DNA of 64,000 nucleotides from Candidatus Caenarcanales bacterium (GCA_020050435.1 JAGVKQ010000020.1:62001-126000), one strand, 5' to 3'; counted from the stretch's first letter, positions 1 through 64,000 are shown. Notes: generated by a model from the letters alone, not told the origin. A program made the numbers and translations.

Positions 1-1830
1 ATCCGTTTCCGGATCTAGATATAGCCATTTAATTTTCAACTCTTTCACAAGAGAGAGATCAAGTGTATCTAAGACTGTTCTAAAAGTTCTCCCCCTTGAA
101 ATGCTTCCTGCTCTTGGCATGTAGCATGGAACACCAACAAGATCAAAAGGCAATGGATTTAGTGAAATACCATAGCCATTCTTATCTTTTAAATACTTAG
201 CCACTTTCTCATCCATCGGATTAACAGTAATAGACTCTTTCATTATATTAGTACTAAATTTTATATCTGAAGAAAAGGTTTTAAAATCTTTGTCAATAGA
301 ATATTTCTCTATCAAAGAATTAATATGATCAATGTACTTATAATTTAAATATATTGAATTAGTAAACATCCCTGAAAGAATAAGTTTTAAGATTGATGGA
401 ATTAGAAAAATAGTAATTATCCATTTAAGTTTATACTTACTATTCATAAAATAAAGAATAAAAACCAAACTTAGAAACTCTAATCCTGGATGAAGTATTC
501 TCATAGAATCTGGCGGCGAACTCTTTATTAAAATTAAAAATGGGAAGATAAATGATACAAGAAAAAATGCTGTTAGAAATAATGAGTAATTAGGTTTCTT
601 TTTTACAAACCATATTAAAGTAAAAACAAGAAATGAAAAGAAAAGACCAATTTCAGAAAAAGTTTGCCAGGAAAAGATATTAATTTCTCTAAAATCTTTC
701 AAGTCTCCGAATCTTCCAAAAGCCAGAAATTTAGGAAAGTGAGAGTTGAAAGTAATATCTAAAAAGCCAGGAATATAGGAAAATTCTGAACTTAAAAGTT
801 TAAAGCTAATACTGTTAAAAACTATAATAAAAGCAAAAATTAAGTAGGGAATTAATAGTTTAATGTTTTTATATGAAATCAAAGAACAAAGCAAAAGAGT
901 TAAACATAAAACATAGACAATGTATTCTGCATTTTGAAACAAAGCAAAGCCAATAACAGCAATTGAAAATAGGAGTTTCTTATCAAGTTCTTTACTATTA
1001 AAAGATAAAAAAAGAAAATACATTATCAGTAAAAAAAGTGGGATTCCTAATGTTAAAGAAGGAAGAAATATTCCTGAGCTGCCCAGATCATTAAAGATAC
1101 TTCCGTGGAGCCCTATAGAGCAAATAGTCTTAAATAAATTAGAGCCCGAACTGGTAATCATGGAATCAAAGAATAAAAGATTAGTAGAAAAGTAAAAGAA
1201 TAGTGCTGCTAATAATGCAGGGGACTTATTAAAGTCAAATTGATTAGATAGAAAACGTGCAATTGAATAAGCAGATAAAAATGTGATTACAGAAGAAAAT
1301 ATCGCTACTAGCTTAAAAACATTAATAATACTAGTCTTTGACAAAGATGAAAGACTGGCAGAGAAAAGGTCAAAAGCATAATGATATGGAATAATCAATT
1401 CAGGCCAATTAGAATATCCAAAGGGGAAATTATCTGACCTTAAAATATAATTTGCTGCTGATAAGTGAAACTTAAAGTCTAAAAGAATATTATTTTCAAC
1501 ACTAAGATGTGTAAAAAATCCTATGAGAAAAACCACTAAAGCTAAACAAATCCCCTCATATAAAGTGGTGGCTAGTTGTAATTCTTTAAGTGAACCCCTA
1601 TCTTTAAAATAAAGAATTAAAGAGCTAATAAATAAAACAAGTAGAGAAATAACTGAAGATTTAAAAACTCCTAAAAAAGGACACAAACAGTAAAGTAAAA
1701 CTGTATAAAAGGCTATTCCAAGTACAAATGAAAATGGTAAAAGATAAATTGCATTTCGTATTCTCAAAAAGTGATAATTATAAATTAAACCAAATAGGAA
1801 GAATAAAAAGAAAATGAGTATAATTAGCAT
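1..1830 (-). CDS. Polytopic membrane protein, 3'-truncated by window edge
   Basis: The reading frame opens with ATG at 1828-1830 and stays open to base 1, so the C-terminus lies outside the window (about 610 residues visible). It is dominated by hydrophobic segments typical of a GT-C-like or transporter-like integral membrane protein, with a less hydrophobic C-terminal part that is probably extracytoplasmic. It shares two landmarks with the proteins at 1872-4181 and 15704-17905: a YHY motif near residue 148 after a histidine- and proline-containing loop, and a C-terminal segment of the form D-x-x-L-x-x-EL-x-x-KW. These make it a paralogue of those two. It is divergent from the next gene with only 41 bp between starts. 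The substrate is unknown; a role in surface glycan assembly is inferred from its neighbours. Confidence 0.75.
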   Translation of the reverse strand, partial: MLIILIFFLFFLFGLIYNYHFLRIRNAIYLLPFSFVLGIAFYTVLLYCLCPFLGVFKSSVISLLVLFISSLILYFKDRGSLKELQLATTLYEGICLALVVFLIGFFTHLSVENNILLDFKFHLSAANYILRSDNFPFGYSNWPELIIPYHYAFDLFSASLSSLSKTSIINVFKLVAIFSSVITFLSAYSIARFLSNQFDFNKSPALLAALFFYFSTNLLFFDSMITSSGSNLFKTICSIGLHGSIFNDLGSSGIFLPSLTLGIPLFLLIMYFLFLSFNSKELDKKLLFSIAVIGFALFQNAEYIVYVLCLTLLLCSLISYKNIKLLIPYLIFAFIIVFNSISFKLLSSEFSYIPGFLDITFNSHFPKFLAFGRFGDLKDFREINIFSWQTFSEIGLFFSFLVFTLIWFVKKKPNYSLFLTAFFLVSFIFPFLILIKSSPPDSMRILHPGLEFLSLVFILYFMNSKYKLKWIITIFLIPSILKLILSGMFTNSIYLNYKYIDHINSLIEKYSIDKDFKTFSSDIKFSTNIMKESITVNPMDEKVAKYLKDKNGYGISLNPLPFDLVGVPCYMPRAGSISRGRTFRTVLDTLDLSLVKELKIKWLYLDPETD

Positions 1831-1871
1831 GTTTTGAATTATTGCTTAGTTATTATAAATTGTCAAAAACT

Positions 1872-4181
1872 ATGAATATTTTCTTCTCCTACATATTATT
1901 CATAATATTCATCCTTCTAACTTCTACTTATGGCTTTTTCTGCATAAAGAAGCTTCTAAAGATAAATTCACCTATTTTACTATTACCTCTTTCTTTAAGT
2001 TTTGGCATTTCTAACTATATATTTTTAGTGCATTGTTTTTCTTATATTTTTGGTCCACAGAAAGCATCTATTATCAGTCTTACTCTTGTAGCTTTAATAA
2101 ATATACTTTTTTTACTTAAGAAAACAGAATATATCTTTGAAAAAGAAATCAATAACTCCTCATTATTAACATTAATTTCTACAACATTATTGATTTGTGG
2201 TTTCACTTATTTATCAGTTTTTAGATTTGGGATATTTGATCAAATATTTCATGATCCATTAGCACTAACTCTATTTCACAATGATATTTACCCACCTAGA
2301 GATTACTTTAGACCAAGCTATGTGATTTTATATCACTATGGTGGAGATCTATTAGCAGGATCAATAAAACAAATTACTGGGCTTCAAATAACCAGGTGCT
2401 TTGAACTAGTTTCAACAATCTGTAGTGGAATAAATTTTCTTAGTTTTACTGCTTTAGGATGGTTATTAACGAGAAATTTTAAACTTTCATACATTATGGG
2501 ATTTTGCACATATTTTGGAGGGGGGCTTTTATGGATAGATGCTATTTTAAGATTTCTATCAAATGACCTACCAGAGCACTTTACAGGAGCAGGGTTTGCT
2601 GAAGTTTTCACTACCATAGGGGTACATGGTTCAGTAGTAAACGCTCCTTCCGTTTTAGCTTTTAGCTCTACATCTAGTCTAGGCATTCATATGCTTATCT
2701 TTTCATTGATCGTTTTCTGGCAAATGATTAATAATAAAGAAAGCAAAGTTATAAATCATTTAATTACACTATCAATTTCTTTATTGTCACTTTCAATTTG
2801 TGCAGAGTGGCTTTATTTAACCTTTTTTGCATCAATCTTACCGTTAACTATGATTTATGTATTAAAAAAAGATTTTAGAGCTTGTGGGTTAACTCTAGGA
2901 CTTACAGTAGTTTCTTTCATTTTAAATAAAACTATTGGAAATGCTCTTTTTTTACAAGACGAATTGCAAAGAATCGGTAGAACAAGTATTTTAAATGTCG
3001 GGATAAAAGAAAGATTGTTTGAAATCAGTGCATGGGGAAGGTTAAATCCACTTCTAAATAATTATGTACAATTCTCATGTTTTTCCTGGGATTTTATTTC
3101 AGAATTTGGGTTTAGCTTAATTTTACTTCCATTAGTTATTTATCTTATTTTAAAAGAAAAAAACTTATTTGCTATTCTACTTTTCTTCTGTGCATTATTT
3201 ACGATGCCAGCTCCATTAATATTAGATTTCAGAACAAACCCTACTGATTTTAATAGAATGTTTTGTTTTGGGAATGAAATGCTTATACTACTAGCAACTT
3301 ACTCTATAAGTAAATTATTTAAGTCATTTTTTCAAAATAAAGTTTATTTGTTTATTTATATTTTAATTTTTTGTTTATCGCCTTTATCACAGCTTTTAAT
3401 TGGTTCAATTTTCACTCCACATATCTATACCAGTAAAGATTTTTCTAAAGCAATATTTGATCTTACAAATAAAGCTGGCTTTATTTCAGCATTAAAGACT
3501 TCAAGTGATCTTTCTCTAGCAAACAGAAATAAACCTCCAGAAGAAAGTAAAGAAGTTATAGATTTTCTAATTAAGAAAAGTAAGCCTGATGACGTAGCCA
3601 TATCAAATCAACCAGACCTTCCATTATATGCAGGAATATACTCACTTGTCCCTGCAAGGAGTTTTATCTATCAAGATCAAATCTACTCTCCATTTTCATC
3701 TATATTTTCTACAGTATTCTCTACCTTTGACCCACATTTAATTAAAGAATTAAACCTCAAATGGATTATTGTTAAACTTAATGAAAATGTTTCAATTCCT
3801 AAAGATACAGAAAACACATTATTAAATGAGAAGTATTTTACCCTTATACACTCAAGTAAAGTTAAGGATATGGTAACAAAAATATTTCATGTTAATGATT
3901 TAAAAAATATAAATGCCTTAGGAAGCAGAAAAACTGCTTGGATATTAGTAAACAAATCAGGTCAACCCATAGAGATTTCAAATCTTAATGAAAAAAATAT
4001 TTCATTATTTGGCTCCATGAAGAATTCACTCATTTATCTTCTTGAATTAGAGCAAAAAAATCCTTGGTTAAATAAAGACCTAATTACATCTCAAACAATT
4101 GTAATTTCTGATTTTCAATCAAATATTGACAAAGTGAATAAATCTAGTGGGGCTAATATTAGGGTTATACAGAAACCGTAA
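1872..4181 (+). CDS. Polytopic membrane protein, paralogue of 1-1830 and 15704-17905
   Basis: The product is 769 residues from the ATG at 1872; a TTG ten codons earlier is possible but less likely. The first ~500 residues are a series of hydrophobic segments and the last ~270 are mostly soluble and probably extracytoplasmic. A YHYGGDL motif lies at residue 154, the same position as the YHYG of the 15704-17905 protein. The C-terminal part carries FDPHLIKELNLKW, matching D-x-x-L-x-x-EL-x-x-KW in both paralogues. The layout resembles large GT-C glycosyltransferases that use polyprenyl-linked donors, but no catalytic signature could be assigned. The gene is transcribed away from 1-1830 and ends 66 bp before a convergent acyltransferase. 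Confidence 0.75.
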   Translation: MNIFFSYILFIIFILLTSTYGFFCIKKLLKINSPILLLPLSLSFGISNYIFLVHCFSYIFGPQKASIISLTLVALINILFLLKKTEYIFEKEINNSSLLTLISTTLLICGFTYLSVFRFGIFDQIFHDPLALTLFHNDIYPPRDYFRPSYVILYHYGGDLLAGSIKQITGLQITRCFELVSTICSGINFLSFTALGWLLTRNFKLSYIMGFCTYFGGGLLWIDAILRFLSNDLPEHFTGAGFAEVFTTIGVHGSVVNAPSVLAFSSTSSLGIHMLIFSLIVFWQMINNKESKVINHLITLSISLLSLSICAEWLYLTFFASILPLTMIYVLKKDFRACGLTLGLTVVSFILNKTIGNALFLQDELQRIGRTSILNVGIKERLFEISAWGRLNPLLNNYVQFSCFSWDFISEFGFSLILLPLVIYLILKEKNLFAILLFFCALFTMPAPLILDFRTNPTDFNRMFCFGNEMLILLATYSISKLFKSFFQNKVYLFIYILIFCLSPLSQLLIGSIFTPHIYTSKDFSKAIFDLTNKAGFISALKTSSDLSLANRNKPPEESKEVIDFLIKKSKPDDVAISNQPDLPLYAGIYSLVPARSFIYQDQIYSPFSSIFSTVFSTFDPHLIKELNLKWIIVKLNENVSIPKDTENTLLNEKYFTLIHSSKVKDMVTKIFHVNDLKNINALGSRKTAWILVNKSGQPIEISNLNEKNISLFGSMKNSLIYLLELEQKNPWLNKDLITSQTIVISDFQSNIDKVNKSSGANIRVIQKP

Positions 4182-4219
4182 CTTCTCTTTTTCCAATAAC
4201 TTTAGCTGGAAGACCAGCC

Positions 4220-4248
4220 GTACAGACGCCCCGCTGTGGCATCTCTCC
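4220..4248. repeat. GC-rich imperfect palindrome between convergent genes
   Basis: Arms GTACAGACGCC and GGCATCTCTCC pair at 8 of 11 positions around a 7-nt loop. The element is much richer in G+C than its surroundings and lies in the only gap between two converging genes, touching the stop codon of the acyltransferase gene. It resembles the GTAGAGACGC-type palindromes I recall from cyanobacterial genomes. It could act as a two-way terminator, but no T-run follows it. Confidence 0.4.
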
Positions 4249-4808
4249 TAATTCTTTCCTCTCATCCCTATAACTTTTGCAGGGACACCAGCAACAATGC
4301 TGTTCTCCGGTACATCTTCTGCTACCACGCTACCAGCACCGATTACTGCACCACTATTAATAGTGACATTTCCTAAAATAGTCACAGCACAACCTATAAA
4401 AACATCATCTTTAATAATTACTGGCTTTTTTACTAGTCCCTGATGCCAAATGGGTTTAGTTAAATCTGAAAAATTATGATCATGAGAAAAGATCTTAGTA
4501 TCTGTACCTATTAAGACCTTGTTACCTATTTCAATTCCACCATAACCATTCATATAAACAAATTCACCAAGGTAACTATCACCTATAGAAATATTTTCAG
4601 GGAAATGAAATGTAATTCCTTCACGAATCCATAATGTATCTATTTTCTTCAAGAAGAATTTTAAGAAAATGGCCCTTAATATATCGCCAATCGGTGTGGG
4701 TAGGTACTTAAAGATCCCATATAAAGTAAGGAAAATGTATCGCAAGATTATTTTCAATGGATTTCCATCAAAAGTATTTTTAAAATCTTGTAAATAGTCG
4801 TCTAACAT
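4248..4808 (-). CDS. Hexapeptide-repeat acyltransferase (left-handed beta-helix, CysE/LacA/NodL type)
   Basis: This 186-residue protein has an N-terminal helical part of ~60 residues and then isoleucine/valine-rich hexapeptide repeats. Residues such as IGTDTKIFSHDHNF and the C-terminal IGAGSVVAEDVPENSIVAGVPAKVIG are the standard signature of maltose/galactoside/serine O-acetyltransferase relatives. The SHDH segment supplies the usual active-site histidine. I chose ATG 4808 over the upstream TTG (4841) because the longer frame runs into a palindromic repeat and because a TATAAT sits 7 nt before this ATG. The likely role is O-acetylation of a sugar in the glycan made by the island. The exact acceptor cannot be read from sequence. 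Confidence 0.85.
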   Translation of the reverse strand: MLDDYLQDFKNTFDGNPLKIILRYIFLTLYGIFKYLPTPIGDILRAIFLKFFLKKIDTLWIREGITFHFPENISIGDSYLGEFVYMNGYGGIEIGNKVLIGTDTKIFSHDHNFSDLTKPIWHQGLVKKPVIIKDDVFIGCAVTILGNVTINSGAVIGAGSVVAEDVPENSIVAGVPAKVIGMRGKN

Positions 4809-4815
4809 ATAGGAA

Positions 4816-4821
4816 ATTATA
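4816..4821 (-). promoter_or_regulatory. Predicted -10 box, leaderless start of the acyltransferase gene
   Basis: On the minus strand TATAAT lies 7 nt before the ATG at 4808 with no ribosome-binding sequence, so transcription would begin at or next to the start codon. Confidence 0.55.
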
Positions 4822-4836
4822 CTATTTAAGTTTGGA

Positions 4837-4903
4837 GTCAATCCCAGCCTGACTGGGAATCTAAAAACACTAGTTCTGGATTCCCGTTTTCACGGGAATG
4901 ACA
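4837..4903. repeat. REP-like double-hairpin element
   Basis: Two short hairpins lie in tandem: TCCCAG/CTGGGA near 4842-4858 and TTCCCG/CGGGAA near 4881-4897, bounded by GTCA at one end and TGAC at the other. The GTCATTCCCG...CGGGAAT type is a widespread bacterial palindromic repeat. Start codons inside it artificially lengthen the neighbouring reading frames on both strands. Confidence 0.7.
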
Positions 4904-4948
4904 TGCCTATCCTACCCAAATCCTGGTAAAATAATACTCTTAACAAAA

Positions 4949-6034
4949 ATGATTACATATTTAAAAAACTTAAAAGAGAAAGTCGATAGACAAGTTGGCT
5001 CTGATTTTGTACAAAAGGTTTTACAATATCAAGGATATAAAGGTCTAGCTAATCTTGTCAATGTATCTGTTTCTGCAATAAAAGAAAAACAGCCTGGAAG
5101 AGTAAATTTTTTACCACCATGCCTTTTTGTAGAAGTAACTAATAGGTGTAATCTAACATGCCCTACATGCCCACTGGGTACAGATATGGCATATAACGGC
5201 TACAGCAAAGCAGATATAACACTGGATCAATTTAAAAAAATTATAGATCAAATACCCTCACTCATTTATGTGACTCTTCAGGGTGTAGGTGAACCACTTT
5301 TAAATAAAGATATAATGCCCATGATTAGATACTGTACCGATAAAGGAATAGCAACTTACATAAATACAAACGGTACCATTCTTACAGAAACAAAATCCAG
5401 AGAGTTAATAGAGGCTGGATTAAGTAATTTATCTATTTCGATAAACAGCTTTGATGAAGAGGTTTTTTCACAAACTAGAAGCGGCGCTTCAATTAAAAAA
5501 ATATCAGAGAATATTAAAAGATTTATTGAAATAAAAAAAGAGTTGAATGCAAAAAAACCTATCGTTTCTTTCAGAGCAATTTTAATGAAAGAAACAGAAC
5601 CTCACATGGAAGAACTAGTATTTAAAGCTAATGAAATTGGCATAGATGTCCTCTATATACAGCTATTTATGAGCTCAGTTGCAGATAAATCATTATGCGA
5701 ATCATCACTTACAGATGAAGAAATAAATGCTTTTTCTGACAAGTTAGAGAAATGGAAGAAACAAGTTAACATAGAAGTAATTACGGAAAGCTTTGGAAAA
5801 TCTTCAAACAATTTAGGTCAATGTAAATTACCCTGGTTTAGCCCTAATGTAACTGCTGAAGGATTTATTACACCGTGCTGTACCATAAGTAATCCCAGCG
5901 TATTAAATATGGGCAATATTTTTGAAACACCCTTTGAACAAGTTTGGAACTCTGAGAAATTTATTCAGTTCAGGGGTGATTTCTACAATAAACAACCAGC
6001 TGCATGTGCAGGCTGTCAAAACTATAGAAATTGA
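4949..6034 (+). CDS. Radical SAM protein with SPASM-type C-terminal iron-sulphur domain
   Basis: The 361-residue protein starts best at ATG 4949, because the earlier ATG at 4898 lies in a palindromic repeat. The radical SAM cluster motif CNLTCPTC supplies Cys67, Cys71 and Cys74, and is followed by a GVGEPLL segment (glycine-rich SAM-binding loop) and NTNGT. The last ~70 residues contain Cys-rich stretches (CKLPWF, PCCTIS and CAGCQ) typical of a SPASM/twitch domain holding an auxiliary 4Fe-4S cluster. Relatives modify peptides or sugars by radical chemistry, or are uncharacterised members of polysaccharide clusters. The stop is one nucleotide before the next gene, so the two are probably co-transcribed. 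Confidence 0.85.
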   Translation: MITYLKNLKEKVDRQVGSDFVQKVLQYQGYKGLANLVNVSVSAIKEKQPGRVNFLPPCLFVEVTNRCNLTCPTCPLGTDMAYNGYSKADITLDQFKKIIDQIPSLIYVTLQGVGEPLLNKDIMPMIRYCTDKGIATYINTNGTILTETKSRELIEAGLSNLSISINSFDEEVFSQTRSGASIKKISENIKRFIEIKKELNAKKPIVSFRAILMKETEPHMEELVFKANEIGIDVLYIQLFMSSVADKSLCESSLTDEEINAFSDKLEKWKKQVNIEVITESFGKSSNNLGQCKLPWFSPNVTAEGFITPCCTISNPSVLNMGNIFETPFEQVWNSEKFIQFRGDFYNKQPAACAGCQNYRN

Positions 6035-6035
6035 A

Positions 6036-7058
6036 ATGAAAAAGAGTTTATTTTTACTCTTAAAGCTAGCAATTCTAATAGTGGTAGTTTTTTGGCTGTT
6101 TAAGATAGTTGACTTTAATAAAACAATAGATTTACTAAGTAAAACTATACTTTCATATTTTGCCTTAGCTTTCCTTTTTCACAATTCTTCCAACTTTTTC
6201 ATAACGCTTAAATGGTATAAATTAGCAAAGCCATTGAAACTAAAAAGCAGTTATCTAGATTTACTTAAATTGAATTTTATTTCAATGTTTTACAGCATTT
6301 TTGTTCCTGGTCAAGGTTCTGGAGAATTAATAAAAGGCATAAAGCTACAAAAAAAAGAAGGGGATATTGAAAAGGTTTGGGCTCCAATTTTTATAGATAA
6401 AATCACAAATCTACTTGTAATGCTAATTATAGGGGCTACAGCTATTTTATTTGATCAACACTTTAATCAAAATAAAGTCTTAGTAGTAACTGTTTTTTTA
6501 TTAATCGCTATTTTTATATTTTTAAGTTTTATTCTATTCACTGATAAAATAACCATATTGATTGAAGCAGTTAAAGATATCTTAGTTTATTTCTTAAAGT
6601 TTTTGAAAATTAACACTGATTGCATTTCAAATTTTTCCTTAAACTACTTCAATGAATATAAAAACCACAAATCAATAATATTTGAGACTTTCTTTTGGAG
6701 TTTTATGACTAAACTTCCTCATGTTTTTGCTTTATATTTCCTTGCTAAAAGCTTAAATATAGACATTAATTTAATTGAGTCAGCATGGTTATTATCAGTT
6801 ATATCCATAGCAAGCCTTTTACCGATAAGCTTTTCAGGACTGGGGGTAAGAGAAGGTACTCTTATATTCTCTATGTCTAAAATAGGGGTAGGAAGCTCAG
6901 AAGCCCTTAGCTTTTCACTTTTAATATTTATTTTAGGAATATTAACTGGTTTAATAGGTGGGATATTTGAGTTGAAAAGTCTGTTTAAAAAACAACCCGA
7001 GGACGTCATTGCGAGGAGTGCAACGACGAAGCAATCTCACCCTCGTCATAAGTTATGA
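6036..7058 (+). CDS. Flippase-like membrane protein (lysylphosphatidylglycerol synthase TM-domain family)
   Basis: This is a 340-residue integral membrane protein with about eight hydrophobic segments. The segment VPGQGSGELIKGIKLQK, the kinase-like interhelical spacing and the GLGVREG motif near the C-terminus match the UPF0104/LPG-synthase transmembrane family. These proteins move or modify lipid-linked substrates. The ATG at 6036 directly follows the radical SAM stop; the longer frame from 5922 overlaps that gene and is rejected. The last ~18 residues (from about EDVIARSATTKQ) are translated from a palindromic repeat that starts at 7003, so the native C-terminus has been replaced or extended by the repeat. 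Confidence 0.8.
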   Translation: MKKSLFLLLKLAILIVVVFWLFKIVDFNKTIDLLSKTILSYFALAFLFHNSSNFFITLKWYKLAKPLKLKSSYLDLLKLNFISMFYSIFVPGQGSGELIKGIKLQKKEGDIEKVWAPIFIDKITNLLVMLIIGATAILFDQHFNQNKVLVVTVFLLIAIFIFLSFILFTDKITILIEAVKDILVYFLKFLKINTDCISNFSLNYFNEYKNHKSIIFETFFWSFMTKLPHVFALYFLAKSLNIDINLIESAWLLSVISIASLLPISFSGLGVREGTLIFSMSKIGVGSSEALSFSLLIFILGILTGLIGGIFELKSLFKKQPEDVIARSATTKQSHPRHKL

Positions 7059-7096
7059 GATTGCCGCGTCGGGCTTCGCCCTCCTCGCAATGACGT
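7003..7096. repeat. MITE/REP-like palindromic element with 16-bp perfect end arms
   Basis: ACGTCATTGCGAGGAG at 7003-7018 is exactly repeated in inverted orientation at 7081-7096. The interior also pairs partly (GCAATCTCA against TGAGATTGC). The GTCATTGCGAGGAG...GAAGCAATCTC consensus is a common bacterial repeat. The element overlaps the end of the upstream gene and may terminate its transcript. Confidence 0.85.
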
Positions 7097-7110
7097 GTTG
7101 CTCTCCATGC

Positions 7111-7116
7111 TAATAT
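7111..7116 (+). promoter_or_regulatory. Predicted -10 box, leaderless GTG start
   Basis: TAATAT ends 6 nt before the GTG at 7123, immediately after the palindromic element; no Shine-Dalgarno sequence is seen. Confidence 0.4.
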
Positions 7117-7122
7117 AAAAAA

Positions 7123-7941
7123 GTGATTGAAACAGAAGAAAAAAACTCAACAAAAAGCAATCTTAGAAAAAATGCAATAAGACAAGATGGAGAAGTCAGT
7201 CTTTCACTGTTCAATTATTGTTTTCTTGTCTACTATTTTTTAATAAGTGAAATTAAAAAAAATGCACACTATGCGAAGGGTAATTTACTAGATGTGGGGT
7301 GTGGTTCATCTCCATTTTATGGGTATTTTATTAAGCATATAAATAAATACTTAAAACACGAACATCCAGAAGCTATAAAACCAAACATTGATTATGATTA
7401 TCTCTCTGAATTACCTAAGATTTCTGCACCTGATAGTTCAGTAGATACTATAATTTCATTTTCTGTTCTTGAGCATGTTTCAGAACCATTTGAAACAATG
7501 AAAGATTTCAAAAGAATACTTAAAACTGATGGGATGTTTATTATTTCAGTTCCACAATACTGGCACTTACATGAAGAACCACATGACTATTTAAGATTTA
7601 CTAAGCATGTATTAAAGAAAAAAATCATTGAGATTGGGTTTGAAATTGTTTATATGAAAGAACTCGGTAGGTCTTTTGCTACAGTAGGGCAGGCTTTTTG
7701 TAATGCACTAATATTGATGTTTGATTTAAATCATGTGAAGAATATCTTCAATTTTTTAAAAGGTCAAAAAACAGATATTCCTATAATGAAATCAATAATC
7801 TATGCTGTTTTAAGATCGCCTTTAATTATTCTGTCTATAGCATTAATTCCTATTATTAATGTTTTTTTCTTAATTTTAGATAAGACTTTAGGTAGCCCTA
7901 GAGATACTATAGGCTATTTCGTCATAGCACAGAAGAAATAA
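7123..7941 (+). CDS. Class I SAM-dependent methyltransferase, membrane-anchored
   Basis: The product is 272 residues with GTG start at 7123. Motif I is LLDVGCGSSPF near residue 60, followed by an acidic post-I region and SVLEHVSEPFETMKDFKRILKTDG, as in methyltransferase domain type 11. The segment VPQYWHLHEEPHDYLRFT is typical of methyltransferases in polysaccharide clusters. The last ~60 residues contain a hydrophobic stretch (LIILSIALIPIINVFFLIL) that should hold it at the membrane. The acceptor is unknown. The rmlA-like gene follows after 36 bp. Confidence 0.8.
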   Translation: MIETEEKNSTKSNLRKNAIRQDGEVSLSLFNYCFLVYYFLISEIKKNAHYAKGNLLDVGCGSSPFYGYFIKHINKYLKHEHPEAIKPNIDYDYLSELPKISAPDSSVDTIISFSVLEHVSEPFETMKDFKRILKTDGMFIISVPQYWHLHEEPHDYLRFTKHVLKKKIIEIGFEIVYMKELGRSFATVGQAFCNALILMFDLNHVKNIFNFLKGQKTDIPIMKSIIYAVLRSPLIILSIALIPIINVFFLILDKTLGSPRDTIGYFVIAQKK

Positions 7942-7977
7942 AACACAAAATTTATTATACTAAGCAAAGAGGTAAAA

Positions 7978-9048
7978 ATGAAAGCAGTAATTTTAAGCGG
8001 TGGTTCTGGTCAAAGGTTATTACCTCTTACAAGCAAGACGACAAAACAACTTTTACCCATAGCCAACAAACCAACACTTTTTCACATTTTAGACAGAATT
8101 AAAGAAGAGACAGAGATTAAATCTGTAGTAGTTGTAGTAAGCCAAGATTTTGGACATCAAGTAAAAGAAACACTTTTAAACTCTGAATACAGTAAGTATT
8201 TCAGCATGGATTTTGTTTTTCAAGATCAGCCCCTAGGTTTAGCCCATGCAGTACAAATAACAAAGGGGCAAGTAGGAGACGATTCTTTTTTAATGTTTCT
8301 TGGTGATATTTTAATAGAAAAAGGTGAGGTTAAAAAAGCTGTTGAAAAGTTTTCAAAAGACAATTTCGAGACAACTGTTTTCTTAAATGAAGTAGAGGAT
8401 CCAAGACCTTACGGTGTAGCTGAAGTAGATGGTGAAAGAGTTTTAAAATTGATTGAAAAACCAGAAAATCCAAAGTCTAATCTTTGTTTATCAGGAATTT
8501 ATTTATTTAAGCCTAGTATATTTTTTGCTATTGAAAATATAAAACCGAGTTTTAGAGGTGAATTAGAAATCACTGATGCCGTAGATTTTCAGATCCAAAA
8601 AGGAAAAAAAGTAGGTTACTATAAAATTAATGGTTTATGGTTCGATGTAGGCACACCAGAAAATATGCTTCTTGCAAATCAGTTTTTACTAAGTAAAATT
8701 GAAAATGAAATTGAGTCAGAAGTTAATGACTCTGTAAAAATAAAAGGCTTAGTTCAAATAGGAAAAAATGTAATTATTGAGAACTCTGAAATAACAGGTC
8801 CAGTAATTATTGCAGACAATACTATTATTAAAGACTCGAAAATAGGTCCAAATGTAAGTCTTGCCTCAAATATAGTTATAGAGTCTTCAAATATAGAAAA
8901 CTCAATCATTAGAGATAACTCAAAAATTAAAAATATAGAAGTAACTATTTCAGATAGTATAATGGGTGAAAATGTAGAAATTAATCGCACCCTAAAGGGA
9001 AAAGGGGATTACATTTTAGGAGATGGTATAAAATGCATGTCTTCGTAA
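7978..9048 (+). CDS. rmlA: Glucose-1-phosphate thymidylyltransferase, long type
   Basis: This 356-residue protein opens with the nucleotidyltransferase signature GGSGQRLLPLT, followed by KQLLPIANKP. Later it has FLGDILIEKG and LWFDVGTPENML. From about residue 245 isoleucine-rich hexapeptide repeats (IIENSEITGPVIIADNT) form a left-handed beta-helix, as in the longer StrD-like enzymes. It would make dTDP-glucose from dTTP and glucose-1-phosphate in the cytoplasm. A clear ribosome-binding site (AGAGG, then TAAAA) precedes the ATG. It overlaps the following dehydratase gene by 16 bp, consistent with one transcript supplying dTDP-4-keto-6-deoxyglucose. Confidence 0.88.
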   Translation: MKAVILSGGSGQRLLPLTSKTTKQLLPIANKPTLFHILDRIKEETEIKSVVVVVSQDFGHQVKETLLNSEYSKYFSMDFVFQDQPLGLAHAVQITKGQVGDDSFLMFLGDILIEKGEVKKAVEKFSKDNFETTVFLNEVEDPRPYGVAEVDGERVLKLIEKPENPKSNLCLSGIYLFKPSIFFAIENIKPSFRGELEITDAVDFQIQKGKKVGYYKINGLWFDVGTPENMLLANQFLLSKIENEIESEVNDSVKIKGLVQIGKNVIIENSEITGPVIIADNTIIKDSKIGPNVSLASNIVIESSNIENSIIRDNSKIKNIEVTISDSIMGENVEINRTLKGKGDYILGDGIKCMSS

Positions 9049-10013
9049 CCGGTGGATTAGGATTTATAGGATCAAATTTTATCAGAGAGATTTTATCTTC
9101 TAATAGCGATATCTTTGTAACAAATATAGATGCACAAACCTATGCAGGAAATCCAGAAAATTTAAAAGATATAGAAAACAATAAAAATTATCAATATTTC
9201 AAAGGGGAAATCCAAAATTATAATTTCATAGATAATTTAGTTAAGAAATACAAACCTAATGCCATTATTAATTTTGCCGCTGAAACTCATGTGGACAGGA
9301 GCATACAGTCTGCTGATCCATTTATAGAAACAAATATTATCGGCACACATGTTTTACTTAAAGTTGCATTAAAAAACAAACTCCAAAAATATATTCAAAT
9401 TAGCACTGATGAAGTTTATGGCTCTATAAAACCTCCAGATAGATTTAATGAGGATTCTCAAATTAAGCCAAACAGCCCTTATTCAGCCAGTAAAGCCAGT
9501 GCAGATATGCTAGTCAGATCTTACAATAAAACTTATGGTTTAAATACAATAATCATAAGATGTTCTAACAATTTCGGACCATATCAATTCCCTGAAAAAG
9601 TTATTCCATACTTCATTTCATTAGCTCTAGAAAATAATAAAGTACCTGTATATGGAGATGGTTTAAATGTAAGAGACTGGATTTATGTTACTGATTTTTG
9701 CTCTGCTATATCTTTAGTTCTCGAAAAAGGTAAAATCGGAGATGTTTATAATGTAGGAAGTGACTGCGAATTAAAGAACATAGACCTCACTAAAATGATA
9801 TTAAAGAGATTGGGAAAAGATGAAAGTCTTATTCAGTATGTAGAAGATAGACTAGGGCATGACAGAAGATATGCCATGGATTCCAGCAAAATCCAGAAAG
9901 AGCTAGACTGGAAGAAAAAATGTAATTTTGAAGAGGCTCTGGATTTAACAATTGAATGGTATAAAAAAAACCAAATGTGGATTGAAAAAAGTACTAACCT
10001 TTCTTCGCTTTAG
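9033..10013 (+). CDS. rmlB: dTDP-glucose 4,6-dehydratase
   Basis: This 326-residue extended short-chain dehydrogenase has an N-terminal Rossmann motif TGGLGFIGSNF, the catalytic STDEVYGS segment (Thr-Asp-Glu) and the YSASK active-site pair near residue 150. The segments HVDRSI and RLGHDRRYAMD are diagnostic of RmlB. It converts dTDP-glucose to dTDP-4-keto-6-deoxyglucose using bound NAD. Together with the overlapping rmlA-like gene it starts a deoxysugar branch; no rmlC or rmlD is visible nearby, so the final sugar need not be rhamnose. A WecE-like aminotransferase that could use this product lies at 33775-34963 but is frameshifted. Its 3' end overlaps the convergent YfhO-like gene by 20 bp. 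Confidence 0.92.
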   Translation: MHVFVTGGLGFIGSNFIREILSSNSDIFVTNIDAQTYAGNPENLKDIENNKNYQYFKGEIQNYNFIDNLVKKYKPNAIINFAAETHVDRSIQSADPFIETNIIGTHVLLKVALKNKLQKYIQISTDEVYGSIKPPDRFNEDSQIKPNSPYSASKASADMLVRSYNKTYGLNTIIIRCSNNFGPYQFPEKVIPYFISLALENNKVPVYGDGLNVRDWIYVTDFCSAISLVLEKGKIGDVYNVGSDCELKNIDLTKMILKRLGKDESLIQYVEDRLGHDRRYAMDSSKIQKELDWKKKCNFEEALDLTIEWYKKNQMWIEKSTNLSSL

Positions 10014-12852
10014 ATTTCATTAAAAGATAAATAGATAAAAGGATTAAAGTCACTACACTCATGCAGCTTATTAAAGCTCCAGTATAAAAGTTCTTTGGAT
10101 AATAATAATATTCCACTATATACTCTCCAGCAGATGGAAGCAGGACCCCTGACTGTATAAAGTTTGCCTTTAGCAGTGTATGCTCTTTCTTATTTACTTT
10201 AACTTTCCAGTTATTATTAAAATTATTTCCAAGAACTAATATCCCTCCTCTGCTTGTATTCACTTTTAGAGTAATGTTTTCATCTTCATATTTTTGAAAA
10301 CTAATCTTATTGCCTGGATTAATCTTCTCAAGATTCAAACTATCCAGCTGATTTTTAATTGATTTATCTATGGAGTTAAATACAACTTCATCTCTAGGAT
10401 TAAAATTATCGCTATCAATATAAGATATAAGTTCAGATTTATTAGAAATGGTTTTATAATTACTCACTAAAAAGGCCCTTGGTAAATAATTTTTATTAAC
10501 CCATACCTTGCTATCTCCATCAAAGACTTTTATAGCCTGGTCAGACTCTAAAGAAAAGTCTGGAGAAGTTATAAAGTACTTTACATTTAACAAATCAAAC
10601 ACTTTGTCTTTATACTCAGTCGTGGGATATAACAAATTTGAATTTCTATAAAAAGACGGTTGAAAGTTTGTATAAAGTTGTTTAGAGTCTTTAAGTTTGG
10701 TATAAACAAAAGTCCAATATAGATCTTTGGGTAAAAAAGAAGCATAGCCATTTACATCTTCTATTTTATAAGTCCAAAGATTATTTGGCTTTATAGAGGT
10801 GGGTTTTAAGGCAAAACCAGTATTATACGGGTTTTCTACACTTAAGACACGAAAAGGCTCTTTAGAATTATTTTTTTCATTAGTTAAATATTCTAGAGCT
10901 CCACCTTTATAAATAGGCTTATAATCATTTCTATCTGACCATGTTAAGTAAAAAGAAGAAAAATGTATTAAATCAATAGAACTAATCAATATAACAATTA
11001 TAGTAAAAATGGTTTTTTGTTTATTAGTCGCTTTAGGAAATAAAGTAACTAAATTCATAAACCCTATACCCACTAAAAATGGAATACAATACGAGTATAT
11101 TTCTATAAATCTAGAGTTCTGTAAAAGATTAAATCCTGGAATAATATTTTGAATAACTGAGTAAAAATCAGCATTTGCTGCACATAAAAAAGAAAAAATA
11201 ATGACTGTATAGAGAAAAATAACTAATTTATTTTTAAATAGTTCTCTTGCACTCAATAATGATATTAAAAAGGGTAAAAATCCAAAATACAGATAGTTTT
11301 TAAAAAACATTGTTTTATATTTCATATATTCAGGATCTAAGCTATATCTATCAGTAATTTGCCAGGTTATTCCACCTTTATAATAGGGATATATAAGACC
11401 TTTTAATGCAGACAAAGAGACACAATTTGCTTTAAGCAGGTCATAAGAAGCTGGCAATCTATGTGAATCAGAAAGTGTAGGGAAAAAATGAAAAAGAACT
11501 ATCGCCCCAACCCCAAAACCAAAGATTAATATAAAGCAAAGAGCTAAGCAATGTTTCAAAATTTTTTCTTTTAGAGTTTTAGGATCAACCAAAAATTTAA
11601 ATATCCCATAAAATAGAAAAAACAAGATTGAGTAATAAACAACTTGTAGATGTCCCGATAAAAGAAGTATTCCAAATAAAAAAGCAGCAAAAGTTAAATT
11701 AAGATTTAGAATGTTGGCATTTTTTAAATATTTATCATAGGCTAAAAATAAAAAAGGGATAATAGCGAAACTCATAATGGTGTGCTCATAGCCAAACCAC
11801 ACAACCATATAGGGGTTAAAAGCATAAACTAAAGAAACTAGAAGTGAAGCATAGACATCAATACCCCAAGATCTAGACAACTTGTAAGAACCAAAGATAC
11901 AGAGAAAGAAGAAAATAATAAGAATAATTGAATGAGCTGTAAAATGATCAAATAAAAAGTAAGAAAGAAAATAAATAGGGTTATAGTATCCAACCTGAGG
12001 CTCTGCAATAAATTCAGTTCCACTTAAGATATATTTGTTCCAAAAAGGGATCTTTCCTTTTTTTATGCTTTCAGAGAAGAACTCTCGAGCAGGAGTAAAC
12101 CATACTATTAAGTCTTCTACAAACTGGTTATGCAGGGTTCTAGGATAAATATTAGAGAAGTCTTCCGCTATTATTTTTAAATTATTTAACAATAAAAGAG
12201 AGGCAACTTTATTTTTATTAACAGTGACGATAATTAAATCAAGGTCTTTGAGTTTTTCAAATGATCCTAATTTATCAAGAATAAAATTTAGATTTACTTT
12301 GCCGTAAAGCCATTTAGACTGAGAGTCTCCATAGCACTCTTTATGATCAAGAGGGAAAGCAGAAAATGGCAAGTTTGTTATGTTTTTATTTATATCAGTA
12401 GTATAAATTGCAAAGTCTATATGTCTGTCCTTTTCAAGAGAAGGTAAGAATTCAAAATATAAATAGTAATTAAAATCATTTCTAATAGGTACATTTATGA
12501 GCTTTGTGAAATCAGGTTTAAGTCTAATTTCATACCTACCATCAGGCTCTAGAGTGAGTTTGTATACATTTTTTCCTTTTTCAATTCTAGATTCAGTAAT
12601 AAAGTTATTTTGATCAAGATTAACTAGAGACAGGTCCCTTTTTATAACTTTTTTATCAATAGAATGGTATTTCCATGGGTAATTATAATAATTCCTAATA
12701 TCAATAGGGCTTTCAACTTTACCGCAAAAAGCAGGAAAAAAAAACCATATAGTAAGAATTAAAGCAAATAAAGAAATAATTATGTTTTCGCTTAGAGGTG
12801 TCTTGCTTTCCACCTGCTCTACTTGAACTTTACTCTTTTTCTTCTTGTTCAT
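9994..12852 (-). CDS. YfhO-family large membrane protein
   Basis: The protein is 952 residues. A cytoplasmic lysine-rich start is followed by one hydrophobic segment, an extracytoplasmic domain of ~200 residues, about a dozen membrane segments, and a C-terminal soluble domain ending with a last hydrophobic helix and a KSKAKKG tail. The GTEFIAEPQVGYYNPIYFLSY segment and the C-terminal sequence NFNNNWKVKVNKKEHTLLKA are hallmarks of the bacterial YfhO/GT-C-like family, which transfers sugars from lipid carriers to wall or lipid acceptors. The ATG at 12850-12852 faces the divergent methyltransferase gene. Its end overlaps rmlB by 20 bp. Confidence 0.82.
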   Translation of the reverse strand: MNKKKKSKVQVEQVESKTPLSENIIISLFALILTIWFFFPAFCGKVESPIDIRNYYNYPWKYHSIDKKVIKRDLSLVNLDQNNFITESRIEKGKNVYKLTLEPDGRYEIRLKPDFTKLINVPIRNDFNYYLYFEFLPSLEKDRHIDFAIYTTDINKNITNLPFSAFPLDHKECYGDSQSKWLYGKVNLNFILDKLGSFEKLKDLDLIIVTVNKNKVASLLLLNNLKIIAEDFSNIYPRTLHNQFVEDLIVWFTPAREFFSESIKKGKIPFWNKYILSGTEFIAEPQVGYYNPIYFLSYFLFDHFTAHSIILIIFFFLCIFGSYKLSRSWGIDVYASLLVSLVYAFNPYMVVWFGYEHTIMSFAIIPFLFLAYDKYLKNANILNLNLTFAAFLFGILLLSGHLQVVYYSILFFLFYGIFKFLVDPKTLKEKILKHCLALCFILIFGFGVGAIVLFHFFPTLSDSHRLPASYDLLKANCVSLSALKGLIYPYYKGGITWQITDRYSLDPEYMKYKTMFFKNYLYFGFLPFLISLLSARELFKNKLVIFLYTVIIFSFLCAANADFYSVIQNIIPGFNLLQNSRFIEIYSYCIPFLVGIGFMNLVTLFPKATNKQKTIFTIIVILISSIDLIHFSSFYLTWSDRNDYKPIYKGGALEYLTNEKNNSKEPFRVLSVENPYNTGFALKPTSIKPNNLWTYKIEDVNGYASFLPKDLYWTFVYTKLKDSKQLYTNFQPSFYRNSNLLYPTTEYKDKVFDLLNVKYFITSPDFSLESDQAIKVFDGDSKVWVNKNYLPRAFLVSNYKTISNKSELISYIDSDNFNPRDEVVFNSIDKSIKNQLDSLNLEKINPGNKISFQKYEDENITLKVNTSRGGILVLGNNFNNNWKVKVNKKEHTLLKANFIQSGVLLPSAGEYIVEYYYYPKNFYTGALISCMSVVTLILLSIYLLMKSKAKKG

Positions 12853-12901
12853 AAATTTTTATATAATAAAGTATACACTCTGTAAGGATAAATCAAAAAC
12901 A

Positions 12902-13891
12902 TTGAAAAAAAATATCTTAAATTATTTATGTTGTACATCTTGTAAAAATGATTTATTTTTACCTGATTCTGACTTAAAAGATGAAATTATAGAGGGCAAG
13001 TTAATATGTACAAAATGCAAAAAGATATTTAATATAGTAGATGGTGTTCCTGTTTTTACAGAAGATAACATAGAGAGTAAAGTAAAGCTTACGGCTCAGA
13101 ATTTTGGTTATTCATGGAAAAAATTCTCTACAACAAATAAAGCTTTTTATAAAAAACAATTTTTTGATTGGATCAGTCCTATAGATGAGAAATTTTTAGA
13201 AAATAAGCTTATTCTGGATGGGGGCTGCGGGAAGGGACACCACTTATTAATGGTTAGTCCATTTGTACAAGAGGCTATTGGAGTAGATATAAGTGATGCT
13301 GCATTTGTCGCCTATGAAAATACAAAACATCTAAGTAACATTCATATAATAAAAGCTGATTTAAATAATTTACCACTTAAAAATGAGTTATTTGATTACA
13401 TTTATTCAGTAGGAGTTATCCATCACACTGAAGATCCTTCTCAAACAACAAAAAGCTTATTTCCCAGATTGAAAAATAAGGGCATTTTTTCGATTTGGGT
13501 ATACGGAAAAGAAAATAATGACTGGGTTATAAACTACGTGACGCCATTTAGGAATTTTCTTACTTCCATGTTTCATCCAAAAATCATCTATCTTATCTCA
13601 TTGTTTTTAGCAGTTATATTATTTTTAGTGCTTAAAATGATTTATTTGCCTGTAAAAAAGATAGCCATATTAAAACTGTTAAGAAGTTTATTATTTTATT
13701 ACCCCTACCTCTCATACATATGTGAATTTGACTTTAATGAAATAAATAATATAATTTTTGATCACATTGTAGCCCCTACTTCTTACTATTTAAGTAAAAA
13801 CGATTTAGAGAATATGGTAAAACCACTATCAGATAAGTTTTTATTAGAATGGCATAATAAAAACAGCTGGAAAGCCAGAGTTTTTAAGTAA
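12902..13891 (+). CDS. Class I methyltransferase with N-terminal zinc ribbon
   Basis: This is about 329 residues if translation starts at TTG 12902; an AAGGA lies ~14 nt upstream. The longer frame from 12845 would overlap the divergent gene's start. The N-terminus has two CxxC pairs (CTSC, CTKC) in a Trm112-like zinc ribbon ending in IVDGVPVF. The methyltransferase domain has motif I LDGGCGKGHHL near residue 105 and the SVGVIHHTEDPSQT segment. A hydrophobic hairpin (IYLISLFLAVILFLVL) follows. This domain order is common in glycan clusters. The substrate is unknown; the start is the least certain part. Confidence 0.75.
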   Translation: MKKNILNYLCCTSCKNDLFLPDSDLKDEIIEGKLICTKCKKIFNIVDGVPVFTEDNIESKVKLTAQNFGYSWKKFSTTNKAFYKKQFFDWISPIDEKFLENKLILDGGCGKGHHLLMVSPFVQEAIGVDISDAAFVAYENTKHLSNIHIIKADLNNLPLKNELFDYIYSVGVIHHTEDPSQTTKSLFPRLKNKGIFSIWVYGKENNDWVINYVTPFRNFLTSMFHPKIIYLISLFLAVILFLVLKMIYLPVKKIAILKLLRSLLFYYPYLSYICEFDFNEINNIIFDHIVAPTSYYLSKNDLENMVKPLSDKFLLEWHNKNSWKARVFK

Positions 13892-13950
13892 TACTTAATT
13901 CCTACGCTCTATTATTACTTGTTTTATTACCACTAGAACCTTTGACAATG

Positions 13951-13956
13951 TATACT
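13951..13956 (+). promoter_or_regulatory. Predicted -10 box, leaderless start of the first carbamoyltransferase gene
   Basis: TATACT ends 8 nt before the ATG at 13965; no ribosome-binding sequence is present. A weak -35 (TTACCA) lies about 17 bp upstream. Confidence 0.5.
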
Positions 13957-13964
13957 AATAAGTC

Positions 13965-15707
13965 ATGAAAATACTCTCTATTTCTACTGAACAGGACGCT
14001 GGAGCAGCCATAAACATAGATGGGAAGATTGTCGCTGCTGCAAATGAAGAAAGATTTAATAGAAAAAAACTATTTATTGGTTTTCCTGAAATTTCAATAA
14101 AAGAAGTATGTAAAAAAGTTTCTTTAAGTTTTAATGATTTTGATTACATCGCAGTATCTACACTTAATCATATTCCGTCTCTGGATTATAAAAATCTTGC
14201 TTTTCATCAAGTTATAGGGGAAAAATTATCAAGAATTAGTCCCATACAAAAAGCACTACAAACAGTAGGCTTTACAGAGTTTGTTAAAAATTCTTATAGC
14301 ATTATTCAAGGGTTTTATAGAAATAAAGTGGTTAAACAGCTTAGGGAGCTAGGGTTTAAACAAAAAGTTTATTTTATAGATCACCACACATGTCATGGTT
14401 ATGCGGCTTACAATACATCAGGGTTTGATGATTGTTTAGTTATTACTTTAGATGGTGCTGGTGATGGCTATTGTTCTAAGGTTTTTATACCTGAAAATTA
14501 CAAACTCCACAATGTTCACAAAATACCTTTTTATGGCTCTCCTGGATATTATTATTCATATGCTACAAATATTTGTGGTTTTAAGTATGGTAGAGAAGGA
14601 AAATTAACAGGACTCGCTGCATTTGGTAATCCTGAAAAAACAAAAAAGATTTTTGCCAGCAGAGTTAATTATGATCCTAAAAAAATGATTTTTGTTAATT
14701 ATGGTCACTATTTTAACAGTGAAATAAAGTTTCTTCAAAAGGCTTTATCAGGCTTTTCTAAAGAAGATATTGCTGCAGGAATACAAACTCATACAGAAGA
14801 AATAGTAACTTCCTACATAAGTGACTTAGTCAAAAAATTCAATAAAACAAAAATAGCTCTATGTGGTGGAGTCTTTGCAAATGTAAAATTAAATCAAAGA
14901 ATTAGTGAAATAGAAAATATAAAAGAGCTTTATGTACATCCTCATATGGGTGACGGTGGGCTAGCTGTGGGAGCATCTTTTGCTCTTCTTGATCAAATGA
15001 ATCAAATTATTAAGCCTTATTTCCTAGAAACTGCGTATTTAGGTCCTGAATATTCTGATGAAGAGATTATGAAAGAACTTGAAACTTCTAGGTGTAGTTT
15101 TTATAAAAGTGAAAATGTTAGCTCGGTCATGGCTAAAGCAATTAGTGAAGGAAAAGTAGTAGCTTACTTCAATGGTGCTATGGAATATGGTCCTAGAGCC
15201 TTAGGAAATAGAAGTATTTTTGTAAGTGCTAAAGATCCTCATATTAATCAGTCCTTAAATGATAGATTGGAAAGATCAGAGTTTATGCCGTTTGCACCAA
15301 TCATAATGAAAGAAAAAGAAAATGATTATTTTAAGAATCTAGATTCAAAGCATAAATGTAATAGATTTATGACTATAACCACTGATGTAAAAGAAAAGGC
15401 TAAAAGTGATATACCAGCAGCTGTTCACATAGATGGTACAGCTAGATTTCAATCAATAACAAAAGAACAAAATTCTGTCGTTTATAAAATGCTCCAAATA
15501 CATGAAGAGCTAACTGGTGTGCCGGCGGTGATAAACACTAGCTTTAATATGCATGAAGAGCCTATAGTAGAGTCTCCTAAACAAGCCATAGACTGCTTTC
15601 TTAGAGGGCATTTAGATGTACTAGTCATTGGAAATTATGTCGCAGAAAAGATCCAGACAGATGCAAAAGATTTAGAAAAGAATACTCTGGTCTCCAACAA
15701 AACATGA
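13965..15707 (+). CDS. Carbamoyltransferase, NodU/TobZ family
   Basis: This 580-residue protein matches the two-domain NodU/CmcH/TobZ family. The Kae1-like N-terminal domain has DAGAAINIDGKIVAAANEERFNR, the metal-binding DHHTCHGYAAY, TGLAAFGNP and LCGGVFANVKLNQR. The C-terminal YrdC-like part has MEYGPRALGNRSI and VINTSFNMHEEPIV. Such enzymes make carbamoyl-adenylate from carbamoyl phosphate and ATP and pass the carbamoyl group to a hydroxyl of a sugar or antibiotic. It overlaps the following membrane-protein gene by 4 bp (ATGA), so the two are translationally coupled. A second family member lies at 27702-29501. Confidence 0.9.
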   Translation: MKILSISTEQDAGAAINIDGKIVAAANEERFNRKKLFIGFPEISIKEVCKKVSLSFNDFDYIAVSTLNHIPSLDYKNLAFHQVIGEKLSRISPIQKALQTVGFTEFVKNSYSIIQGFYRNKVVKQLRELGFKQKVYFIDHHTCHGYAAYNTSGFDDCLVITLDGAGDGYCSKVFIPENYKLHNVHKIPFYGSPGYYYSYATNICGFKYGREGKLTGLAAFGNPEKTKKIFASRVNYDPKKMIFVNYGHYFNSEIKFLQKALSGFSKEDIAAGIQTHTEEIVTSYISDLVKKFNKTKIALCGGVFANVKLNQRISEIENIKELYVHPHMGDGGLAVGASFALLDQMNQIIKPYFLETAYLGPEYSDEEIMKELETSRCSFYKSENVSSVMAKAISEGKVVAYFNGAMEYGPRALGNRSIFVSAKDPHINQSLNDRLERSEFMPFAPIIMKEKENDYFKNLDSKHKCNRFMTITTDVKEKAKSDIPAAVHIDGTARFQSITKEQNSVVYKMLQIHEELTGVPAVINTSFNMHEEPIVESPKQAIDCFLRGHLDVLVIGNYVAEKIQTDAKDLEKNTLVSNKT

Positions 15708-17905
15708 TAGACAATTTTTCCTTACAAGTTATTCTTTCCATAATATTTCTTAGTATAATAACTTTTTTTGGTTATCTATTTTCAAATAGAGTTTTAAAAG
15801 AGAATAATCCAATTTCATTAATTCCAATATCTGTAACTTTTGGGTGTTCATTATTTATTTTTCTTCTTCACTTTATATCTTTAGTCCTCGGAGTACAGAC
15901 TGCTACTTATATTTCTATTGGGACTTTTATCTTAGGAATAATTTACATTTCACTTTCAGTAAAGCCATTAATACTGGAAAGCGCTCTCAATAAAAGAGAA
16001 AGTGTAATTATATTTTGCTTATCAGCTTTTTTATTTTTACTTTGCCTGTCTTATCTTATATATTTCAACACATTTGACCCTCTGTATCATAATGCAGCTA
16101 CTTTAATCAAACAAAAATCATACCCACCATTCAATCCATATAATTCTGAAACTTTAAGTTCTTACCACTACGGGTTAATACTTTTAGCATCATCATTAGC
16201 TATCTTTTCAAATATAGATGTTTGGAATTCCTTTATACCTATTCAACTTTTATTTATAGTAACTATACCTTTATCTATTTTTTCATTAGTTTATTTCATA
16301 AGAAGAAAATTTAATGAAGCTTTTTTTGCGGCTTTAATAGGATGTTTTTGTGCTAATTTAAACTCCCCATTACTTATAAAACACTTATCAATTCTCATTT
16401 TCCATGGCTTTGACTATAAAATATATAATAAAATCATAGGAATAGCTGATAGTACTTTTGCCACTAACACTTGTAGATCATTAGCTTCACCTAATATGTG
16501 CCTTGCTACTCAAATGACTATGGTTTTATTTTATCTCTCTCTATCATTTGCATTTAACAAATTAAATAAAGACTTAATTGTCAGATTATTTACTATTTTT
16601 ATAATCTCAGCAACATTCTTTTTTATTTATGAATCCTTCTGGGTAGTACCTGTAATAGGTAGTTTACTTTATCATTTAATAACTGTTCTGAATGGTAACA
16701 ATAGGATTCAAGCAGTGAAAACTTTTATTTCACTTTTTATTATATTTTCTACTAGCCCTTTTATTACAGGAGGAATATTAAATAATGGGGAAAAGAGTTC
16801 TTTAAGTTTAGTTTACATAAATCCAAAGAATTTTCTCACGTGCTGTGCATATAATCCTGGATTTAAGCCATCAAAAGAATGGACAGACAATCATATGGTC
16901 TTAGAAAATTCCACTGGGGGTGTATATTTCAAAGTTAAGCCTTCTGACTGGAAATTTTATAATGACTTAGGATTACCATTTATATGTCTTCCATTCGTTT
17001 TATTTTGGATTATAAAACAAAGAAGTACAGGATTATTAGCTTTAGCTATATCAGGTATTTTTATGCTTTTAGTACCTTTTTTTATTAGTTTTCAATTAAG
17101 AGAAGTAGAACTTATTAGGTTTCCCACATGTGCCAGATTTATTTTTTCTGTTTTATTCGGATCATTTTTAGGATTTTATATTAATAAATATAGTAAAAGC
17201 TGGATTTTTAAATCTATGGTTTTAGGTTTAATTTTTACATTGATTTCTCCTGTAATAATATGGCTTTTACCTCACCAATTTAAGTCAAAAGATTGGAGAT
17301 ATACACACATTCCAAAGATTCATAAAAAGGCCATTAAGTGGCTTTCAAAAAAAGTAGAATTAGGTGATAAAGGTATAGGACCTTTTGATTTTCCCTGCTT
17401 TTATTATGACTTAATAACTACAGCAGGAGTATATGGTATTAGTACTTCTGAGACAGGTGGTTTTATAGTAGAAAAAGAAACAAGAAAAACAGCACTTAAA
17501 TTAATAGACCCCTGCTTATTTAGAGAATTAAAAGCAAAATGGCTATATGTAAATAAGGACGTGAGCTCTTTAATTACTAAAGAAAATTTAAATAAGGCTA
17601 TTAAAAGTAAGATGCTAGTTTTAAGATACAGGGACACCAACAGTACTGACTTTGTCGAGATTTATGAACATATTCCTAATTATGCTGATAATAATTGTTC
17701 AAATAAAGCTTACAATTGGGCAGTAGGTAGAATTTACATGGGTACATTTTTTCCATTGCAAAACAATTTAACAAAAGAAAAGATAGTTTTTACGAACAAA
17801 GAAAATGCTAAGGAATTTTTAAGAGAGTATATAAAATCTTTAGATAAAAGAGAAAAGTACTGGTATAGAATAGAGGCTATACCTTTAGAAACAAATGGGA
17901 AATAA
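15704..17905 (+). CDS. Polytopic membrane protein, third member of the YHYG paralogue family
   Basis: The protein is 733 residues. About a dozen hydrophobic segments occupy the first ~500 residues, with a soluble C-terminal region after that. YHYG sits at residue 154, exactly as in 1872-4181, after the loop FDPLYHNAATLIKQKSYPPF. The C-terminal segment IDPCLFRELKAKWLYVNKD aligns with LDLSLVKELKIKWLYLDPE in 1-1830. The start overlaps the carbamoyltransferase stop by 4 bp, and the GT4 gene begins 11 bp before its end. This suggests one operon in which a carbamoylated sugar is processed and transferred at the membrane. Confidence 0.77.
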   Translation: MIDNFSLQVILSIIFLSIITFFGYLFSNRVLKENNPISLIPISVTFGCSLFIFLLHFISLVLGVQTATYISIGTFILGIIYISLSVKPLILESALNKRESVIIFCLSAFLFLLCLSYLIYFNTFDPLYHNAATLIKQKSYPPFNPYNSETLSSYHYGLILLASSLAIFSNIDVWNSFIPIQLLFIVTIPLSIFSLVYFIRRKFNEAFFAALIGCFCANLNSPLLIKHLSILIFHGFDYKIYNKIIGIADSTFATNTCRSLASPNMCLATQMTMVLFYLSLSFAFNKLNKDLIVRLFTIFIISATFFFIYESFWVVPVIGSLLYHLITVLNGNNRIQAVKTFISLFIIFSTSPFITGGILNNGEKSSLSLVYINPKNFLTCCAYNPGFKPSKEWTDNHMVLENSTGGVYFKVKPSDWKFYNDLGLPFICLPFVLFWIIKQRSTGLLALAISGIFMLLVPFFISFQLREVELIRFPTCARFIFSVLFGSFLGFYINKYSKSWIFKSMVLGLIFTLISPVIIWLLPHQFKSKDWRYTHIPKIHKKAIKWLSKKVELGDKGIGPFDFPCFYYDLITTAGVYGISTSETGGFIVEKETRKTALKLIDPCLFRELKAKWLYVNKDVSSLITKENLNKAIKSKMLVLRYRDTNSTDFVEIYEHIPNYADNNCSNKAYNWAVGRIYMGTFFPLQNNLTKEKIVFTNKENAKEFLREYIKSLDKREKYWYRIEAIPLETNGK

Positions 17906-19073
17906 TAAAAAAATAAATGTTCTTATGGTTAACTATGAATTTCCACCTATAGGTGGTGGTGGTGGAACTACGACAAGATTCTTAGCTAAATTCTTAGTTA
18001 AACTAGGAGTCAGTGTTAGCGTACTTACCTCGACATCAAGTAATGAGAACTCATATGATCATCCTGATGGTTTTAAGGTTTACCACGTCGGTCCTTTAAA
18101 AAATAAACTTAGCGGAACACATTTACCTGAACTTGCCAGATTTATTTTTACTTCTATTTATTATTCAAGAAATATTAAAAAGGTTATTCATCCTGATATT
18201 ATTCACTGTTTTTTCACATTACCTTCAGGGTGTTTTGGTTTATATTGTAAAAAAATCTTCAATATTCCATACATAACATCTGCTCTTGGTGCTGATGTCC
18301 CCGGTTTTAATATAGGAGATAAAAGACTAGATATTTATCATACACTAACTAAACCAGTCTCTAGAAGCATCTGGGATAATTCATCTTACATAGTGGCAAA
18401 TAGTAAAAGCTTAAAAGAGCAATGTGAAAAGTTTACACCTTATCATGATATTAAAGTTATAACTAATGGCGTAGATACTGAGGTATTCTTCCCATTAAAA
18501 GGTAAATCACTTAGTGAAAAAATAAGATTTTTATTTGTAAGCAGATTGATGCCACAAAAAGGAATAGATACATTAATAAATGCATGTGGGATTTTAAAAG
18601 AAAAAGGTATTGAAAATTTCTCTTTAACAGTAGTAGGTGATGGACATCAAAGACCTTTAATGGAAGCACTTATAAAAAAGCATGATTTAAAAGAGTTTAT
18701 AAACCATAAAGGGTGGATTAACTTAGAAGACCTTCCCAACTTTTACAGAAATGCAGATGTATTTGTTCTACCATCTAGTATGGAAGGAATGCCTAGTGTA
18801 GCTCTCCAGGCAATGGCTTCTGGCTTACCTATAATTGCTAGCAGAGTAGAAGGTTTCGAAGAAATATTAGAAGAAAATATAAATGGGCTATATTTTGAAT
18901 ATAAAAATGAAAATGCATTAGCAGATCATATGGCTGACTTAATTAATAATCCATCTAGAATAGAGAAACTTTCCAAAGAAAGTCTTAGGAAATCAAAAGA
19001 TTTTTCATGGGAGAAGATTGCAAGTGATTATTTAGATTTATATGAAACTAGTTTAAACTTTTCTCAAAGTTAA
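17895..19073 (+). CDS. Glycosyltransferase family 4
   Basis: This 392-residue, two-Rossmann (GT-B) enzyme has the N-terminal EFPPIGGGGGTTTRFLAKF, the nucleotide-sugar-binding VSRLMPQKGIDTLI and the family-4 E-x7-E motif in SSMEGMPSVALQAMASGLPIIAS. It is a retaining glycosyltransferase expected to act on the cytoplasmic face of the membrane. It is the last gene of the 13965-19073 operon, overlaps the preceding frame by 11 bp, and overlaps the convergent methyltransferase by 21 bp. The donor and acceptor cannot be read from sequence. Confidence 0.9.
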   Translation: MGNNKKINVLMVNYEFPPIGGGGGTTTRFLAKFLVKLGVSVSVLTSTSSNENSYDHPDGFKVYHVGPLKNKLSGTHLPELARFIFTSIYYSRNIKKVIHPDIIHCFFTLPSGCFGLYCKKIFNIPYITSALGADVPGFNIGDKRLDIYHTLTKPVSRSIWDNSSYIVANSKSLKEQCEKFTPYHDIKVITNGVDTEVFFPLKGKSLSEKIRFLFVSRLMPQKGIDTLINACGILKEKGIENFSLTVVGDGHQRPLMEALIKKHDLKEFINHKGWINLEDLPNFYRNADVFVLPSSMEGMPSVALQAMASGLPIIASRVEGFEEILEENINGLYFEYKNENALADHMADLINNPSRIEKLSKESLRKSKDFSWEKIASDYLDLYETSLNFSQS

Positions 19074-19931
19074 AACTATAGGTGTATACATTTTAAAAAG
19101 ATTTAATATATTTGCAATCAGACTTGATATTTTCATTTTTTGAATTAGACCTACTATAGATCTTATCCGTTTTAATGATGCCCAGTCTGAATAATTTCCC
19201 GATTCTAATCTGTCTTTAAAAACTTCTTTTCCCCAGCTAATTACTTCAATATTTAAATTAAGTTCTTTTAAAGTTTTCTTTAAATAAAATGGACTAATTA
19301 GCTGTAAAGTGTCTACATATGCAGGATTTTTACCTAAGAGTTTTACATACAATCTTCCTAAAAACTTATTCGTTATACAAGGCCAAAATATTCCATAATG
19401 TCCTTCCCAGAATGAAAAATAGTTAGGGATTACAAACTGCAAATATCCACCAGGCTTAAGAACTCTAATAGACTCTGATATAACTTTTTTTGGATCTTTA
19501 ACATGCTCTAAAACATTCGTAGAATAAACCAGATCAAATGAACTGTCTTCAAAAGGCAAATCTTCAGCAGTAGAATTAACAATAATGTCTTTAGGTAAAT
19601 TATATTCTTCTATTAACTTAGATGAAATGTCTCTAAAAGAACAAAACTCATTAGAAGATGGCTCTACACCAAAAGCCTCAATATTATATTCACTCCTAGC
19701 TATAACGAGCATAGCACCTACACCAGCACCTACTTCAAGGAGCTTCTTACCGCTAAAATCAACACCTATAATTTTCTTAAACAATTCTATTTGTTCAATA
19801 GCTCGCTTTTTAGATAAAAACTCTTTTGCTACAACCTTCACATTTAAATTTAATAAATCTTTCGTAGAAGCATATAATGCATCAGATAATTTATCTACTA
19901 AAGTTTCATCTTTTGAAATCAAGTCAACCAT
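19053..19931 (-). CDS. Class I SAM-dependent methyltransferase
   Basis: The 292-residue protein has motif I LLEVGAGVGAML near residue 60, FGVEPSSNEF as post-I, and YSTNVLEHVKDPKKVISESIRVLKPGG as the later motifs (Methyltransf_11/31 type). A good ribosome-binding site (AGAGGGT) precedes the ATG at 19931. That ATG shares a base with the stop of the GT39-like gene, giving translational coupling. The C-terminal ~130 residues, with FWEGHYGIFWPC, resemble methyltransferases that act on lipid-linked oligosaccharides. Confidence 0.82.
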   Translation of the reverse strand: MVDLISKDETLVDKLSDALYASTKDLLNLNVKVVAKEFLSKKRAIEQIELFKKIIGVDFSGKKLLEVGAGVGAMLVIARSEYNIEAFGVEPSSNEFCSFRDISSKLIEEYNLPKDIIVNSTAEDLPFEDSSFDLVYSTNVLEHVKDPKKVISESIRVLKPGGYLQFVIPNYFSFWEGHYGIFWPCITNKFLGRLYVKLLGKNPAYVDTLQLISPFYLKKTLKELNLNIEVISWGKEVFKDRLESGNYSDWASLKRIRSIVGLIQKMKISSLIANILNLFKMYTPIVLTLRKV

Positions 19932-21595
19932 TACCCTCTATACCTATATATTACAGTTCTAGTCGTTGGCTCAAAAGTATAAAAAGTATAAGCCCCATCT
20001 AATATAGGCAAACCTTTTAATATTTGTTCTTTATTGATTTCAAATAACCAATCTCTTTGCCTTAAAAAAAGAAAGCTAATAGGCTCTGGCAATATTTTAT
20101 TAACCTGTTTTAACTGATCATTAGTAGCATCTTTAAATATTTGAATGGTAGGGTAGGATACAAAAGAAGTATGAGTACCATCATTTAAATAAATAAATTT
20201 AGGCTTGTCATTTTTTATAATCTCACTAACCAGCAGTGCATTAGTCTTAGCAAGATTATGGTACTGATCATAGAAAATTACTTGTGTTTTCAGGATAGAA
20301 AGTGTAGGTGGCAAATAAACTCCAATAACAATAAGCGCTAAAATAAGGCAAGAAACAACCTTATGATCAGCACAGAAGGGTTTTATATAACTTTTTAATC
20401 CTTTTATAATCACACCTAATGAAAGTAGAAATATAGGTAAATAATAAAGGTTGTATCTCCATATATTTTCATAGGTAGTAGTAAATAAACAGTTAAAGAT
20501 CAAATTAAAACTAAAGATAGAAATAAGGGAAAAAATCATAAAAGCCTTTTGTATTGATTCTAAAGATTTCCATATTGCAAACAGAGTGATAAATACTATG
20601 AGCAAAATAAAAAAATATTGAGCAGTAATTATAATAAATGGAATAAAGACAAAGAATTGATTATTAGGCTCTGTATAAGGAGAAGGATATATAAAATATG
20701 TTTTAATTATTCCTACAAAATTATTTAAGTTTATAATAAGATTTTCAGGGAAATCTAAAAAAAAGCCCCCAAGAAAATCTGAATAAATCTGCTTAGCTTC
20801 TTTCTCTGGTGTAAAGTTCATCATAGGAGCGACAGGAAGAAAAATAAATTTTTGACATATATAAAACAAAATAGCAAATAAAACATATACAAAAGGAATG
20901 AAAAATAAAGGTTTAATTTTAAAATCTATTTTCTGCTCAGATTTATAAAAAGAAATAAAAAGCAGTAAAACGAAAAATCCAAAAAAGATACCTATAAATA
21001 ACGTCTTATAAAGCCAAAGAATTAATAATGAAAAAGATAGTTTTAAAAGTGTAGTCCAGTTAAACACTCCTTTCACGTAATCTTTAAAAATCAGATAAAT
21101 AGACAGCATCATAAGAAAATTACCCAGCTGCTCCATCATTGCACTGTCAATGTTTTTTAAAATGCCAGGATATAACAAGTAAGAAATAGCTATGATAAAA
21201 GCAAGCTTACTACTAGCAGGAAATAATAATTTAAAAATATAGAATATTAGAATCGATACACCTAAGGCTGCAATCCAAGAAGAAAAATAAGCAATTTTTA
21301 AAGAGCAACCAAACAATTTAAAGAATATAGCTATGTATAGAGAAGATATTGGATAGTTTATAAGATGGCTAGGATATCCATGCTTTAAAAGTCCCATTAT
21401 GGTATATGCTCTAGAACTAAAGTCAAAATCAGTAGCTATACCCTTAGCTACTGACATATATGAAACTTCATCCCAGCCCAGTTTTTGATCAAGAATAAGC
21501 TGACAAAGAATATATACAATTAGCCAAATAAGAGAAATCAAAGAAGGATAAAAAAATCTTGACTTCAAAAACTTATTAAGCATCTCTTCTCTCAT
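19931..21595 (-). CDS. GT39-like (ArnT/PMT-type) membrane glycosyltransferase
   Basis: This is a 554-residue integral membrane protein. After the first hydrophobic helix comes LGWDEVSYMSVAKGIA, an acidic first periplasmic loop like that of protein mannosyltransferase/ArnT-type GT-C enzymes. About a dozen membrane segments follow, with a C-terminal periplasmic part of ~130 residues. Such enzymes move sugars from polyprenyl phosphate to protein or lipid. The neighbouring GT2 enzyme (21576-22460) is the expected maker of the polyprenyl-phosphate sugar, and the frames overlap by 20 bp. The ATG of residue 5 is an alternative start with a purine-rich sequence in front. Confidence 0.78.
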   Translation of the reverse strand: MREEMLNKFLKSRFFYPSLISLIWLIVYILCQLILDQKLGWDEVSYMSVAKGIATDFDFSSRAYTIMGLLKHGYPSHLINYPISSLYIAIFFKLFGCSLKIAYFSSWIAALGVSILIFYIFKLLFPASSKLAFIIAISYLLYPGILKNIDSAMMEQLGNFLMMLSIYLIFKDYVKGVFNWTTLLKLSFSLLILWLYKTLFIGIFFGFFVLLLFISFYKSEQKIDFKIKPLFFIPFVYVLFAILFYICQKFIFLPVAPMMNFTPEKEAKQIYSDFLGGFFLDFPENLIINLNNFVGIIKTYFIYPSPYTEPNNQFFVFIPFIIITAQYFFILLIVFITLFAIWKSLESIQKAFMIFSLISIFSFNLIFNCLFTTTYENIWRYNLYYLPIFLLSLGVIIKGLKSYIKPFCADHKVVSCLILALIVIGVYLPPTLSILKTQVIFYDQYHNLAKTNALLVSEIIKNDKPKFIYLNDGTHTSFVSYPTIQIFKDATNDQLKQVNKILPEPISFLFLRQRDWLFEINKEQILKGLPILDGAYTFYTFEPTTRTVIYRYRG

Positions 21596-22460
21596 AAAAA
21601 ATTCTCTTCTTAAGAAGTAATCCTAATAACCCTAAAGAAAAAGTAAAAATTGAAATTCCTTGTAGAATTGCAAATCCTAAAATACCCTGAGATGCATTCA
21701 AGAGCTTAGTAAAAGTAGCAATTAATAAAAGTAGAAAACCAATTGCACTGATTTTAATAGCTAAAAGCATAAATATTTTTATGGGATTATATAAAGCAAT
21801 GGTTTCTGTCAGTATCTGAGCAGATCTTAAAATATCTCTTAAGTACCTTACTTTTGATTTTCCTATTCTAGGTCTATATTCTATAGAGTGATAATGCACA
21901 GCTAGTCCTTCAAGGATATAAATAAGAGTAGTCGATAAAGAAAATGAAAACCCACTAGAAGTATTTACAAAATATTTTGAAATTTCACTTTTTCTAAAAA
22001 CTCTTAGACCTGAGTTCACATCAAGTATTCTTTCACCAGCAACAAATTCAGCAACCAGTTTAAATCCTATCCTTGAGATTTTCTTTAGAAATGGATCAAA
22101 AGTATCTAAGTTATTTCTTTTCCCGATAACCAGATCATATCCTTCTTCTAGCTTCTTTACCATAAGTAAAATAGCTTCAACTGGATAAGTCCCATCTGCA
22201 TCAGTAATAGCAATAATTTCTGAGCTTGCAGCTAAAATACCTTTTTTTAAAGAAAAACCATAACCCTTATTATAAGGATTTCTAACTAGTTTTATGTCAC
22301 TTCTTTTTTTTAAAATATCATAAGTGCCATCAGTAGAACCATCATCTACAATAACTATTTCACTTAAGATTGGACTTAAAAGGAGCTTGATTTCATCTAT
22401 TGTTTTTTCAATAGCGTTTTTTTCATTAAAACAAGGAATTACTATGGAGATTTTTTGCAT
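21576..22460 (-). CDS. Family 2 glycosyltransferase (polyprenyl-phosphate sugar synthase type)
   Basis: The protein is 294 residues with an N-terminal GT-A domain: SIVIPCFNEK, VDDGSTDGT and the DADGTYP metal-binding motif. The region to residue 230 resembles dolichyl-phosphate mannose synthase. Two C-terminal hydrophobic segments (FMLLAIKISAIGFLLLLIAT and a second) anchor it. It would charge undecaprenyl phosphate with a sugar on the inner face of the membrane for the overlapping GT39-like enzyme. A TATAAT 8 nt before the ATG suggests its own leaderless promoter. Confidence 0.88.
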   Translation of the reverse strand: MQKISIVIPCFNEKNAIEKTIDEIKLLLSPILSEIVIVDDGSTDGTYDILKKRSDIKLVRNPYNKGYGFSLKKGILAASSEIIAITDADGTYPVEAILLMVKKLEEGYDLVIGKRNNLDTFDPFLKKISRIGFKLVAEFVAGERILDVNSGLRVFRKSEISKYFVNTSSGFSFSLSTTLIYILEGLAVHYHSIEYRPRIGKSKVRYLRDILRSAQILTETIALYNPIKIFMLLAIKISAIGFLLLLIATFTKLLNASQGILGFAILQGISIFTFSLGLLGLLLKKRIFYERRDA

Positions 22461-22468
22461 TTTGATAA

Positions 22469-22474
22469 ATTATA
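22469..22474 (-). promoter_or_regulatory. Predicted -10 box, leaderless GT2 gene
   Basis: On the minus strand TATAAT ends 8 nt before the ATG at 22460, with no Shine-Dalgarno sequence. It would drive the 22460-19053 operon. Confidence 0.5.
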
Positions 22475-22568
22475 GTTTATTTGAAATAAAAGAGCATGCC
22501 TGTATAGATAGGTTAAAACCAAGTTATATTGAAATGTCCCAGAAGTGAAATAGGCTTTCAAAAACTAT

Positions 22569-23441
22569 TTATTTCTTGGCAATTAGTAATAGTGAGCTAC
22601 CTATTGGAAAAGAAATACCTAGTGTAATAAACATGCGCTCTAAATCCAACACTTTTTCTAATAAAAGATTCACATGTCTATTCAGGTTAAATTCAGACAT
22701 GTCTTCTTTCCTACTCTTAGATGATTTAAACTTTAACAACCTAGATAAAATAAACAGGGGCAATAGAAAAGTAACAAATGAGGTCATTCTTAATACTTTA
22801 AAGCCACATGATTCTACTTTTGTTTTTAGTTCCTTTGAACTATATCTTCTAAAATGGTGACTAAATTCATCTAACTTGCTCCATAAAAACTTGTGCTGTG
22901 GGACTGTCAATATTAACCCACCACCTGGCTTTAAAGCCTTATATATTTGCTCTAAAACAATTTTATCTTCTAATATATGTTCTAATACATCAAAAGCTCC
23001 GATAACCTCAAATTCTTCTTTAAAAGGAATATTTCTTGCATCCATCTGAAATAAAGTAGAATGTGGAACCCTTTCTGATGCAAACTTTAAACCATGCAAC
23101 AATGCTTCACTTCCATATAAATCAAGATCAGGGAAATTGTCACTAATGCCGGATAATGCAAAACCTGTTCCACAACCAATTTCAAAGAAATTTTTTGCCT
23201 TAGGAAAGTAGTTTTTAATTGCCCAATTAATCAATTTATTCCTGATACAAAACCAAAAGTTATTTTCTTCTACTTTTATCAGTCTATTAAAAAAATCAGG
23301 CTCAAATCCAATATCATTTTGTTCATCACCTTCTAAGGAAAGAACTAATCTTCCATCTTTAACTGGTGGTTTGTAGCCACATTTTGGGCAATTCCAATTA
23401 TTTTGTTCTATTTCACATTTACATTCAATACAAGTTTTCAT
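22569..23441 (-). CDS. Zinc-ribbon class I methyltransferase
   Basis: This is 290 residues from the ATG at 23441, chosen because TTGGAG lies 7 nt upstream and because the longer frame (to 23576) would run into the previous gene. The N-terminus has two CxxC-type pairs in CIECKCEIEQNNWNCPKCGY, probably binding zinc. Motif I is FFEIGCGTGFALS, followed by GAFDVLEHILEDKIVLEQIYKALKPGG. The histidine-rich VPQHKFLWSKLDEFSHHFRRYS is typical of methyltransferases in O-antigen-like clusters. It is the last gene of the four-gene operon beginning at 25816. Confidence 0.83.
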   Translation of the reverse strand: MKTCIECKCEIEQNNWNCPKCGYKPPVKDGRLVLSLEGDEQNDIGFEPDFFNRLIKVEENNFWFCIRNKLINWAIKNYFPKAKNFFEIGCGTGFALSGISDNFPDLDLYGSEALLHGLKFASERVPHSTLFQMDARNIPFKEEFEVIGAFDVLEHILEDKIVLEQIYKALKPGGGLILTVPQHKFLWSKLDEFSHHFRRYSSKELKTKVESCGFKVLRMTSFVTFLLPLFILSRLLKFKSSKSRKEDMSEFNLNRHVNLLLEKVLDLERMFITLGISFPIGSSLLLIAKK

Positions 23442-23457
23442 TGAGAAGCTCCAAGAA

Positions 23458-24117
23458 TCAATTTTCAGTAACATACTTAGAAAATTCAGGATAGACAACA
23501 GAATCTTTATCAAACTCTTTTTGCTTATCCACAAAAAGAGTGAATTCAAAAGGCATGTAGTCATTTCTAAGAACAATTTTATTCGAATATTTATATGCTA
23601 GTTCTACAATTTTCACTGGATCACTATGATAAGTATCTTCCAACGTATAATCAACCCTATTAGAAAGAAAATTTAAAGCAAATCCTTTTAAAGAATATTC
23701 ATTATATAGTTCAAAAGTTTTCTCAATAAAACTCCAATTGTCTTTTATCTTAAAATTATGAACTCCTGATGAGAGGATATAATCATATTTCCGACTTAAA
23801 CCACTCTCAAGAGCATCCCTAAATTCTAGATTTGCATCTGGATAGTCTTTCTTTCCTTCCAGAATTAATTCTTTATTCAAATCAACACCATAGTACTCAA
23901 TCTTCAGTCCTAAATTTTTTGCATAATTATACATATCACCAAAACCACATCCAAAATCTAAAACGCTTTTATTCTCCAGATTCCATTGAGTTAATAAAAT
24001 ATGATATCTAAGCTCATGCTTACCCTTCGTCCAGCCAAGAGTATCATTGCTATGACCATACTTTTTAAAGCGATCATTATAACTTTCAATCAATAGTTCT
24101 TTATCTTCTTTATCCAT
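23458..24117 (-). CDS. Class I methyltransferase
   Basis: The 219-residue protein has motif I VLDFGCGFGDMY near residue 55 and the acidic YGVDLNKELI after it. The N-terminus YNDRFKKYGHSNDTLGWTKGKHELR precedes the fold and is typical of small cluster methyltransferases. Its start lies 3 nt from the stop of the amidohydrolase gene and its end 16 nt before the next methyltransferase, so the three are co-transcribed. No acceptor can be named. Confidence 0.8.
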   Translation of the reverse strand: MDKEDKELLIESYNDRFKKYGHSNDTLGWTKGKHELRYHILLTQWNLENKSVLDFGCGFGDMYNYAKNLGLKIEYYGVDLNKELILEGKKDYPDANLEFRDALESGLSRKYDYILSSGVHNFKIKDNWSFIEKTFELYNEYSLKGFALNFLSNRVDYTLEDTYHSDPVKIVELAYKYSNKIVLRNDYMPFEFTLFVDKQKEFDKDSVVYPEFSKYVTEN

Positions 24118-24119
24118 TT

Positions 24120-24899
24120 TTAATCAGCAATATTGAAAAAGTTTATTAGATTTTTATATCCAATATTTTCTTTTTTTTCTATCAGTAAGTCTTGTGTTAG
24201 ATCTTCAAATCTTTCTCTAAGAATTTTATGAGAAAATTCAGGATGATCAGTTCCAAGACAAATTCTCCTATCTAAATTTTTAAACAAATATTTAATATCC
24301 AAATCTAGTGAACTCCCTTGATATTTCATTATAGTAAATGAAAGGTCTAAAACAACATTAGGACTTCTTTTAACAAGCTCTGCATATCGTAATAGATTCA
24401 CATCACCACCATGTAATAATAATACTTTAGTATCTTTTGATGATTTAAGTAGCTTAACCAAAGAATATAAAGGGTCACTTTCTGGATACCGCTCTAAATT
24501 AGCATGAGAATAAGTACATAGGAAAACAACCAGATTTGATTCATTTGCAAATCGTAAAATATCTGGCAAAGTATCAAAATCCAAACCAATATTAGAGTTT
24601 CTAGGATGAATTTTTATGCCTTTAAAACCAAGCTTAGATAAAGTTATAATTTCTTTCTCAAGATCATCTACTTTTTGTTTAGGGTTCAATCCAGCAATTG
24701 GAATAAAACACTTATACTTACGACACTCTTTAATATATAAATTGTGGTCGTATTTTTCAACACCTTCTAAACCAACAGCACAAGCCCACTTAAAGCCAGT
24801 TTCTTTCATTCCAGAATAAGTAGAATCAAAGGTTGATAGCAAACCATTTAATGTACCACTAATAGTTGGATGAGTTAAAGAATCAAATAGGGGAATCAT
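24120..24899 (-). CDS. Amidohydrolase-superfamily (TIM-barrel) metal-dependent hydrolase
   Basis: The protein is 259 residues. It has GFKGIKIHPRNSN (strand 4 region), HANLERYPES, LLLHGGDVNLLRYAEL and LGTDHPEF, which carry the histidine and aspartate metal ligands of the amidohydrolase-2/TatD-like barrel. The usual N-terminal HxH is replaced by DSLTHPT, so the site may bind one metal or be altered. It overlaps the beta-propeller gene by 4 bp. Within a glycan cluster it may deacylate or hydrolyse a sugar or lactone, but the substrate is unknown. Confidence 0.7.
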   Translation of the reverse strand: MIPLFDSLTHPTISGTLNGLLSTFDSTYSGMKETGFKWACAVGLEGVEKYDHNLYIKECRKYKCFIPIAGLNPKQKVDDLEKEIITLSKLGFKGIKIHPRNSNIGLDFDTLPDILRFANESNLVVFLCTYSHANLERYPESDPLYSLVKLLKSSKDTKVLLLHGGDVNLLRYAELVKRSPNVVLDLSFTIMKYQGSSLDLDIKYLFKNLDRRICLGTDHPEFSHKILRERFEDLTQDLLIEKKENIGYKNLINFFNIAD

Positions 24900-25816
24900 A
24901 TTTCTAATTTAGCTAAACCCAAGCCTTCTTTCCCATAATCATTACCGTTATAAAGCATATAAAAAAAACTTTTATATGAAAAAACATGAGAATAACATAC
25001 AGCCTTTGAATCCCAACCTTCTTTTGAAACATCGACTCCAGCCATATCATCCTTTCTTACCCAATTAATTCCATCACTTGAGTATGCATATCCGATTCTA
25101 TACTGCTCACCCCTATATGAATACCACATATGATATTTATCTTTAATTTTTACAACAGAAGGTTTACCTATTGAATATTCGGATCCATCTTTATAATTTA
25201 TACAAATCTGATTATTCCTCACCCAATGAATTCCATCTTTTGATTCAGCATATTTAATTACATAATAATGCTTATGCTCACCAGGGCTTGAGCCCCATTT
25301 CAAAAATGATGTATACCACATTTTCCAAATAGAATTTTCTATAAGTACTGAGCATGAGCCTGTCCCCAAATATTCATCATTTGTTCTCTCTAAAATGGGA
25401 GCTTTCGATACCCTTACAAAACTTTTGTTATCCTGCTGAGCTGCAAGTCCCGTATGGTTTTGAAATGGAGTAATAACTGTAGGCATCCAACCTACATAGT
25501 ACATATAAACCTTATTCTCTTGATTAACTAAATAGGGATAGGATACACCATTTTCATCAAAAGCACCTTTTTCTCCAAAAGTAAAAATAGGATCTGATGT
25601 AATTTCTATTATTTTATTTGGCTTTTCTATATCAACTCGAACTATTCCAATAGAGGATCTATTTTTAGAATCCCTACCAGTAACATAAATATCAAACAAA
25701 GAAGTTTCCCCTACTTGTTTAGCAAAAGAAGGTCCTGTATAGGTACTCATCCAGTAAATATCTTGATCTGGCTTTAATATTCTCCCTAGTTTTTTAGATG
25801 CTTTGATACCAACCAT
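24896..25816 (-). CDS. Five-bladed beta-propeller protein, GH43/GH32/GH130-like
   Basis: The 306-residue protein has repeated blades with the pattern Y-A-x-S-x-DGIxWVR (YAESKDGIHWVR, YAYSSDGINWVRK) and aromatic-rich strands (KMWYTSFLKWG, KYHMWYSYRG). These are seen in GH43, GH32 and GH130 superfamily propellers. No signal peptide is present, so it acts in the cytoplasm or is a sugar-binding or phosphorylase-like relative. It is first in the operon 25816-22569. A TATTAT lies 6 nt before its ATG, so it is probably leaderless. Confidence 0.68.
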   Translation of the reverse strand: MVGIKASKKLGRILKPDQDIYWMSTYTGPSFAKQVGETSLFDIYVTGRDSKNRSSIGIVRVDIEKPNKIIEITSDPIFTFGEKGAFDENGVSYPYLVNQENKVYMYYVGWMPTVITPFQNHTGLAAQQDNKSFVRVSKAPILERTNDEYLGTGSCSVLIENSIWKMWYTSFLKWGSSPGEHKHYYVIKYAESKDGIHWVRNNQICINYKDGSEYSIGKPSVVKIKDKYHMWYSYRGEQYRIGYAYSSDGINWVRKDDMAGVDVSKEGWDSKAVCYSHVFSYKSFFYMLYNGNDYGKEGLGLAKLEI

Positions 25817-25822
25817 TTCTTA

Positions 25823-25828
25823 ATAATA
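25823..25828 (-). promoter_or_regulatory. Predicted -10 box, leaderless start of the propeller operon
   Basis: On the minus strand TATTAT ends 6 nt before the ATG at 25816, with no ribosome-binding sequence. Confidence 0.42.
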
Positions 25829-25965
25829 CCTTATTTTATATTACAAAAGAAAACGTGATATGACAAGATCTTAGTATGATGGTCAGAAATAAAAACTGCA
25901 CTTAGTCTGCGGTATTATATTAAAAAGGTTTTGCATATGATTAAGAAGGCAAGTGGCAATTACAA

Positions 25966-26934
25966 ATGAAATTAAGTATTGTTAGTCCAGTATATCTAGC
26001 AGAGGGAATAGTTGATGAACTTATTCAACAAATAGTAAGCGTTGTTTCAAAAATAACAAGTGATTTTGAAATAGTTCTAGTTGAAGATGGTAGTCCTGAT
26101 AGATCTTGGGAAAAGATTTATGAGAACTGCAAGAAAGATAGTAGGATTAAAGGAATAAAATTTAGTAGGAATTTCGGGCAACATTTTGCAATAACAGCTG
26201 GATTGAAATATGCAACAGGAGATTATGTAGTGGTTATCGATTGTGACTTACAAGATGATCCGAAAAATATTCCTTTACTTCTGAACAAAGCTCAAGAAGG
26301 GTTTGAAATAGTTTATGCTAGAAAAATTGCCAGAAGTCATGGGTTCATGAAGAACTTTTTTGCAAATATTTTTTACAAACTCTTTTCCTTAATAAGCGAT
26401 TACAAAATGGATCCGACAATAGGGAGTTTTTCTATTATATCTAGAAAGGTTGTAAATTCTTTTCTAGACTTTAAAGATTATAGACGTGGATACTTGGTAG
26501 TTTTAAGATGGCTAGGATATAAACCTGCTTATATAGATGTAAGCCATAATCAAAGATACAATGGGAAAAGTTCTTATTCATTAGAAAAATTATTAAAATT
26601 AGCAGAAGTAATAGCAGTCTCATATTCAGACAAACTGTTAAGAATATCGATTTACCTAGGGATTTTGTTTTCTAGTACAGCAATTCTTGGGATTGCATAC
26701 TTGGTCTACAGATACATATTCACTGGTGTAAAAGAGGGTTGGACAAGCGTAATGGCCACTATAATTTTAGTAGGTGGATTTATTATGGTCTCACTAGGAG
26801 TACTGGGTTTATATATTGGACAAATATTTGAACAAGTCAAAAATAGACCCATGTTTATTGTCCAGGATAGTCTCAATTGTGAAGAGATGGAAAGGTTTAT
26901 TGGAATTAAGGATCCATGTTTGCAAAAGATTTAA
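25966..26934 (+). CDS. Family 2 glycosyltransferase, GtrB/ArnC type
   Basis: The protein is 322 residues. The GT-A domain has VEDGSPDRSWE, FSRNFGQHFAITAGLKYATGDY and IDCDLQDDP, the diagnostic motifs of bactoprenyl-phosphate glucosyl/aminoarabinose transferases. Two C-terminal membrane helices follow (ISIYLGILFSSTAILGIAYL and TIILVGGFIMVSLGVLGLYI). It would load a sugar onto undecaprenyl phosphate. It overlaps the dioxygenase gene by 19 bp, so a sugar-modifying oxygenase may be made with it. Confidence 0.9.
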   Translation: MKLSIVSPVYLAEGIVDELIQQIVSVVSKITSDFEIVLVEDGSPDRSWEKIYENCKKDSRIKGIKFSRNFGQHFAITAGLKYATGDYVVVIDCDLQDDPKNIPLLLNKAQEGFEIVYARKIARSHGFMKNFFANIFYKLFSLISDYKMDPTIGSFSIISRKVVNSFLDFKDYRRGYLVVLRWLGYKPAYIDVSHNQRYNGKSSYSLEKLLKLAEVIAVSYSDKLLRISIYLGILFSSTAILGIAYLVYRYIFTGVKEGWTSVMATIILVGGFIMVSLGVLGLYIGQIFEQVKNRPMFIVQDSLNCEEMERFIGIKDPCLQKI

Positions 26935-27698
26935 TTTACTTAAATAATCATGACTTAGTTTTAGAAAACAACTCTAAAATTAACGAGATTCGTGAAGGGA
27001 TAAAGGACGGTCAAGTCTATATCTTTAAGAATGTTCTTCCTAAAGAAAAAATTGCTTTAATTAAAAACTATTTAACTCAAGTTGGACAGAATTCCTTACC
27101 AAATTATAAAAAGATAGAAGCTGGCTGTCCCAATTTTCATCGTATAAATATATGGGATGCTAGATCATATGTTTTATGCTGCTTCCATCAGTTTACATTT
27201 TTTCCATGGAACCAAGATATATTTTCAATGTTTAATCTTTTTAAAAAAGCTTATGAGCTTAGAAATCTTGTGAATGGAAATCCTAGAGAAAAGTTTCTTG
27301 GTATTGAACCAGAAGATGGCTGCATTGGCAGATTATCATTTCAATTCTACCCAAGTGGCGCTGGGGGAATGAATAAACATTTAGACCCTGTGGATCATCA
27401 CCAATTAGCAGTTCCCATGATGATGATGACTAAAAAAGGAATAGACTTTAACAAAGGTGGTGCTTTTGTTGAAAAAGAAAATGGTCAAAGATTAATCATA
27501 GATGATTTTACTGATTATGGAGACATTGTTTATTTTAACGCTCAGATACCACATGGTGTAGATAAAATAGATCCTGATTCTGAGCTTAACTGGCTCTCAT
27601 TCAAAGGAAGGTGGATAGTTATATTTGCAGTTAATAAATTATTTAACAATGCTAACATCAAAGATGCTGTTGATTTAGAGAAAGAAGAAGTATTTTAA
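26916..27698 (+). CDS. Fe(II)/2-oxoglutarate-dependent oxygenase-like protein
   Basis: The 260-residue protein has a double-stranded beta-helix pattern in its second half. The HLD segment in GMNKHLDPVDHH gives the His-x-Asp pair, IPHGVDKI the distal histidine, and KGRW the arginine expected to hold 2-oxoglutarate. The family is phytanoyl-CoA-dioxygenase-like or 2OG-FeII_Oxy. It would hydroxylate or otherwise oxidise a cluster substrate. It lies between the GtrB-type gene (19-bp overlap) and the second carbamoyltransferase (3-bp gap), so hydroxylation followed by O-carbamoylation of the new hydroxyl is an attractive but unproven order. Confidence 0.72.
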   Translation: MFAKDLIYLNNHDLVLENNSKINEIREGIKDGQVYIFKNVLPKEKIALIKNYLTQVGQNSLPNYKKIEAGCPNFHRINIWDARSYVLCCFHQFTFFPWNQDIFSMFNLFKKAYELRNLVNGNPREKFLGIEPEDGCIGRLSFQFYPSGAGGMNKHLDPVDHHQLAVPMMMMTKKGIDFNKGGAFVEKENGQRLIIDDFTDYGDIVYFNAQIPHGVDKIDPDSELNWLSFKGRWIVIFAVNKLFNNANIKDAVDLEKEEVF

Positions 27699-27701
27699 CA
27701 A

Positions 27702-29501
27702 ATGAATCAAACTAATTATGCTGTATTAGGTATTAGCTATGGATTAAACGATTCAGCAGCAGCATTAATTGTAAATGGAAAAGTCATTGCTTCTGCTGAA
27801 GAAGAAAGATTTAATCGAGAAAAACATACAAAGAAGTTTCCATTCCATTCAATTCAATACGTCTTAAATGAAGCTGGACTTTCTCTCAGTGAGATTACTG
27901 ATGTAGCCTATTATTGGAATACAAACGGACGTATATTAGAGAGAATATTATTGCATGGATACGAGCTTTTAATAAGAGTTTTTTCTCCTGTAAAATTCTT
28001 TAAATATCTCGCAGGATTGTTAAAAGATAGAGCTGGCTATGAGGTAAAAGACATGCTTTTCCCTCGAAAAACTCTCAAAAGGTTTTTTCCGGATCATAAA
28101 AGCAATTACAAACTAACAACTGAAAACCATCATGACACACATGCAGCTTGCACTTTTTTACAGTCTGGCTTTGATCGATCTGCAATTCTAATAATAGATG
28201 GTTCAGGGGAAATTGAATGTGTTTCTCTTTACTTTGGAGAAGGAAACAAAATCAATTTTATTGAATCTCAAAAACTGCCTCATTCCTTAGGTGTATTTTA
28301 TGGAGCAGTAACAGAATATTTAGGGTTTAAAAAATTTGATGCTGAATATAAAGTAATGGGCTTGGCATCATACGGTAAACCTTCTTATTACAACGATATG
28401 AAATCCATTTTAAGATACAATAACGGGATTAATTTTTCTTTAGATGATGACAGTTTTCAATTTCAATATGGAGAGGAAACTTGGTTTTCCAAAAAATTTA
28501 ACCTTCTTTTTGGTCCTAACAGAAAAGATGATGATTCTATTGAACAAAAACACATGGATATTGCTGCATCAGCACAACTTGTACTAGAAGAAATCCTGCT
28601 AGACATGTGCAAATATTCTCTAAACAAATTAAATGTTAACAAACTTTGTTTTGCTGGAGGTGTAGCTCTAAACTGTTCAGCAAATGGAAAGATTGCTGAC
28701 AAGTTGAACCTAGATGGTTTCTTTGTGCATCCTGCTTCTCATGATGGTGGAACTGCCTTAGGAGCGGCTCTGCTTGTTTCAAGCAGAAAATACAATAAGC
28801 AATTTGCTCCCGGAGAGTTACCTTATCTTGGACCAGCATATTCAAACGATGAAATTGAATCTGCTTTAAAAATAAATAGTAGTATAAAATATCATCTTAG
28901 TAAAAATATAGAATCTGAACTTGCCGAGCATATTTCTCAAGGGAAAGTATGTTGCCGATTTAATGGACGAATGGAATTAGGTCCTAGAGCTTTAGGAAAT
29001 AGAAGTATTCTTGCAAATCCCACTGATATCTCTATTAGAGATGTTATTAATATGAAAGTAAAGCTTAGAGAAGAATTTAGACCTTTTGCTCCATCATGTC
29101 TTATAGAAGATTTTGACACTTACTTCGAAGGAGTTAAAGATCCTTACATGGTTTTCACTCAAAAAGCAAAATCAATAACAAAAGAAAAATTACCAGCGAT
29201 TGTTCATGCAGATGGAACAGCAAGAGTACAAGTTGTAACTCCTGAGATTAACCCATCGTACTACAAGTTAATAACAGAAATAAAAAAACGTACAGGACAT
29301 GGAGTTGTATTAAATACCTCCTTTAATATTCAAGAACCTATTGTTTGTTCACCAAAAGATGCACTAAATACTTTTTGCATTAGCAATATGGATACTCTTG
29401 CAATTGGTGATTTTATTGTCGAACATGTTCAACAAAACCCTAAGATTTGTAACACAGAAATGTCATTTCACGATGATGGGCTGCTAAAGACTCAAAAGTA
29501 A
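27702..29501 (+). CDS. Carbamoyltransferase, NodU/TobZ family (second copy)
   Basis: The protein is 599 residues. Family motifs are NDSAAALIVNGKVIASAEEERFNREKH, the metal-binding ENHHDTHAACTF, VMGLASYGKP, FAGGVALNCSANGKI, and the C-terminal MELGPRALGNRSI and VVLNTSFNIQEPIV. It is clearly distinct in sequence from the 13965-15707 protein, so the two are likely to modify different acceptors. The last ~20 residues are coded in a region that also encodes, on the other strand, the end of the methyltransferase at 29440-30234 (62-bp convergent overlap). It is the third gene of the 25966-29501 operon. Confidence 0.9.
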   Translation: MNQTNYAVLGISYGLNDSAAALIVNGKVIASAEEERFNREKHTKKFPFHSIQYVLNEAGLSLSEITDVAYYWNTNGRILERILLHGYELLIRVFSPVKFFKYLAGLLKDRAGYEVKDMLFPRKTLKRFFPDHKSNYKLTTENHHDTHAACTFLQSGFDRSAILIIDGSGEIECVSLYFGEGNKINFIESQKLPHSLGVFYGAVTEYLGFKKFDAEYKVMGLASYGKPSYYNDMKSILRYNNGINFSLDDDSFQFQYGEETWFSKKFNLLFGPNRKDDDSIEQKHMDIAASAQLVLEEILLDMCKYSLNKLNVNKLCFAGGVALNCSANGKIADKLNLDGFFVHPASHDGGTALGAALLVSSRKYNKQFAPGELPYLGPAYSNDEIESALKINSSIKYHLSKNIESELAEHISQGKVCCRFNGRMELGPRALGNRSILANPTDISIRDVINMKVKLREEFRPFAPSCLIEDFDTYFEGVKDPYMVFTQKAKSITKEKLPAIVHADGTARVQVVTPEINPSYYKLITEIKKRTGHGVVLNTSFNIQEPIVCSPKDALNTFCISNMDTLAIGDFIVEHVQQNPKICNTEMSFHDDGLLKTQK

Positions 29502-30234
29502 AATCACCATAAACAGTAATATCCTTAAATCCTACATTTTCAAGCATTAACTGGAATTCATATAGAAAATACCATCTAATATTCATTTCTTGGATATAAG
29601 TATCAATTGGTTTTTCGCCATCAAACACCTCAAAACAATACCGCACTCGCTTTATCTGCTCTAAATGAAAATTTCTAACATTATCTGAAATAATAATTTT
29701 TTTACCATCTTCCAAATTAACTTCCTTGCAGTGTCTCCATTTATCTTGATCTTCCGCATATAGAGATAAAGACTGATACTTAGGGACAAAAAGTGAAATA
29801 ATAAGCTGACCTTTTTGTTTTAAGTGTTTAAAAAAACATTTAAGAGCCTGAAGTGCTTCGCTCCGATCCGAAACAATCATAAATGAGTGAAAAGGAACAT
29901 ATATATTATTGTACTTTTTTGAAATGTTAAAATCTTGCATAGGACTCTGATAAAGATCAGCACTCAAGTTAAGTTGTTTTAATTTATCTCGACAAATATT
30001 CAACATGTCATTAGAGTAATCCAAACCATCTAGTTCGAAATTCTCTCTCAATAAAGGAAGCAGTATTCGTCCAGTTCCACAGCCTACTTCTAAAGAGTTA
30101 CCACCTTGCCTTCTTAGAAGCTCCTTATAAAAAGATTCATCTCCACCAACAGACCCTTCTGGCCACCAAAGATCATAGATTTCTGCACCAAATCCATGGA
30201 AAGTTTTTTCTAAGGGCTTTTGTTGTTTGCTCAT
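29440..30234 (-). CDS. Class I SAM-dependent methyltransferase
   Basis: This is 264 residues. Motif I is SLEVGCGTGRILLPL near residue 48, followed by LDGLDYSNDMLNICRDKL and YNNIYVPFHSFMIVSD. The N-terminus (FHGFGAEIYDLWWPEG) and the length fit small-molecule methyltransferases of the type 25 group. It is the last of three tightly packed genes (ATP-grasp, unknown 718-residue protein, methyltransferase) with 16 nt to its upstream neighbour. Its end overlaps the convergent carbamoyltransferase by 62 bp. It probably methylates the product of the two upstream enzymes. Confidence 0.82.
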   Translation of the reverse strand: MSKQQKPLEKTFHGFGAEIYDLWWPEGSVGGDESFYKELLRRQGGNSLEVGCGTGRILLPLLRENFELDGLDYSNDMLNICRDKLKQLNLSADLYQSPMQDFNISKKYNNIYVPFHSFMIVSDRSEALQALKCFFKHLKQKGQLIISLFVPKYQSLSLYAEDQDKWRHCKEVNLEDGKKIIISDNVRNFHLEQIKRVRYCFEVFDGEKPIDTYIQEMNIRWYFLYEFQLMLENVGFKDITVYGDFTFESLAAHHREMTFLCYKS

Positions 30235-30250
30235 TTCAAGCTTAGTTTTT

Positions 30251-32407
30251 TTATTTATTCAACACTAAGGTAGATTCATTCCTAGAATTGTTTAGGGGTT
30301 CCATCTTGTCCCTCTTTGGCTCTAAATAAGCATCAAGGAATTCTTTGATTAGTTTACGATTTCCCCAGCAAGAATGTACTAATTTTTCAGTTAATTCAAA
30401 TGATGGCTGCTGGCAATTATCACCAGTTAAATAAATAGCAGTTATTTCATCTAACTGTTCAAACTGAATATCATCAAGGGGGAACTGAGTATATTTAGCC
30501 ATACTTTCTTCCTTTTCAGTTTTCATCCTATCTAATAAATCACCATCTGCCCAGTCAAGAAGTAAGAGCATGTTTTTAGCAAAATTAAACATGTTTGAAC
30601 CTTCTTCATAGGCTTCTTGTAAAAAGCTTCTCATCCCTTGTTTCTTAAAGCCATAACCTGCAAATTCAAGAAAAGTGTCTTTATCAAATCCTATTAGCTT
30701 TAATACATAAGCAATCTCAATCATTGAAAGTGTCCCTGCATCTAGTCTGGATAATAAGTACCCAGCAAGTGCAGTAGCTCCAGCTGGTTCTGGTTTCCGA
30801 GCATGAAGCATGACTTCTTTAATTATGTTTTTATTTATTGATTTTGTCTTCTTAAGCTGATCTAAATAGCGAAATAAATCTTCACCAAAGATTAATGCTT
30901 GAGCAAAAGGATTTATTGAGTGAGTAGAAACATGAAAAGCATCTTTACCTACAAAAGCTCCTCCATCTACTATACTATTTTTTAATATCTCAAAACAACG
31001 ATTTCCATTAGAGTAGGAACTAGATCCTAAGCCTACATAAGCAGTTCCTCTGCCAGAAGAATGATTTTCTACTACTACTCCTAATAGCTGTGCTAAAGAT
31101 TGTAAATTAGAAAGATCAAACACACCATGAATACGTGTTTTTAAATCACGCCCTAATTTATTTGAATCTAGGAATTTGCTAATTTCTGGAAAGAGGCTAT
31201 TTAACTCACTTCTTACACTGTCGTCTAACTCCATAGGATTTCGTAAAATACGATCTGCTAGAGCAATAGCTGCCAGAGCAGCGCCAATCGATGCCTGATT
31301 CCAGGTCGAAAGAGCTTTTCCCATATTATTTTGAAGAAATTGTTCTAATAAAATAAGGTAGGGGACCATAAGACCATAAATTCCACTTTCAACACCACGC
31401 TCAACAATGACTTTACCATCCTCAACATGGATACAAAGAGTATCAAAAGTACGTTTTACATTTTCATCTTTTAAAATCTCTGCAAGAGGTATTTTTTTCT
31501 CTTTTTCAATCAATTTTAAAGCAACAAAAATAAGATTTTGCATTTCATCCTTAGATTGTGGATTTGTTGGGAAAAAATAACCCCCAGTAAGCAGAGCATC
31601 AGACAATGCTCCTGGATCTCTTTGTTGGCGATTTATATATGTACGTAGCTTGGTAATTTGAGGCTGATCTTTTTCCAGCTCTCGCAAGAAAAAAGTTTTT
31701 TCCTTATTCATAAAATCTGCACGTTCATCAGGACACCAGATAACAAGACTACCCTCATTTTGATTCATCAAGTTAAATTCTTTATTTTTAAATTTCAATT
31801 TCTTTGCCTGCATAAGTCTAAGAACTTGGTGGCACGAAATCCCCATATTTGAGGAAGTAGAACAATATATTGTTTTTTTACTAAAGCATGACCAAATTGC
31901 AACTGTTTCATCATTTATTTGAAGTAGCTCAGATGCTTCAATTTTCTTCAGTTCTGAGGACGTAAATATTTTTTTACCTGAGTTAGATTCTCTTGATTTA
32001 AGAAATTCAAGTTTTAAGTTATTTAGATCTTTCGTGCTAAGCTTTTTCATCCGTTCTACTTCAAGTGAAATTTGCTCTGCCATTAAACCTAAAACATTAA
32101 AACCTTTGACACAACTTTCAAAATGCTTCCAGCCCCTCAAATAAACAATCTTCTTATTAACCAATGCTGTGGTAAGCGGAGCTTTAAACACTAAAGAATC
32201 AGAATCAGGACTATATGGGATTTCATTATCTTTTGCCTGGCTAGGAAGCAATATGTCTAATTCCATTGCTAACCTTACTGTAGATAGACCAATTTGCATT
32301 GCAGATGAATTGTTGTATTCTCTTCCTAGACCAACCTTTACTGTTTCTTCTTCTAGAAAATCTCCAGACAACTCAGGTATTTCTTTATGTAAATATGTAA
32401 GTTTCAT
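30251..32407 (-). CDS. Large protein of no recognised family, in an ATP-grasp/methyltransferase operon
   Basis: The protein is 718 residues, soluble, with no signal peptide or membrane segment. I recognise no known domain. Visible landmarks are a cysteine-containing stretch (YCSTSSNMGISCHQV, then VIWCPDERADF), an alanine-rich helical part in the middle (ASIGAALAAIALADRILRNP), and the glycine-rich segment GRGTAYVGLGSSSYSNGNR. The segments VDGGAFVGKDAFHVSTHSINPF and HARKPEPAGATALAGYLLSRLD follow. These dense conserved-looking motifs suggest an enzyme rather than a structural protein. It sits 9 nt after the ATP-grasp gene and 16 nt before the methyltransferase gene, so it is likely the central catalyst of that pathway. 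Confidence 0.8.
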   Translation of the reverse strand: MKLTYLHKEIPELSGDFLEEETVKVGLGREYNNSSAMQIGLSTVRLAMELDILLPSQAKDNEIPYSPDSDSLVFKAPLTTALVNKKIVYLRGWKHFESCVKGFNVLGLMAEQISLEVERMKKLSTKDLNNLKLEFLKSRESNSGKKIFTSSELKKIEASELLQINDETVAIWSCFSKKTIYCSTSSNMGISCHQVLRLMQAKKLKFKNKEFNLMNQNEGSLVIWCPDERADFMNKEKTFFLRELEKDQPQITKLRTYINRQQRDPGALSDALLTGGYFFPTNPQSKDEMQNLIFVALKLIEKEKKIPLAEILKDENVKRTFDTLCIHVEDGKVIVERGVESGIYGLMVPYLILLEQFLQNNMGKALSTWNQASIGAALAAIALADRILRNPMELDDSVRSELNSLFPEISKFLDSNKLGRDLKTRIHGVFDLSNLQSLAQLLGVVVENHSSGRGTAYVGLGSSSYSNGNRCFEILKNSIVDGGAFVGKDAFHVSTHSINPFAQALIFGEDLFRYLDQLKKTKSINKNIIKEVMLHARKPEPAGATALAGYLLSRLDAGTLSMIEIAYVLKLIGFDKDTFLEFAGYGFKKQGMRSFLQEAYEEGSNMFNFAKNMLLLLDWADGDLLDRMKTEKEESMAKYTQFPLDDIQFEQLDEITAIYLTGDNCQQPSFELTEKLVHSCWGNRKLIKEFLDAYLEPKRDKMEPLNNSRNESTLVLNK

Positions 32408-32416
32408 TAGTAACGC

Positions 32417-33643
32417 TCAATTTAGAGCTAATTTCCTTTCAAAATATTCTATCTGAACATAAGACTCTACCATTTTTTCCTTTTTCAAGACTTCATCTCT
32501 GTCACTTCCACATACAATAAAATATCCTGGTCTATCACGACTATCCCTTACAGGATTAATATTATCTCCTTCTTTAAGGTCAAGATTAAATATAAGGACA
32601 TTATCAAAAAGATTTTTATCTATATTCACCTTCTTAACTTTTCCAGGAGGGAAGTTAAAAAATTTAAGTACAGCATATTTTTTCTTATAATCTGCAACCT
32701 TAATTTCAAACGGAACTCCTGTCAATGTTTTTAAAAGGGCTTCAGTAGGATCAAATCCTGTAAGAAATGGAATTACACTGCTGCTTATACTTCCACCTGC
32801 ACCTCTTGCTGCAATTTCCATCAAATAAATACTTCCATCTTCTACTTTGTATTCTGCATGAGTATTACCAAACGGTAGTTCCAAAGCTTTAATTACCTTT
32901 GTGTTAACATCAAAAATCTTTTTTTCAAGTAATGGATCAATGTCACCTAAAAAAGTATTTCGCTCATCTAAGCAAGAGTTAGAATCATAGTGATATTTTT
33001 TAGTGAGAGTTAGATTATAAATCTTTCCATCTTTTACAAATGATTCTACAGAAAATTCAAATCCAGGAATATATCTCTCAATTATAATTCCTCTATCCAC
33101 ACTCTCTTTAAATGCATTTGCTATTAGTTGCTTGTATCTGTAATCTAGAATAGAAACACCTTTGCTACCTTGTGAATTAATAGGTTTTATTACATAGTCT
33201 GAAAACGTCGATAATCCACTGCAAAATTTCTCTGCTTCTAATTCTTCATCAAAGTAATAGCACTCAGGTATATGTTCATCTAATTTACCTTTAAGCGCCC
33301 TGCGCATAACATATTTATTGGTAAATTTTAAAGCTGTATTATAACCAATTCCCAACAACCCAAGTTTTTCAGCTATAAAAGCAACGGTAGGAACAGCTAC
33401 ATCAGTTTGATCTGTAACAATGTAGTCTATTTTATATTTTTCGGCACAGTTAAGTGTTTCCTGTTTGTTTGTGGTGTCAATTTGTTCATAATAGTCTGCA
33501 TATTGTTTACAAGGTGGGTTAACATTCATATCGGTTAGCAAAACTTTATAGCCCATTTGCTTTGCTTTTTTAATTAGTGGAATCTGATTAAAGCCACCAC
33601 CCAGAATATGAACTATCTTAGCTTTATTATTATGCTGTTTCAT
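32417..33643 (-). CDS. ATP-grasp carboxylate-amine/thiol ligase
   Basis: The 408-residue protein has an N-terminal Rossmann-like preATP-grasp part (ILGGGFNQIPLIKKAKQMGYKVLLTD). The ATP-grasp fold follows: VIKPINSQGSKGVSI (nucleotide-binding lysine and loop), IIERYIPGFEFSVESFV, and LMEIAARGAGGSISSSVIPF with the metal-binding glutamate. A C-terminal domain of ~100 residues ends the protein. The family activates a carboxylate as acyl phosphate and joins it to an amine. It is first in a three-gene operon with an unknown protein and a methyltransferase, with a 131-bp gap before it. The partners in the reaction are unknown. Confidence 0.87.
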   Translation of the reverse strand: MKQHNNKAKIVHILGGGFNQIPLIKKAKQMGYKVLLTDMNVNPPCKQYADYYEQIDTTNKQETLNCAEKYKIDYIVTDQTDVAVPTVAFIAEKLGLLGIGYNTALKFTNKYVMRRALKGKLDEHIPECYYFDEELEAEKFCSGLSTFSDYVIKPINSQGSKGVSILDYRYKQLIANAFKESVDRGIIIERYIPGFEFSVESFVKDGKIYNLTLTKKYHYDSNSCLDERNTFLGDIDPLLEKKIFDVNTKVIKALELPFGNTHAEYKVEDGSIYLMEIAARGAGGSISSSVIPFLTGFDPTEALLKTLTGVPFEIKVADYKKKYAVLKFFNFPPGKVKKVNIDKNLFDNVLIFNLDLKEGDNINPVRDSRDRPGYFIVCGSDRDEVLKKEKMVESYVQIEYFERKLALN

Positions 33644-33774
33644 CTTTGTAATTTTTCTTAAAATTTAACTCTTAATTAAAAAATTAATAACTAATTATAC
33701 TACTTTCGAATTGAAGCTAAATGTTAACTTGCTATATAATTTTAATCTTGTAATAACCATTAGCTGTGAGTAAT

Positions 33775-34963
33775 TCATTCAGCTAAGGTATAGGCTAAGG
33801 TGTTTTCTTTCAGTTCTTGTTTTGATAAGTTTTCACTGTCAAAAAAGTTTTCTTTAATTTTACTAATAATTAATTCCTGACTTTCTTTACTAAGATTATT
33901 ATAAAAGGGCAAACGAACTAGTCTTGAAGCTACTGATTCTGTAATGGGTAAATCACCTTCTTTATAACCAAATCTTTCACCCATTGGAGAGGTGTGCAGA
34001 GGTACATAATGAAAAACACAATTTATAGATTGTCCTTTTAAATATTTAATCAAATTATCTCTATAATTTTCAGATTTCAATAAAATATAAAACATATGGC
34101 AGCTTGATTTGCAGTTATCTGGAATGACTGGAAGTTCAACACTATCAAAATTTAAAAATCCTGAGTGGTAGTTATTATAGATTTTTATTCTAATTTTATC
34201 TATTTCACCCATTTTTTCGAACTGTGCATAGAGAAATGCCGCCAATATATCAGACCGGTAAGTATGAGCTACCAATATCTACCCATGTATATTTATCTAC
34301 TTCACCTCTAAAGAACTTACTTCTATTAGTTCCTTTTTCTCTTATTATTTCTGCTCTTTCTATAAACTTTTCATTATTAATTACGAGTGCTCCACCTTCA
34401 CCACATATAACATTTTTAGTTTCATGAAAGCTGTAGCACCCTAAATCACCTATGGTCCCTAAATATTTTCCTTTATATTTAGCATTAACACCCTGAGCGG
34501 CATCTTCTACGACAAATAAATTATGTTTTTTAGCAATCTCCATAATTTTATCCATCTCACAGGAAACCCCTGCATAGTGAACGGGAACAATAGCTTTTGT
34601 TTTATTCGTAATTTTTTCTTCTATAAGATTTTCATCCATATTTTTAGTATCAGGTCTAATATCTACAAATACTGGTTTAGCTCCTCTTAAAATAAATGCA
34701 TTAGCTGTAGAAACAAAAGTAAAAGAAGGCATAATAACCTCATCACCTTCTTTTATATCTAAAAGTATGGCTGCCATCTCTAAAGCATGAGTACATGAAG
34801 TAGTAAGTAAAACTTTTCTAGCGGAGAATTTTTCTTCCATCAAACTATTACATAATTTTGTATATTTACCATCACCAGAAATATGCATATTAGAAATAGC
34901 ATCTTCAATATACTTAAACTCATTTCCTGTTAGATAAGGTTTATTAAATGGTATTTTTTTCAT
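33775..34963 (-). pseudogene. wecE: WecE-type dTDP-4-keto-6-deoxyhexose aminotransferase, interrupted by a 1-nt frameshift
   Basis: Two overlapping frames together make one DegT/DnrJ/EryC1-fold, PLP-dependent transaminase of about 396 residues. The N-terminal frame (34250-34963) has CTHALEMAA, VEDAAQGV and the PLP lysine in YSFHETKNV, and ends at VDIGSSYLPV. The other frame (33775 to about 34257) continues with SDILAAFLYAQFEKMG, which normally follows SSYLP directly. Removing one base from CCGG at 34255-34258 restores the frame, so there is a +1 insertion. This enzyme type aminates dTDP-4-keto-6-deoxyglucose or -galactose, the product of RmlB. It may be a true mutation, a sequencing or assembly error, or recoding. 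Confidence 0.85.
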
Positions 34964-35103
34964 ATTTATTAGTTAGCAATTAAAGAACTTTTCAAAATCT
35001 AAAGCTGATTCTAATACTTTATTTGTAAAAAATCCAATATTAGCTCCTTTAATTAATCTAACTTATATTTACGCTAAGCCAACCTTAACCTGATCTATTA
35101 TTT

Positions 35104-37056
35104 TCACTCTAAACCTTCTAAAATATTTTTTGTTATTTCTTCTTCATTATTCATTTTCATACCAACAAAGAAATCTAAAGCAGATTTATATAGGGGTAAT
35201 GAGAAGCCTGCATCAGGATTTTTAACAATACCTAAAACAAAGTATTTCTTAGCTTTTTCTATATCTTTTATTTTATTAAAAAAATATCCTGCAAATAAAT
35301 ATCCATATGAAGATTCTGGAGTTAATTTTATATAGTTATCTATTATTTTTTCTGCTTCTACTGTATTCCCGGATTTTATAGCAATATCTATGAAATTAAT
35401 TGTATAAGAAGGTTTAAACTTAGGATTTTTTTCTATAGCTTTTTTATAATAATCCCAGGATAATTTCCAGTCTCCTATTTTATTAAAAAACATAGCTACT
35501 TCATAATATCCACCCCAGGAATTTTTAATAGTTAGAGCAGAATTAATAGCTATTTTTAATTTTTCAAAATCGCCTTGCAAATATAAATAATAAAAAATAA
35601 GTCTGTAAGTATTAAAATTGTATGTCATTTGCATAGGTCCATATTTTGTACTTAAGCCTGGTTTTACATATAAATACTTTTCAAGCCATTCTTTAATTTC
35701 TTGAGTTAAATACTCCTCAGTAATACTTTTTGGCAATTTAGAAGTGTCGCCAGCCTGTTTTAAAAGAGTAAAAATATACATAGGCTTATTCCATACAGGT
35801 GCTTCATTTGTTCTATAAATAAATTGGTTATAGTAATCTTTACTGGAGGGAATATAATAAGCTGTTCTGAAAAATAGAAAAATAAAAATCGGTACCAGTA
35901 AAAAAAAGAATACTTTTCTTATCTTTAAATTTTCAATACTAGAAATTAAACTTATTATAGAAAAAGTCAGCCCAATGCTGGGGAAATACACATATCTAAC
36001 TGCAGCGATAGAAAATAATGGAAATATTTGAATTAAAAGAACAATAGAAATAAAGAACCACCATATTCCTAGTGAAACATATGGATTCCTTTTAAAGTAA
36101 ACGATAGAAAATATTATTAGAAAGAGCACAACTATCTGAGAAAATAAACTATATGGATCTAAAATAGAGTCGCCGACCTTATACCACTCAGCAGCTGAGT
36201 CCATTAGTCCATAAGGGAAGAAATAAAGCTTAAAATAATGAATTATTAACTGGGGGGAAAACCAGAACATCCTAAATAAAATATCTTTTAGTCCTCCCGT
36301 TTCTGTCCAGCTCATAAGATCTTCAGAAATAGAAGTAGCATTAAACAATGAATCCCTACAGGCTATAAATCTAAGGATAAAATATATAGGTAAAACTATT
36401 AGAAAGGGTTGAAGTAAGAATAAGTATTTTTTACTAAAGATACTTTTTCCTTTTTTACAAAAACAAATTAATAGTAATAAAACTGGAAATAAAACGAATG
36501 TTTCACCAGTTAACAGTGCAAATAAAAGGAACAAATTACCTAAAATTAAATTTCTATTCTTATGCTCTAGGGTCTTAATTAACTCTAAGTAAAAAATTAT
36601 AAATAATAAGCAAAATGCATGTCCCATGACTCCAGCACCTACAAGTAATCTGGTAAACATTTGTAGATTAATAGGATGAATTATCCAAAACAAAACAGTT
36701 AAAACCGATAAAAGTTTATTTTCTGTTATTTTATAAAATAAAACTGTAGCTAATAATGTGACAAAAGTCTGTGCAAGAAATAAATAAAGGTGAAATCCAA
36801 AAGGGTAAGCATTTTTACCAAAGATTAAATGTATAAAAAAATACTGGAGATTATAAAAAGGTGAGAAATGAACTCCTCCTTCTGAGCTAAAAAACGATTT
36901 TATAACTAAGTTAAGATTTTTATATCTGGGTAAATCTACAAGAGAATCATCTTCCCAAACAGAACCAAAAAAAATGGTTTGAAAATAAATTAATATAAAT
37001 AAGATTACTGGTATGAGAAAGTACTTGTTTTTAAAAAAGGTAATTGTTTTATTCAT
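35104..37056 (-). CDS. Polytopic membrane protein with C-terminal TPR repeats
   Basis: The 650-residue protein starts with a hydrophobic helix followed by VWEDDSLVDLPRY, an acidic first loop like that of GT-C glycosyltransferases (TMTC/PMT-like). About eleven hydrophobic segments reach to residue ~400. After that a soluble part contains tetratricopeptide-like repeats, e.g. WKLSWDYYKKAIEKNPKFKPSY and IEKAKKYFVLGIVKNPDAG. The layout matches bacterial membrane O-glycosyltransferases with TPR tails. The gene follows no clear operon partner; the frameshifted aminotransferase begins 140 bp downstream of its end. Confidence 0.78.
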   Translation of the reverse strand: MNKTITFFKNKYFLIPVILFILIYFQTIFFGSVWEDDSLVDLPRYKNLNLVIKSFFSSEGGVHFSPFYNLQYFFIHLIFGKNAYPFGFHLYLFLAQTFVTLLATVLFYKITENKLLSVLTVLFWIIHPINLQMFTRLLVGAGVMGHAFCLLFIIFYLELIKTLEHKNRNLILGNLFLLFALLTGETFVLFPVLLLLICFCKKGKSIFSKKYLFLLQPFLIVLPIYFILRFIACRDSLFNATSISEDLMSWTETGGLKDILFRMFWFSPQLIIHYFKLYFFPYGLMDSAAEWYKVGDSILDPYSLFSQIVVLFLIIFSIVYFKRNPYVSLGIWWFFISIVLLIQIFPLFSIAAVRYVYFPSIGLTFSIISLISSIENLKIRKVFFFLLVPIFIFLFFRTAYYIPSSKDYYNQFIYRTNEAPVWNKPMYIFTLLKQAGDTSKLPKSITEEYLTQEIKEWLEKYLYVKPGLSTKYGPMQMTYNFNTYRLIFYYLYLQGDFEKLKIAINSALTIKNSWGGYYEVAMFFNKIGDWKLSWDYYKKAIEKNPKFKPSYTINFIDIAIKSGNTVEAEKIIDNYIKLTPESSYGYLFAGYFFNKIKDIEKAKKYFVLGIVKNPDAGFSLPLYKSALDFFVGMKMNNEEEITKNILEGLE

Positions 37057-37154
37057 TGGTTTTTGTCTAATTATTGCAAGAATTTTAATTACCTACAAGA
37101 CAAAGTGTACTTACTTTTCTTTTCTAATTAAGGAAGTGCTATCATTTTCTATTA

Positions 37155-38627
37155 ATGAGTATCACTACACATCGTAAAATCCTCCTTTTAAACCCTCCAG
37201 GTAATGAGCTATACCTGAGAGATTATTACTGCAATAACATTTCTAAAAGCAGCTATTTACATTACCCCATGGATTTATTGTATTTGTCAGGGACATTATC
37301 AGAAGCTGGTTATGAAATAAATATTTTAGATGCTTTAGCAAAAAGATGTTCTCCAGTTGAAACCATAAATTATATTTCAGATTATAATCCTGACTTTATC
37401 GTAGTTCTGGTAGGAACCATATCATGGGAAGAAGATAAGAGATTCTTAAAGGGATTAAGAGCTTTACACCCAAATTTAAAAATCATAGGCACTGGTGATA
37501 TTTTCCTGGATGAAGGAATAAAAATTATTAAAGAAAATAGTTTTTTTGATGGTTGTATTTTAGATTTTTCAGATAAGTCGATTTTGAATTTGATAAAGCA
37601 ACTCTCAGCTCCCAGCTCCCAGCTCTCAGCTCAGATAGATAATTGCATTTATAAAAATAATGAGAATAATATAATAGCTGGAAGTGTTTCTAGGATAAAA
37701 GGAGAATTTTCTCTTGCTATGCCTAGGCACGATCTTTTCCCAATTAAAGAATATAAGTATGCATTTTCCAGGGAGTTTCCCACTGCTCACTTAATGACTG
37801 ATTTTGGCTGTGCATTTAATTGTTCATTTTGTCCCATTAGAAATGACAACTTAGGATTCAAAGTAAGGCCAGTAGACGAAATCATAGAAGAACTTAAATA
37901 TTTAAAATCAATGGGGGTAAAAGAACTTTATTTCAGAGATCAAACCTTTGGTGCGAATAAAAAACGTGCTATAGAACTCTGTGAAAGAATGATAAAAGAA
38001 GATTTAAAGTTTTCTTGGTATTGTTTTTCCCGAGTAGATGTAATTAATGAAGAATTATTAGATGCCATGAAAGCATCTGGATGCCACACTATAATTTTTG
38101 GAATAGAAAGTGTAAACGATAAAACTCTTTTAGATGTTCACAAAAGAATAACCATTGAAAAAGTAAAAAATGCATTTTCCCTTTGTAAAAAAAGAGGCAT
38201 AAGACGTGCAGCCACTTTCATAATAGGACTTCCTGGTGAAACAGAAGAAGACATTATGAAAACAGTAGACTTTGCTAAAGACATAGACTGTTCATTTGCA
38301 TCATTTAATGTGGCTGGAATAAGACCTGGCACAGAGTGGAGCCATAGTCCAGAAAAAATTCATTTCTTGCCAGATAAAGAACTTCAAAGAATTAGAAATA
38401 ATGCTATTAAAAAGTTTTATTTGAGACCTAGTTATATTCTTAGTAGATTATTTGAAATCAAAACTATTCATGATTTAAATGTGCTTTCTGAAGAAGGCAT
38501 GGGCATTATTCTTAACTTATTGAGAACTAAAGAGAATAAAAAACCTAAAACAAGCTTATACACTGAGGCAGATCATGCTAACAGCGAAAATATCGAAGAA
38601 AAAGAGAAAGAAGTGCAAAAGGTTTAG
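37155..38627 (+). CDS. B12-binding-domain radical SAM protein
   Basis: This is 490 residues. The first ~140 form a cobalamin-binding-like Rossmann domain (KILLLNPPGNEL, YPMDLLYLSGTLSEAGYEINILD). The radical SAM core starts near residue 213 with DFGCAFNCSFCPIR (CxxxCxxC) and has IIFGIESVNDKTL and FIIGLPGETEEDI. The acidic C-terminal tail is low in complexity. Class B enzymes of this sort methylate or rearrange carbon centres. Between the domains (residues 150-160) the peptide QLSAPSSQLSAQ is coded by a heptamer tandem repeat at 37602-37634 that looks like a recent expansion in a linker. The substrate is unknown. Confidence 0.82.
   Translation: MSITTHRKILLLNPPGNELYLRDYYCNNISKSSYLHYPMDLLYLSGTLSEAGYEINILDALAKRCSPVETINYISDYNPDFIVVLVGTISWEEDKRFLKGLRALHPNLKIIGTGDIFLDEGIKIIKENSFFDGCILDFSDKSILNLIKQLSAPSSQLSAQIDNCIYKNNENNIIAGSVSRIKGEFSLAMPRHDLFPIKEYKYAFSREFPTAHLMTDFGCAFNCSFCPIRNDNLGFKVRPVDEIIEELKYLKSMGVKELYFRDQTFGANKKRAIELCERMIKEDLKFSWYCFSRVDVINEELLDAMKASGCHTIIFGIESVNDKTLLDVHKRITIEKVKNAFSLCKKRGIRRAATFIIGLPGETEEDIMKTVDFAKDIDCSFASFNVAGIRPGTEWSHSPEKIHFLPDKELQRIRNNAIKKFYLRPSYILSRLFEIKTIHDLNVLSEEGMGIILNLLRTKENKKPKTSLYTEADHANSENIEEKEKEVQKV
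37602..37634 (+). repeat. Heptamer tandem repeat inside a coding region
   Basis: Four consecutive 7-bp units, CTCTCAG CTCCCAG CTCCCAG CTCTCAG, are followed by a partial fifth unit. They code for a serine/glutamine-rich linker in the B12 radical SAM protein. Because 7 is not a multiple of 3, each unit changes the reading phase. Confidence 0.9.
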
Positions 38628-38670
38628 AACTTATAATGCAAAGAATCAATAAATCATTCTAGAGTAATTG

Positions 38671-38700
38671 GGTATTTGTGGGTATTCTTGGGTATCTTAA
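38671..38700 (+). repeat. Three 10-bp direct repeats upstream of asnB
   Basis: GGTATTTGTG, GGTATTCTTG and GGTATCTTAA follow each other with an exact 10-bp period, ending about 42 bp before the predicted -10 box. One repeat per helical turn would suit a regulator-binding site. Confidence 0.5.
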
Positions 38701-38742
38701 CCACTTCCAATTCTGTGATACAGCCGATAAAAGCCAATGCGA

Positions 38743-38748
38743 TATAAT
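38743..38748 (+). promoter_or_regulatory. Predicted -10 box, leaderless asnB
   Basis: A perfect TATAAT ends 7 nt before the ATG at 38756; the 7 nt between (CTAACCC) contain no ribosome-binding sequence. Confidence 0.6.
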
Positions 38749-38755
38749 CTAACCC

Positions 38756-40684
38756 ATGTGCGGAATACTTGGCATTTACAATTTCACCTCAAAAGAGCCA
38801 GTTAACAGAAAAGTCCTGGAAGATGCTACTTCAGCCCTTTACCTTAGAGGTCCAGATGAAGGTGGTTATTTTTTTGATGATAGCGTTGGGCTAGGTTTTG
38901 GGCACAGAAGATTAAGCATAGTAGATTTAAGTACTGGAAAACAACCTCTTTTTAATGAAGATGATTCTATAACACTAGTTGCAAATGGAGAGATTTATAA
39001 TTTCCCTGACCTTCTTAAAGATCTCGAATCTAAAGGACATAAATTTAAAACAAAATCTGACAATGAAGCCATCATCCATCTGTATGAAACTTATGGGCTG
39101 GACTGTGTAAACCATATGAATGGTATGTTTGCATTTGCTCTGTGGGATAAAAACAAAAAAAGACTTTTATTAGCTAGAGACAGAATGGGAGTAAAACCTC
39201 TTTATTATTCTCTTCAAAATAACTCTATTTACTTTTCATCAGAGTTGAAAGGACTTCTTGCAATACCTCAGATTAAAAGAGAATTAAATATAGATGCTTT
39301 AAACAAATATCTAACATTTGAAAATGTCCCTTCTCCACATTGCATGATAAAAAATATTTATAAGCTTGAGCCAGGGAAAATTTTAATACTTGAAAACAAT
39401 GAAGTAAAAATTAAACAATACTGGGACATTCCACTTGATGCACCTAAATTAAAAATTACTGAAAATGAAGCCATAGAAGAACTTGAAAGATTATTTAGCG
39501 AATCTGTTAAAAGACGCTTAATGAGTGACGTTCCACTAGGTGTATTTCTAAGCGGTGGAATAGATTCTAGCCTTGTAGCAAAGTTCATGACCTACCATAA
39601 TTCCGATCCTATAAAAACATTTTCAATAGGTTTTGAAGAAAAGTCATTTGATGAATCTAAAGTGGCTACAAGATTTGCTAAAGAGTTAGGCAGCGAACAT
39701 AATCAATTTTTATTCGACAGTAAAGAATGTTTAAAGTTAATTCCAAATATGGCTACTCTAGTAGATGAGCCCATGTCAGATGCATCTATTCTCCCTACAT
39801 ATTTTCTATCTAATTTCGCATCAAAACAATTAAAAGTCTGCTTAGGTGGAGACGGTGGAGATGAGCTTTTTGCAGGGTATCAAATTTTCCCCGTACATAG
39901 AATGATTGGTTTTTATAATGTTCTTCCTCGTGAATTAAAAAATTTAGTTTTAAATGGAGCTAGCAAATTGCCAGCCAGAGAAACCTATCTTAGTTTTCCA
40001 TTTGCTCTAAGACAATTTTTAAGAGGAGTGGGGCTTTCTAATGAAATGAGAATGTTTGTATGGATGGGGGCATATGTAGACAGTGAAAAAGAGATGCTCT
40101 TAAGACCAGAGATTCACTCACAGATTAAAAACAACACTTTTGCAGATACAAATAGCTATTTAAGAAATAAGTACATCTCAAATGATGAAGACAGAATGCT
40201 TTATTTAATTTCTAAGATGTATCTAAGTGACGATATTTTATTTAAAGTAGATAGAGCCAGCATGGCTACTAGCCTTGAAGTAAGGGCACCTTTCCTAGAC
40301 TATACCTTACAAGAGTTCGGAGCAAAACTTCCTTATGATTTAAAGCTAAACAGATTAACTTCAAAATATATTTTAAAGAAAATGGCTGAAAAACATATTC
40401 CTAAATGGATTATCTATAAGAAAAAGCAAGGCTTTGCAATTCCTATGACTAAATGGTTAAAAAATGAATTAAAAGATGTCTTACTTCACTATACAAGTAA
40501 AAGTTACATAGAAAATCAAGGTTTATTTCAATATGATTTTATAAGTAAGATTGTTCAAAATCATTTAGATGAAAAATGGGATAATAAAAAACTTTTATGG
40601 AATCTTCTGGTTTTTCAGTTATGGTATGAAGAATATAAACCTTCTATAGGTGCTGGATCAGAAATGCAAATGCTAAGTGTTTAA
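38756..40684 (+). CDS. asnB: Asparagine synthetase (glutamine-hydrolysing)
   Basis: The 642-residue protein begins MCGILGIYN. Cys2 becomes the N-terminal nucleophile of the class II glutaminase after removal of Met, with RGPDEGG and GFGHRRLSIVD further on. The synthetase domain has LSGGIDSSLVA (PP-loop) and GGDGGDELFAGY. It makes asparagine from aspartate, ATP and glutamine. At the border of the glycan island it could instead amidate another carboxylate, since AsnB-like enzymes are common in such clusters. It has its own leaderless-type promoter. Confidence 0.9.
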   Translation: MCGILGIYNFTSKEPVNRKVLEDATSALYLRGPDEGGYFFDDSVGLGFGHRRLSIVDLSTGKQPLFNEDDSITLVANGEIYNFPDLLKDLESKGHKFKTKSDNEAIIHLYETYGLDCVNHMNGMFAFALWDKNKKRLLLARDRMGVKPLYYSLQNNSIYFSSELKGLLAIPQIKRELNIDALNKYLTFENVPSPHCMIKNIYKLEPGKILILENNEVKIKQYWDIPLDAPKLKITENEAIEELERLFSESVKRRLMSDVPLGVFLSGGIDSSLVAKFMTYHNSDPIKTFSIGFEEKSFDESKVATRFAKELGSEHNQFLFDSKECLKLIPNMATLVDEPMSDASILPTYFLSNFASKQLKVCLGGDGGDELFAGYQIFPVHRMIGFYNVLPRELKNLVLNGASKLPARETYLSFPFALRQFLRGVGLSNEMRMFVWMGAYVDSEKEMLLRPEIHSQIKNNTFADTNSYLRNKYISNDEDRMLYLISKMYLSDDILFKVDRASMATSLEVRAPFLDYTLQEFGAKLPYDLKLNRLTSKYILKKMAEKHIPKWIIYKKKQGFAIPMTKWLKNELKDVLLHYTSKSYIENQGLFQYDFISKIVQNHLDEKWDNKKLLWNLLVFQLWYEEYKPSIGAGSEMQMLSV

Positions 40685-40693
40685 TATAAAGAT

Positions 40694-40879
40694 CTAAGCG
40701 GATTGGCTGTAGTAAGCACTGGCTTCAGCTGCTTTTCGTGCTGCATATTCAGCACGAGCTTGGGCTGATGCGCTAGATAACTGAGCTCTTCCATCTGCAT
40801 CATCAGTAAATCTTCCCCATTTACAGCAAAAGCCACCATTTGGAATAAGCATATTTACTAAATTTGAAGATACTCTCAT
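40694..40879 (-). CDS. Small protein of unknown function, Ala-rich with a Cys-Cys pair
   Basis: The product is 61 residues. A GAGGAT Shine-Dalgarno sequence lies 5 nt before the ATG, which supports a real gene. The first half has FCCKWGRFTDD; the second half is alanine- and serine-rich (QARAEYAARKAAEASAYYSQS) and would form a helix. The base composition is richer in G+C than that of its neighbours. No membrane segment or signal peptide is seen, and I do not recognise the family. It lies convergent to asnB, 9 bp from its stop. Confidence 0.5.
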   Translation of the reverse strand: MRVSSNLVNMLIPNGGFCCKWGRFTDDADGRAQLSSASAQARAEYAARKAAEASAYYSQSA

Positions 40880-40951
40880 AAAATCCTCATTTTCTTATAT
40901 TAAGACTTCTACAATATAGTAAACGTTAAGAAGCTATTTTTATTCCATTAC

Positions 40952-41077
40952 TTAAATTTTGGTGTTTTTTCCAAACTTTTCTGGGCTAAATCGTATCACA
41001 AACCTAAATACACCTACTAGAACTATTAAAGTTAGAAAAAAAAGAACAGTCATTTCAAGATTTATTTCTGATTCCAT
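40952..41077 (-). CDS. Single-span small membrane protein (41 aa)
   Basis: An ATG at 41077 lies inside the last codons of the 85-residue gene, in another frame. AGAGG sits 6 nt before it, a good ribosome-binding site. The 41-residue product has a hydrophobic segment (TVLFFLTLIVLVGVF) and a basic tail ending FGKNTKI. The overlap and strong site suggest translational coupling with 41062-41319. The family is unknown. Confidence 0.5.
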   Translation of the reverse strand: MESEINLEMTVLFFLTLIVLVGVFRFVIRFSPEKFGKNTKI

Positions 41078-41319
41078 TTTGTACCTCTTCTATTCAAGAT
41101 ATCACATCCTGTTTCTAAAAAGATAAATCCAATATAAACTAAGATTGAACTAAAAACAAAATAACCTACTATAACAAAAACATTAAATTTTCCTACAAAT
41201 GCCCCAGGATCTACAACTAAATGACCGAATGGCGCCATAAATGCAAAGCCTATAATACTAATAATTCTTGATCTATATTTCTGCTCTTCAGTAATTTCTA
41301 TTTGAAGCCTATCTCTCAT
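41062..41319 (-). CDS. Small membrane protein with two predicted spans (85 aa)
   Basis: The 85-residue protein has a charged N-terminus (RDRLQIEITEEQKYR), then two hydrophobic stretches separated by HLVVDPGAFVGKFN, and a basic C-terminus. A TATATT ends 6 nt before the ATG and no Shine-Dalgarno is seen, as for other leaderless-type genes in this window. Two related dyad sequences lie upstream (41353-41367 and 41415-41429), the nearer one over the -35 region. The function is unknown. Confidence 0.6.
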   Translation of the reverse strand: MRDRLQIEITEEQKYRSRIISIIGFAFMAPFGHLVVDPGAFVGKFNVFVIVGYFVFSSILVYIGFIFLETGCDILNRRGTKWNQK

Positions 41320-41325
41320 GAAAAC

Positions 41326-41331
41326 AATATA
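41326..41331 (-). promoter_or_regulatory. Predicted -10 box of the 85-aa membrane protein gene
   Basis: On the minus strand TATATT ends 6 nt before the ATG at 41319. Confidence 0.4.
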
Positions 41332-41352
41332 TCAAAAGTAAAAAAAATGCTT

Positions 41353-41429
41353 TGTAACCCTCGGTTACATTTGAACGAATTCTAAGTACAATCTTTAAAA
41401 AACTTTATCTTCTTGATACCCTGGGTTAC
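41353..41429. promoter_or_regulatory. Pair of related dyad sites (possible operators)
   Basis: GTAACCCTCGGTTAC (41353-41367) is a 6+6 perfect dyad. GATACCCTGGGTTAC (41415-41429) is an imperfect copy, and both are followed by ATTT. The two centres are 62 bp apart, about six helical turns. The nearer dyad overlaps the -35 region of the minus-strand gene starting at 41319. Confidence 0.45.
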
Positions 41430-41434
41430 ATTTC

Positions 41435-43207
41435 CTAGATTCCACCACTTTTAGCCTTAGTATTTAAAATCACAAATTTTTCAAAATCAACTGGCTGACC
41501 AAATAAGAAATTTAATCCAAACTGTGTTTGCTGACGAAGTGCATCCCAATTTACTAACATCTTAAAATCCTTAGGTCCAATCTTTGCTCTAATTTGTTTT
41601 TCAATAACATCGCCTTCTTTCATATTATAGGTTCCATAGCCACCTATAGTTAAGCCTTCAAATATTCTCAAGTCTCCATCTAAAGCTATACTTTGCATAC
41701 CTTGAATATATTGATCATAAAGAAGAGGAGATTTCCCTTTTGTCCAGCCCTGAACATAGCCTACTTCAAAACTTAATGGACCAACCGTATTATCCAATAA
41801 CGGTCCACCTGTAATAACTCCCTGAACATCACCAGTAGAGTAAGCTCTAAAAGCATTTCTAGTTCTAAGTCTTAGAGCTGTATTATATTTAGCATTTCCA
41901 AACTTAATAACAGGCTTAGAAATAACATTTAACTGTTCTTGAAATTTAAATGCTGACTTTTTAAACTTTTGCCTATCTGCCGCATCTTCTAAAAAGTTTT
42001 GATATCTCGTAGGAGCAAGTCCAGGATCGGTTTGAATCCATCCAAGAGAGCTTCTGAAATTTAAGCCTGATTCTGTAAATGGAAATTTAGCTCTTCTCCT
42101 ATCTACAACTTCTGCAATATATTTTGTAAGAGTACTGCCGATAAAACCATCATCTAAATACTGGTTATGAGCTAATCTTATCTGTGTCTTAGTACCCACT
42201 GTTTGAACAGCTTTAAGGATGTACCTATTTTTTAATGATCCATAAGCAGCTTCTATAGAACTTTTGGGACCGTGAAAACCAACTCTTCCACCAAAACCAT
42301 AATTATCTCCCCTTGAACCTATTTGAGCAAATGGTGCTATAGATAAAATATGATAGTCAGTTACATTTAAATTAAAGTTTGGTCCTACTGCAAAACCACC
42401 TAAAACTCCCTGAGTACCAATAACAGGAGCAATTAAAGGAGCACTTCTTACGTTTGGATCTGAACTTAGAGTAGTAGTGAATTTAGGCTGTGCTGGAAGG
42501 GAAAAATGCTTAAAGTGAAGTTTTCCACCATAGATAGTTAGATTCCTAATTTTTTTATTGGTGTCATAAACTATTTTTTCAGCAGTAACTCTATAACGCT
42601 CTTTTGCAGGAAGACTTTCCCATGAAGCTTTTGCTTTAGAAGCTCTGGCTCTACGCCTGCTATAAAAAGAAGGTGGATTTCTTCTGGCACCAAAACCCTG
42701 AGCGATCCTAATAGGTTCATCAAATTTAAAAGTCCCTTTTTGATACTCAATATTATTATTGACATCGCTAGTAGCTGTTCGTGCTTTTATTACAGCTCCT
42801 TTAACGACAGTATTTGGATTCGTTAGTAAGTATTTGCTAGAAGTCACATCAAATCTAAAGTCCTGCCCTGTAGTTACAATGCCATCTCTGGTAATAGTTA
42901 CATTTCCCATTGCCAGAACTTCTTCAGTAGCACCATAGTAAATTATTTCATCAGCCTCGAGCTTTGCATTCTGATCAATTATATGAGCTGTAGACATCCC
43001 TGTAGTGGTGTAAACATTTTTTTCTTGATCGTATTCGACTTTATCCCCTTCAAGTTCAAGATATGCTGCACTAGCTTTAAGAGCAGTTTCTTCTTTAGGC
43101 GCCCCTACATTCTTTTTTGAATGTTTAAAAAAAGCATTAGCAGCAAATGTACTGAACCCACTTAATAGGATTAATAAGACAGAAAAAGTTATTAGAATTT
43201 TTTTCAT
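41435..43207 (-). CDS. OstA/LptD-like outer-membrane beta-barrel protein
   Basis: The 590-residue protein has a signal peptide (MKKILITFSVLLILLSGFSTFAANA). An OstA/LptA-like domain follows at about 50-150 (YLELEGDKVEYDQEKNVYTTTG, AKLEADEIIYYGATEEVLAMGNVTI). Long beta-strand-rich sequence then runs to the C-terminus, as in the cyanobacterial-type LptD-like barrels. It would help place lipopolysaccharide or a related glycolipid in the outer membrane, fitting an organism with a large surface-glycan island. TATAAT lies 12 nt before the ATG. Confidence 0.78.
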   Translation of the reverse strand: MKKILITFSVLLILLSGFSTFAANAFFKHSKKNVGAPKEETALKASAAYLELEGDKVEYDQEKNVYTTTGMSTAHIIDQNAKLEADEIIYYGATEEVLAMGNVTITRDGIVTTGQDFRFDVTSSKYLLTNPNTVVKGAVIKARTATSDVNNNIEYQKGTFKFDEPIRIAQGFGARRNPPSFYSRRRARASKAKASWESLPAKERYRVTAEKIVYDTNKKIRNLTIYGGKLHFKHFSLPAQPKFTTTLSSDPNVRSAPLIAPVIGTQGVLGGFAVGPNFNLNVTDYHILSIAPFAQIGSRGDNYGFGGRVGFHGPKSSIEAAYGSLKNRYILKAVQTVGTKTQIRLAHNQYLDDGFIGSTLTKYIAEVVDRRRAKFPFTESGLNFRSSLGWIQTDPGLAPTRYQNFLEDAADRQKFKKSAFKFQEQLNVISKPVIKFGNAKYNTALRLRTRNAFRAYSTGDVQGVITGGPLLDNTVGPLSFEVGYVQGWTKGKSPLLYDQYIQGMQSIALDGDLRIFEGLTIGGYGTYNMKEGDVIEKQIRAKIGPKDFKMLVNWDALRQQTQFGLNFLFGQPVDFEKFVILNTKAKSGGI

Positions 43208-43273
43208 TGTATAAGAGATATTATATAGCTACAAACATAGCACGTAACAAGATATGACGAATAACATGAAGAA

Positions 43274-43295
43274 TTGATAATGAAATGATTGTCAA
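43274..43295. promoter_or_regulatory. Dyad upstream of recF
   Basis: TTGATAAT and ATTGTCAA form an imperfect inverted repeat (7 of 8 pairs) around a 6-nt centre, lying over the expected -35 region of the recF promoter. Confidence 0.3.
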
Positions 43296-43303
43296 TTTTC
43301 TTC

Positions 43304-43309
43304 TAGAAT
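43304..43309 (+). promoter_or_regulatory. Predicted -10 box, leaderless recF
   Basis: TAGAAT ends 6 nt before the ATG at 43316, with no ribosome-binding sequence. Confidence 0.4.
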
Positions 43310-43315
43310 GTTTAT

Positions 43316-44449
43316 ATGTTTTTAAAGAAACTAAAACTTACAAACTTTCGGAACTATGCCGATTTCGAGCAAGAGTTCAATACATTAAAAACAATTATAA
43401 TCGGGCCAAATGCTCAAGGTAAAACTAATATTCTAGAGGCAATTAACATTCTTGCCACTAGTGTATCGGATAGAGCAGAACGGGATAGCAACCTTGTTTC
43501 CTGGAACAACGAATATGCCTTAATCTTTGCAGACATACAAACAAAAGATGACAATTTAAATATAGCCCTTCAAATAAATTCAAGTGGTAGAAGAAAATTA
43601 AAGATAAATGGAGTAGCAAAAAGAGCTCCACAAGCTGACTTGCTGGGGAATTTTTTTTGTGTGATGTTTTCCTGCGAAGATCTTTACCTAATTAAAGGGT
43701 CTCCCTCTGTTAGGAGAAGCTGGCTAGATTCAATTTTATTTCAACTTGATATCAAGTATCACAAAGCATTACAAGATTATCAAAAATCTGTAACTCAAAA
43801 AAATGCTCTTTTAAAAAATTCTTATGAGAGTGGAATGTCCAGAAAAGCACTTAAAGAACAGCTAGATATCTGGAATGAGCAAATTATAAATTTTGGTTCA
43901 GAGATACTTATAAAAAGACTTGGTTTTATCGAGGAAATTAAAGTTGTAGCAAGAGAATTTCAAAAAAATATTTCAAAAGGAAATGAAGAACTTGATTTGA
44001 TTTACCAGAGCACTGTGACTGGCATAACATCTAACATAGATCAAATGAAAATTTCATTCAAAAAATCTCTGGAAGAATCTTTTGAAAAAGAAATAGCCCG
44101 CGGTCAGTCAGTTATCGGTCCTCATAGAGATGATTTAACTTTTTTAATAAATGAGAAAGAAGCTAAGTCCTTTGCTAGTCAGGGTCAGCAAAGATCCATA
44201 GTACTTGCATTAAAGCTATCTGAACTTAAAGTTATTGAACATAGAAAAGGTGAGATTCCTGTTTTATTACTTGATGATGTATTTGCTGAGTTAGATGAAA
44301 GTAGACAAGATTTTTTACTTCACAATCTCCCACCAAATATACAAACCTTTATTACTACCACTCACATTAGTGACATACAGAAAGAATTACTTGAAAATGC
44401 AAAAGTTATAAAAATTGAAAGTGGAAAAGTTCTTAACTTGGTTGGTTAA
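43316..44449 (+). CDS. recF: DNA replication and repair protein RecF
   Basis: This 377-residue SMC-like ATPase has the N-terminal LKKLKLTNFRNYADF, Walker A GPNAQGKTNILEAI, the signature region SQGQQRSIVLALKLSEL and Walker B VLLLDDVFAELDE. RecF loads RecA at single-strand gaps with RecO and RecR. The order recF, DUF721 protein, gyrB is a classic bacterial replication-gene arrangement. Its stop overlaps a convergent 37-residue membrane-protein gene by 4 bp. Confidence 0.95.
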   Translation: MFLKKLKLTNFRNYADFEQEFNTLKTIIIGPNAQGKTNILEAINILATSVSDRAERDSNLVSWNNEYALIFADIQTKDDNLNIALQINSSGRRKLKINGVAKRAPQADLLGNFFCVMFSCEDLYLIKGSPSVRRSWLDSILFQLDIKYHKALQDYQKSVTQKNALLKNSYESGMSRKALKEQLDIWNEQIINFGSEILIKRLGFIEEIKVVAREFQKNISKGNEELDLIYQSTVTGITSNIDQMKISFKKSLEESFEKEIARGQSVIGPHRDDLTFLINEKEAKSFASQGQQRSIVLALKLSELKVIEHRKGEIPVLLLDDVFAELDESRQDFLLHNLPPNIQTFITTTHISDIQKELLENAKVIKIESGKVLNLVG

Positions 44450-44559
44450 GCTTTGTGAGCTTTTCCTTCATTAATAGTTCTAATTAAAATAGCTAATCCT
44501 AAACTTAGATTTGTAAGCATAAAAGTTACAACGATTAGCACTCCTATTGTTGGACTCAT
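44446..44559 (-). CDS. Single-span small membrane protein (37 aa)
   Basis: The ATG at 44559 is preceded by AGGGGTGCTTA, a strong ribosome-binding site. The product (MSPTIGVLIVVTFMLTN...) has one hydrophobic helix of ~22 residues and a charged tail (RTINEGKAHKA). It is convergent with recF and overlaps it by 4 bp. The strong start and one-span design support a real gene. I do not recognise the family; the size resembles small subunits or regulators of membrane complexes. Confidence 0.6.
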   Translation of the reverse strand: MSPTIGVLIVVTFMLTNLSLGLAILIRTINEGKAHKA

Positions 44560-44609
44560 TAAGCACCCCTTTTTTCTAATAAAACATTATAACAAAGCTC
44601 TAACTGTTT

Positions 44610-44615
44610 TATAAT
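44610..44615 (+). promoter_or_regulatory. Predicted -10 box, leaderless DUF721 gene
   Basis: TATAAT ends 6 nt before the ATG at 44622. Confidence 0.55.
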
Positions 44616-44621
44616 AGGATT

Positions 44622-44960
44622 ATGCCCAGTGAACGCAAAAACTTACGCCCTGGAAGTAATCTAATGAAATTGGGAGAATTAATTTCTACTGTTAAACAAA
44701 ATCTTGGTCTTGAAAACAATTTAAAAATTACTGCACTATGTGAAATATGGCCTTTAGTGACGAGTTTTGAAATAGCTAAAAACAGTAAACCAGCATATTT
44801 TGACAAAGACAATAATCTTGTAATAAGCATTAAAAGTCCCTCTTTAACCAGTGAATTGTCTATGCAAAAATTGACTATTCTAGAAAAACTTAGAGAAGCC
44901 ACAAGAAATACAGATATAAGATTTAAAGATATAAGGTTTGTGAATCGTAGTGGCAGTTAA
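44622..44960 (+). CDS. DUF721/DciA-like protein
   Basis: This is 112 residues. The region LGLENNLKITALCEIWPLVTSFEIAKNSKPAYF and the later LVISIKSPSLTSELSMQKLTILEKL match the DUF721 domain. DciA members load the replicative helicase in bacteria without DnaC. Its place between recF and gyrB is conserved in many bacteria and supports the call. It starts with a leaderless-type promoter, and gyrB follows after 44 bp with its own ribosome-binding site. Confidence 0.8.
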   Translation: MPSERKNLRPGSNLMKLGELISTVKQNLGLENNLKITALCEIWPLVTSFEIAKNSKPAYFDKDNNLVISIKSPSLTSELSMQKLTILEKLREATRNTDIRFKDIRFVNRSGS

Positions 44961-45001
44961 TGCTAAAATAAGAGCGTATTTTAAAATATTCATAAGGATA
45001 A

Positions 45002-46999
<1,998 letters not shown>

Positions 47000-47003
47000 A
47001 CTA

Positions 47004-47080
47004 GCATTCAGCTCACAGCTATCAGCTTTCAGAAGAACAGATTCAGAATTGAGTGCTGATTAGCTGACCGCTGACTAGCT
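47004..47080. repeat. Inverted pair of heptamer arrays downstream of gyrB
   Basis: The left arm has four 7-bp units (GCATTCA GCTCACA GCTATCA GCTTTCA, 47004-47031). The right arm (about 47050-47080) repeats GCTGA at 7-8 bp spacing, the reverse complement of the left-arm core TCAGC. The arms could fold into a long imperfect hairpin. Confidence 0.8.
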
Positions 47081-47123
47081 TATATATTCTTAACCTGCAA
47101 AGTTTTCTTTACAAGCAAGATAA

Positions 47124-47147
47124 AAAGCTGAATTAAAAAACAGCTTT
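47124..47147 (+). terminator. Possible gyrB terminator hairpin
   Basis: AAAGCTG and CAGCTTT form a 7-bp stem around a 10-nt A-rich loop. A T-run (TTTTTTT) begins about 7 nt later, so it is a weak intrinsic terminator. Confidence 0.4.
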
Positions 47148-47194
47148 AGTTATACTTTTTTTACTCTCAGGTAATACAAAGAAGTAAGTACTAT

Positions 47195-47872
47195 ATGATA
47201 AATAGACTTCCACCACATACACCTCTCAAAACAAGTCAGCTAGCTATTTGGGCTAGGGAGTTTGAAAAGAAACCCAAAGCAGTTTTGATAAGTATTGCTT
47301 TAAGTCCGACCTGGCAAGTAACAAACTTAAATGAAAGAACAGTTGCTCTTGAAACTTTAGTCCATAGAAAATTAATAGAAAGAAGAGATATATGTTCTTT
47401 ATTTGATTTTTTAGTTGATGATGAAAATTTTCCAATAGTTATTAGTAAAGATCAAATAAGTGAAAGCGATATTCCAGAAGGTATAAGTAGACAAAGATTT
47501 GAAGATCCGCTTGAATTTACCAGGTGTGAGTTTCAAAGAACAAATGCAAGATTAAGAACAAGGGCTGCAGAATTAATTGCAGAGCATATATTAAAAACTG
47601 ACGACTTAGAGCTTTTATCAGACTTCAATAGAGAAACTTTAGCAATTATTGACAATATGGTAGGGGAGCCTTACTTCTTACCTGAAAATGATCCTGAAAG
47701 ACCAAATGAACATTTAATTGATTTCATAAAAGTGCTTTATCTTACAGATACTGAATCTGCCACTAGATTAATGAATGCAATTGGTATTGATGAAAATGAT
47801 TTAAGTCTATCCTTAAATCAAAAAGAGCTTTTAAGAACTTATTTAATAAGAGCAAAAGATTGCTCAATCTAG
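47195..47872 (+). CDS. Hypothetical protein, helical
   Basis: The 225-residue soluble protein has no signal peptide or membrane segment. It is rich in charged helices (e.g. RTVALETLVHRKLIERRDI and RTRAAELIAEHILKTDDLELL). The family is not recognised. It stands alone between gyrB and prs with about 195 bp before it and 92 bp after it. No clear ribosome-binding site precedes the ATG at 47195. The context gives no firm function. Confidence 0.65.
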   Translation: MINRLPPHTPLKTSQLAIWAREFEKKPKAVLISIALSPTWQVTNLNERTVALETLVHRKLIERRDICSLFDFLVDDENFPIVISKDQISESDIPEGISRQRFEDPLEFTRCEFQRTNARLRTRAAELIAEHILKTDDLELLSDFNRETLAIIDNMVGEPYFLPENDPERPNEHLIDFIKVLYLTDTESATRLMNAIGIDENDLSLSLNQKELLRTYLIRAKDCSI

Positions 47873-47964
47873 CATCCTAACTTTATCCCATACTTGTACT
47901 TTTAAATCAAATTTAGGAGAATGATGAGGTAAGGTATTTGGTTTTCTAAGAGAAAGGTGTATAA

Positions 47965-48972
47965 ATGCTAGAGACCCTTGATAAAAAGCAAGCTACAGAA
48001 AGTCAATTATTAACACAAGTGAACGGAAAAAGAGCAGTAAAAATATTTTCAGGCCGAGCAAATAGACCACTTGCTCAAGAAATCTGCGATAACTTAGGAT
48101 TACCACTTGGAAAATTAAATATTAAACCTTTCTCTGACGGAGAACTTTATGTTCAAGTAGAAGAAAGTGTTCGTGGCTGTGATGTATTTATTATTCAGCC
48201 CACATGTCCTCCAGTAAATGAAAATATAATGGAATTGTTTATTGTTCTTGATGCACTAAAGCGCGCCAGCGCTGAAAAAATTACAGTGGTTATGCCTTAT
48301 TACGGATATGGTAGACAGGATAGAAAAGCAGCAGGACGTGAACCTATCACTGCAAAGTTAATTGCAGACTTGCTTGCACAGGCAGGTGCATCCAGAGTCT
48401 TAGCTCTTGATTTACATGCTACTCAGATAATGGGTTTCTTTGATGTCATTGTAGATCATTTATTTGCTACACCAGTATTAGTCGATCACATTAAAACACT
48501 TGGATTGAAAGACATAGTAGTAGTGAGTCCTGATGTAGGTGGTGTGACCAGAGCACGTGCATTTGCTAAAAGGTTAGATGATGCACCTATTGCTATTTTA
48601 GATAAAAGAAGAGCAGTAGATAAACACAATACTGTCCAAGTTATAAATATCATTGGTGAAATAAAAGGAAAGACCTGTATTCTTGTAGATGACATGATTG
48701 ATACAGCAGGCACTATCACACAAGGTGCTGCACTTCTAGTAAAAGAAGGAGCTAAAGAAGTTCTTGCATGTACATCTCATGCTGTTCTATCTGGTCAGGC
48801 AAAAGAAAGAATTGATAATTCCCCAATATCTATAGTTATTGCTACAAACTCAATTCCTATACCTGCCGAAAGAGCACCAAAAAAATTAAAGGTTTTAAGT
48901 GTAGCAGGGCTTTTAGCAGAAGCAATTAAGAGGATTCATTTAGATGACTCTGTCAGTGAACTTTTCAGTTAA
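47965..48972 (+). CDS. prs: Ribose-phosphate pyrophosphokinase
   Basis: This 335-residue PRPP synthetase has the class I motifs FIIQPTCPPVNENIMEL, MPYYGYGRQDRKAAGREPITAKL and DLHATQIMGFF, plus the PRPP loop CILVDDMIDTAGTI. It makes PRPP from ribose-5-phosphate and ATP for nucleotide synthesis, fitting the pyrE, guaB3 and PNP genes of the window. AGAAAGGTGT precedes the ATG at 47965. The next gene starts inside its last codons. Confidence 0.96.
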   Translation: MLETLDKKQATESQLLTQVNGKRAVKIFSGRANRPLAQEICDNLGLPLGKLNIKPFSDGELYVQVEESVRGCDVFIIQPTCPPVNENIMELFIVLDALKRASAEKITVVMPYYGYGRQDRKAAGREPITAKLIADLLAQAGASRVLALDLHATQIMGFFDVIVDHLFATPVLVDHIKTLGLKDIVVVSPDVGGVTRARAFAKRLDDAPIAILDKRRAVDKHNTVQVINIIGEIKGKTCILVDDMIDTAGTITQGAALLVKEGAKEVLACTSHAVLSGQAKERIDNSPISIVIATNSIPIPAERAPKKLKVLSVAGLLAEAIKRIHLDDSVSELFS

Positions 48973-49639
48973 TTTTTTAATCCTAATAATCACACTGTTT
49001 TTATATACTAGTGAAGCTTGCTATGCTCAAGTCTCCAAAGACACCTTGATTTTAAAAGATCAAGTAAATAGATTACAGGAAGATATTGAAGAGCAGAAAA
49101 CAATTACTTCAACATTGCTAAAAAGAATCAATGACTTAATTGAAAAACAAAATGATCTTATAAAACAATATTCTCAAACCAATATAGTAATTCAAGGACT
49201 GCAATCAACTCAGAAAACAAAACCTGAGAGATTTAAAAATGCATTTGTTTTAAATAAAGATGGAAAGCCTTATGCTTACATCGGAAATGACTTAAAGCTA
49301 TATGAATATTATGGAAAAGATTTAATAGGCTGGATAAAGTCAGAGACAAATGAAATAGTTAGAAATTTTGATGAGGCAGTAGTAGCGATAATAGATGGTG
49401 ATTTTATTTTAGATGAAACTGGACATGCCATTGGTTCTATAGAGCAATCAGAAAATTTAAGATGGGATAGAGAAAAACTATATTCACAGGTTCAAAAAAG
49501 ACCTATTTCACATTACTTTGTAAGGTTAGAAAACCCTAAACAATTTACCCCAAGCACCTTTAGATTCAGCGATTGGTCAACACAAAAAATAGAAGATGTT
49601 TTATTTTTCTCAGAGAAGAAGATTCAGAAATTAAGATAA
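48944..49639 (+). CDS. Exported coiled-coil protein, 4-fold beta-type domain
   Basis: The 231-residue protein has a probable signal peptide (NFLILIITLFLYTSEACYAQ). A coiled coil follows (about 35-70, DQVNRLQEDIEEQKTITSTLLKRIN), then a beta-rich domain with GKPYAYIGNDLKLYEYYGKDLIGWI and ILDETGHAIGSI. Its sequence style resembles short domains that bind surface ligands. It overlaps the end of prs by 29 bp and is probably co-transcribed with it. The function is unknown. Confidence 0.6.
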   Translation: MTLSVNFSVNFLILIITLFLYTSEACYAQVSKDTLILKDQVNRLQEDIEEQKTITSTLLKRINDLIEKQNDLIKQYSQTNIVIQGLQSTQKTKPERFKNAFVLNKDGKPYAYIGNDLKLYEYYGKDLIGWIKSETNEIVRNFDEAVVAIIDGDFILDETGHAIGSIEQSENLRWDREKLYSQVQKRPISHYFVRLENPKQFTPSTFRFSDWSTQKIEDVLFFSEKKIQKLR

Positions 49640-49657
49640 GAAGACACTGCAATACGC

Positions 49658-49709
49658 CTACCCCTGCGCCAATCGAATTGCGAGGTACGGGTTTGCCGCC
49701 GGCAAACCC
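49658..49709. repeat. GC-rich palindromic element upstream of tRNA-Val
   Basis: The segment contains a perfect 9-bp hairpin GGGTTTGCC-GCC-GGCAAACCC at 49689-49709. Its left part (49658-49672) is, on the minus strand, a 15-nt copy of the tRNA-Val D-arm region 49769-49783. It is much richer in G+C than its surroundings. Confidence 0.7.
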
Positions 49710-49744
49710 ATACAAACGTGTTCATATAGACACAAATGATACGT

Positions 49745-49750
49745 TATAAT
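49745..49750 (+). promoter_or_regulatory. tRNA-Val promoter -10 box
   Basis: TATAAT ends 11 nt before the tRNA 5' end. A weak -35 (TTCATA) lies 18 bp upstream. Confidence 0.55.
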
Positions 49751-49761
49751 AAAAATGTTAA

Positions 49762-49836
49762 GGGCAGTTGGCGCAGGGGTAGCGCATCTCGTTTACACCG
49801 AGGGGGTCGGGGGTTCAAATCCCTCACTGCCCACCA
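49762..49836 (+). tRNA. tRNA-Val(UAC)
   Basis: The gene is 75 nt with CCA encoded. Acceptor arms GGGCAGT/ACTGCCC, D-arm GCGC...GCGC, anticodon arm TCTCG-TTTACAC-CGAGG and T-arm GGGGG-TTCAAAT-CCCTC all form. The anticodon TAC reads valine GUA codons. It has its own -10 box, and a heptamer-repeat pair starts right after it. Confidence 0.95.
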
Positions 49837-49840
49837 TTTT

Positions 49841-49936
49841 AGTTGTAAGTTATAAGTTTTAAGTTGCAAGGAAAACACTACCAGGTAGTAAGCTCTAGGT
49901 TTTGCCTTGAAACTTTTAACTTATATCTTGAAACTG
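49841..49936. repeat. Inverted pair of heptamer arrays after tRNA-Val
   Basis: The left arm is AGTTGTA AGTTATA AGTTTTA AGTTGCA (49841-49868). The right arm is CTTGAAA CTTTTAA CTTATAT CTTGAAA (49906-49933), reading close to the reverse complement of the left. Both arms keep an exact 7-bp period, with about 37 bp between them. Confidence 0.85.
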
Positions 49937-49970
49937 TCGAGGGTCCTTTTTATTGCGAGTAAGTTATTTA

Positions 49971-50996
49971 TTATTCCATTTCAACCTTAACTAAATCAAC
50001 AGTAATATCATCATCAACCTTTTGTCTAAGACAATACTGATCTAAAAGATGCCTATCTTCAACAGCACAAAATAACATATCTAGAATATCTTTTGGATTT
50101 TCATTTTGATTATCAACTAAAATCTCTCTAATCTCATCTGTAGTAAGCGTACCAAGTCCATCGGTATAGAAGAGTAATATATTTACTCCAGGTTGTAGTT
50201 TTGTTTTTGTTACAGATAAGGTAGGGAATTCGTTTGCACCGAGTAATTTCGTAACCATATGCTCAGAACTCCATGCAGCAAGAAGATTATTCTCTATAGC
50301 AGTAAAATCAGTACTATTAGTAGTGTTTAGATTTGAAACTCTTCTTTGAAATTCTACTAATGGTTGGATTTCTTCTTCACTTCTTACAGTAACTAAATCA
50401 TTTAAGGCAGTTAAAAATTGATGATCTGAAGTAAATTGACTTAATAAATTTAAGATTTCATCAGATGGCAATAAAATGGAACTCCGTGGCTGAAGCTCAA
50501 AACCTGAATTTGATTTAGGATTGCTCGTAGCAAAAATAGTCCCACCGGGTGCATTTAGTACAGTAGATATCTCAGGAATATTAGGCTGGCGAGCATCATC
50601 TTTAGTGAGCATAATTAGGTTTCCATTAAATACTCTACATGCTCTGGAATCACCTATATTGCCAATAAAAAGTTCTCCAGAAGGAGGTAAAATAAAAGTA
50701 TTTGTAGTGGTCTGAGATTTAATTTTCTTTTCCCTCATTTCAATATGTGAAGCTAAGACTCCTTTATAAAGAGTGGTTATTGGAGTATCCAGGGTAGCTG
50801 TTGGTAATATTTTTGAAGAGGTTTCTCTTGCACATTCACTGGATTCTTCTGCTTTGGGGTAGGATCCTGCACCATCCCAAACTCCACCCACAACGATTCT
50901 TTTTGAGTTTATATCTACAAACTCTCTATCCTGATTTGGCCTTGAATTATTTGTTCTGACCTGTGAGGCAGAAGCAAACTGTACGTTTTTTATCAT
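49971..50996 (-). CDS. PP2C-type serine/threonine phosphatase
   Basis: The protein is 341 residues. The metal-binding aspartates appear in NQDREF, VGGVWDGAGSYP, GNIGDSRACRV, LFYTDGLGTL and VDDDITVDLV, the motif series of the PPM/PP2C family. The middle ~100 residues (170-260) are longer than in simple members. It would dephosphorylate Ser/Thr phosphoproteins in the cytoplasm. GAGCGGT lies 3 nt before the ATG at 50996 and is a probable ribosome-binding site. No kinase partner lies in the window. Confidence 0.87.
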   Translation of the reverse strand: MIKNVQFASASQVRTNNSRPNQDREFVDINSKRIVVGGVWDGAGSYPKAEESSECARETSSKILPTATLDTPITTLYKGVLASHIEMREKKIKSQTTTNTFILPPSGELFIGNIGDSRACRVFNGNLIMLTKDDARQPNIPEISTVLNAPGGTIFATSNPKSNSGFELQPRSSILLPSDEILNLLSQFTSDHQFLTALNDLVTVRSEEEIQPLVEFQRRVSNLNTTNSTDFTAIENNLLAAWSSEHMVTKLLGANEFPTLSVTKTKLQPGVNILLFYTDGLGTLTTDEIREILVDNQNENPKDILDMLFCAVEDRHLLDQYCLRQKVDDDITVDLVKVEME

Positions 50997-51094
50997 TTAC
51001 CGCTCAATTAATTTATGGCTAATAAAATGATGCTATCACAATGAAAAAATTAATAGATTAAATCCAGTCAAATACCATCTTTTTGGGGGAGAAA

Positions 51095-52294
51095 TTACTT
51101 CCCCATACCTAATTTTTGGGCTTTTTGGAAAACTTTTCCTTCAGTGAGAATAGAAGGGGCAATTACTACTTCTACTTGTTGCATTTCTTTAATATTTGAG
51201 GCACCTACTGTAGACATAGATGTTTTTATAGCTCCGACAAAATTATGTGTGCCATCATCAAAAGTCGCTGGACCTAAAAGTATTTGTTCAAGAGTACCGA
51301 TAGAACCTACATTAATTCTTGTGCCACGTGGTAATACTGGACTTGGTGTAGCCATTCCCCAGTGAAAGCCTCTTCCTGGCGCTTCTTTAGCCTTTGAAAA
51401 TGGTGAGCCTATCATTACTGCATCTGCACCACAAGCAATGGCTTTGCAAATGTCTCCACCTGTAGCCATTCCACCATCAGCAATAATATGAACGTATCTG
51501 CCTGTTTTACTAAAATAATCATCACGTGCTGCTGCACAGTCAGCTATAGATGTAGGCATTGGAACACCAATTCCTAAAACACCACGACTCGTACAAGCTG
51601 CTCCTGGTCCTACTCCTACAAGAACTGCACTAGCACCAGCTTTTATATGCTCTAGAGCCACATCATAAGTTACACAGTTTCCTACAATAACTGGAATTTT
51701 CATCTTAGGAATAAAGTCAGGAAGATTAAAACATGAGTTTTTATCATTTGATTTATGTTCTACTGAAACCACTGTACCTTGAACCACTAAAATATCTGCA
51801 CCTAATTTTTCTACCATAGGTCCATAATGATTAGCAACATTTGGAGTACATGAAACTGCACAAATACCACCAGCATCTTTAATTTCTTTAATTCTCTTTT
51901 CAATAAGATTTTCTTTAATCGGTTCTTGATAAAGTTTTTGCATAAGAGGCACAAAACTATCTCTATCTGCTTCAGTGATTTGTTTTAAGATATCTTCATA
52001 GTTTTCATATCTTGTATAAATTCCTTGAAGATTTAATACTCCAAGTCCACCAAGCTTGCTAATTAAAATTGCAGTTTTTGGGCTGACACAACTATCCATT
52101 GCAGATGCAATAATTGGAAATTTAAATTTGTGCTGACCTACAATAAAGCTCGTGTCACAAAGATCTAAATCTAAAGTAATTCTTCCAGGGACAAGAGACA
52201 CTTCGTCAAAGCCATAAGTTTTTCTCGCAATCTTTCTTCCACCTATTACAGCTTTTTCAGAAATTGCATAATTTTCATTTTGAAGATTCACCAT
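51095..52294 (-). CDS. guaB3: GuaB3-family IMP dehydrogenase-related protein
   Basis: The 399-residue barrel has no CBS pair, about 90 residues fewer than typical GuaB. The catalytic loop is VGVGPGAACTSRGVLGIGVPMPT, with the cysteine in the AACTSR context of the GuaB3 group of Actinobacteria and Cyanobacteria. Further barrel motifs are IVGNCVTYDVALEHIKAGASAVLVG and HIIADGGMATGGDICKAIACGADAVMIG. It would oxidise or reduce a purine nucleotide in GMP metabolism. This subgroup is a pointer to a cyanobacterial relative. Confidence 0.85.
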   Translation of the reverse strand: MVNLQNENYAISEKAVIGGRKIARKTYGFDEVSLVPGRITLDLDLCDTSFIVGQHKFKFPIIASAMDSCVSPKTAILISKLGGLGVLNLQGIYTRYENYEDILKQITEADRDSFVPLMQKLYQEPIKENLIEKRIKEIKDAGGICAVSCTPNVANHYGPMVEKLGADILVVQGTVVSVEHKSNDKNSCFNLPDFIPKMKIPVIVGNCVTYDVALEHIKAGASAVLVGVGPGAACTSRGVLGIGVPMPTSIADCAAARDDYFSKTGRYVHIIADGGMATGGDICKAIACGADAVMIGSPFSKAKEAPGRGFHWGMATPSPVLPRGTRINVGSIGTLEQILLGPATFDDGTHNFVGAIKTSMSTVGASNIKEMQQVEVVIAPSILTEGKVFQKAQKLGMGK

Positions 52295-52377
52295 ATTAGT
52301 GGAATATGGTAACTCTTATTTGATTATTTTGCTATAAATATAGAATTAATTAACGTTCTCAATCAAGATAACTTGAT

Positions 52378-52419
52378 AACTATCAAACCATCAACCATCT
52401 AACCATAAGCCATTCACCC
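52378..52419. repeat. Degenerate heptamer repeat after guaB3 start region
   Basis: CCAT cores recur at 7-8 bp steps (52388, 52395, 52403 and 52410) in a run of about 40 bp between the guaB3 start and the 66-residue gene. Confidence 0.6.
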
Positions 52420-52421
52420 TT

Positions 52422-52622
52422 CTAAGCTGCTTGCCTCATAGTAAAGCGCTCTTTTAAAGCTTCATACATTTCACCTGTTGGTATAGCTTCATAAAATTTG
52501 TTATATAAAAAAAATACATAATTAAGAGCTGTATCCCCTGGCATGCTTTCTAATGCTCTTAAATCACTGTCACCAATTTTTTTAGTAAAGTCGTTAAATA
52601 ATTTTTCCATCGAATAGTTCAT
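52422..52622 (-). CDS. Small protein of unknown function (66 aa)
   Basis: The start is ATG 52622, chosen because a GGGGG ribosome-binding stretch lies 6 nt upstream; the ATG 21 nt earlier has none. The 66-residue soluble protein (MNYSMEKLFNDF..., EALKERFTMRQAA) is mostly helical and charged. No family is recognised. It lies between guaB3 and rpoD on the same strand. Confidence 0.6.
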   Translation of the reverse strand: MNYSMEKLFNDFTKKIGDSDLRALESMPGDTALNYVFFLYNKFYEAIPTGEMYEALKERFTMRQAA

Positions 52623-52723
52623 GATTACCCCCTTGTATTTCAAATCCCTATTTAATAATGAAACTATATTAACCTAAAGATTTGGTTAATGCAATACGGA
52701 TTTTATTTATATTACAAAAAGAA

Positions 52724-52749
52724 AAAAGCACATCTTACGATGTGCTTTT
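52724..52749. terminator. Strong intrinsic terminator downstream of rpoD
   Basis: AAAAGCACATC and GATGTGCTTTT form an 11-bp perfect stem with a TTAC loop. A-rich and T-rich flanks on both strands allow termination in either direction. It lies 38 bp after the rpoD stop. Confidence 0.85.
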
Positions 52750-52787
52750 CTTAACCTTTTGAATGTGAGATTTACAAACCTCACCTC

Positions 52788-53783
52788 TTAATGAGATAAA
52801 TAACCTTCTAGCTTTGTACATCTATCAGGCTGTCTAAGCTTTCTCATGGCTTTAAACTCGATTTGGCGAACACGCTCTCTAGTTATACCAAAAAGCTGTC
52901 CTACTTCCTCAAGAGTTCTTTCACGTCCATCATCTAAACCATAACGAAGACGAACTACTTCACGCTCTCTAGGAAGAAGTGAGTTTAAAACTCCTTCAAT
53001 ATCCGTTCTTAGAAGTTCATCAGTAGCTGAGCTATCTGGTTGAGCAGATTCTGCATCTGCAATAAAATCACCAAGTCTGCTATCTTCTTCTTTTCCAAGT
53101 GGAGTTTCTAGTGAAACTGGCGTTCTGTTTGCTGCCACAATTTCTTTTACTTTTTGGACTGAAATATCCATTGCAGCGGCAAGTTCATGTTCAGTAGGTC
53201 TACGATTTAAAGCTTGTGAAAGTTCACGAGTAACTTTCTTAAACTTATTAATCGTTTCAACCATGTGTACTGGTACACGAATCGTTCTTGATTTATCGGC
53301 AAGTGCTCTAGTTATACCTTGTCTGATCCACCATGTAGCATAAGTAGAGAACTTATAACCACGCTCTGGATCAAACTTTTCAGCAGCACGAATAAGACCA
53401 AGATTTCCTTCCTGGATAAGATCAAGGAATGGAAGTCCTCTATTTAAATATTTCTTAGCAATAGAAACAACAAGTCTTAAGTTTGCTTGGACTAATTGTC
53501 TTTTTGCTTTAATCCCATCATATCCACCAGTAGCAATTCTTCTGGCTAAATCAATTTCTTCAGTGGCACTTAAAAGATGAATTCTTCCTATTTCTCTGAG
53601 GTAAAGTCTTATGGAATCATCTGTGCCTAGCTCAAACTTAGGATCAAATAAATCATCAGCTTCTTGTTCTTGATCTGCTTCTTCAAGCACATCACTAAAT
53701 TCTGACTCTATTTGTTCCATTTCTCCAGCTTCAGGCAATTCGCCATCTACCAATATATTCGCACTTTGAGTTACATCTACCAT
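52788..53783 (-). CDS. rpoD: Principal sigma factor RpoD/SigA (short type)
   Basis: The 331-residue protein has an acidic N-terminus (region 1.1-like) and [16 protein letters not shown] (1.2). Regions 2.1-2.4 contain [32 protein letters not shown] and [18 protein letters not shown], and region 3 has [13 protein letters not shown]. Region 4.2 has [16 protein letters not shown] and [20 protein letters not shown]. The sequence and length match cyanobacterial and related group 1 sigma factors, so standard TATAAT -10 boxes are expected, as seen before many genes here. AGGAG precedes the ATG. Confidence 0.95.
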
Positions 53784-53867
53784 TTTTTACTCCTATCTCT
53801 TTCCTTGTTTATTTGTTTAGCTCAAGATAAACTTGAGCTTTTAGATATCATACTTTTACATTTGTTC

Positions 53868-53895
53868 GCATTTGCCGAGTGAATCGGACAAATGC
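53868..53895. repeat. Palindromic repeat with CCGAGT...ATCGGA core, copy 1
   Basis: Arms GCATTTG and CAAATGC flank CCGAGTGAATCGGA, whose inner CCGA/TCGG pairs again. The core differs from copy 2 at one base. Confidence 0.75.
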
Positions 53896-54160
53896 TCTCT
53901 GTGCAAGTAAGTAATAAGTTCTTTGCTACTTTGCAAACATCGTTAACAAAACTATCGTTTCTTTCTCTTTCTAAATATCCGAAACGGCCCAACCATGCTT
54001 CTTTAATCAATTTTATTTAATTTGCTTATTCAGCTTAAAATTAAGAATCGGTTAAGCTCCTGATTTAATCTTACATTAACCTAGACGGCAAATTCAATAG
54101 AATATTCTTAATTTTGTATTAAGTTTCAGACAAGCTGAAACCTTTATAGGCAAAATCTAC

Positions 54161-54206
54161 CAACGTAAAGGCTTTGCCGAGTAAATCGGACAAAGCCTTT
54201 ACGTTG
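54161..54206. repeat. Palindromic repeat with CCGAGT...ATCGGA core, copy 2
   Basis: CAACGTAAAGGCTTTG and CAAAGCCTTTACGTTG are 16-bp perfect arms around CCGAGTAAATCGGA. The stem sequence differs from copy 1 while the core is kept. Confidence 0.85.
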
Positions 54207-54291
54207 TAACTAAGTTTTTATCTAATTTTTTTAGTAGATAATAACTCCTATAATTCTAGGTTAAGTTAATAGTTAGGGATAACACTATAAC

Positions 54292-54326
54292 CGTTAATCG
54301 TGGATGGTGATTCGTGAATCGTGCTT
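54292..54326 (+). repeat. Heptamer tandem repeat, CGTGAAT type
   Basis: Five 7-bp units: CGTTAAT CGTGGAT GGTGATT CGTGAAT CGTGCTT. It lies just beyond the stop of the large methyltransferase gene. Confidence 0.85.
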
Positions 54327-54337
54327 AGAAGCATTTG

Positions 54338-56239
54338 TTAAGCCTTAGCAACAAGAACATATACTCCACCAGTTTTATCGTTTTCCGGATGATTAAGGTC
54401 TATCGACTCACCAATTGAAAAGTCTAATCCTAAATTTTCTTTTAATAGAGTAATTCCACCTGGCTGATCTTTGTATTTTCCCATTTCAGCATGCAATGTA
54501 TTCATTGCTCTCATAGCATTAGCATAATAAATGCTTTCATATGGTTTTTCATCTTTTGAATTTATTTTAAGAAGTTGATTAAAAATATAGTTGTAATAAT
54601 CCATCCCCGTGGAATTCTTCCCTAAACTAAATTCTCCTGGTGAATAAACTAAATCTTTTGGAGTTATTCTTAGGGCAATATTGCTCTCTATAGGGAATTT
54701 TTTAACGACTTGAAAATTTTCATATCCTGCCTGCTTAAATACCCTTTGAAAATCTTTTATAGTAGCCTTGTAATCTCCAAATCCTTCTGAAAGACTGGAG
54801 AACAAAGCTTTTATCTCCATTTCAGCAAGTCCTAATTTATCTTTCATTAGAGCATTGAAAATTATATGTCCTCTTTGAATAGCAAGTGCTTTATGCCTTT
54901 CTTTTATATCCAAAGAATTATAAAATGGAGGGACTTCTTCTTCTAATACAACAAGCCCACCTGGTTTTAGATGTTCTTTTCTAAATTTCTCCAAAAGAGC
55001 TACCCAATCATCTTGATTTGAGGAAAAATCAGTAAAAGCACCAAGTGCTACAAAAGCATCTAAAGAATTTAGATTTTCTGGCTTATAATCAACAATACTC
55101 ATATGCAATGGATTTAAAAGACTTCTACCATTTAAATTTTCAACCAACTTAGAATAATAATCATGATCATATTCAATAGCATCAATCTTTACACCATCAA
55201 ATTCATTTAAAAATCTAATGGTGGATGTCATACCATCTGCTGGTCCCATCTCTGCAATTCTTTTATCTCCGACAACCTGACTTAAATGTTCTTTTAATAG
55301 AGGAATAACAACTTCTTCTCTGGCTTCTGGTCTTCCAGCATGATAGATCTGAGCTTCATGGTACATATCAGCTTCTGAAGTAGCAGGAATATAAACTGAC
55401 ATTCCTGTATCCAAAACAATATTATTGTTAAAATCTACAGCTCCTCCCGGCTTGGTTCCTTCTCTTATTTCTAATAAGTGTGCAGCAACATCTAAACATT
55501 GTTTTATTAAAAGAATATCTGCATTTCTATATAAGGAACAATCTGCATATGAAAGATTTAAAGGAATAGAATTTCTTGCAACTTCAAGTTCATCTTTAGC
55601 ACTGTCTGCTGTATACCAGCTTTCTAAATCACTGCCAAGTACCAGATTATTCTCTCTTGATAAAAAGGAAACTACTGAATCTATCAAGCCTCCTACAGCA
55701 CTAAGCCTTGATGACATTTGAGCTGATACTGACACTGAGTATGGAGTAGAGAATGGATCATCTGAAAACCTATGCTGAATAGTCAGTAAATCATTCCAAT
55801 TTAGTTGACCATGGGGGTTATTGATCTCTAAAGCGACATCATTAATATTTGATAAAGTACTATTTACATCTAAAGTAACGGCTCTTGCTGTCATTAAATA
55901 AGTAGTTAGCAAAAGATCTACCTCTTCTCGACTAATTGAAGTGGGTTTTAATTCTAAGAGACTGTTTAAAGTATCACTTTCTAGCAGTCCTTGAGACTTA
56001 ATATATTCAAGAAAAGAATTACTTGAACTCAAACAAGAATCTATATTTTCTACACCTCGTGGACCAGTCTGAATAGGTCCAGTATAAACTTCACGAGGAA
56101 TTCCTAACCTACCATGATGCTCTTTCCATGGTAAAACAGATTCAGGTGATTTACCACTTCTAATAAACGGTCGAAAAGCAGGTAGCAAGAAGGAAACAGC
56201 TTCTCTGCAATGAGGCATATGTTTACTAACTAGAACCAA
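54338..56239 (-). CDS. Large protein with internal methyltransferase-like domain
   Basis: This is about 633 residues from TTG 56239, where GGAGAG lies ~6 nt upstream; a TTG four codons earlier (56251) is the alternative. The first ~300 residues match nothing I know. Near residue 340 IAEMGPADGMTSTIRFL, then IDAIEYDHDYYSKLV, SLDAFVALGAFTDF and LKPGGLVVLEEEVP, look like the SAM-binding motifs of a Rossmann methyltransferase, with the glycine motif altered to GPADG. It stands between rpoD and rlpA. The function is unknown. Confidence 0.62.
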   Translation of the reverse strand: MVLVSKHMPHCREAVSFLLPAFRPFIRSGKSPESVLPWKEHHGRLGIPREVYTGPIQTGPRGVENIDSCLSSSNSFLEYIKSQGLLESDTLNSLLELKPTSISREEVDLLLTTYLMTARAVTLDVNSTLSNINDVALEINNPHGQLNWNDLLTIQHRFSDDPFSTPYSVSVSAQMSSRLSAVGGLIDSVVSFLSRENNLVLGSDLESWYTADSAKDELEVARNSIPLNLSYADCSLYRNADILLIKQCLDVAAHLLEIREGTKPGGAVDFNNNIVLDTGMSVYIPATSEADMYHEAQIYHAGRPEAREEVVIPLLKEHLSQVVGDKRIAEMGPADGMTSTIRFLNEFDGVKIDAIEYDHDYYSKLVENLNGRSLLNPLHMSIVDYKPENLNSLDAFVALGAFTDFSSNQDDWVALLEKFRKEHLKPGGLVVLEEEVPPFYNSLDIKERHKALAIQRGHIIFNALMKDKLGLAEMEIKALFSSLSEGFGDYKATIKDFQRVFKQAGYENFQVVKKFPIESNIALRITPKDLVYSPGEFSLGKNSTGMDYYNYIFNQLLKINSKDEKPYESIYYANAMRAMNTLHAEMGKYKDQPGGITLLKENLGLDFSIGESIDLNHPENDKTGGVYVLVAKA

Positions 56240-56335
56240 GATTCTCTCCAATATTTAGTATTCAATACTAATAGATTCAATCATATATTTCAATAGAAAA
56301 TCTTCAGTAATACTAAAATATCAGATTAAATAAAT

Positions 56336-56836
56336 TTAATCTTCTTCTCTATCAGAGTGCAAACCAAATAATGGATTAACAACCTGCACCTTAACATAAG
56401 CTATTCCACATCTTTTGCTATCAAGTTTTTCTGCTGCTTTTTCAGAAAGATCTACTATTCTATTTCCGGTAAATGGTCCTCTATCTGTAATTCTTACTAC
56501 TACTGATCTGTTATTTCTTAAGTTTGTAATTCTAACTTTTGTATTAAATGGAAGTGTTTTATGTGCTGCTGTAAGTTTTTTAGGATTTAATTTTTCACCA
56601 CTAGCCGTTCTTCTACCATTAAAGTGATTTCCATACCATGATGCAGTTCCATACCAGATTTCACCACGAAGAACAGGTTTATGAGATTCTTCTACCTTAC
56701 TAAGCATTTCTACATCATCATCGGTGACCCTTGCAAGGATGTTTAAAACGTTTATTGAACACATTAAAAAAACAATAATGAGACATAAATTAAACATGTC
56801 TACAAGTCGTTCAAATTTTTTCTCGAAATCTTTCAT
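56336..56836 (-). CDS. rlpA: RlpA-like double-psi beta-barrel protein
   Basis: The 166-residue protein has a membrane helix near the N-terminus (FNLCLIIVFLMCSINVLNIL). The RlpA domain follows: GTASWYGNHFNGRRTASGEKLNP, LTAAHKTLPFNTKVRITNL, VVVRITDRGPFTGNRIVDLSEKAAEKL. RlpA proteins cut or bind naked glycan strands at the division septum. The SPOR domain of larger members is absent. AGGAGA precedes the ATG. Confidence 0.88.
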   Translation of the reverse strand: MKDFEKKFERLVDMFNLCLIIVFLMCSINVLNILARVTDDDVEMLSKVEESHKPVLRGEIWYGTASWYGNHFNGRRTASGEKLNPKKLTAAHKTLPFNTKVRITNLRNNRSVVVRITDRGPFTGNRIVDLSEKAAEKLDSKRCGIAYVKVQVVNPLFGLHSDREED

Positions 56837-57030
56837 TAAATCTCCTGCTTTTAAACCTTGTTACTTGTACCTTACTTAACCAAATAAATTTATCTTTATT
56901 AAAGATTGTTTTATGTTTGAGATAAAAATTTATACAAATTCCTAAATAAAAGTAGATTTTTACTGTTTTTTTGATTTAAAGATTTTAATTTAGGTTAAAA
57001 AGATTTTACGAAGGAAATACAGGATAAATT

Positions 57031-58977
57031 TCATTCAATAATTTTATTTTTAATCTCTTCAAAAATCTTATTAGTAATCTCTTCTATAGTCATACTGCCT
57101 ATATCTGCTTTTTTACGATGACGAACTGAGACTTTATTTTCAGCAATTTCTTTATCACCAATGATTAACATGTAAGGAATTTTTTCAATCTGTGCATCGC
57201 GGATCTTCGCATTTACTGATTCTGCTCTATCATCAACTTCAGATCTAATTCCTTTTTCTCTAAGAATTTCATTCATCTTCTGTGCATATTCTAAATGTCT
57301 GTCCGCTATAGGAAGGACAATAGCCTGTTTATATGAAAGCCAAAGTGGAAATGCCCCTGCAAAATGTTCAATTAAAACAGCGCCAATTCTTTCTAAACTT
57401 CCAAAAATTGCTCGGTGAACCATTACTGGCTGCTGCTGTGTGCCATCTTTATCTGTGTATTTAATGTCAAATCTCTTAGGTAAATTAAAGTCTAACTGAA
57501 TAGTCGCTCCCTGCCAGACTCTACCAATAGCATCTTTTAACTTGAAATCAATTTTAGGTCCGTAAAATGCACCATCACCAGGATTTAACTGATAAGCAAG
57601 ACCATATTCATCTAAAGCTTTCTTTAACCCAGCCTCGGCAAAATCCCAAATCTCAGGAGTACCAATGGCATCAGCTGGCTTAGTAGAAAGTTCTGCTGAG
57701 TACGTTAAACCAAACTTAGAATAAATTTCATCGACAAGTTTAATTACACCTTTTATTTCATCTACAAATTGATCTTTTCTACAGAAAATATGTGCATCAT
57801 CCTGAGTAAATCCTCTAACACGAGCAAGACCATGCATAACACCTGATCTTTCATATCTATAGACTGTGCCAAGCTCTCCCATTCTAATAGGAAGCTCTCT
57901 ATAACTGTGTCTGCAAGAATCATATATCTTCACGTGAAATGGACAATTCATGGGTTTTAAAACATATTTCTGTTCATCAATTTCCATACTAAACATATTT
58001 TCTTTATAAAATTCATTATGTCCGGAAATATCCCAGAGTTCATTTCTAGCTATATGCGGAGTATAAACCAATTCATAGCCTGCTTTTTCATGGATTTCTC
58101 TCCAGAAATTTTCTATTTGAGTTCTTAGATAGGCTAATTTCGGATGCCACAAAATCAATCCAGGACCGGTTTCTTCCTGAATAGAAAATAAATCTAACTG
58201 ACGACCAAGTTTTCTGTGATCTCTTTTTTCCGCTTCTTCTAGTCTTTTTATATGTGCTTCTAAATCTTCTTTACTCCACCACGATGTACCATATATTCTT
58301 TGTAGTTTTTCTCTAGTTTCATCAGCATGCCAATAAGCACCAGAAATAGAAGTAAGTTTAAATGCTTTTATTTGTTTAGAACTACCTATGTGAGGACCTT
58401 TACAAAAATCGTTCCAAACTGTTTTTCCTTCTTTTTGAAGAGTGTATAAAGTAGGGCTGTGGTCTTTATGTTCTTCTAAATTTTCTGCTTTAAACTTTTC
58501 TCCAATAGACTTAAATTCACTTATTTGTTTATTTGCATCTTCAACATTTACTTTTACAAACTTTAAATCTTCATCAATAAGCTTTTGCATTTCTTTTTCA
58601 ATCTTAGACAAATCTTCAGGAGTTAATTGGTGATCAGCAATTTCAAAATCGTAGTAAAAACCATTCTCAATAGATGGACCATTAGCAATCCTTGCACCTT
58701 TAAAAAGATTTTGAACAGCACAAGCTAAAACGTGTGCACTACTATGTCTTAAAAAATCATAGCTTCTTGGATCATCAACAGTAACTATTTCTACCAAGTC
58801 ACCATCTTTTAATACTGCATTTATGTCCTGAAGTTCACCATTTACTGACAAACCTATACTCTTCTTAGCAAGGCTGTTACTGATTGCTTTAGCCAAATCA
58901 ATACCATTAGAGCCTGAAGCAATTTCTTTTTTTGAACCGTCTTTTAAAGTGATTGATATTGTCGTTTGAGTTGGCAT
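57031..58977 (-). CDS. thrS: Threonyl-tRNA synthetase
   Basis: The 648-residue enzyme has an N-terminal TGS domain (GSKKEIASGSNGIDLAKAI) and an editing domain with HSSAHVLACAVQNLF. The class II catalytic core has NEFYKENMFSMEIDEQKYVLKPMNCPFHVKIY, RMGELGTVYRYERSGVMHGLARVRGFTQDDAHIF and GAFYGPKIDFKL. The anticodon-binding domain has LPIADRHLEYA. The length is normal. An extended -10 (TGCTATAAT) ends 8 nt before the ATG, giving a leaderless-type start. Confidence 0.97.
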   Translation of the reverse strand: MPTQTTISITLKDGSKKEIASGSNGIDLAKAISNSLAKKSIGLSVNGELQDINAVLKDGDLVEIVTVDDPRSYDFLRHSSAHVLACAVQNLFKGARIANGPSIENGFYYDFEIADHQLTPEDLSKIEKEMQKLIDEDLKFVKVNVEDANKQISEFKSIGEKFKAENLEEHKDHSPTLYTLQKEGKTVWNDFCKGPHIGSSKQIKAFKLTSISGAYWHADETREKLQRIYGTSWWSKEDLEAHIKRLEEAEKRDHRKLGRQLDLFSIQEETGPGLILWHPKLAYLRTQIENFWREIHEKAGYELVYTPHIARNELWDISGHNEFYKENMFSMEIDEQKYVLKPMNCPFHVKIYDSCRHSYRELPIRMGELGTVYRYERSGVMHGLARVRGFTQDDAHIFCRKDQFVDEIKGVIKLVDEIYSKFGLTYSAELSTKPADAIGTPEIWDFAEAGLKKALDEYGLAYQLNPGDGAFYGPKIDFKLKDAIGRVWQGATIQLDFNLPKRFDIKYTDKDGTQQQPVMVHRAIFGSLERIGAVLIEHFAGAFPLWLSYKQAIVLPIADRHLEYAQKMNEILREKGIRSEVDDRAESVNAKIRDAQIEKIPYMLIIGDKEIAENKVSVRHRKKADIGSMTIEEITNKIFEEIKNKIIE

Positions 58978-58985
58978 AGGAAGAA

Positions 58986-58991
58986 ATTATA
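58986..58991 (-). promoter_or_regulatory. Predicted extended -10 box, leaderless thrS
   Basis: On the minus strand TGCTATAAT (extended -10) ends 8 nt before the ATG at 58977; no T-box-like structure fits in the short upstream gap. Confidence 0.6.
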
Positions 58992-59008
58992 GCAAAAATG
59001 ATAGGTTA

Positions 59009-59611
59009 TTACGGTTGAGACGCTTTTTTTATAACCTCATTTATGTCAAAAATATAACTGTAATCAATTCCCTTACTCTTAAAAGTTTCTCTGCCGCCTT
59101 CATTTCTATCTACTATTGCTAAGACTTGTTCTACGACACATCCAAATTCTTGAACTCTTTCAATGGCCTTGATGGATGATCCACCAGTAGTAACAACATC
59201 TTCTAAAATAGTTACTTTACTTCCAGGCTTAATCGGCCCTTCAATCCATAAACTTCTTCCATGTTTTTTTGGTTCTTTTCTAACATAAAAAGCATCAAGG
59301 GGTTTTCCTTCAAGCAAATACACCATTTGTGAAACACCACTAGCTAATGGATCCGCACCCATGGTCAATCCACCAACAGCCTGGATGCCAGGTTTTAACA
59401 TTTTTGAAAAAATATATGAAATCAAAGTATTACCTTCATGATGAAGAGTGGTTTGTTTGCAATCTACGTAATAATTACTTTCTTTTCCACTGGCAAGAGT
59501 AATTTTTCCTTCAATGTAACTTTGTTTAGCAAGAATAGCTAATAATCTGTCCAATAAAAAATCTTTATTTGTATTGATCAAGGTATTTATTAATAAGTTT
59601 GTGGATTGCAT
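59009..59611 (-). CDS. pyrE: Orotate phosphoribosyltransferase
   Basis: The protein is 200 residues from ATG 59611. That start is chosen over the TTG at 59650 because TATAAT ends 6 nt before it. Motifs are YYVDCKQTTLHHEGNTL, GGLTMGADPLASG, KKHGRSLWIEGPIKPG and the PRPP-binding VTILEDVVTTGGSSIKAI. It joins orotate and PRPP to OMP in pyrimidine synthesis. It lies 31 bp upstream of thrS on the same strand. Confidence 0.92.
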   Translation of the reverse strand: MQSTNLLINTLINTNKDFLLDRLLAILAKQSYIEGKITLASGKESNYYVDCKQTTLHHEGNTLISYIFSKMLKPGIQAVGGLTMGADPLASGVSQMVYLLEGKPLDAFYVRKEPKKHGRSLWIEGPIKPGSKVTILEDVVTTGGSSIKAIERVQEFGCVVEQVLAIVDRNEGGRETFKSKGIDYSYIFDINEVIKKASQP

Positions 59612-59617
59612 AAAAAC

Positions 59618-59623
59618 ATTATA
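59618..59623 (-). promoter_or_regulatory. Predicted -10 box, leaderless pyrE
   Basis: On the minus strand TATAAT ends 6 nt before the ATG at 59611, inside what would be the upstream part of a longer frame. Confidence 0.55.
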
Positions 59624-59691
59624 ATCCAAAACACCCAATTCCTTAACCAAATCAGAGACTTTACCTGATTGTTTTTTAAAACATTAATTTT

Positions 59692-59697
59692 TAAAAT
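59692..59697 (+). promoter_or_regulatory. Predicted -10 box of the RAYT gene
   Basis: TAAAAT ends 7 nt before the ATG at 59705, with no ribosome-binding sequence. Confidence 0.35.
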
Positions 59698-59704
59698 TAT
59701 TATT

Positions 59705-60295
59705 ATGAAATTATACAGAAACTCACAAAAGCGATATTACATAAATAATGCCGTTTATTTCATTACAAGCACAACATATGAACGTTACCCATATTTTGAT
59801 AATGATATTTTATGTGGATTATTTATTCATGATTTATTGATTTGTCAAAAATTAAAACAATTTGAAATCCTTGGATATAAAATCAATCCCGAACATATTC
59901 ATTTATTAATTCAACCAGGTAAAAAATATAATTATTCCGATATTATGAATTCATTGAAAAATAATTTTTCAAGAAATGCAAACCGTATCTTGGGATATGA
60001 AAATACCGTAATCCCAAATACAACCGCCGAACATTTGAAGGCGAGGGCACGTGCCCTCGCCTTCGGGCATGACGGGTTTGGATTCAATGAAAATCATATT
60101 GAAATATTGAAATCAAAATTCGTTGACAAACATGGCAAAAATCACAATATTCCCCCGTTCAAATGGCAATCATCATTTTATGATCATATAATCCGAAATG
60201 AATTTGATTATCACAACCATTTGCAATACATTAAGAACCAATGGATAAAACATAATTTGAAAGAAAACAAATGGTGTTATATCATTGGACAATAA
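59705..60295 (+). mobile_element. REP-associated tyrosine transposase (RAYT, Y1 family)
   Basis: The 196-residue protein has the HUH motif His64-Ile-His66 in NPEHIHLLIQP and a probable catalytic tyrosine Tyr159 in SSFYDHIIR, the signature of IS200-related RAYTs (TnpA-REP). The N-terminal YFITSTTYERYPYF and the late YIKNQW also fit. These domesticated or mobile enzymes process palindromic REP elements. Remarkably, residues 111-120 (LKARARALAF) are coded by a perfect 28-bp palindrome (60037-60064), an insertion in its own gene. The ATG 59705 is chosen over an upstream one at 59669. The Atl-like gene follows after 1 nt. Confidence 0.87.
60037..60064. repeat. Perfect 28-bp palindrome inside the RAYT gene
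   Basis: GAAGGCGAGGGCAC is followed directly by its exact reverse complement. It is G+C-rich in an AT-rich gene and keeps the reading frame open. Confidence 0.95.
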
Positions 60296-60296
60296 T

Positions 60297-60632
60297 ATGA
60301 AAACATTTGACAGAGTTTACAATCTCGTAAAAAAGATTCCAAAAGGAAAAATATCAACATATGGACAAATTGGACAAATGATCGGGTTAAATCCCAGAGT
60401 GGTAGGATGGGCATTAAATAGATTAGCAAAAGATCGTAAGGGCTTGCCATGGCAAGCCCCAACAGTTCCATGGCAAAGAGTAATAAATTCAAAAGGCACA
60501 ATCAGTACAAATAAACTTTCAAATATTCCCCTTGATCTTCAAAAAAGATTATTAGAAAATGAAGGAATTAAATTTGATAAAGCGGGGAGAACTGATTTAA
60601 AAAAATATATTTGGAAAAAGAAAACTAAGTAG
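60297..60632 (+). CDS. Alkyltransferase-like (Atl/MGMT family) DNA-binding protein
   Basis: The 111-residue protein resembles the C-terminal half of O6-alkylguanine-DNA alkyltransferase: VYNLVKKIPKGKISTYGQIGQMIG, VVGWALNRL and PWQRVINSKG. The catalytic cysteine of PCHRV is absent (PWQRV), as in Atl proteins, which bind O6-alkylguanine and hand it to excision repair. Residues 48-55 (KGLPWQAP) come from a 20-bp palindrome insertion. The start at 60297 follows the RAYT stop by 1 nt, so the two share a transcript. Confidence 0.85.
   Translation: MKTFDRVYNLVKKIPKGKISTYGQIGQMIGLNPRVVGWALNRLAKDRKGLPWQAPTVPWQRVINSKGTISTNKLSNIPLDLQKRLLENEGIKFDKAGRTDLKKYIWKKKTK
60440..60459. repeat. Perfect 20-bp palindrome inside the Atl-like gene
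   Basis: GGGCTTGCCATGGCAAGCCC reads the same on both strands. Its core CCATGGCAA is repeated 21 bp later (60468-60476), so the PWQ codons occur twice. Confidence 0.95.
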
Positions 60633-60640
60633 CTTTGATT

Positions 60641-62980
60641 TCAATCAGTCCTCATGTAATTAAGCAAGGTTCTAACTTGATCAAGATAGGTACTTATATA
60701 AGAAGCTCTTTGTGATCTGTTTACATATTTCTCAAGGCTAAGCCAATCTTTAACTTTAAGCTGAAGGATAATTAATTTCTTTTCGATTTCTTCAGCTTTC
60801 TCTGGTTTAAAATTTTGAAAATCATTTTTTATATCCTGAGTTAAAAAATAAACTTCTTTTTGAGTTTGACTGTTAGCAAGAACTGTATGTGGCTGTGAAA
60901 GAGAGAATTTTTCAACAATTGACATAAATTCATCTAAAAGTTTTTGACATGCAACGTATGGTTTATTATAAGGGACAAAAATAGTTTGTTCTCTAAATGG
61001 ACCCTTCTTTAAAAGTCCTCTTTTCATGACATCTAAATGTTCATATGCAAAGAAACATATTCCAAGAGATCCACCTTCTCTAGCAGCAGCAATTCTTTCT
61101 GTAACTTCCCCCAGGCTAAGTGTTCTCAAATTGAATCCTGGAATAATAATAGCTCTGTCGCCTAAACTTTCCCTAGTTCTTTGAAGTTTTATTTTAACTT
61201 CATCTTTTGTATATGAATAATAAAATGGGTAAGCTACATCAACCCACTTGCTAACAACCCAGGTTTCCCAGTCTTGCTGAATTTGATTTAATCTCTGTGA
61301 TCGATCTATTCCAAAAACTGCTATGGAAACTTTTAAATCTGGTTTAATTTCTTTAAGTTTTGCTGATGTATTTTTAACAAAAGTACTAACTTCTTTTGCT
61401 TTCCATTCTTTCCAGGATTTATTTACAGGACCATCAAGAACAGGAAGCTTACCACTATCTTTTAAAAAAGCATTTTTAGTGGCAAAATCAAAGCCAACTT
61501 GAGTTTCTTTTTTTTGAAATGGGAATCTTATGTAGTCATATTGGATTCCATCTACATCATAATTTCTGACAATTTCACTATAAACATCTAGTAAAAAATC
61601 AGTGGCTTTTTTATTAGACGGACTTACCCAATTCTCAGGCTGATTTTCAATTCTAAGTTTTGAGCTTATGTCAGTCAGCGAAACAGATCTACCTAACTTT
61701 TCAATTATTGGTCCAGGATATTGAAGGGGTTTTCCTATTAAAAGATTGTGCCTGGTATTTCCTACTGCAAAGACCCACACCCAAGCATGGAGCTCAATGT
61801 TATTTGAATGTGCCTCATCTATAGCAACCTTAAGTGGATCCCAACCTCCTTTTATAAGTGGATTTTGGGGGAGAAGCATGGAAGGATAAATAGGAAAACC
61901 AGCATTTAATGTCTCAAAGAAAATTACATTAAAGCCAGACCTGGCAATATTTTTAATCAATCTTCTTAAATCATTTTCTCCCTTACATGAGACTATGCTT
62001 CCACGATCTAGCCAAATAGCTCTAACCTCTACTTTCCTTACAGGAATCCCTAATGAGTAAACTAGCGAAAACTCTTCTTTTGCTTTAATAGCTTCTTCTC
62101 TGGCATTATAAAAATTTCTAAATAGATAATTCGAATGGAAATTATTTAAGTTATTTATCCCATCTGAAAAATGTTTTTTTAAAGTAGATTTAGGAGCTGG
62201 TAAATTAAGCTGTTCAGATATTTGAATAATAGAATCAGCTTGGTTTTTAATAGAATTTATATCTTTTATAATTTTCTTATACTCAGAATTAGAAATTTCT
62301 TTAGTAAGTTTTACTGGCAAGTCATTATAAAAATATAAAAGAGATTTTTGAAATGCTTTAATATCTTTACTCTTTTCTATGGACTGTCCCCAGTTATAGC
62401 CTATATAAACCAGACCATTTACTCCGCCAATAGCAATCTGATTATTTTCTTTCCATCTACCTATTACTTTTTTTTCGGATCCCGTCAATTCAAATAAAGA
62501 GTAAAAACTACCAGGATGTAAATCAAAATTAGCTTCTTCAATTTTATGAAGCAAGCTTAAAGGAGTTTTTGTAATAAAATTACCTTTTAGCTGAATACCA
62601 TTTTCAGCTAAGAGAGATTTAAGATTTTCCGAAGCTGGTCCAACACCAGATGAAACAATCAACCGGCCTCCAGCATCAATAAATTTCTTCAAAAAAGCTT
62701 TTTCATTCTCATCTATATCAACAGCAAGGGGAAAATAAATTACATTTACACCAATGTCCGTAACTTTAGTATCGGCAGAAAGGTTACATAAAAACTGACT
62801 GTTTAAATATGTTTGTTCAAAAGTCTCTAAAAAAGTTTTCCACTCCTGAGAGAAACTTACAATGTCATTTTTTTCATATGCTTCTACATTACGATAACTG
62901 TATAAAACACCAATCTTTTCTGATGGTTTAGCAAAAGCTACTGTACAATATAAAATACAAAAAACAAAGATAAAAGCCAT
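60641..62980 (-). CDS. Exported GHL10-type glycosyl hydrolase-like protein
   Basis: This is 779 residues from ATG 62980 with a signal peptide ([17 protein letters not shown]). The N-terminal ~220 residues resemble a glutamine-amidotransferase-like fold (KFIDAGGRLIVSSG). The main domain from about 320 has VRAIWLDRGSIVS, NVIFFETLNAG, HAWVWVFAVGNTRHN, DVDGIQYDYIRFPF and AYPFYYSYTKDEVKIKLQR, matching the GHL10 (DUF187) family with an acidic barrel centre. It probably cuts a cell-surface glycan in the periplasm. A helical tail ends it. The longer frame to 63040 overlaps the PNP gene. Confidence 0.85.
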   Translation of the reverse strand: MAFIFVFCILYCTVAFAKPSEKIGVLYSYRNVEAYEKNDIVSFSQEWKTFLETFEQTYLNSQFLCNLSADTKVTDIGVNVIYFPLAVDIDENEKAFLKKFIDAGGRLIVSSGVGPASENLKSLLAENGIQLKGNFITKTPLSLLHKIEEANFDLHPGSFYSLFELTGSEKKVIGRWKENNQIAIGGVNGLVYIGYNWGQSIEKSKDIKAFQKSLLYFYNDLPVKLTKEISNSEYKKIIKDINSIKNQADSIIQISEQLNLPAPKSTLKKHFSDGINNLNNFHSNYLFRNFYNAREEAIKAKEEFSLVYSLGIPVRKVEVRAIWLDRGSIVSCKGENDLRRLIKNIARSGFNVIFFETLNAGFPIYPSMLLPQNPLIKGGWDPLKVAIDEAHSNNIELHAWVWVFAVGNTRHNLLIGKPLQYPGPIIEKLGRSVSLTDISSKLRIENQPENWVSPSNKKATDFLLDVYSEIVRNYDVDGIQYDYIRFPFQKKETQVGFDFATKNAFLKDSGKLPVLDGPVNKSWKEWKAKEVSTFVKNTSAKLKEIKPDLKVSIAVFGIDRSQRLNQIQQDWETWVVSKWVDVAYPFYYSYTKDEVKIKLQRTRESLGDRAIIIPGFNLRTLSLGEVTERIAAAREGGSLGICFFAYEHLDVMKRGLLKKGPFREQTIFVPYNKPYVACQKLLDEFMSIVEKFSLSQPHTVLANSQTQKEVYFLTQDIKNDFQNFKPEKAEEIEKKLIILQLKVKDWLSLEKYVNRSQRASYISTYLDQVRTLLNYMRTD

Positions 62981-63785
62981 GAACACCAATTTGTTCAAAA
63001 AAACAAAAGATTTACTTTTAAAAAAATGTGGCAAGATCAAACCTCAACTTGCAATTATAACTGGGTCAGGCGTTAAAGTTTTTCCAGATAACGAACCAGT
63101 ATTTGAGATTTCTTATACTGAGCTACCTATTTACAAGAAAAAGCCACAAGCCACAAGCCACAAACCATCAGCTAATATTATCGGTCATGAGAACAAACTT
63201 AAGCTTTATAAAATAAAGAACAAAGCTATATTAGTGTTTTCAGGAAGAAAACATTTATATCAAGGTGCAAATATTTTTGAAGTAAGTGCAAATGTAAAAC
63301 TTGCTTCAATGCTTGGAATAAAAGAATTGATTATTACAAATGCTGCTGGTGGTTTAAATCCAAAGTTTAAAGCTGGAGATTTGATGTTAATAACAGGATT
63401 TATAGATTTAATGCAACCGACTGAAAGAGGTGTACTTAGTGCAATCATGCAACCACCTAAATTAATTGAAGCAAAATTAACAAAAAAAATTAAAGTCAAA
63501 TTGAAAAGCAAAATCAGAAATGGAATTTATGCAGGAGTGATAGGACCTACATATGAAACATACTCAGAAGTTAAACTACTACAGAAATTAAAAGCAAGTG
63601 CAGTGGGAATGTCTACAATACCAGAGCTCATAGCGGCTAAATCTTTCGGATTAGATTTTGCTGGAATATCAATAATCAGCAATGTTTGGAATAACAAACA
63701 TAAACCATCACATAAAGAAGTAGTAAGACAAGTAAATATGGCTAATGAGAAGTTGAATGATTTAATTTCCTCTGTCATTGTATAA
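62979..63785 (+). CDS. Purine nucleoside phosphorylase (trimeric PNP type)
   Basis: The 268-residue protein has [13 protein letters not shown] and [52 protein letters not shown], and [32 protein letters not shown]. It cleaves purine nucleosides with phosphate to free base and ribose-1-phosphate. Between the first and second motifs lies [12 protein letters not shown], coded by a heptamer repeat (63141-63168). It is divergent from the GHL10 gene with the two starts overlapping by 2 bp. Confidence 0.92.
63141..63168 (+). repeat. Heptamer tandem repeat inside the PNP gene
   Basis: AAGCCAC is repeated three times exactly (63141-63161) and once degenerately (AAACCAT). Confidence 0.9.
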
Positions 63786-63786
63786 T
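63781..63786 (+). promoter_or_regulatory. Predicted -10 box, leaderless pgk
   Basis: TATAAT ends 7 nt before the ATG at 63794 and contains the stop codon of the PNP gene. Confidence 0.55.
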
Positions 63787-63793
63787 AATCACC

Positions 63794-64000
63794 ATGGACC
63801 AAATGACAATTAAAGATATTCCACAAAAAAATCTTGAAGGAAAAAATATTCTTGTAAGAGTAGATTTCAACGTTCCTACAGAAAAAAAAGGGAATGAAAT
63901 TGTAATCACAAATGATTTGAGAATTAAAGCTGCAATTCCTACTATTAAATATTTAATTGATTCAAAAGCAAAAGTAGTCCTTGTTTCACATTTTGGACGA
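63794..64000 (+). CDS. pgk: Phosphoglycerate kinase, truncated by window edge
   Basis: The first 69 codons are visible: [24 protein letters not shown] is the PGK N-terminal signature, followed by [31 protein letters not shown]. These carry the Arg and Asp of the 3-phosphoglycerate site. PGK makes ATP in glycolysis. The rest lies beyond base 64000. A second ATG three codons in is an alternative start. Confidence 0.95.

Follow-up and report, generated by a model that had tools for sequence, protein, structure and literature searches.

Introduction

Among the described systems closest to the locus reported here are the NRPS-independent amide and peptide pathways, which it would resemble in that a PLP or oxygenase step provides an unusual acid or an unusual amino acid for coupling by an ATP-grasp ligase. 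Comparative genomics has shown that ATP-grasp ligases, modular synthetases and acyl-CoA ligases interchange beside oxygenases, amino-acid methylases and PLP enzymes (PMC2922099). The ligases of the rhizocticin, plumbemycin and phosphonoalamide pathways are ATP-grasp enzymes, and it is established for the phosphonoalamides that this ligase acts after PLP or oxygenase steps (PMC11867202), as it is for E-64 (PMC12568646).

The present study concerns a stretch of 64,000 nucleotides (the window) from Candidatus Caenarcanales bacterium (GCA_020050435.1, JAGVKQ010000020.1:62001-126000), in which an ATP-grasp gene, a gene for a 718-aa protein and a methyltransferase gene follow one another. It differs from the NRPS-independent pathways in that its putative PLP enzyme would represent an undescribed, divergent family and in that the genes lie in a surface-polysaccharide locus; our literature search on comparable gene sets, whether from O-antigen or from Melainabacteria loci, yielded nothing specific. 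The suggestion of the first-pass annotation that the pathway had no described prototype was nevertheless too strong, because operons are already known that combine PLP enzymes, oxygenases and methylases with ATP-grasp or acyl-CoA ligases (PMC2922099). Judged by sequence comparison, what is new is most probably a rare and highly diverged PLP enzyme family, the superfamily and the general operon design being known.

Results

The three adjacent genes occupy the minus strand as follows.

32417..33643, minus strand: ATP-grasp carboxylate-amine ligase with LAL_C2 domain, 408 aa (Pfam)
30251..32407, minus strand: 718-aa protein, proposed divergent PLP fold-type II enzyme (PALP signal, hhalign, AF2/Foldseek)
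29440..30234, minus strand: class I SAM methyltransferase, 264 aa, third of the three (Pfam PF13649, 1.1e-12)

The close spacing first noticed in the sequence was confirmed from the open reading frames, with 9 nt (32408-32416) separating the ATP-grasp and 718-aa genes and 16 nt (30235-30250) separating the latter from the methyltransferase gene, and the family assignments of both outer genes were likewise upheld by Pfam. The ATP-grasp protein exceeds the cut-offs for PF13535 (ATP-grasp_4; 2.2e-12, 47.3 bits against a cut-off of 27) and for PF18603 (LAL_C2, the L-amino-acid-ligase C-terminal domain; 3e-9, 37.4 bits against 29.4), and thus shares the LAL_C2 domain with L-amino-acid ligase. Its nearest solved structures in the PDB, L-amino acid ligase BL00235 (3vot) and 4dim, are remote (E 5e-9 and 2e-17, respectively), and a substrate is not transferable from them.

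The genes around the trio include the following.

23458..24117, minus strand: methyltransferase, 219 aa, of a family that recurs beside the 718-aa gene (homologues in L005 and L006)
24120..24899, minus strand: amidohydrolase_2-like protein (PF04909), cassette member with homologues near the 718-aa gene in L004 and L005
24896..25816, minus strand: GH130-like protein (PF04041), cassette member with homologues near the 718-aa gene in L004 and L005
25966..26934, plus strand: glycosyltransferase, cassette member with homologues near the 718-aa gene in L004 and L005
26916..27698, plus strand: probable Fe(II)/2-oxoglutarate oxygenase (HxD...H), cassette member
27702..29501, plus strand: NodU-type carbamoyltransferase (PF02543, PF16861)

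The carbamoyltransferase on the opposite strand was correctly recognized at the outset. For the neighbouring 2-oxoglutarate oxygenase-like gene the proposed class is made probable by H155xD157...H213 and other residues that are invariant in three orthologues, although its product has no match in Pfam, NCBIfam or the PDB. Further neighbours encode a nucleotidyl transferase, a sugar dehydratase/epimerase, glycosyltransferases, carbamoyltransferases, an aminotransferase and an asparagine-synthase-like protein; by the predicted functions of its genes the region is a surface-glycan locus, and together with the ATP-grasp assignment this bears out the original view of the setting as one of carboxylate-amine ligation in a glycan locus.

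The 718-aa gene is present as one copy in the genome of the window and was found in six genomes among roughly 1,270 searched. Two carriers are same-family genomes of Candidatus Melainabacteria (L004 and L005), whose proteins are 82-83% identical to that of the window, and three are GC-rich (72%) genomes of 7.6-9.5 Mb from another phylum (L006, L011 and L012), in which identity is 42-48%; no relatives were found in viral contigs or in the phage and plasmid collections. The identity retained in two sister genera, combined with a dN/dS of about 0.1 against them, which indicates purifying selection, establishes that the open reading frame is a real gene. Since two distant lineages share the protein at 42-48% and carriers are few, it is rare and scattered; its true distribution is wider than seen, as the scan of contigs relied on exact matches to peptide patterns of the window protein and failed to detect the carriers L011 and L012. 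A weak match from the class search (G223/L007) was rejected as a chance match to unrelated genes.

In both sister genomes an ATP-grasp gene, its product 82-83% identical to that of the window, directly precedes the 718-aa gene, and in L006 an ATP-grasp gene (25% identity) directly follows it. L011 and L012 carry a complete AMP-binding acyl ligase (acyl-adenylate) fused to the C-terminus of the 718-aa domain, and an upstream gene of the glutamate-dehydrogenase family overlaps this fusion by 4 nt. A carboxylate-activating ligase is thus coupled to the 718-aa protein in 6/6 loci from three lineages, and as ATP-grasp genes adjoin in four of them and a ligase is fused in the other two, all six couple the protein to ATP-dependent carboxylate activation. 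The same does not hold for the methyltransferase, for which no orthologue was detected in the five other carrier genomes (the best matches elsewhere being generic methyltransferases of 22-31% identity) and no relative near their 718-aa genes. When co-occurrence of the three genes was tallied, all three were adjacent in no other carrier, so that the proposal of a three-gene unit had to be given up: the conserved unit is the pair formed by the 718-aa protein and a carboxylate-activating ligase.

A wider cassette of GH130-like, amidohydrolase-like, 2-oxoglutarate-oxygenase-like and glycosyltransferase genes is common to the three Melainabacteria. Among these the ATP-grasp and 718-aa proteins are as similar as the products of nearby housekeeping genes (79-93% identity), while the other cassette members reach 47-69%. 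Homologues of the 219-aa methyltransferase occur two genes downstream of the 718-aa gene in L005 (60% identity) and immediately before it in L006 (27%, E 1.7e-31).

The 718-aa protein passes no threshold of Pfam, NCBIfam or PHROG and has no significant sequence match in the PDB, in which respect its description as a protein without a recognizable family stands. Relatives in the PLP fold-type II superfamily are nonetheless indicated. Pfam searches of the six members at E<=10 listed PALP (PF00291) as the sole family out of 24,736 models; the best match, from the L011 member (residues 172-253 to profile positions 52-132, E 0.025), scored 14.3 bits against a gathering cut-off of 35 bits, which no member reached. 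Alignment of the 718-aa family with PALP proteins from related genomes by hhalign gave a probability of 60% (P 8.5e-5); once E. coli enzymes were included, the probability was 58-76% (P 2.3e-5 to 1e-4), the PALP side comprising 25-36 diverse proteins. The alignment pairs residues 178-285 with CysK 63-149 and is centred on TSSNMG opposite TSGNTG of CysK, and statistical support is limited to this first-domain segment (about residues 178-285).

Controls gave far lower values: the reversed query yielded 0.1-0.3%, the highest-scoring of 100 column-shuffled templates reached 24.7 (1.4%) against 46.1 for the real match, and deep alignments of short-chain dehydrogenases (Rossmann-fold, similar depth) and fold-type I aminotransferases yielded 0.1%, against 60-76% for PALP, and 0.3-0.4%, respectively. 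Among 211 single-sequence templates the top five were all PALP proteins, placed above 168 unrelated proteins, whose highest score was 23.9, compared with 32.9 for a PALP protein from the window's own genome.

The fold-type II register had been read from invariant motifs and recorded ahead of the hhalign test. The motifs proposed as landmarks are as follows.

32105..32107, minus strand: K101 (SCVKGFN), proposed PLP Schiff-base lysine, invariant in the six sequences
31841..31858, minus strand: T184-S-S-N-M-G189, proposed asparagine/substrate loop, core of the significant profile match
31016..31033, minus strand: G459-L-G-S-S-S464, proposed PLP phosphate loop, invariant in the six, assigned by eye with no statistical support
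30776..30790, minus strand: E540-P-A-G-A544, proposed counterpart of EPSGA/EGAGA of threonine dehydratases, invariant
30416..30427, minus strand: T661-G-D-N664, proposed counterpart of SGGN/TGHG near the C-terminus, invariant, assigned by eye only

The candidate lysine, TSSNMG, the Gly-rich loop, EPAGA and TGDN follow one another in the order of the PALP superfamily (PF00291), to which cysteine synthase, cystathionine beta-synthase, threonine dehydratase, threonine synthase and D-cysteine desulfhydrase belong; where cysteine synthase has TSGNTG the 718-aa protein has TSSNMG. The EPAGA segment alone aligns with TdcB 281-293 (EGAGA) at P 0.007, and weak alignments, alone not significant (P 0.3-0.5), place K101 on CysK K42, TdcB K58 and IlvA K62. 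At 718 aa the protein has about double the length usual for fold-type II enzymes and contains large insertions, with about 84 residues between K101 and the TSSN loop and about 150 additional ones ahead of the proposed phosphate loop. A regular expression of the ordered motifs drawn up by eye did not recover known PALP proteins and, being uninformative, was set aside. Cysteines 99, 182, 225 and 471 are invariant in the family, 99 and 182 lying within the PLP-like motifs; the four make no cluster motif, and a radical or Fe-S enzyme was rejected.

Structure prediction with AF2 gave a pLDDT of 51.5 from four sequences and a second model with a pLDDT of 67.5 and a pTM of 0.67 from six. Foldseek returned nothing from the PDB at E<=0.001 for the AF2 model; D-cysteine desulfhydrase (fold-type II) recurred among the weak matches (probability 0.25-0.47), a list that also holds other folds such as ORC subunits and ferredoxin-NADP reductase. 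A NagB/RpiA/CoA-transferase (ribose-1,5-bisphosphate isomerase) reading came from the first, low-confidence model and was absent with the better one. Taken together, the sequence comparisons make it very probable that the 718-aa protein belongs to the PLP fold-type II superfamily.

Discussion

Beta-elimination and beta-replacement on amino acids, together with related reactions, are the established chemistry of fold-type II enzymes. We propose to place the 718-aa protein in this superfamily (tryptophan synthase beta/cysteine synthase/threonine dehydratase) as a strongly diverged member rich in insertions, with K101 as its likely PLP lysine; it would make a non-proteinogenic amino acid, most likely via beta-elimination or beta-replacement. 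Its constant coupling to a ligase suggests that its product, an acid or a non-proteinogenic amino acid, is what the ligase joins through an amide bond. The ligase, an ATP-grasp enzyme here and the fused acyl-adenylate ligase in the other lineage, would form an amide to another amino acid or to an amino sugar, the oxygenase and methyltransferases would tailor the product, and this would probably be added to, or made together with, the surrounding surface glycan. The genes, their spacing and conservation, the coupling to ligases and the superfamily signal are observed; the PLP chemistry, the substrate, the product and the glycan link are inferred, and the whole scheme, from diverged fold-type II enzyme and ligase to an amino-acid-derived group on a surface glycan, is given a probability of about 0.5. 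A broader version, in which an insertion-doubled PLP fold-type II subfamily together with interchangeable ligases forms a portable module decorating surface glycans with a novel amino-acid group, is put forward tentatively, as a possibility against which the odds still lie.

If the proposal is right, one of the oldest cofactor superfamilies reaches into a region unseen by current family models and is tied to amide-forming ligases in the surface-glycan loci of non-photosynthetic relatives of cyanobacteria, organisms whose surface chemistry is hardly known. What was an unclassified protein becomes a proposed PLP enzyme that can be tested at a specified candidate lysine, and the grouping of the genes is corrected.

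The 718-aa protein might instead be a PLP fold-type II dehydratase or lyase producing a 2-oxo or other acid, which the ligase would activate and an AAC(3)-type acyltransferase would use to N-acylate an amino sugar. Genes resembling AAC(3) (Antibiotic_NAT) lie near the 718-aa gene in four of the six loci (L004, L005, L011 and L012), and this route would also accommodate the fusion to an acyl-adenylate/CoA ligase, the closeness of EPAGA to threonine dehydratases and the position of the window locus within a glycan cluster. However, the window genes scanned included no AAC(3) homologue, and the partner in four loci is an ATP-grasp enzyme, which normally forms the amide itself; we consider such N-acylation somewhat unlikely.

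Decidedly less probable is that the protein has a novel fold, half of it Rossmann-like, and no PLP kinship, the PALP signal reflecting local convergence on a Ser/Asn-rich nucleotide or phosphate loop. The supported match covers about 85 of 718 residues and the weak structural matches extend to several folds, ferredoxin-NADP reductase included, as such convergence would allow; on the other hand, PALP was alone among the Pfam models at E<=10, a Rossmann-fold family of like alignment depth stayed at 0.1%, and EPAGA and K101 occur in the right order and register. A dedicated three-step pathway in which the trio ligates, modifies and methylates is very improbable despite the short gaps on one strand, given that the methyltransferase has neither an orthologue in the five other carriers nor a place beside their 718-aa genes and that different genes follow the 718-aa gene in the sister genomes, and the trio as a conserved unit is largely refuted. 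In the position behind the 718-aa gene, one sister has an unrelated methyltransferase and the other a GH130-like gene; in the window, the 264-aa methyltransferase gene and the carbamoyltransferase gene converge and overlap at their 3' ends (29440-29501).

Genes accompanying the 718 gene

Aminoglycoside-3-N-acetyltransferase-like (Antibiotic_NAT) genes were found repeatedly close to the 718 gene in both lineages, that is, in the Melainabacteria sisters (L004, L005) and in two of the GC-rich genomes (L011, L012), and their role is probably amino-sugar acylation rather than resistance. Both GC-rich genomes carrying the 718-ligase fusion have a putative cyclase/arylformamidase-like gene beside it and a glutamate-dehydrogenase-family gene overlapping it by 4 nt; the product of the latter has GGAAGG where E. 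coli GdhA carries its GGGKGG motif and, lacking that lysine, probably catalyses an altered reaction.

Genes near the 718 gene or fusion
L004:14156-14971, L005:5993-6790, L011:4831-5655, L012:2232-3065: Antibiotic_NAT
L011:5915-6757, L012:4511-5182: cyclase/arylformamidase-like
L011:11043-12326 (-), L012:10894-12168 (-): glutamate-dehydrogenase family

Within the window, the HxD...H protein (26916-27698, +) is 54-59% to orthologues from two sister genomes, in which the motif is conserved, and gave no matches in Pfam, NCBIfam or PDB; it probably represents an undescribed Fe(II)/2OG oxygenase family. Four large proteins (650-952 aa) without Pfam matches at E<=1e-4 have paralogues in the sister loci, and the members inspected look like multi-spanning membrane proteins.

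Large window proteins
1842-4181
9994-12852
15704-17905
35104-37056

A DegT/StrS-type aminotransferase gene (33775-34963, -) is split by a frameshift near 34250-34275, which represents either a sequencing error or a real disruption; its sister-genome counterpart is a single 397-aa ORF (L017:18007-19200).
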